From the IMG/VR virus record IMGVR_UViG_3300017779_000136, positions 1 to 25,024 of that record: 25,024 nt of DNA; one strand, written 5' to 3'. The stretch is from a virus. The notes under the pieces are model-generated. The model was not told the DNA's origin. It made no database searches and saw only the letters and a list, made by a program, of their open reading frames with translations. Both the position numbers and the translations under genes were made by a program. The stretch's first letter is position 1; every line of letters starts with the position of its first letter. Positions 1-25,024 of the stretch are shown piece after piece.

Positions 1-399
1 GGTATGGGTATTTCTGCGGACTATATACAACAGCAAAATATTAATTCTCATACTATTATTGAATCACATCCACAGGTTTACAATCAAGCAAGAATATGGG
101 CGGAAGACAAACCGAATGTAAGGTTAATTTTAGGTACTTGGCTTAATGCATTAAAAGACTTATCTGAATATGATGGGATATTTTATGATACGTATGGTGA
201 TGAAGACTTTAAAGTATTTGGAGAAAAAGTTGTAGATTTAACCAAAAAAGGAACCAAATTATCTTGGTGGAATAGTTGCAGAGATGAAAAAAATATTTAT
301 GGTATAGAAGATGTTACATATGAATATATTCCTGTGCGACCTCCAAGTAATCATTACTTTAAATCTAGTGTGTATTATTTACCTAAAAAACAATATTAA
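1..399 (+). CDS. SAM-dependent methyltransferase, guanidinoacetate/arginine N-methyltransferase-like (5' partial)
   Basis: The frame is open from the first base, so the gene begins upstream; 132 codons and a TAA are visible. The fragment opens with GMGISAD, which fits the end of the glycine-rich SAM-binding motif I (usual form GxGxG). It then has HTIIESHPQVYNQARIWA (acidic residue ending strand 2, then a helix) and YDGIFYDTYGDED (motif II region). This arrangement is typical of guanidinoacetate methyltransferases and fungal RMT2-like arginine delta-methyltransferases, where similar 'IIE.HP' and 'DGI.YDT' segments occur. The substrate cannot be read from the fragment. It is followed after 3 bases by a putative appendage gene, so a role in modifying a small molecule or a virion or host protein late in infection is possible but inferred. 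The class I methyltransferase fold is fairly secure; the GAMT/RMT2 subtype is moderate. Confidence 0.72.
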   Translation, partial: GMGISADYIQQQNINSHTIIESHPQVYNQARIWAEDKPNVRLILGTWLNALKDLSEYDGIFYDTYGDEDFKVFGEKVVDLTKKGTKLSWWNSCRDEKNIYGIEDVTYEYIPVRPPSNHYFKSSVYYLPKKQY

Positions 400-402
400 T
401 AT

Positions 403-1155
403 ATGCCTACTACTACTATTTATGCTGCAGACAATAGAAGAGCTACTTTAGAGGCAGGATTAGGCTCTGATGATTGGGATGATTTATTATCTACAAGTGA
501 TGCTGATAGTATTGCTACTGGTGAACAAAATACTTTTGCTGTTAGAGCAGGCGCTCTTACTGGTAGGGGAGGTACTACATATAGGTTATATCGTTGGTTT
601 TGTTTTTTTGATGTAAGTAGTATTACTGGCTCAAACACAATATCTGCCGCTACAATAAAAATAGCAGGAAGAGCTGCTGTTAATGATGGGAGTATAGGTC
701 TTTATAACTCTACAGCTTTTGGGGGTGATGGTACTGAAACTATAGAAACTACAGATATTGATAATGTTGGAGGTACATCTTATTCTTCAAATCAATATGG
801 TTCTCCAGGTTATTCTTCGTGGGTATCTGGCAATCAATCTACTAATTCGTTTACATTAAATGCTACTGCAATTTCAGCTATGAACACTAATGGTTATTTA
901 AATGTATGTGGAAGAAATATTTATTATGATGTTGAAGAAGAAGAACAACCTTCACAGGATAATTATCTAGGTTTAAATCAATGGCTTTCAACAAATGCTA
1001 CTAATTCTGCTTATCGAGTTCGTATGGACATAACGTATGGTTCTACTGCTGTAGCTTGGGGTGAAAAAATGAATGGGGTACTATCTAATGTAAGTAACAA
1101 ATATAATACGGTTTTAAGTTCCGATTTGGAGAAAGCAAACGATACAGGTGGTTAA
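403..1155 (+). CDS. Putative virion appendage / tail-fibre-like protein
   Basis: A 250-residue protein rich in Ser, Thr, Gly and Asn with alternating beta-strand patterns and no signal peptide. The middle part (about residues 60-210) looks like a beta-sandwich: YRLYRWFCFFDVSSI is followed by a strand ISAATIKIAG, and the domain closes with SAYRVRMDITYG. Many phage and bacterial surface proteins use this 'fixed-width, strand-closing' layout. The tail WGEKMNGVLSNVSNKYNTV resembles the short 'KVNGV'-type C-terminal motifs of marine phage appendage proteins. The stretch VEEEEQP near residue 180 is strongly acidic. It sits just after the methyltransferase and before a promoter. Function is inferred from composition and context; it could also be a head fibre. 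Confidence 0.45.
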   Translation: MPTTTIYAADNRRATLEAGLGSDDWDDLLSTSDADSIATGEQNTFAVRAGALTGRGGTTYRLYRWFCFFDVSSITGSNTISAATIKIAGRAAVNDGSIGLYNSTAFGGDGTETIETTDIDNVGGTSYSSNQYGSPGYSSWVSGNQSTNSFTLNATAISAMNTNGYLNVCGRNIYYDVEEEEQPSQDNYLGLNQWLSTNATNSAYRVRMDITYGSTAVAWGEKMNGVLSNVSNKYNTVLSSDLEKANDTGG

Positions 1156-1168
1156 AAAATATTTTACT

Positions 1169-1176
1169 TATCTTTG
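1169..1176 (+). promoter_or_regulatory. Bacteroidota-type promoter -7 box (TATCTTTG)
   Basis: The gap after the putative appendage gene holds TATCTTTG, an exact match to the TAnnTTTG -7 consensus of Bacteroidota primary sigma factors. It lies 33 bases before the start at 1210 and is followed by an A/T-only leader. A clear -33 TTTG element is not visible, which weakens but does not exclude the call. Confidence 0.7.
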
Positions 1177-1193
1177 TAAAAAATAATAATAAT

Positions 1194-1209
1194 AATTAAA
1201 TTAAATCAA
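1194..1209 (+). repeat. A/T leader sequence, copy 1
   Basis: AATTAAATTAAATCAA stands directly before the ATG at 1210. The same 16 bases, and the following ATGGCA, recur before the scaffold gene. Flavobacterial-type genes rely on A/T-rich leaders rather than strong Shine-Dalgarno sites, so this is likely a translation leader. Confidence 0.7.
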
Positions 1210-1476
1210 ATGGCAAAAAAAGCAAAACAACAAAAACTTACAACTGAAGAGTTAGGAGAAATTCAAGGGTTACAACAAAAGATGTACGCCTTAAAAGTTA
1301 GATTAGGAGACACAATCATAGAACAAAAAAACACTATGGCTCAAATTGATTCTCTTCAAACTCAGTTTAAAAGTAAAGAAGTAGAGTTAATTAAAATATA
1401 CGGAGAGAACGCGCAAATTAATTTGCAAACTGGGGTTGTTACTCCAGAGGCTCCAGCAGACTTAAAAAAAGCATAA
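1210..1476 (+). CDS. Small coiled-coil phage protein, function unknown
   Basis: An 88-residue protein. After a basic start (MAKKAKQQK), residues 12-65 form a continuous predicted helix with heptad spacing (LGEIQGLQQKMYALKVRLG, later MAQIDSLQTQFKSKEVELI), typical of a coiled coil. It ends with YGENAQINLQTGVVTPE. Small coiled-coil proteins with a similar end occur in structural regions of marine phages, but I know no assigned role. It is the first gene after the promoter at 1169, has a leader identical to that of the scaffold gene, and is followed by the next gene after one base. It could be a chaperone for the following surface protein or a minor virion component. Confidence 0.6.
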   Translation: MAKKAKQQKLTTEELGEIQGLQQKMYALKVRLGDTIIEQKNTMAQIDSLQTQFKSKEVELIKIYGENAQINLQTGVVTPEAPADLKKA

Positions 1477-1477
1477 T

Positions 1478-2005
1478 ATGGCAAGAATAAGTGACACTAA
1501 TAGTTATCCTAACATCGTACCAGATGGAGAGGACTATTTAATATTAACGGATAAAACAGATGCTTTAGCAACAAAAACCGCAACTTTAAATAGTATATCA
1601 AGTTTTTTTGCTAGCACATCGCTACAGTCTACTAAAGTCACTTTATCTACTACACAGCTTTTAAATCTATTTTCCTCTCCAGTTACTTTAATCGCTGCTC
1701 AAGGAGCGAATACATATATTCAAATTATTCGTGCTACTGTATTTTTTACGTATGGCACACAAGCATATGATTTTGTATCTGGTGCAGGAGAAATAGTTTT
1801 AGAAACAGGAACAGACGATGCTGGCTCTTGGGCAGGTAGTGTATATAATTCTGCTGTTAATGTTGCATACAATTCTACATTAATTGAAAATGTAAAGTTA
1901 AGTGCTAATGCCGCATTAACTATCAAGGCTCTTACTCAAAACCCAACTCAAGGTAATGGAACTGCAATTGTAAATATTTTATATCGAGTTATAACACAGA
2001 GTTAA
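1478..2005 (+). CDS. Putative virion surface protein with phage beta-domain
   Basis: A 175-residue protein. The N-terminus (ARISDTNSYPNIVPDGEDYL, then ILTDKTDALATKTATL) matches the attachment segment common at the front of phage head-fibre or tail-fibre proteins, which typically reads as 'D.l.gtd...g.T.n.tl..l'. From about residue 50 a second domain begins with STKVTLSTTQLLNLFSSPVTL, followed by repeated strands (IQIIRATVFFTYGTQAYDF, GAGEIVLETGTD). This domain type is frequent in phage and prophage proteins of unknown detailed function. It follows the coiled-coil gene and abuts the next start. I infer a structural appendage; receptor contact is possible but not shown. Confidence 0.5.
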   Translation: MARISDTNSYPNIVPDGEDYLILTDKTDALATKTATLNSISSFFASTSLQSTKVTLSTTQLLNLFSSPVTLIAAQGANTYIQIIRATVFFTYGTQAYDFVSGAGEIVLETGTDDAGSWAGSVYNSAVNVAYNSTLIENVKLSANAALTIKALTQNPTQGNGTAIVNILYRVITQS

Positions 2006-2230
2006 ATGGATATTCGTAAAATTTCTGTAGGTCCAGATTATAAGTCTGGTGCTATGCACTATTTAGTTGGACAAGAAATTTTAGGTGGTCACTATAAAAT
2101 TCATTTAATTAGATATAGTAAACAATTATCTAACTTTCAAATTTACATTATTCAAGAAGACAAAATAGTATTGTGGAAGTCTTTTTCTTCTACAATGCCT
2201 ATATCTATTGAATATAATATCAATTTTTAA
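2006..2230 (+). CDS. Small conserved phage protein, function unknown
   Basis: A 74-residue protein starting immediately after the previous stop and sharing its last base with the next ATG (TAATG), so it is translationally coupled. The N-terminal segment DIRKISVGPDYKSGAMHY, followed by YKIHLIRY, looks like a compact alpha/beta or beta fold. Short proteins with this opening are found near the packaging genes of Bacteroidota phages as far as I recall. No motif indicates a reaction. There is no signal peptide or membrane segment. Reality of the gene is supported by tight packing and the absence of any competing frame. Confidence 0.6.
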   Translation: MDIRKISVGPDYKSGAMHYLVGQEILGGHYKIHLIRYSKQLSNFQIYIIQEDKIVLWKSFSSTMPISIEYNINF

Positions 2231-2793
2231 TGCAATCTCTTTTTGATTTTATTGTAAAGCCTGCTAATAATAAGCGTTATAATAATACCACTAATATTGA
2301 AGGGTTAGAGTTTATAACAAGCACTTCTCAAGAAGACCATAAGTTTTCTAATCGTGAGGCTGTTGTTATTAATGTTCCTTTAGGTTATGTTGGTAACATA
2401 AAAAAAGGAGACACTTTATTAGTTCATCATAATGTATTTAAATATTATTATGATATGAAAGGAAGACAAAAAAGTGGTAAAAGTTTTTTAAAAGACAATT
2501 TGTTTTTTGTAGACTCTGACCAGTTTTTTTTATACAAACAAAAAGACAAATGGTATTCGCACGATAGATTTTGTTTTGTAAAACCTTTAAAAAAACAAGA
2601 CTCAATTATTTATAAAAATACTGAGTTTGAACCACTGGTAGGTCATATAAAATATATTAGTGATGAATTAAAAAGCTATGGTGTAAAAGTTGGAGACAAA
2701 GTTACATATAAACCAGATACAGAATATGAGTTTAATGTGGATGGAGAAAAACTTTATCGTATTTACACACAAAGTATTACGGCAGTTTTGTAA
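2230..2793 (+). CDS. Putative GroES-like co-chaperonin with two Cpn10-like domains
   Basis: A 187-residue protein. Two segments look like the GroES/Cpn10 beta-barrel. The first, about residues 44-75, is AVVINVPLGYVGNIKKGDTL followed by LVHHNVFKYYYDMKG. The second, about residues 134-187, is GHIKYISDELKSYGVKVGDK followed by VTYKPDTEYEF, DGEKLYRI and SITAVL at the very end. GroES subunits have the same order: a glycine turn, 'vkvGDkVly', then a conserved acid-plus-strand and a terminal 'ilavl'. Phage co-chaperonins such as T4 gp31 replace GroES to fold the large capsid protein in GroEL. A basic loop (KGRQKSGKSFL) in the first domain could occupy the place of the mobile loop. This gene lies upstream of the packaging and capsid genes, which fits. 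The call is fold-pattern recognition without a search. Confidence 0.5.
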   Translation: MQSLFDFIVKPANNKRYNNTTNIEGLEFITSTSQEDHKFSNREAVVINVPLGYVGNIKKGDTLLVHHNVFKYYYDMKGRQKSGKSFLKDNLFFVDSDQFFLYKQKDKWYSHDRFCFVKPLKKQDSIIYKNTEFEPLVGHIKYISDELKSYGVKVGDKVTYKPDTEYEFNVDGEKLYRIYTQSITAVL

Positions 2794-2939
2794 TGAAAAA
2801 AAGAAAAAAATTTAAACCTTCTATTAAAGAAGGAGAGTTAAAACCTAAAATTAAGTATAATCGAAAAAAAGATGGATTCAAAAAACATAAAGTTAGAGAT
2901 TATAAAAGCTGGATACAGAGCGGTGGAGCAATTGATTAA
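2793..2939 (+). CDS. Very small basic ORF, possibly real
   Basis: A 48-codon frame whose ATG overlaps the previous stop (TAATG), the same coupling seen between the two genes before it. The product is very basic (MKKRKKFKPSIKEGELKPK, then further Lys/Arg) and ends ...SWIQSGGAID. It overlaps the start of the next gene by 68 bases. The overlap and small size argue for caution. The coupling and the otherwise unexplained 79 bases between 2793 and 2872 argue for it. It could be a nucleic-acid-binding peptide or simply the leader of the packaging genes. Confidence 0.4.
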   Translation: MKKRKKFKPSIKEGELKPKIKYNRKKDGFKKHKVRDYKSWIQSGGAID

Positions 2940-3153
2940 AGTTGCAAAAGAAGCTATTATAAAACACGACCCAGAAGATGACTTGTCAGCTGACAGATTG
3001 AAAAATGCAGCAGCAACAAAAAAATTATGTATTATGGATGCGTTTGAAATATTAAACAGAATACAAGCGGAAAAAGAAAATATTGAATTAGCCGAAAAAG
3101 GATTTTTAAAAACTGATACAAAACAAGGATTTGCAGAAAGAAACTCCAAATAA
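2872..3153 (+). CDS. Small helical protein in the terminase small subunit position
   Basis: A 93-residue, almost entirely helical protein with charged surfaces (for example SADRLKNAAATKKLCIMDAF, then EILNRIQAEKENIELAEKG). It lies directly before the large terminase and overlaps its start by 23 bases. In tailed phages the small terminase subunit, which recognises DNA and starts packaging, usually sits here and has a similar size. No helix-turn-helix is obvious, so the functional name is positional only. The C-terminal GFAERNSK resembles the end of homologous small proteins in Bacteroidota phages as I recall them. Confidence 0.55.
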   Translation: MDSKNIKLEIIKAGYRAVEQLIKVAKEAIIKHDPEDDLSADRLKNAAATKKLCIMDAFEILNRIQAEKENIELAEKGFLKTDTKQGFAERNSK

Positions 3154-5377
3154 ATTATATGAAAAATTAGAAGGCATAATTCCAAAAAATGTTTTAACAA
3201 AACAAAATAAAACAAGAAAATGGAAGTATGGTTATAATTCTACTTATAATATAATAATCATATCTAAAACTGGACAGATAGGTGATATTATATCTATTAA
3301 TGGATTAGATATAGCATTACCATTATCTCCTGTATTTAGTCGTACACGACTAAAAAACAAAACTTCACAATACTGGGTTCGCCAAGAATATCCAAAAACG
3401 TTATCAAAAATTCAAACAATATTTCAGTGGAATGAAATGCCTGCTACGTTTAAAAATCTATGGGTAGATTATATTGAAAGAGAGTTTGAAAGAAGAGAAG
3501 AAGGGCATTGGTTTTTAAATAATGGTGAGCCAACATATATTACTGGTTCTCATTATATGTATTTACAATGGACAAAAATAGATGTAGGTTTCCCAGATTT
3601 TAGAGAAGCCAATAGATTGTTTTATATTTATTGGGAAGCGTGTAAAGCTGACCCTAGAAGTTTCGGTATTTGTTATTTAAAAATAAGACGTTCTGGATTT
3701 TCTTTTATGGGGTCAGAGGAATGTGCTAATATAGGTACTATATCTAAAGATGCTAGAATAGGAATATTATCTAAAACTGGTGCAGATGCAAAAAAAATGT
3801 TTACAGATAAAGTAGTTCCAATAACAAATAATTATCCTTTCTTTTTTAAACCCATACAAGATGGTATGGATAAACCAAAAACAGAATTAGCCTTTAGAGT
3901 TCCAGCCTCTAAAATAACTAAAAAAAATATGCATCTAAAAGATGAGTTTGAAATGGATGGTTTAGACACTACTATTGACTGGAAAAATACTGATGACAAC
4001 AGCTATGATGGTGAAAAACTATTATTACTTGTTCACGATGAAAGTGGAAAGTGGATAAGACCTAATGATATATTAAACAATTGGCGAGTTACTAAAACTT
4101 GTTTAAGATTAGGTAGAAAAATTATTGGTAAATGTATGATGGGTTCTACTTCTAATGCTTTAAACAAAGGGGGTAGTAGTTTTAAAAAATTATTTGAAGA
4201 TTCAGATATTAACAAAAGAAATGCTAACGGTCAAACAAAAAGCGGTCTATACAATTTGTTTATACCTATGGAATGGAATATGGAAGGTTTTATAGATAGG
4301 TATGGTATGCCTGTATTAGATACTCCAAAAAAACCTGTATTAGGTATTGATAATGAGCCTATTAATGTAGGTGCAATTGACTACTGGCAAAATGAAGTTG
4401 ATTCATTAAAATCAGATGCTAATGCTTTAAATGAGTTTTACAGACAATTTCCACGTACTGAATCACACGCATTTAGAGATGAAAGTAATCAATCATTATT
4501 TAATTTAACCAAAATATATCAACAGATAGATTATAACGATTCATTAATATTAGAGCAGCATACTACTCGTGGTTCTTTTCAATGGGATAATGGTATAAAA
4601 GATTCTAGAGTAATATTTTCTCCAAATAAAAATGGTAGATTTTTAGTTAGCTGGACTCCAGAGTTTAATATGCAAAACAGATATACAGAGCGTAATGGAA
4701 CTAAATATCCTGGTAATGAACACTTGGGGTCTTTTGGATGTGACTCTTATGATATTTCTGGAACAGTTGGCGGTAAAGGTTCTAACGGTGCTTTGCACGG
4801 AATGACTAAATTTAATATGGATAACGCTCCTAGTAATGAGTTTTTTTTAGAATATGTTGCTAGACCACAAACTGCAGAGATATTTTTTGAAGACGTATTA
4901 ATGGCGTGTGTATTTTATGGAATGCCTTTACTGTGTGAAAATAATAAACCAAGGCTTTTATATCATTTTAAAAACAGAGGGTATAGAGGTTTTAGTATGA
5001 ACAGACCAGACAAAACATATAACAAACTTTCGAAAACAGAAAGAGAATTAGGAGGAATTCCTAATTCATCAGAAGATGTAAAACAATCTCACGCAGCAGC
5101 AATTGAATCATATATTGAAAAATATGTAGGTATTGATTCTACTGGTACGTTTAGAGATGCAGATGAAATGGGTACAATGCCATTTATGAGAACTTTGGAA
5201 GATTGGGCGAAATTTGAGATAAACAATAGGACTAAGTATGATGCTTCAATTAGCTCTGGATTAGCTGTTATGGCTAATCAAAAACACCTATACACGCCTA
5301 CTAAAAAACAATCAAAAATAAGCATTAACTTTGCAAGATATGCTAATAAAGGAACTTTGAGCGAATTACTAAAATAA
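3131..5377 (+). CDS. terL: Terminase large subunit (DNA-packaging ATPase and nuclease)
   Basis: A 748-residue motor protein that pumps phage DNA into the procapsid and cuts it. The ATPase half has a degenerate Walker A-like loop at about residues 184-195 (KIRRSGFSFMG, lacking the classic GKT/S) and a clear Walker B at about 297-303 (LLLLVHDES, with D and E). The nuclease half shows the three acidic clusters of an RNase H-like fold: GCDSYDISG near 536, CENNK near 602, and SSEDVKQSH near 646. The length and the SHYMYLQWTKIDVGFPDF segment match crAss-like and flavobacterial phage terminases. The frame has no ATG before residue 99 and a stop at 3107, while similarity-rich sequence (KWKYGYNSTYN) begins about residue 30, so TTG at 3131 is the best start; AAGGA lies just upstream. 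It overlaps the upstream gene by 23 bases, and the portal ATG follows its stop with no gap. Confidence 0.93.
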   Translation: MQKETPNKLYEKLEGIIPKNVLTKQNKTRKWKYGYNSTYNIIIISKTGQIGDIISINGLDIALPLSPVFSRTRLKNKTSQYWVRQEYPKTLSKIQTIFQWNEMPATFKNLWVDYIEREFERREEGHWFLNNGEPTYITGSHYMYLQWTKIDVGFPDFREANRLFYIYWEACKADPRSFGICYLKIRRSGFSFMGSEECANIGTISKDARIGILSKTGADAKKMFTDKVVPITNNYPFFFKPIQDGMDKPKTELAFRVPASKITKKNMHLKDEFEMDGLDTTIDWKNTDDNSYDGEKLLLLVHDESGKWIRPNDILNNWRVTKTCLRLGRKIIGKCMMGSTSNALNKGGSSFKKLFEDSDINKRNANGQTKSGLYNLFIPMEWNMEGFIDRYGMPVLDTPKKPVLGIDNEPINVGAIDYWQNEVDSLKSDANALNEFYRQFPRTESHAFRDESNQSLFNLTKIYQQIDYNDSLILEQHTTRGSFQWDNGIKDSRVIFSPNKNGRFLVSWTPEFNMQNRYTERNGTKYPGNEHLGSFGCDSYDISGTVGGKGSNGALHGMTKFNMDNAPSNEFFLEYVARPQTAEIFFEDVLMACVFYGMPLLCENNKPRLLYHFKNRGYRGFSMNRPDKTYNKLSKTERELGGIPNSSEDVKQSHAAAIESYIEKYVGIDSTGTFRDADEMGTMPFMRTLEDWAKFEINNRTKYDASISSGLAVMANQKHLYTPTKKQSKISINFARYANKGTLSELLK

Positions 5378-7813
5378 ATGATAGAAACTAAAATAAATAT
5401 ATCTAATGTTGGGTTTCCTAATCAGTTTGCTTCTGAAGCAGAAATGGCTACAGAAGAGTATGGTTTGATGATAGGTCAAGCTATACAATACGAATGGTTT
5501 AGAAAAGATTCAAACAGTTGTAGATATTACAGTCAATGGCAAGACTTTAACAGATTAAGATTGTATGCTCGAGGAGAGCAGTCAATAGCCAAATATAAAA
5601 ACGAATTAGCGGTAGACGGAGATTTATCGTATTTAAATTTAGATTGGGCGATTGTTCCTGTTATTCCAAAGTTTATTGACTTAGTTGTTAATGGAATGTC
5701 AGACAGGCTTTTTAAAGTAAATGCATATGCTCAAGATGCTATGTCTCAAAGCAGACGAACGCAATTTCAAGATATGATTGAAGCTCAAATGGTTTCTAAA
5801 GATATGCTCAAAGCAGTTCAAGATAACTTTGGAGTTAATCCTTTTACAATGAGTCCAGAAGATTTACCTAATTCAAATGAAGAGCTAGCATTGTATATGC
5901 AGCTTAATTATAAGCCAGCTATTGAAATAGCTCAAGAAGAAGGAATAGATACTTTATTTGCTTTAAATCATTATGAAGATATTAGAAAAAGAATTGATTA
6001 TGATTTAACCGTATTAGGTATTGGAGCGGCTAAACACGAATTTGAACCAGGGAATGGAGTTAAGGTTTCATATATAGACCCAGCTAATTTAATTTATAGT
6101 TATACTGAAGACCCACATTTTAAAGATTGTTTTTATTGGGGAGAAATTAAAACTCTTGCAATAACAGAATTAATGAAAATTGACCAATCTTTAACAAAAG
6201 AAGATTTAGAAGAAATAAGTACAATGAGTCAACAGTGGTATGATTATTTTAATGTTGCTCAGTATTATAGTAATAGTTTGTTTTATAAAGACACCTGTAC
6301 ACTATTATACTTTAATTATAAAACTACTAAAAAGTATGTTTATAAAAAGAAGTATAATGAAAATGGAGGTTCTAAAATTATAGAAAAAGACGACCAATTT
6401 AATCCACCAGAAGAAATGATGGAGGATGGAAAATTTGAAAAAGTTGAAAAAACTATAGATGTTTGGTATAACGGTATTATGGTTATGGGAACTAATATTG
6501 TTTTAAAATGGGAGTTAGCTGAAAATATGGTAAGACCTAAGTCAGCTACACAGAATGCATTGCCTAATTATGTTGCAACTGCTCCAAGAATGTATAAAGG
6601 AGTGATAGAGTCTTTAACAAGAAGAATGCTACCATTTGCTGATTTAATTCAGTTAACACATTTAAAATTACAACAAGTTATATCAAGAGTCGTGCCAGAT
6701 GGGGTTTATATAGATGCTGATGGTTTAAACGAAGTTGATTTAGGTACTGGTAATGCATATAATCCAGAGGATGCCTTGCGATTATATTTTCAAACTGGTA
6801 GTGTAGTTGGAAGAAGCTACACACAAGACGGAGATTTTAATCAAGGTAAAGTACCAATTACACAATTAACATCTAACTCTGGAGCTAGTAAAACACAAAT
6901 GCTTATTACTAATTTAAATAACTATTTAAATATGATAAGACAAGTAACAGGATTAAGTGAAGCTAAAGATGGTAATACCCCAGATGCAAATGCATTGGTA
7001 GGTATACAAAAAATGGCTGCTTTAAATTCAAATACTGCTACTAGACATATTTTAGATGGAGCGTTATATATTTATAGAACTTTAGCTGAAGGGTTAACTC
7101 TTCGTATGGGTGATATATTGGAATACGCTGAATTTAGAGAAGAGTTTGCAAATCAAATTGGTAAATATAATGTTGCTGTTATTAAAGAAATGAATGACCT
7201 TTATATTTATGACTTTGGTATTTTTATAGAAGTTACACCAGACATAGAAGAAAAAGCACAATTAGAGCAAAACATTAGTTTAGCATTATCTAAAGGTGAT
7301 ATAAACTTAGAGGATGCAATTGACATAAGAGAAATACATAATTTAAAACTTGCTAATCAACTTCTTAAAATGAAGAGGCTGAAAAAAGAAGAACAAGACA
7401 GGCAGTTTGAAATGCAGAAACAACAGCAGCAGAGTCAAATACAAATGCAGTCTCAACAGTTGGCGGCTCAAACAGCTATGCAAAAAATCCAAGCTGAAAG
7501 TCAAGCTAAAATGCAATTAGAACAAGCTAAAGTAGCTTTTGAAATTGAAAGACTAAATGCTGAAGCACAACTTAAAGGTACATTAATGGACAAAGAATTT
7601 GGGTACAACCAACAGCTTAGAGATATTAGTGAAAAGTCTTTACAGCAAAGAGAGACTCAAAGAGAAACTGCAAAGTCTGATAGAATAACACAAGCTAATA
7701 ACGAACAGTCTAGATTGATTAATCAACGACAAAACAATTTACCACCTCAACGATTTGAATCTAATGAAGATAGTTTAGATGGTTTTAATTTGTCGGAGTT
7801 TGAGCCAAGATAG
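5378..7813 (+). CDS. Portal protein
   Basis: An 811-residue protein immediately after the large terminase, as is usual for portals, which form the dodecameric DNA gate at one capsid vertex. Segments typical of large portals of crAss-like and related phages are LDWAIVPVIPKFIDLVVNGM (about residue 88), YIDPANLIYSYTEDP (about 232) and VTGLSEAKDGNTPDANALVG (about 521). Residues about 665-760 are a long Gln-rich helix (MQKQQQQSQIQMQSQQLAAQ), corresponding to the C-terminal barrel or crown helix of portals. The protein ends with a Glu/Asp-rich tail. It is followed by a 55-base gap with a promoter box. Identification by motifs and position is strong. Confidence 0.9.
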   Translation: MIETKINISNVGFPNQFASEAEMATEEYGLMIGQAIQYEWFRKDSNSCRYYSQWQDFNRLRLYARGEQSIAKYKNELAVDGDLSYLNLDWAIVPVIPKFIDLVVNGMSDRLFKVNAYAQDAMSQSRRTQFQDMIEAQMVSKDMLKAVQDNFGVNPFTMSPEDLPNSNEELALYMQLNYKPAIEIAQEEGIDTLFALNHYEDIRKRIDYDLTVLGIGAAKHEFEPGNGVKVSYIDPANLIYSYTEDPHFKDCFYWGEIKTLAITELMKIDQSLTKEDLEEISTMSQQWYDYFNVAQYYSNSLFYKDTCTLLYFNYKTTKKYVYKKKYNENGGSKIIEKDDQFNPPEEMMEDGKFEKVEKTIDVWYNGIMVMGTNIVLKWELAENMVRPKSATQNALPNYVATAPRMYKGVIESLTRRMLPFADLIQLTHLKLQQVISRVVPDGVYIDADGLNEVDLGTGNAYNPEDALRLYFQTGSVVGRSYTQDGDFNQGKVPITQLTSNSGASKTQMLITNLNNYLNMIRQVTGLSEAKDGNTPDANALVGIQKMAALNSNTATRHILDGALYIYRTLAEGLTLRMGDILEYAEFREEFANQIGKYNVAVIKEMNDLYIYDFGIFIEVTPDIEEKAQLEQNISLALSKGDINLEDAIDIREIHNLKLANQLLKMKRLKKEEQDRQFEMQKQQQQSQIQMQSQQLAAQTAMQKIQAESQAKMQLEQAKVAFEIERLNAEAQLKGTLMDKEFGYNQQLRDISEKSLQQRETQRETAKSDRITQANNEQSRLINQRQNNLPPQRFESNEDSLDGFNLSEFEPR

Positions 7814-7840
7814 ACGTTAAATAAACAATAATTAAATCAC

Positions 7841-7848
7841 TAACTTTG
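7841..7848 (+). promoter_or_regulatory. Bacteroidota-type promoter -7 box (TAACTTTG) for scaffold and capsid genes
   Basis: TAACTTTG in the gap after the portal matches TAnnTTTG and ends 20 bases before the ATG at 7869. It would drive the scaffold and major capsid genes. No convincing -33 TTTG at the normal spacing was found. Confidence 0.65.
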
Positions 7849-7852
7849 TACA

Positions 7853-7868
7853 AATTAAATTAAATCAA
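7853..7868 (+). repeat. A/T leader sequence, copy 2
   Basis: Identical 16-base copy of the leader at 1194-1209, directly before the scaffold ATG and 4 bases after the promoter box. A shortened relative (AAATTAAATTAAAT, 10517-10530) precedes the gene at 10534. Confidence 0.7.
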
Positions 7869-8966
7869 ATGGCATTAAAAATTAAAGAAGTTACTGCTGA
7901 CCAAAAATCAGCGGTAGAAGTAGAAAACGAACTACTAGAAAAACACGAAGAAAAATTAAATGAAGACACAGAGGGGTCTTCAGAAGAAAATAAAATAACA
8001 GAATCTTCACAAGAAGCAGAGAAACCAGTTGAAAAGGCTGAACTGCAAGAAGAAGAAGTATTAAGTTATTTAAAAAACAGATACGGAAAAGAAATTAATT
8101 CATTTGATGATTTAGTTACTGAGCGAGAAACGAAGGAAGATTTACCAGAAGATGTCGCAGCGTATTTAAAATATAAAAAGGAAACAGGTCGAGGAGTTGA
8201 AGATTTTGTAAAACTAAATCAAAACTTTGATGATATGGAGCCAGATAGTTTGCTAGCTGAATATTTTTTAGCTACCGAAGAAGCTGTAGACAGTGATGAT
8301 GTCGAGGTTTTAATGGAAGACTACTTAATAGATGAAGATTTAGATGATGAATCTACTATTAAAAAGAAAAAGTTAGCAAAGAAAAAAATTGTTAGAAAAG
8401 CAAATAAGTTTTTTAACGAACAGAAAGACAAGTATAGTCAGCCTCTTGAGTCAAGAACCGCTGATATGTCTAATGAAGTTAAAGAACAATTAGCCGAGTA
8501 CAAACAGTATGTTAATGATGCTGCTAGTCAACGTGAGTTGACAGAAAGAAAGAGAAATTGGTTCGCCAAGAAATCTAACGAAGTATTTTCAAACGAATTC
8601 AAAGGTTTTGAATTTAAAATAGGTGAGAATAATATAACGTATAAACCAGGTGACGCAGAAACATTAAAGAAGTCTAATTCTAGTATAATGAACTTTGTAA
8701 ATAAGTATATGGATAAAGACGGAATGATGGAGAATGTTAGTGGGTATCATAAAGCGTTATCATTAGCGATGAATCCAGACAAGTTTGCTGAGTTTTTTTA
8801 TGAGCAAGGCAAATCAGAAGCTATTGAAGGTGATGCACGTAAAACCAAAAATATAAAAATGGGATTACGTAACACACCAGAAGTATCTACTGCTAAAGGA
8901 GGAATGAAAATTAGGACTATTAATCCAGACTCTGGAAAGAGTTTAAGGATTAAAAGCCGAAAATAA
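7869..8966 (+). CDS. Putative capsid scaffolding protein
   Basis: A 365-residue, highly charged protein between portal and major capsid, the standard place for a scaffold. The first 85 residues are acidic and low-complexity (ENELLEKHEEKLNEDTEGSS), residues about 150-180 form an acid-then-base helix (DLDDESTIKKKKLAKKKIVR), and the C-terminus is basic (NPDSGKSLRIKSRK). Scaffolds are typically helical with a basic C-terminal segment that binds the inside of the coat protein. No protease motif was seen, so whether it is cleaved or expelled is unknown. The leader is a 16-base sequence shared with the gene at 1210. Assignment rests on position and composition. Confidence 0.65.
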   Translation: MALKIKEVTADQKSAVEVENELLEKHEEKLNEDTEGSSEENKITESSQEAEKPVEKAELQEEEVLSYLKNRYGKEINSFDDLVTERETKEDLPEDVAAYLKYKKETGRGVEDFVKLNQNFDDMEPDSLLAEYFLATEEAVDSDDVEVLMEDYLIDEDLDDESTIKKKKLAKKKIVRKANKFFNEQKDKYSQPLESRTADMSNEVKEQLAEYKQYVNDAASQRELTERKRNWFAKKSNEVFSNEFKGFEFKIGENNITYKPGDAETLKKSNSSIMNFVNKYMDKDGMMENVSGYHKALSLAMNPDKFAEFFYEQGKSEAIEGDARKTKNIKMGLRNTPEVSTAKGGMKIRTINPDSGKSLRIKSRK

Positions 8967-8982
8967 AATAAATTTAAAACCA

Positions 8983-9004
8983 GATTGGTCGCATACGACT
9001 AATC
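8983..9004 (+). promoter_or_regulatory. Hairpin in the major capsid gene leader
   Basis: GATTGGTCG and CGACTAATC can pair over nine bases (one G-U) around a CATA loop. The hairpin ends 15 bases before the capsid ATG. There is no T tract after it, so it is not a terminator; a 5' stabilising or RNA-processing structure for capsid mRNA is a reasonable inference. Confidence 0.55.
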
Positions 9005-9019
9005 ATAAAACTATTAATT

Positions 9020-10468
9020 ATGGCAGGAGCTATTGAAACAGGTGGTTTGTTAAATTTTCAGTTGCAGCCTAGTGCGCAGCAGATTACTACTCAAACTAAC
9101 TACATTAGTAACTTCGATTTTTTAAGTACATATCTACCAGATACGTATGAAAAAGAATTCGAACGTTACGGAAACAGAACAGTATCATCATTCTTAAGAA
9201 TGGTAGGTGCTGAAATGCCGTCTAACTCAGATATGGTAAAGTGGGCGGAACAAGGAAGATTACATACTAAGTATACTGGAGTTACTCTAGGTTCTTATGT
9301 AGGTAACGAAACTACGCAAGTATTAACAGTACCATTAGCACAAATCGACCCAGCTACTCAGCCTTCAACAGGTGCAGCAGGAGGGATTGCAATCAGAGTT
9401 GGTCAAACAATTATGATTTCTGATGAGACTGCAGCGTCAGCTTTTAGTAACAAAGCAGTTGTAACTGCTGTAGATTATCCTAACAGACAATGTACAGTTG
9501 CATATTACGAAGCTACTCAAGCTGCTTATGCAAATGCGTCAACAATGTCTATATTTGTTTATGGGTCTGAATTCAGAAAAGGAACAGATACAATGGCAGA
9601 TACTTTAATCTCTGATGACTCTATATTCAGTAATTCACCAATTATCCTAAAAGATACTTACAGAATCGCAGGTTCTGATATGGCTCAAATTGGATGGATT
9701 GAAATATCTGGAGAAGACGGAGCTAACGGATACTTATGGTATTTAAAGTCTGAACACGACACAAGATTACGTTTTGATGACTACTTAGAAACAGCAATGA
9801 TTGAAGCAGTACCAGCAGTAGCAGGTTCTGGAGCAGCAGCTGCAGTTTCACCAGTAGGAAACAAAGGTACTGAAGGTGTATTCCACGTTGTTGGAACAAG
9901 AGGTAATGTATGGTCTGGAGGTAATCCAGTTGACTTACTTGAGTTTGACCAAATTATCGAAAGATTAGATAAGCAAGGTTCTATTGAAGAAAATGTTATT
10001 TTCTTAAACAGAAACTTTGGTTTTGATATTGACGATATGTTAGCTTCTCAAAATTCTTATGGTGCCAACGGTACTTCATACGGATTATTTGATAATGATG
10101 AGGAAATGGCGTTAAACTTAGGTTTCAGAGGATTCCGTAGAGGATATGACTTCTACAAGTCTGACTGGAAATACTTAAATGACCCAACAATGAGAGGTGG
10201 TTTAGTTGGTGGAACTATTAATGGATTAATGGTACCAGCAGGTTCAACTACTGTATATGACCAAGTTTTAGGTAAAAATGCTAAGAGACCATTCTTACAC
10301 GTTAGATATAGAGCTTCAGAAACTGAAGACAGAAGATATAAAACGTGGATTACTGGAGGAGCAGGAGGCGCTACTACAAGTGGTGATGACTTAATGCAAG
10401 TTAACTTCTTATCTGAAAGATGTGTATGTACTTTAGGTGCTAACAACTTCTTCTTATTCAAGTCGTAA
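9020..10468 (+). CDS. Major capsid protein, HK97-fold, crAss-like type
   Basis: A 482-residue protein after the scaffold. Segments resembling crAss-like and flavobacterial podovirus coat proteins are LPDTYEKEFERYGNRTVSSF (about residue 39), SDMVKWAEQGRLH (about 69), FRKGTDTM (about 191) and GYLWYLKSEHDTRLRFDDYL (about 237). Residues about 90-190 form a Thr/Ala/Gly-rich beta insertion that could be a surface domain. The protein is Ala/Gly-rich with few cysteines, as expected for an abundant shell protein. Its mRNA has a leader hairpin and a strong terminator 14 bases past the stop, consistent with very high expression. No cleavage site for a prohead protease is evident. The HK97 fold is inferred from family resemblance. 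Confidence 0.88.
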   Translation: MAGAIETGGLLNFQLQPSAQQITTQTNYISNFDFLSTYLPDTYEKEFERYGNRTVSSFLRMVGAEMPSNSDMVKWAEQGRLHTKYTGVTLGSYVGNETTQVLTVPLAQIDPATQPSTGAAGGIAIRVGQTIMISDETAASAFSNKAVVTAVDYPNRQCTVAYYEATQAAYANASTMSIFVYGSEFRKGTDTMADTLISDDSIFSNSPIILKDTYRIAGSDMAQIGWIEISGEDGANGYLWYLKSEHDTRLRFDDYLETAMIEAVPAVAGSGAAAAVSPVGNKGTEGVFHVVGTRGNVWSGGNPVDLLEFDQIIERLDKQGSIEENVIFLNRNFGFDIDDMLASQNSYGANGTSYGLFDNDEEMALNLGFRGFRRGYDFYKSDWKYLNDPTMRGGLVGGTINGLMVPAGSTTVYDQVLGKNAKRPFLHVRYRASETEDRRYKTWITGGAGGATTSGDDLMQVNFLSERCVCTLGANNFFLFKS

Positions 10469-10481
10469 GGAAGTAATTACT

Positions 10482-10512
10482 AAGGGGAGGGGTTCGCTCC
10501 TCCCTTTTTTTT
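10482..10512 (+). terminator. Intrinsic terminator after the capsid gene
   Basis: An eight-pair stem (GGGAGGGG with CTCCTCCC, one G-U) closes a TTCG loop and runs into eight T residues; flanking AA/TT can extend the stem. It is the most GC-rich element in the window and begins 14 bases after the capsid stop. Confidence 0.92.
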
Positions 10513-10533
10513 AATCAAATTAAATTAAATATA

Positions 10534-11283
10534 ATGAAAAAGAAAATTTTAAAAAACGAAACGTATGTATTGGTAGATGGTAATGCACCACTATCATTTA
10601 TGCTAGCTTCTCATCATAATAAAAGAAACACTCTTTTATATTGGGATGAGGAAAAACAACAAAACAGAGAACTCTGTTATTCAAGGAATCAAAAATCAAT
10701 TTTTGTAGATGAACAAGATGGCAATAAAGTATTAGAGCCTATTGTCTTTGAAGATGGATTTTTAAGTGTCCCAAAAAACAATCCTAATTTACAAATGTTT
10801 TTAGAGTTTCATCCTGGATATGAAAGAGTATTTAGAAAAGTAGATACTGAGTCTGATGCACGACAAGATGTAGAAATTTTAAATGCTCAAGTAGATGCAT
10901 TAGTTGAGGCTAGAACTTTAGAAATAGACCAGTTAGAACAAGTGTCTAGAGTATTATTTGGTATTGATGTTTCAAAGGTTTCAACAGCTGAATTAAAACG
11001 TGATGTTTTAATATATGCTAAAAACGACCCAGAAGGATTTTTATCCGTACTTAAAGACCCTATGTTAAAACTACAAGCTAAAGTTCAAACATTTTTTGAT
11101 AATAACTTGTTAATTCAAAAAGGTAAAGACGTACACTTTAATACTAAATCTAATAAAAAAAGAATGCTTACAGTACCATTTGGTGAAGAAACCAATTATA
11201 TTGTATCCTCTTATTTTAAATCAGACGAAGGGATAGAGTCGTTAAAGCTTTTAGAATCCAAAGAAAAGATTTCTAAAAAATAA
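10534..11283 (+). CDS. Conserved phage protein following the major capsid gene, function unknown
   Basis: A 249-residue soluble protein placed between two terminators. The N-terminal part has a short mixed fold with NRELCYSRNQKSIFVDEQDG and LEPIVFEDGFLSVPKNNP, a pattern I recognise from conserved hypothetical proteins next to capsid genes in Bacteroidota phages. The middle (about residues 110-200) is helical and acidic, including RTLEIDQLEQVSRVLFGIDV. The end is a small domain, RMLTVPFGEETNYIVSSYF. No TAnnTTTG box lies between the capsid terminator and this start, so expression probably depends on read-through of that terminator. It may be a minor head or maturation protein; no reaction can be assigned. 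Confidence 0.7.
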   Translation: MKKKILKNETYVLVDGNAPLSFMLASHHNKRNTLLYWDEEKQQNRELCYSRNQKSIFVDEQDGNKVLEPIVFEDGFLSVPKNNPNLQMFLEFHPGYERVFRKVDTESDARQDVEILNAQVDALVEARTLEIDQLEQVSRVLFGIDVSKVSTAELKRDVLIYAKNDPEGFLSVLKDPMLKLQAKVQTFFDNNLLIQKGKDVHFNTKSNKKRMLTVPFGEETNYIVSSYFKSDEGIESLKLLESKEKISKK

Positions 11284-11292
11284 TCCTAAAAG

Positions 11293-11319
11293 AGACTACT
11301 TAAAGTAGTCTTTTTTTTT
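11293..11319 (+). terminator. Intrinsic terminator
   Basis: AGACTACT pairs with AGTAGTCT across a TAA loop and is followed by an uninterrupted run of T residues up to 11319. The next promoter box begins three bases after the T run. Confidence 0.9.
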
Positions 11320-11322
11320 GCT

Positions 11323-11330
11323 TATCTTTG
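11323..11330 (+). promoter_or_regulatory. Bacteroidota-type promoter -7 box (TATCTTTG)
   Basis: An exact TAnnTTTG box directly downstream of the preceding terminator and 28 bases before the ATG at 11359. It restarts transcription for the putative decoration gene. The upstream -33 region overlaps the terminator stem. Confidence 0.75.
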
Positions 11331-11358
11331 TTCTTTAATAATTAATATAAATAAAGAT

Positions 11359-12312
11359 ATGGCAAAATATATTTCATTTGGTGAGTCTTTAGTGGTGGAT
11401 TCAGGAGTCCAGACTAATGTAGCACCAGCAACAGGTACAGCAGATGCTGATTTTATTGTAACTGGAACGCAAACTGCGGCTACAGGTACAACAATAACTG
11501 TTACTGGAGGAACCTTTCAAACTTCTGGGATATTAGCAAATGATATTGTTGCTGATATTACTGCAGGTACTTTAATAGGAACTGTATCAGTAGTAACTGA
11601 TAATAATAATTTACAAATTACTGGAGGTACTTTGCCTAATGGTAATAACTTTAGCATATACAGACCTAATGTATTATTTGATGCAGCAGGTAATTTTACT
11701 AGTTTAGGTGTAGCAATAGGAGATACAGTAACTAATACTGTAACAACTAGTACTGCAACTGTAACTGCATTAAACTCTAATAACCCATCTGTTCCTTTTG
11801 TTGGGCAAGCATTAACTTTAAGTGCTAACATTTTTGGAGCTGCTTATGCAGACTTAGAAGACGCATACACTATTTCTGCTCCAGCTGACCAATTATTTGA
11901 TACTGGTCAAAACTTTTTAACTACAGTCGCTGCTAAAGATGAAGTGATTAATACCACGGATAATACAAGTGCAAGAGTTATAGAAGTTGTTAGTGACAAT
12001 AGATTAAAATTAAGTGGTAGTATAATGGCTACTGGAGAGGCATTTAGTATCTTTTCAGACACTAGAGCATTACAAAGATTTCTACCAACATCTGGAATAA
12101 TGTTTATAAATCCAAAAACTGATTTATCTACTGAAGTATTTATGAGTGGTGATTGGAAAATTACTTTAACTCACGATGCAGTAACACAAATCAATAGTCC
12201 AATGGTTGCAGCATTTCAAAATGCACTACTTAAAGCAGCATCTGGAGCATCTGGAGCTGTAAGAGTTGAGTTGCCACCTACAGTTTACATTACTGGTGTA
12301 GCAGTTGCTTAA
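11359..12312 (+). CDS. Putative capsid decoration / structural protein with three beta repeats
   Basis: A 317-residue Thr/Asn/Ala/Gly-rich protein with three related beta units. Unit one is about residues 31-100 (GTFQTSGILANDIVADITAG, later FSIYRP). Unit two is about 113-165 (GNFTSLGVAIGDTVTNTVT). Unit three is about 183-235 (QNFLTTVAAKDEVINTTDNT, later FSIFSD). Each unit follows the order 'F...GI...D.V.N...T....V..V...L.L' and ends in a strand. The C-terminal 80 residues form a separate conserved-looking segment ending ALLKAASGASGAVRVELPPT. Its position between capsid and neck genes, and its own promoter and terminator, suggest a protein needed in high copy, such as a head decoration or auxiliary capsid protein. 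This is inferred; a neck component is the main alternative. Confidence 0.6.
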   Translation: MAKYISFGESLVVDSGVQTNVAPATGTADADFIVTGTQTAATGTTITVTGGTFQTSGILANDIVADITAGTLIGTVSVVTDNNNLQITGGTLPNGNNFSIYRPNVLFDAAGNFTSLGVAIGDTVTNTVTTSTATVTALNSNNPSVPFVGQALTLSANIFGAAYADLEDAYTISAPADQLFDTGQNFLTTVAAKDEVINTTDNTSARVIEVVSDNRLKLSGSIMATGEAFSIFSDTRALQRFLPTSGIMFINPKTDLSTEVFMSGDWKITLTHDAVTQINSPMVAAFQNALLKAASGASGAVRVELPPTVYITGVAVA

Positions 12313-12332
12313 TATAAATTAACTAACTTAAG

Positions 12333-12364
12333 AAAGAGGCAAAATTTATTGCCTCTTTTTTTTT
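12333..12364 (+). terminator. Intrinsic terminator
   Basis: A ten-pair stem, AAAGAGGCAA with TTGCCTCTTT, around an AATTTA loop runs into a nine-base T tract (12356-12364, the first three T also pairing). It closes the transcript of the three-repeat protein. Confidence 0.92.
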
Positions 12365-12367
12365 GTT

Positions 12368-12375
12368 TATCTTTG
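12368..12375 (+). promoter_or_regulatory. Bacteroidota-type promoter -7 box (TATCTTTG)
   Basis: TATCTTTG three bases after the T run of the preceding terminator and 15 bases before the ATG at 12391. It is placed to start the neck and tail transcript. If the box is used, the transcript starts downstream of 12375, which rules out the earlier in-frame ATG at 12349. Confidence 0.75.
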
Positions 12376-12390
12376 TACAAACGATTACAG

Positions 12391-13110
12391 ATGATTAACT
12401 CAGTAAGAAATACAGTATTAGCAATATTAAATAAAAACAACTATGGTTATATTGCTCCTAACGATTTTAATTTATATGCTAAACAAGCGCAATTAGATTT
12501 ATTTGAAGATTTATTTTATGAATATAACTATCAAATAATTAAAGAAAATGCACGTCAGTCTGGAACTGGTTATGCTGATATATCTAAAGGTATTGTCGAA
12601 GTAATTGATTTGTTTTCTGTAACCGCAGCTTTAGTAAATGTTGCTAATAACACATATACATTACCATCAGATTATTATTTAATTAATAAAGTTTTATGTT
12701 TTGACACTGCAGGAACTACATATACTGGTGAAGCAGAAAGAGCAAGTCACAGTAAAATTACATTATTAAATAATTCTAACTTAACTGCTCCAACTACAAC
12801 TTACCCTGCATACACAACTGAAGGGTCTGTATTGACTGTATTTCCATCTACTATAACAGGTGCTAATCAAGTCAAGGCGCAGTACATAAGATACCCTTTA
12901 CCACCTGTATGGACATATTTAAACGTTACTGGAGGAGAGCCTGTTTTTGATGCTACTTCAGCATCTTACCAAGACTTTGAATTATCGGCAGATTATGAGC
13001 CAGATTTAGTAGTTAAAATATTAGGATATGCTGGGGTATCAATTAGAGAAGAACAAGTTGTACAATATGCAAACACACAAGACCAACTAGAAAATAATTC
13101 AGAACAATAA
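12391..13110 (+). CDS. Neck/ring (head-tail connector) protein
   Basis: A 239-residue protein. An in-frame ATG exists at 12349 but lies inside the terminator stem and before the promoter box; starting at 12391 gives MINSVRNTVLAILNKNNYGY, which matches the usual start of this family. Helices at the front (FNLYAKQAQLDLFEDLFYEY) are followed by strands such as NTYTLPSDYYLINKVL and VKAQYIRYPLPPVW. Related proteins in crAss-like and flavobacterial phages form a ring between portal and tail, comparable to T7 gp11-type adaptors. It overlaps the next start by one base (TAATG). The exact ring position cannot be assigned. Confidence 0.72.
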   Translation: MINSVRNTVLAILNKNNYGYIAPNDFNLYAKQAQLDLFEDLFYEYNYQIIKENARQSGTGYADISKGIVEVIDLFSVTAALVNVANNTYTLPSDYYLINKVLCFDTAGTTYTGEAERASHSKITLLNNSNLTAPTTTYPAYTTEGSVLTVFPSTITGANQVKAQYIRYPLPPVWTYLNVTGGEPVFDATSASYQDFELSADYEPDLVVKILGYAGVSIREEQVVQYANTQDQLENNSEQ

Positions 13111-14039
13111 TGGCATACTTAGACGATTATAAATATTACGAAAATAGTGGTGTAGAACCGAAAAATGCAAATTGGGGTTCTTATCAATACGTTAGTTTAG
13201 CTGACATAGTAAACAATTTTTTGTTAATGTATGACGGAAATCATTCATTAGTAAATAATGAAGAAAGATATAAAATTTTATTTCACGCAAAAAGAGCTGT
13301 ACAAGAATTAAACTATGATGCATTTAAAGAAATAAAAGTTTTAGAATTAAGTGTTGGAGAATTATTAAGATTTATTTTACCACAAGATTATGTTAATTGG
13401 GTAAGACTTTCTATGTTAGATGACAACGGAGTCTTAAGACCTTTAACAGAAAACATTCAAATTAATTCTTCGTCTGCATATTTACAAGACCAGGCTACAA
13501 ATATTTTATTTGATGAATTAGGTAATATTTTAAAACCAGAGTTTTCAGAATTAGACTTTAATAGAATAAAACAAAAGGACAGAACAATGTATCTTAATCA
13601 AGGTGCAATGTTTGATGGGATGCTTGGTTATCAGCATAATGGGTGCTGGTATTTTGATTATTCATATGGATTATCTATGTATGGATTAAACACTGAAACT
13701 GCTAATGCTAATCCAACATTTAGAATTGATTCTAAGAAAGGGGTTATAAATTTTAGTTCTAATATGAGAAATCAATTATGCATTTTAGAATATGTTTCTG
13801 ATGGTATGGAAGGTGGTATAGATAGCGAGATTACTGTCAATAAATTATTTGAAGATTATGTATACGCTTATATTCAATATGCTATATTAAATAGTAAATT
13901 AAATGTTCAAGAATACATCGTTAATAGAGCTAAGAAAAACAAAAGTGCTTTGTTAAGAAATGCAAAGATAAGAATGAGTAATATACATCCAGGAAGACTC
14001 TTGATGAATATGAGAGGAAAAGATAAGTGGATAAAATAA
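13110..14039 (+). CDS. Second neck/ring or tail-adaptor protein
   Basis: A 309-residue protein translationally coupled to the previous gene. Recognisable segments are YQYVSLADIVNNFLLMYDG (about residue 25), ILFHAKRAVQELNYDAFKEI (about 57) and LRFILPQDYVNWVRLSMLDD (about 85). The last 60 residues form a basic helix-rich end with NRAKKNKSALLRNAKIRMSN. This pattern is common to neck proteins of crAss-like phages and also appears in marine T4-like phages. It likely joins the portal and first ring to the tail muzzle encoded next. Confidence is good for a head-tail joining role and low for which ring it forms. Confidence 0.75.
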   Translation: MAYLDDYKYYENSGVEPKNANWGSYQYVSLADIVNNFLLMYDGNHSLVNNEERYKILFHAKRAVQELNYDAFKEIKVLELSVGELLRFILPQDYVNWVRLSMLDDNGVLRPLTENIQINSSSAYLQDQATNILFDELGNILKPEFSELDFNRIKQKDRTMYLNQGAMFDGMLGYQHNGCWYFDYSYGLSMYGLNTETANANPTFRIDSKKGVINFSSNMRNQLCILEYVSDGMEGGIDSEITVNKLFEDYVYAYIQYAILNSKLNVQEYIVNRAKKNKSALLRNAKIRMSNIHPGRLLMNMRGKDKWIK

Positions 14040-14040
14040 T

Positions 14041-17000
14041 ATGGCTAAAACTTTAAGAAACTTTATACAAGGACGAATGAATAAAAGCGTTGATGAACGA
14101 TTAGTTCCTCAAGGCGAATATATTGATGCGTTAAACGTTAGACTTGGCTCTACTGAAAATTCTGAAATTGGTTCTGTAGAAAACTCGAAAGGTAATGAAT
14201 TATTAATTACTCCAGAGTATCCAAGTGGAACTACATATGGATTTAAAACGTTAGGTTCTTTTGCAGACACTGCTAATGAAACTATTTATTGGTTTGTTCA
14301 CGCAGATGCAACTGGTCTAGGAGCAACAAATGTTTTAGATATAGTTTTATCTTACAATATAATTTCTAAACTTACAACTTACCATATGATAAGTATTGAT
14401 GATGGTAGTGGTACACAATCAACATTAAATTTTACAGACAAATATTTAATTAACGGAATTAATAAAGTAAATAATTTAATATTTTTTACTGACAATTACA
14501 ATCCCCCTAGATTTTTTGACGTTACAAAAAACTATGAAAATCCTACAGCAGGTAATATTGACCAATTTACAGCAGAAGAAGTTTTAGTTATTAAAAAGCC
14601 ACCAATGGCTGCTCCGTCAATACAACTACTTAACATTGTAAATGATGAGACTTATTTAGAAGAAAGATTAATTTGTTTTGCTTACAGATATAGATATGCA
14701 AATGACGAATACTCAGCTACATCTCAATTTACGCAGCCAGCTTTTGACCCAAAATCATTTAATTTAAGTTTAGAAAGTGGATTAAATGAAGGTATGGTCA
14801 ATGAGTTTAATGCTGTTAACTTATCTTATAATACAGGGAGTTCACTAGTAAAAGAAATACAAATACTTTTTAAAGAAGCTGATAAAAATATAATAAAAGT
14901 TATAGAGTCATTTAATAAAGAAGAATTAGGTTTAGGTGATAATAATACGGAAACAGTTCTTTTTGATAACAGCAAAATATTTACAATTTTAGAAGATTCT
15001 GAAATTTTAAGGTTATATGATAACGTTCCTTTGTTAGCAAAATCTCAAACATTAATGGGTAATCGATTAATGTATGGTAATTACTATGAGGGTTATGATT
15101 TAGTAGACTCTACAAATGAGCCTATTATTTTTAATTATGTAACTGAACTTGACTCTACAATAGTTAACGAAACAGACTTGCCTATAACAAAACAAAACGC
15201 AGCTATAGATATGGATTGTACGTCTGGTTCTCCAGTTACTTATACGGTAACTGATGGACAAATGATAGTCTATTTGACTGAGGATGGGTTAGTTAGTGGG
15301 ACTCCATTAGTGTTAAAACAAGGTGCTTCTTTAGTAATGGATATAAGTTTTAATCATCAAGGTTTTGGTGGTAATATTTCTGGTGCTTTCACACCGCCAG
15401 ATGCTTCTGGAGCAGTTAACAATTTACAAATTGAATTTGTTTTTCCAAGAAATTACACGAGTGCTTTTGATTTAGCTACTAGTAGTGAATTTATACAGTA
15501 TATAGGCTCACCAACAAACTTTACTACAGTTCAAAATTGTGCAAATGGAGTTAACGTTTCATCAATTTTTAATTGTATAGTTCCACAGAATTTAATTAAT
15601 GCTAGTGGAGGAAGTAGTACTACTTTAACAAAATGCTGGAGTGGAACAAGCGACACTTTTTGTACTGGAGGAACACCTACACAAGATTTTGCATTTGCAA
15701 ATTTAGGAATAGTAACAAGCACAACAGACGCTAATGTTATAGGTATTAAATTAATGGCTATGGCTTATGTTGACACTTGTGTTTATTCTGGAGGAGCAAC
15801 TGCTACTCAAGTAGTTTTTAATTATTATAAAATTGTATCTTCAGATGCAGCATATAAAGATGTTTCTAATCCTAAAACATTAAAAAGTAATAGAAACTAT
15901 GAAACAGCTATAGTTTATATGGATGATTTTGGAAGAAGCTCTACTCCTATTGTAAGTCCACAAAATACTATTCCAGTTCCTTGTAGTGAATCTACTTCAG
16001 TAAATAAAATTAAAGTAACAATTCCTGTAGCAATGAAAGCTCCTAAGTGGGCGAGCAAATATAAATTTGTTGTTCAGCCAGATAGAGATACTTACAATAC
16101 TATTTATACTAATATATTCTTTTTAGACCCTAACTCTACTAGAGTATGGTGTTTATTAGATGGGGAAAACGCACAAAAAGTTGAGAAAGGTGATAGGCTT
16201 ATAGTTAAAAGAGACACTATTGGAATTCAATCAAATTGTGTGTATACCACTGTGTTAGAAAAAGAAGCACAAGTAAAAGACTTTATAACAATCCCAATTG
16301 AGGGGTCTAGTCCTGCTCGTAATGTAGCTATACCTTCTGGTTCTTATATGGCGCTAACACCATCAAATTGGTCAGCTGCCACTGATAACAATAATATTTA
16401 TAATCCAGGCAGTAGCGCTTTAAATTCTGATTGTTCTGGTGGTGGCGGTAATTGGGAAAATCCAAATGAAGGGGGAGGTAATGCTGTAACTGGATATTAT
16501 CCTTTTTCAAATTTAAACCCTACTGCTGCAAACCCACCAACTGTTACAGACCCAAAATATGTTGATGTTGATGTTCCTCAAGGAAGTGTAATTAATTGGT
16601 TTATGAAATTTGAAAGACGTGGACCTGGTGATGGAAACAGAAGTTGTGAAAGAGTTGTTTATACTTTAGACCTGCGTGGTTTAGTAGCTAGAAATTCATA
16701 TGCAAATGTGTATGATTGGTTTATTGGAGATAATATTGAAACTCAATTAAACTCTGGAACTTGGGATGTAGGAGATAGCGGAAGTAATGGTAATTTTATT
16801 TTCGATGACACTTTATACTATGCTGGTACAACTACCTCAACCGAATGTGGTACTGCAGTACCAGCATCTCAAACATTTGGTACAGATTTAGTTAAAACTT
16901 ACTATATGCGTTTTGCAAGAGCTAGTAATAACGCTGGTAGTGGAGAAAATAATATTTTAATGGCTGTTGTTCAAGGTGGAACTAATTGTGGAAGAAGTGA

Positions 17001-19773
17001 TAAGCGTAGGTCGTCTTTAAAAATGGATGTTCAAATAATTAGAAGTGAAGCAACTTTAGTTTTTGAGTCTGAACCTTTAGATGCTTCTCCAGGAATATTT
17101 TATGAAGGAGAAGATAATTACGATATAACTGGCGGTCTTCATATGTCTGGAACAAATGTTAACGATGTAAATCAAACAGCATCAGTCGCTGGCGTAGTAT
17201 ATTTAAATAATTTTAATGCTTTTACATTTGGTAATGGAGTTGAAAGTTATAAAATTAGAGATTCAATTTCTGGAAAAGGATTTTCTTTAGGTAACAGAGT
17301 ATTCGGAGCAACAGAGCAGATATATAAAAGAGCGCATAGATTTTCTGATATTACATACAGTGGAATATATAATGACGAGTCAAACATAAATAAATTAAAC
17401 GAATTCAATTTAGGTTTAGTAAACTTTAAACAACTTGAAGAATCTTATGGACCAATAGAAGTATTGTCTGGAAGAAAAACAGATGTTCTTGCTTTACAAG
17501 AAGATAAAATTACATATGTTTTAGCAGGTAAAAATCTTTTGTCTGATGCTGCTGGAGGAAGTTCATTAACATCGGTTCCAGAAGTTTTAGGAACTCAAAT
17601 TGCAAGAGTAGAAGATTATGGTATTAGTAATAACCCAGAAAGCTATACTGAATGGGGTGCTGATAAATTTTTTACTGATGTAAAAAGAGGAGCTATAATT
17701 CAATTAAAAGGAGTAGGTGGTACAAACGAAGCATTAGGAGTAATATCAGAAAGAGGAATGAGAGGATATTTTAGAGATTTATTTATTGAATCATCACAAA
17801 CACAAAAAATTGGTGGATTTGACCCTTATATGAATGAGTACGTATTAAGTATTAATAACACATTATTACCTCAACCAGACTTAAAATATAATTGTGGTGT
17901 AGATGTTAGCTTTATATGTGAAGCGGGTACTCCACAAACTTTTGTATATTTATTAAACAACGAATCTGGTAATGCTAGATTTAATTATAATGTAGGCTTA
18001 ACAAGTGGAAGTACTACAACCTTTGTAGCTACTTACGTAGATGGTAGTGGTGTTACACAAACTGTTACAAGCGGAGCTGTATCGACAGATGGATTTATAA
18101 CTATTATTAGAGACGTTCCTTCTATAACAGAAGTGTCAATTACCGCTACACAGACAGCTGGAAATAGCGAATGGACTATACGTCAAGATTGTCCACTTTC
18201 AGCCACATTAAATGTTGTGCAAGTTTGCTTAACAAGACAAGACGAAGACACATTGTCTAATTACAATCAGTTTTTTTGGAATATTTTTCCTGCAGCTTCG
18301 CCAGCGCCTCCATACTCTACTAATCCATTATATAGCTCTCCGACTACATCTACGTTTGTAGATTTTCAAAGTGGAGCTACACCAACTGTTTCTCAGTATT
18401 CAATGATAACTGGTCAAACAGGACTGGGGTCTTTTCCTCCAAACGGTGCATATGTGACTATACAATCTAACAAATTACCTCCTGCTAATTTTCAATTTGA
18501 AATACCTGGAGATAAGTTTAGATATTTAGAAAGCAATACATTATATCAAAACAACGCTACTGATATCAATGCTTTAGTCGCTGCTTCTACACAAACTAAC
18601 ACTAATTTTGCTGGACAACCAACTTTGTTTAACGGACAATTTGCTAGGGCTTCAAATACCACGTATTTATATATGATATGGGATTACAGAAATTTAACTT
18701 CAGTTCAATTAAGATATCAAGCTGGTACAGCAGATTTAACTGCTGATAGATTTAATGCGTGCTGTGTTAATGCTCAAGCTTTTTATTCTTTAAATGGAGC
18801 TACATTATCTAGCGCTACTGTAGTATATACTAGTCAAACACAATCAACTCCAGCGGCAGATGGATATTATAGTGATGGTGTTGTTGTAAGACTACAAAAA
18901 AATTCTGTTCTACAACCAGATACAACAAACTGTACGTGCGGTATAAGTTGTGGACCTAGTGCAATTTATTATAAAACAGCTGCACCAAGTGTATTTCAGT
19001 CGAGACATTTATTTACAGCTTCAACTGGAGCGGTAGTAATTACTTGGCTACCTTGGGAAATGCCAAAGGGTATAGATGTTATTTATAATGGAGTTAGATA
19101 TAATAAATGGACTTCACAAACATTTGGGGATGTTAGTCCAAATAGTTTAAATACTCCAGTATATTTAGGTGTAAATGGTACTGGAACTTTACCTACTTCT
19201 GGAAACTATCCAGTAGCTGAACTAGACTCTGCAAGTCAATATGTGGTGATTCCTAATACTACTCAATATGTTGCAGTAGGTACAGGACAAATTAAAACAA
19301 CTGCAACTAATCCACAAGTGTGTACTTTAGTAGTTCCTAAAACAAGTGCTACAACTAATTATTTAGATGTAGAAATTTTTAACTTACTATCAAGCTCTGA
19401 CTATTTATCTACATATTTTAGTGTAGCTTGTCCAGTAGCTTTAACAAGTGCAGATGCTGATGTAACACAAACAAATAGTACATCTGCTTTAGCTTGTGGT
19501 GGAGCAACTGACCAGGGAGGAAGTATATTTGTTATACCTAGTCAATACCCTGGAGCTGGAGGATGGTCAGTTGGAACAAGAGTATATGCTAATGCAAACG
19601 GAACATCTCCTGCTGTTAATACAGACTCAGCATCCCCTGGATATGCTGATAGAACATTTAGTACAGCTGGATTTGTTTTAACAGGAATTACTGACCCTGG
19701 AACAGGAGGAGAGCAAGCAATAGAACTTAATGATGAAAGTGTAATAATATCCGTTGTAGGATGCACACCTTAA
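14041..19773 (+). CDS. Tail muzzle / stabilisation protein, T7 gp12-like, very large
   Basis: A 1910-residue protein with the signature start of the family: FIQGRMNKSVDERLVPQGEY, IDALNVRLGSTENSEIGSVE and NSKGN. This family forms the short tail tube or muzzle that controls DNA exit, like T7 gp12 and P22 gp10. A second conserved block at about residues 1065-1270 includes ESYKIRDSISGKGF, NKLNEFNLGLVNFK, EDKITYVLAGKNLLSDAAGG, EWGADKFFTDVKRGAIIQLK and FDPYMNEYVLS. Residues about 1280-1910 differ: beta-rich, Ser/Thr-rich and with many cysteines (for example CTCGISCG near 1631), resembling Ig-like or adhesive insertions. A Gly-rich loop (SGGGGNWENPNEGGG) lies near 800. The next gene, 11 bases later, resembles the C-terminal module seen in homologues. 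Confidence 0.85.
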   Translation: MAKTLRNFIQGRMNKSVDERLVPQGEYIDALNVRLGSTENSEIGSVENSKGNELLITPEYPSGTTYGFKTLGSFADTANETIYWFVHADATGLGATNVLDIVLSYNIISKLTTYHMISIDDGSGTQSTLNFTDKYLINGINKVNNLIFFTDNYNPPRFFDVTKNYENPTAGNIDQFTAEEVLVIKKPPMAAPSIQLLNIVNDETYLEERLICFAYRYRYANDEYSATSQFTQPAFDPKSFNLSLESGLNEGMVNEFNAVNLSYNTGSSLVKEIQILFKEADKNIIKVIESFNKEELGLGDNNTETVLFDNSKIFTILEDSEILRLYDNVPLLAKSQTLMGNRLMYGNYYEGYDLVDSTNEPIIFNYVTELDSTIVNETDLPITKQNAAIDMDCTSGSPVTYTVTDGQMIVYLTEDGLVSGTPLVLKQGASLVMDISFNHQGFGGNISGAFTPPDASGAVNNLQIEFVFPRNYTSAFDLATSSEFIQYIGSPTNFTTVQNCANGVNVSSIFNCIVPQNLINASGGSSTTLTKCWSGTSDTFCTGGTPTQDFAFANLGIVTSTTDANVIGIKLMAMAYVDTCVYSGGATATQVVFNYYKIVSSDAAYKDVSNPKTLKSNRNYETAIVYMDDFGRSSTPIVSPQNTIPVPCSESTSVNKIKVTIPVAMKAPKWASKYKFVVQPDRDTYNTIYTNIFFLDPNSTRVWCLLDGENAQKVEKGDRLIVKRDTIGIQSNCVYTTVLEKEAQVKDFITIPIEGSSPARNVAIPSGSYMALTPSNWSAATDNNNIYNPGSSALNSDCSGGGGNWENPNEGGGNAVTGYYPFSNLNPTAANPPTVTDPKYVDVDVPQGSVINWFMKFERRGPGDGNRSCERVVYTLDLRGLVARNSYANVYDWFIGDNIETQLNSGTWDVGDSGSNGNFIFDDTLYYAGTTTSTECGTAVPASQTFGTDLVKTYYMRFARASNNAGSGENNILMAVVQGGTNCGRSDKRRSSLKMDVQIIRSEATLVFESEPLDASPGIFYEGEDNYDITGGLHMSGTNVNDVNQTASVAGVVYLNNFNAFTFGNGVESYKIRDSISGKGFSLGNRVFGATEQIYKRAHRFSDITYSGIYNDESNINKLNEFNLGLVNFKQLEESYGPIEVLSGRKTDVLALQEDKITYVLAGKNLLSDAAGGSSLTSVPEVLGTQIARVEDYGISNNPESYTEWGADKFFTDVKRGAIIQLKGVGGTNEALGVISERGMRGYFRDLFIESSQTQKIGGFDPYMNEYVLSINNTLLPQPDLKYNCGVDVSFICEAGTPQTFVYLLNNESGNARFNYNVGLTSGSTTTFVATYVDGSGVTQTVTSGAVSTDGFITIIRDVPSITEVSITATQTAGNSEWTIRQDCPLSATLNVVQVCLTRQDEDTLSNYNQFFWNIFPAASPAPPYSTNPLYSSPTTSTFVDFQSGATPTVSQYSMITGQTGLGSFPPNGAYVTIQSNKLPPANFQFEIPGDKFRYLESNTLYQNNATDINALVAASTQTNTNFAGQPTLFNGQFARASNTTYLYMIWDYRNLTSVQLRYQAGTADLTADRFNACCVNAQAFYSLNGATLSSATVVYTSQTQSTPAADGYYSDGVVVRLQKNSVLQPDTTNCTCGISCGPSAIYYKTAAPSVFQSRHLFTASTGAVVITWLPWEMPKGIDVIYNGVRYNKWTSQTFGDVSPNSLNTPVYLGVNGTGTLPTSGNYPVAELDSASQYVVIPNTTQYVAVGTGQIKTTATNPQVCTLVVPKTSATTNYLDVEIFNLLSSSDYLSTYFSVACPVALTSADADVTQTNSTSALACGGATDQGGSIFVIPSQYPGAGGWSVGTRVYANANGTSPAVNTDSASPGYADRTFSTAGFVLTGITDPGTGGEQAIELNDESVIISVVGCTP

Positions 19774-19784
19774 AATAATTATAT

Positions 19785-20609
19785 ATGGCATTTACTAATC
19801 AAACAGTTACTTATAGCGAAACTTCTGCAGGTTTTCCATCTTTTTATTCTTTTATACCAGAACAAATATTAGGAATGAGTGGGTATTTGTATACTTTTTT
19901 TCAAGGTAAATTATATCGTCACAATGCTGATAATGTAGAAAGAAATAATTATTATGGGGGACAATTTAGTTCTTCGATTACTAGTGTATTTAATCAAGCT
20001 CCTTTAGAAAACAAACTGTTTAAAACCCTATCTATTCAATCAGATAGTAGTTGGTCGGCAACTGTAAAGTCAGATATACAAGACACAGGATTTATTACTA
20101 ATACTTTTTTTGTAGAAAAAGAAGGTGAGTTTTTTGCTTATTTAAGAAACAATAACGCTAATCCAATAAGCGGTGAGTTTCCATTACGTTCGGTACAAGG
20201 TGTCGCTAGACAATCTGTAAGAACTGGTGTAGGTACTGCTACTTGTGTTTTAACATTTAGTATGAGTGTAGATTTAGGTTCAATGATAAACATTAATGAC
20301 ACTGTATATTTTGCGCTTGGACCTTTTGGACCAACAGATATTTTAACTCCAGTTGAAGCTGGTAAAATAACAGCTATAACTTTTGATTTAGCTACAAGTG
20401 TAAATACTATAACGGTAAACAATACTGGTGGTACTACAACAAGCTTTCCAACCAGTGGTACAGAAGTATATATTATGTATATAAAAAATCAAATTGCCGA
20501 GTCTAATGGCATCTTAGGACATTACGCTGAGTTTACTTTAACAAATGCAGATACTACTGCAACAGAACTGTTTGCTGTAGAGTCAGACGTTATGAAAAGT
20601 TTCCCTTAA
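19785..20609 (+). CDS. Muzzle C-terminal-like tail protein
   Basis: A 274-residue protein beginning 12 bases after the muzzle stop codon. FPSFYSFIPEQILGMSGYLY, FFQGKLYRHNADNVERNNYY and SITSVFNQAPLENKLFKTLS (residues about 16-85) match the module I recall at the C-terminal end of muzzle proteins in related phages, typically 'sFyS..Pe...g.....y.f..G.ly.hn...r..fyg'. Here it is a separate gene. Later residues form another beta domain (ITAITFDLATSVNTITVNNT) and the end is helix/strand with Ser/Thr. It probably assembles with the muzzle at the tail tip. Tail-fibre docking is an alternative role. Confidence 0.65.
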   Translation: MAFTNQTVTYSETSAGFPSFYSFIPEQILGMSGYLYTFFQGKLYRHNADNVERNNYYGGQFSSSITSVFNQAPLENKLFKTLSIQSDSSWSATVKSDIQDTGFITNTFFVEKEGEFFAYLRNNNANPISGEFPLRSVQGVARQSVRTGVGTATCVLTFSMSVDLGSMININDTVYFALGPFGPTDILTPVEAGKITAITFDLATSVNTITVNNTGGTTTSFPTSGTEVYIMYIKNQIAESNGILGHYAEFTLTNADTTATELFAVESDVMKSFP

Positions 20610-20615
20610 AATTAG

Positions 20616-20623
20616 TATCTTTG
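20616..20623 (+). promoter_or_regulatory. Bacteroidota-type promoter -7 box (TATCTTTG)
   Basis: TATCTTTG six bases after the upstream stop and 14 bases before the ATG at 20638. It would start a transcript for the cupin and internal virion genes. There is no obvious terminator before it, so upstream transcription may also continue. Confidence 0.7.
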
Positions 20624-20637
20624 TCTAAATTAAGTAG

Positions 20638-21162
20638 ATGAGTAGTTCTGATAATTTAATAGCTCAAAATATTTTAGGGCAAATACCTGCATCAAGGGGT
20701 ATCTTGTGGGAAAAAATTGAGAACTTTAAAAACAAAATCAGCATTATTGAGGGAGCTTTAACACATAATCCTGGAGATGAACAATCTGAGGGATTAAAAA
20801 AAACAGCTCCTTTAAAACACCATTTCGAAGGTGGCTTATATACTAGAGAAATTTTTATGCCAAAGGGAGCGGTTATTGTAAGTTTAATACACAAACAAGA
20901 ACACCCTTCTTTTTTGCTTAAAGGGGAGTTGTCATATTTAACTGATGACGGAGAGATAGTTAGAGTAAAAGCTCCACATACTGTGTTCACAAAAAAAGGG
21001 ACACAAAGAGTGTTTTATATACACGAAGATGTTGAGTGGAGTTGCGTTCATAAAACTAATGCAACAAATGTTTTGGATGCAGAGTTAGAGTTATTTACAA
21101 ATAATTACAGGGAGCTACCCAGTGATGTAATAAATATAAAAAAAGAAATATGGCAGCAGTAG
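20638..21162 (+). CDS. Cupin-fold phage protein
   Basis: A 174-residue protein. Residues about 60-140 follow the cupin pattern: KHHFEGGLYTREIFMPKGAV, then IVSLIHKQEHPSFLLKGELS, then GEIVRVKAPHTVFTKKGTQR, then VFYIHEDVEWSCVHKT. Histidines in the first and second cupin motifs (IHKQEH, and IHEDVEW with a later H) could hold a metal. Such proteins are common in marine phages near tail genes and are usually annotated only as cupin or structural. The front 55 residues form a separate helical segment. It has its own promoter box and overlaps the next start by 13 bases. An enzymatic or sugar-binding role is possible; none is shown. Confidence 0.72.
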   Translation: MSSSDNLIAQNILGQIPASRGILWEKIENFKNKISIIEGALTHNPGDEQSEGLKKTAPLKHHFEGGLYTREIFMPKGAVIVSLIHKQEHPSFLLKGELSYLTDDGEIVRVKAPHTVFTKKGTQRVFYIHEDVEWSCVHKTNATNVLDAELELFTNNYRELPSDVINIKKEIWQQ

Positions 21163-22106
21163 GTTTATTAATAGCAGGATTAGCATTGTCAGCTGGAGGA
21201 ATGACAGTAAATTTTGTTCAAGCAGCAGCACAAAGAAGAGCAGCAGCTGATGCAGAATATGATGCTGAACAAGCATTGTTGAAAGCAAGAGAAAAATTAG
21301 ACACAAACTTTTATAAAAATCTTTCTATAGGTAAAGAAAAATATGAATTAGAAAGAGAGGCTTTGTTGTCGGCTGGAGCGCAAGCTACAGCAGCTGGAGC
21401 TGAAAGTGAAAGAGGAGCAGCAGCAGTTGCAGGTAGAGTTTTAGCTGCACAGAATCAAGCGCAAGCAAAACAAAGAGTTGCAATGGGAGCGGAGCAACAA
21501 AAAATTGATATGTTAGTTGCACAAGAAGATGCTAGGCTTAGAGATATTGGAGTTCAGTTAGATTTAGAAGAAGTAAAAGGAGCGCAAGTTGCAGCAGGAA
21601 GAGCTGAGCAACAAGCTAATCTATATACAGCAGCAGGTATTCAAGGAATTGGAGATACATTAAAAGCTGGTGTTAGTTTAGGAACAGGTATAACTGATAA
21701 TAGAGCAGCAGCTGGTGGTGACGCAGGGAAAGTACAAGACCGTGCTTTAAAAGCTGGATTTAAAGATACTAAATTATCAGATGGAACTGTTAAAACTGCA
21801 GGTCAAGCAGCAATAGAAGCTTTTCAAAACGACCCTTCTGGAATGCAATTTAAAGGTATGGACTTTACAGCTACGTTTGATATAATGAATAGACCTGCTA
21901 TGGACGCTCAAGGAAACTCTCAAATTGGAGGAGTAAATGCATTTTATGACCAAATGAATAGTCAACTAGGACAACAAGGATTTAAAGATTTTAGAAAGTT
22001 TTTAAAAGGCTATCAAATACCAGATGGAAGTTCTGGAACAATTGATAAACCATTAGCGATAAATAATTATACTATGCCAGATGGAACTCCAATGATGGCA
22101 ATGTAA
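21150..22106 (+). CDS. Internal virion / DNA-ejection protein, T7 gp14-like
   Basis: A 318-residue protein. The N-terminus is a Gly/Ala hydrophobic segment (AAVGLLIAGLALSAGGMTVN) able to cross a membrane, followed by an Ala/Glu/Arg-rich helix of about 140 residues (QAAAQRRAAADAEYDAEQAL onward; AGRVLAAQNQAQAKQRVAMG; AQEDARLRDIGVQLDLEEVK). This is the usual layout of podovirus internal proteins such as T7 gp14, which leave the capsid first and form a pore in the host outer membrane. Residues after about 190 are Gly/Asp/Asn-rich and less ordered. It is coupled to the cupin gene by overlap and precedes another likely internal protein. The role is inferred from layout and position. Confidence 0.68.
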   Translation: MAAVGLLIAGLALSAGGMTVNFVQAAAQRRAAADAEYDAEQALLKAREKLDTNFYKNLSIGKEKYELEREALLSAGAQATAAGAESERGAAAVAGRVLAAQNQAQAKQRVAMGAEQQKIDMLVAQEDARLRDIGVQLDLEEVKGAQVAAGRAEQQANLYTAAGIQGIGDTLKAGVSLGTGITDNRAAAGGDAGKVQDRALKAGFKDTKLSDGTVKTAGQAAIEAFQNDPSGMQFKGMDFTATFDIMNRPAMDAQGNSQIGGVNAFYDQMNSQLGQQGFKDFRKFLKGYQIPDGSSGTIDKPLAINNYTMPDGTPMMAM

Positions 22107-22121
22107 TGAAAAATATAAAAA

Positions 22122-24245
22122 ATGGCTAAAACATATATAGGATACGCACAAAGAGAAGCAGAAACAAATGTAAACTGGGGAGCAGTAGCAACTCAATTTT
22201 CAGATATGCTTACTGAACAACAAAAATTAAAAGAAGAAAATGAAGCTGCTGATGCTTTAGTAACACAAGAGTTAGCTACACAATTACAAAGCGCTCCAGA
22301 GGGAGGAGACCAGGAGTCAAGTGATTATATTTTAGATTATGTAAACAATGCATCTAATTACAACTTAATGTTAAAACGTAATTTAGATAATGGTAGTATG
22401 AGTCGTAAACAATTTACTAAACTATCTCAAAACCTTTCCAATGGTACTGCACAAATTATAGCTATTGCAAACAAATACAATGGCTACTTAGAAGAACAAC
22501 AAAAAAGATTAGAAGAAGATAAGTTATCTGGAAAAGATGGATGGGCTGCAGGAAAAGTTCAAAGCTTTAATGACTTTAGAACTACAGCTGCATTTATAGA
22601 CCCTGTTACTATGAAGGTGTCAAATGGTAAGTTAGTTACAAAAGAAGTAGACGGTAAAAAAGTAAGAGCATTATCTACTAACACAGCAGACTTTCAGCAA
22701 GTTAGTACTATGTTGGGATGGATGGGTCAAAAAACAGATAAGTTTGATGTTAATGCTGCAATTGAAAGTTCATATAAAATGCTTGCACCTGCCTATCAGC
22801 AAAATAAAGATGATGGAAGTATACGAGATGACATTAGACAAAATCCTAAATTTAAAGATGCATCAAAAAAACAACTAATGTCTTATCTAAGTACTCCAGA
22901 TAATGTAGGTAGTATACTATATGACTTTGCAAGAATGTCACCAGACGGAACTCCGTGGGAGTTTACAGATGATGTAAATAAAGAAAAAAACAAAAATGCT
23001 ATTTATATGAAACCAAATGACGCTGGTGTTTATAATATAGACTTAGAAAGTAAGCAAGGTAAGTATTTACAGGAAGAAGCTTATAAAGTTTTATCAGCTC
23101 AATTAGATTTAAAGATACCTAGAAAAACTACAAAAAAAGCTACTGCTCCTGGGTTTGATAAAGATGCTGCAGCTTATCAAACTGAAAATATACAAATATT
23201 TGACGCTGCATCTAACTGGATGAATCTTAGAAATGCAGTAGGTACATCAAATTTTGTAGCTGCTAAAAATGCTATTATAGCTGAATCTCGTAATAACGAT
23301 AAAATGATAGACATTACAAATATTGAACAAGTAGGAGATAAATTAACTGTTACTTATTTTGATAAAAACACTAATGCAAATGTTGCTTTGCCAATATCAA
23401 TGTTGGGTGATAATAGAGACTTTTTAACTCAAGGAAGTTTTTATATTGGTAGTACTCCTAGTGAAATGCAAAATAGACTTGGTAAAGTTAACTATGGTAA
23501 ATTAATAAGTGGGCAAAGACTAATGGGTCAAGATAATCAGTATGTTAATTTTAATTCACCAGGAATATCAGAAACTGATATACCGTACAATGCGCTAGCA
23601 ATTGAAGTGGGTTCTGGAGATACTGCTAAAAACATAAGTCTTAATGATTATATAACTAACATTGACGATTATGTAGAAGGTGATGGTGCCGATGCTTTAT
23701 CATTTGGTTTAAATGAAATATTCGCTAAACAAACTAATCCAAATAAATCTAAAAATCTTAAAGGATTAATTATAGATAAATTAGAAGGAGATAAGGTGAT
23801 AGAGGTTTATTTACCAGAAGTAATGACAGCTCCAGTTTATTTAGAGGTGGATGAGCCATCTATTACTAATGCTGTTGTAAGAAAAATTTATACTGCACTA
23901 AATGAAGACGGTAAAATAACTCCTAGAGAACTATCAAAAATGTTAGGTAAACAGTATCTTAAACAAGAACAGTTTATAATTAACAGAAAAAAAGATAATA
24001 AACTTGACCCTAATGTTCAATGGAACGATGGTATGGGTAGACAACAAGAAGATACTCGTGTTAAGGTTACTGAGGCAGTAGTCTTTACTGAAGAGCCAGA
24101 CAAAATTAAAGGATATGAATTTGGGAAGGCTCCAAATCTAGTAGAAATCAAAAGAGCTTATGAAGCAGCTGGCGAATTCTTAACATACCCAGAGTACCAG
24201 CAGTTATTCTTACAAGCACAGGAACATTATAGGTTAAAAAAATAG
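22122..24245 (+). CDS. Putative internal virion protein, function unknown
   Basis: A 707-residue, mainly helical and charged protein with no membrane segment and no recognisable enzyme motif. It begins TYIGYAQREAETNVNWGAVA and continues with helical QFSDMLTEQQKLKEENEAAD. Later parts include DFRTTAAFIDPVTMKVSNGK, a lysine-rich linker RKTTKKATAPGFDKDAAAY (about residue 338), and a mixed domain around 400-530. In podoviruses the genes after a gp14-like protein usually encode further ejected or capsid-stored proteins (T7 gp15 and gp16; crAss cargo proteins). That is the most likely role here. It follows the upstream gene after 15 bases and precedes the next gene by 5. Confidence 0.6.
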   Translation: MAKTYIGYAQREAETNVNWGAVATQFSDMLTEQQKLKEENEAADALVTQELATQLQSAPEGGDQESSDYILDYVNNASNYNLMLKRNLDNGSMSRKQFTKLSQNLSNGTAQIIAIANKYNGYLEEQQKRLEEDKLSGKDGWAAGKVQSFNDFRTTAAFIDPVTMKVSNGKLVTKEVDGKKVRALSTNTADFQQVSTMLGWMGQKTDKFDVNAAIESSYKMLAPAYQQNKDDGSIRDDIRQNPKFKDASKKQLMSYLSTPDNVGSILYDFARMSPDGTPWEFTDDVNKEKNKNAIYMKPNDAGVYNIDLESKQGKYLQEEAYKVLSAQLDLKIPRKTTKKATAPGFDKDAAAYQTENIQIFDAASNWMNLRNAVGTSNFVAAKNAIIAESRNNDKMIDITNIEQVGDKLTVTYFDKNTNANVALPISMLGDNRDFLTQGSFYIGSTPSEMQNRLGKVNYGKLISGQRLMGQDNQYVNFNSPGISETDIPYNALAIEVGSGDTAKNISLNDYITNIDDYVEGDGADALSFGLNEIFAKQTNPNKSKNLKGLIIDKLEGDKVIEVYLPEVMTAPVYLEVDEPSITNAVVRKIYTALNEDGKITPRELSKMLGKQYLKQEQFIINRKKDNKLDPNVQWNDGMGRQQEDTRVKVTEAVVFTEEPDKIKGYEFGKAPNLVEIKRAYEAAGEFLTYPEYQQLFLQAQEHYRLKK

Positions 24246-24250
24246 ATTAT

Positions 24251-25024
24251 ATGGCTGTTGAAGAAAACAAAAATTCAGTATTTACCACTGGAGAGTTCTA
24301 TGATAACTTTGTGGTTGATAAAGATATGTTTCCTACGTTCGAATCATTTACAGAATTTTATGAAGGTGCCAAACCAGAGGATGTATATGGAGCGGTTGAT
24401 AAGGAAGTTTTTACTAGTTTTGAAGACTTTGATGAATTCTTTGATATTTCATCTACAAGTTCTGAATTTGATGATGCAGGTGGTGTTAACTCAGCAGGCG
24501 CTAACAGAAGTTGGTTTAAAGATACTTTTAAAAAATACTTTAGTCAACTACCACTGATGTCTTCAGACGAAAAAAAAAAGAAACCGCTTCCAGCTGGTGG
24601 AGATGAAAATATTATTTTCGATTTAGCAACTGAAGAAGTTGTAACTCCAAAAGAAGTTGACTTACTAAAAGGTGATATGCCTTTAAAAAAAGGAGTTAAA
24701 GGTGGAAGTGATTTTATGGCTTTGCAAGAAGGTGAGAATACGTACGCAGCTGATGCAAGAAACAGAGATGCGAACGCTCTTGATGTTTTTGAAATTAATG
24801 AAGATGGTTCATTAAAGAAGAAGTTTTATTCAAAAGAAAACAAAAAAAGACAACAAAATTACCAAGACATACTGTTGTCTGTTAATGAAGTAGACTATAC
24901 TCCTAACAATATTATAAAAAGCTTACAAGAAAATATAGGTCCTTATGGTTTTGTTATTGACAATCCTTATCAAGGCTTTGCTCAAAAAGCAAAAGATACT
25001 TATACACAGCCATTTAGAACAAAA
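24251..25024 (+). CDS. Start of a longer virion-associated gene with N-terminal repeats (3' partial)
   Basis: ATG at 24251 opens a frame with no stop for 258 codons to the window edge; 5 bases separate it from the previous stop. The first 65 residues contain two related acidic/aromatic units: EFYDNFVVDKDMFPTFESFT followed by EFY, and EDVYGAVDKEVFTSFEDFDE followed by FF. Similar 'lYdal...y.lgsfeeF' repeats open very large proteins in other Bacteroidota phages as I recall. A linker with KKKKPLPAGG follows, then an acidic region and FYSKENKKRQQNYQDI. Position after the internal virion genes suggests a large ejected protein, which in crAss-like phages may carry an RNA polymerase or lytic enzyme; neither is visible in this fragment. 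Confidence 0.8.
   Translation, partial: MAVEENKNSVFTTGEFYDNFVVDKDMFPTFESFTEFYEGAKPEDVYGAVDKEVFTSFEDFDEFFDISSTSSEFDDAGGVNSAGANRSWFKDTFKKYFSQLPLMSSDEKKKKPLPAGGDENIIFDLATEEVVTPKEVDLLKGDMPLKKGVKGGSDFMALQEGENTYAADARNRDANALDVFEINEDGSLKKKFYSKENKKRQQNYQDILLSVNEVDYTPNNIIKSLQENIGPYGFVIDNPYQGFAQKAKDTYTQPFRTK

Follow-up and report, generated by a model that had tools for sequence, protein, structure and literature searches.

A predicted short sister protein recoded from the start of a giant gene in crassvirus-related phages

The structural gene block and the giant gene at its end

The window analyzed here is the whole of a 25,024-base virus record, and its plus strand carries a block of structural genes. 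The terminase large subunit (3131..5377) is followed by the portal protein (5378..7813), a virion structural protein at the position of the major capsid protein (9020..10468; phrog_13704), a 1,910-aa virion structural protein (14041..19773; phrog_14478), a 274-aa protein with a crassvirus muzzle C-terminal domain (19785..20609; PF25729), a 318-aa virion structural protein (21150..22106; phrog_13764), and a 707-aa protein with a weak PHROGs match of unknown function (22122..24245). Between structural genes, at 20638-21162, lies a gene whose 174-aa product has a cupin match too weak to pass the Pfam cut-off. The block ends with the 5′ part of a giant gene, directly downstream of the gene for the 707-aa protein; its 258 codons (24251..25024, plus strand) remain open at the edge of the window.

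The 1,910-aa structural protein was used to find relatives. It matches proteins of 87 Cellulophaga, Flavobacterium, Tenacibaculum, and Maribacter phages and of MW202828, all at less than 60% identity. In tblastn searches of phage records, neither the window ORF nor the RYG..GRWF tail described below gave a match. The first-pass annotation had taken the last gene to be truncated at the edge, and two relatives bear this out: in L002 (87% identical) the ORF runs for 945 codons to the contig end without a stop, and in L003 (75% identical) it is complete at 2,919 codons and is followed by genes on the opposite strand.

The giant of L003 and 13 others have in common an invariant H-E-x-G-H and a later glutamate, the former reading HEFGH in L003 and its relatives, which we take to be a zinc-peptidase-like motif. 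Domain searches among the 14 giants gave matches to GNAT, ART-PolyVal, and DUF3293 in single members and to DUF6861 in two; the L003 giant has no GNAT or ART-PolyVal match, and the window is cut before those regions. The HExGH motif and the GNAT and ART-PolyVal matches of single members are in keeping with the polyvalent-protein theme. The window gene's position and its 2,919-aa relative characterize its product as a giant multidomain protein within a structural block. The further suggestion that the rest of the protein holds a virion RNA polymerase or a wall-cutting domain found no support. Domain searches turned up no RNA polymerase, there is no DxDxD in the L003 giant, the DxDxD strings of five other giants lie mostly in acid-rich stretches, and no lysozyme match was found among the 14 giants in Pfam, NCBIfam, or PHROGs. 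The L003 giant had no sequence match among solved structures. A kinase-like reading by eye of part of its residues 1160-1690 is not claimed, the AlphaFold model being poor there (pLDDT 55). The positional relative of the giant in Cellulophaga phage phi18:3, gp123, is annotated from virion MS/MS; its link to the window giant consists of position and a chain of weak matches via elemoF and MW202828.

N-terminal units and their exchange between phages

The giant gene opens with two similar short units. The first covers residues 15-41 (EFYDNFVVDKDMFPTFESFTEFYEGAK; 24293..24373, plus strand) and the second residues 43-66 (EDVYGAVDKEVFTSFEDFDEFFDI; 24377..24448, plus strand), as recognized from self-similarity and alignment to the units of other phages, with borders drawn by eye. 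The best self-match of the window ORF pairs VDKDMFPTFESFTEFYE with VDKEVFTSFEDFDEFFD (residues 22-38 and 49-65, an offset of 27) at a score of 56 and z=7.0, with p=0.003, the floor of 300 shuffles, so that the two units reported by the first-pass annotation stand. The same shuffle test is at its floor for L003 and L008, and gives p=0.020 for L009, p=0.027 for L010, and p=0.086 for L011. A profile made from the units of other phages scores the window unit at 3.1 bits and does not recruit it; the window unit is linked to that family by an alignment via L018, by shared position, and by the two-unit layout.

The loci of relatives were gathered in two scans (62 and 80), which led to 92 candidate ORFs, of which 75 distinct giant N-termini were kept and 17 dropped as other genes or as not representing the true start. 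Internal duplication at p<0.05 is found in 63 of the 75; the stretch from residue 301 to 380 in these proteins gives 2 of 69, and the starts of other ORFs give 14 of 200. Short N-terminal repeats therefore do recur in the giant proteins of related phages, as had been anticipated, and the isolates among these phages infect Flavobacteriia. The units fall into several unrelated families that occupy one slot, including the GYxKSxxDF, LKDFVATSNxGKY...KFPE, and TPNG...RSKYG types and others. Units of the GYxKSxxDF type, in L083, were modeled as two helical hairpins, that is, four short helices (pLDDT 82), and this model had no fold match among solved structures at E<=0.001.

The repeats had been suggested to serve as tags by which several cargo proteins are packaged into the capsid. 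The place of the gene within a structural block, and a positional relative that is a virion protein, would suit such a role. Their distribution, however, argues otherwise. A profile of one unit family, family A (the GYxKSxxDF type), matched 41 of 1,804 ORFs at E<0.01, and every match lies within residues 1-69 of the giant. L048 accounts for one of the 41, a short N-terminal piece, and a few of the matched proteins have an additional, weaker match further in. In 15 whole records the family-A unit is confined to the N-terminal region of the giant gene, normally in two copies. In G003, G005, and G012, whose giant gene is split or runs into the record end, the unit match is on a short open frame; G002 and G004 have one weak third match in the same ORF, and G001, with no family-A match, bears a different unit family. 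Neither search thus found a shared tag on other cargo proteins, and the unit sequence is not conserved between phages. We consider a general tag quite improbable, although the repeats could still act as a docking module.

Two other proteins drew attention during these comparisons. The C-terminus of the 707-aa upstream protein resembles one unit by eye, and the protein is absent from the profile's listed matches. Homologues of the ~360-aa protein encoded at 7869-8966, in the interval between portal and capsid genes, give weak repeat-profile matches (E about 0.08-1.4), placed consistently at about residues 63-95 in the homologues of other loci.

The N-terminal modules appear to be exchanged as cassettes between relatives, judging from two pairs of phages compared over part of their genomes. 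The L014 and L029 giants are unrelated up to residue 57 and 95.6% identical from there to the end of the comparison; the 13 other compared gene pairs are 85-100% identical. Between phi18:3 and phi13:2, six capsid and tail proteins are 95-99.8% identical, three others 68-83%, and the giant 87%; the modules are unrelated, and the alignment of the giants begins only after them. Next to the junction of module exchange, the C-terminal end of the 707-aa upstream protein varies among otherwise near-identical relatives (homologues in L013, L014, L029, and L003). L160 and L205 combine near-identical slip region and tail (see below) with two unrelated N-terminal module families, an apparent module exchange.

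The A-tract, the hidden -1 frame tail, and the GGGAAA sites

Downstream of the units, the window carries a putative slippery A10 tract (24570..24579, plus strand; GAA AAA AAA AAG AAA), the sole sense run of at least nine As in its plus-strand ORFs. The reading GAA AAA AAA AAG contains the in-phase heptamers A AAA AAA and A AAA AAG. A run of at least nine As is located at nt 115-420 in 67 of the 75 giants, in all three codon phases, and is exactly A10 in 55. In L010 and L011 the A10 lies further in, at codon 156-159, and in phi18:3 an A9 lies in a small ORF just upstream of the giant; including these three, a tract of A9-A17, usually A10, follows the N-terminal module in 70 of 75 genes, and five giants have none (L055, L060, L061, L062, L064). 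Across 2.16 Mb of coding sequence there are 70 sense runs of at least ten As, all in the 5′ part of the giant gene: 62 belong to the set of 75, and 8, within the first 160 codons, to giants dropped as duplicates. Likewise, lysine triplets are spelled A9 in 63 of 75 cases at this site and in 11 of 405 elsewhere. This concentration of A10+ runs and A9 lysine triplets indicates that the phages shun long coding A-tracts elsewhere.

The deposited tract is A9 in five isolates, namely the four Cellulophaga phages phi18:3, phi19:3, phi13:2, and phi46:3 (NC_021794, NC_021789, NC_021803, and NC_021792; L005, L148, L149, and L150) and Maribacter phage Panino (PP540027; L154). In these records the module either forms a small gene of its own or lacks annotation, and a later start is assigned to the giant. 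Either the giant itself requires a slip in these phages, or the count is a matter of sequencing.

In most giants, the -1 frame past the tract reads KKKR.YG[I/F]x[I/F]GRWF[I/F]G and then stops. The patterns for this tail were written after the tails had been viewed, while the reading frame was not selected for; with this in mind, the strict motif RYG[I/F]x[I/F]GRWF[I/F]G occurs in the -1 frame of 37 of the 67 tract-bearing giants and a loose form in 49 of 67, and neither occurs in the 0 and +1 frames of the same 67. With synonymous codons reshuffled, the count averages 0.01 for strict and 0.41 for loose motifs and never exceeds 1 and 2, respectively. An open -1 frame of 18 codons or more is found in 94% of the real genes and 22% of the reshuffled ones. 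When DNA was scanned for the tail alone, at least 120 stretches were recovered. Over all collected loci, which are partly redundant, all 166 motif matches fall in the -1 frame relative to the longest ORF, 162 of them between codons 41 and 120 when numbering begins at the preceding stop or at the contig start. The core of the tail is nearly fixed among 144 distinct tail loci (G 144/144, W 143/144, F 141/144, G 144/144). A consensus tail found no sequence match among solved structures. A scan of genome contigs for the tail returned four matches, of which those in L274 and L276 were judged by context to be chance.

These results bear on an alternative in which the A-tract does no more than encode lysines that the giant needs as a basic linker, and a conserved in-frame S..DGSS motif yields the -1 peptide as a by-product. 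A motif of this kind is indeed seen in many giants, and AAA is the usual lysine codon of the window (397 AAA, 73 AAG). But codon preference does not account for A9 triplets concentrated at one site; the tract is found in all three phases, with EKKN and QKKN among its readings; synonymous reshuffling destroys the -1 motif; and the phages with GGGAAA in place of the tract, described next, retain the -1 tail without the lysines. We find this alternative hardly credible.

The 144 tail loci comprise 96 with at least nine As (78 of them A10), 29 with an in-phase GGGAAA, 11 with another heptamer, and 8 with no site. In one of the last, L020, the contig piece begins too late; L158, L171, L174, L199, L237, L241, and L267 have a -1 tail behind no recognized slip site. 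GGATTTTC, which may be an alternative shift site, recurs among some of the tract-less loci. GGGAAAG, which is also the slip site of phage lambda, occurs in 17 of 33 tract-less loci. Near-duplicates aside, 24 GGGAAA sites remain, and in 16 of them a perfect stem of 6 bp or more begins at +5 to +7, compared with 6.5% of shuffles; stems at other start positions score lower. The A-tract sites, the class to which the window belongs, have a stem in 25 of 92 cases against 20% of shuffles, with no excess of the kind seen in the GGGAAA class. The GGGAAA phages arrive at the same tail as the A-tract phages. We infer that the GGGAAA class would use ribosomal -1 frameshifting and the A-tract class polymerase slippage.

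The lineage of the window differs in one respect. All nine distinct members keep an A10, A14, or A17 tract, at codon 91-159, and the -1 extensions are short and differ between branches: KKKETASSWWR in the window and L002, KKKGTTSSWWR in L003, KKRRKISR[I/S] in L008 and L009, and KKNK... in the L010 group. In none of the nine members does the -1 extension contain the RYG..GRWF motif. In the window, the extension ETASSWWR ends at the TGA at 24604-24606 (24580..24606, plus strand), which gives a short product of 118 residues, predicted from the tract alone. In this lineage the tail may have lost or changed its role.

A recoding event could, of course, serve regulation only, by lowering the output of the giant, in which case the short product would be a by-product or would be degraded via its hydrophobic C-terminus. 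Points in favor of such a device are the small size of the short product and its hydrophobic tail, a zero frame that holds the longest ORF in every case, and a window lineage that conserves the tract and not the tail. A mere stop signal, on the other hand, has no need of a nearly fixed tail core reached via two types of slip site, and we regard a purely regulatory role as distinctly unlikely. A further option is that the modules face the host: the variable leader of an injected protein would meet a host factor, and the short form would be a second injected effector or decoy. Exchange of the kind described above, in which unrelated module families are swapped between close relatives with no change of a partner gene in the compared regions, is frequent in host-facing parts of phages. 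The high conservation of the tail behind different modules points instead to a conserved phage partner, and no host target is known; host-facing modules thus seem to us an unlikely explanation.

Proposed roles and comparison with known recoding systems

On the evidence of these sequence comparisons, it is probable that the gene makes both a giant virion protein of the polyvalent type and a recoded short sister protein that shares the N-terminus of the giant. Part of the time, expression would involve a slip on the A-tract, more likely by RNA polymerase than by the ribosome. The unslipped message would yield the giant protein, and the slipped message a short protein of ~80-130 residues, made of the module, the lysines, and the RYG[I/F]x[I/F]GRWF[I/F]G tail. 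In the phages with GGGAAA and a stem six bases downstream, a ribosomal -1 frameshift would yield an equivalent short product. Members of the window lineage retain the module and the A-tract, with a tail that has diverged past recognition.

What would the short form do? Most likely it would be an adaptor inside the particle, and we favor this because it accounts most simply for modules that vary, a tail that does not, and exchanges that involve no partner. Its exposed C-terminal tail would dock on a conserved part of the virion, while its N-terminal module would associate with the identical module on the giant. Such self-pairing would allow a module to be swapped without co-changing a partner gene. 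If it is a minor product, however, the short form may be too scarce for a stoichiometric adaptor. The annotations of phi18:3 and its relatives also have to be weighed: gp122 of phi18:3, which bears the repeats, is annotated as hypothetical and not as MS-detected, and its homologues in phi19:3, phi13:2, and phi46:3 carry 'structural' notes that were assigned by similarity and are ambiguous.

It is tempting to go one step further, though only tentatively, as the full picture is less likely than not to be right. A broad, mostly aquatic group of crassvirus-related phages might use the start of a giant cargo gene to make a small virion protein that has escaped recognition, having kept or invented two unrelated recoding mechanisms to reach one C-terminal docking tail, with a swappable module that pairs with that of the giant and so can be replaced without change in any other gene. 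Tail chaperones and capsid genes supply the best-known examples of recoding in phages, and the giant cargo gene of a widespread phage group would add a second conserved case. It would also add a protein that annotation has missed, as five isolate genomes split the giant gene or start it later at this place. Two recoding mechanisms with one product would constitute a natural experiment, and with short swappable modules joined to a short conserved tail, particle loading and protein ejection would become open to direct tests.

Both A-tract slippage and -1 frameshifting are established forms of recoding. The short sister protein itself appears so far undescribed, and the literature searched, in which subscription journals are mostly missing, holds no account of either process in the giant gene family. 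As for the giant, it resembles the polyvalent proteins of Iyer et al. 2017 (PMC5512222) in being a giant multidomain protein of a structural block with a metallopeptidase-like motif; a term search of that paper's text found no mention of frameshifting or tandem repeats. In phi-crAss001 (PMC10172136), cargo genes likewise come after the tail genes, and the window has the crassvirus muzzle domain. Unlike the cargo of that phage, the giant is not an RNA polymerase subunit by motif, and positions 20000-69900 of crAss001 are without the tail motif.

The A-tract class has its closest parallels in two bacterial genes. In tssM of Citrobacter rodentium, transcriptional slippage on an A11 run, at about 20-25%, gives two proteins, both of which are needed (PMC4256274), and in Thermus dnaX slippage takes place on runs of 9 A or T (PMC5009743). 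The common features are a run of ~9-11 As within the gene, no special stem, and products with a common N-terminus and different C-termini. The differences are that here the gene is a giant phage gene whose predicted short product has a conserved tail of its own, and that the case is built from sequence. The GGGAAA class, for its part, recalls the G/GT genes of phage lambda, where a -1 ribosomal frameshift operates (PMC5009743). The products in both cases share an N-terminus and are encoded in the structural block; going by the lambda slip site named above, an in-phase GGGAAAG is also common to the two, and in the GGGAAA class an early stem follows it. In contrast to lambda G/GT, the frameshift proposed here would yield the shorter product, the gene is not that of a tail chaperone, and related phages use an A-tract in its place.
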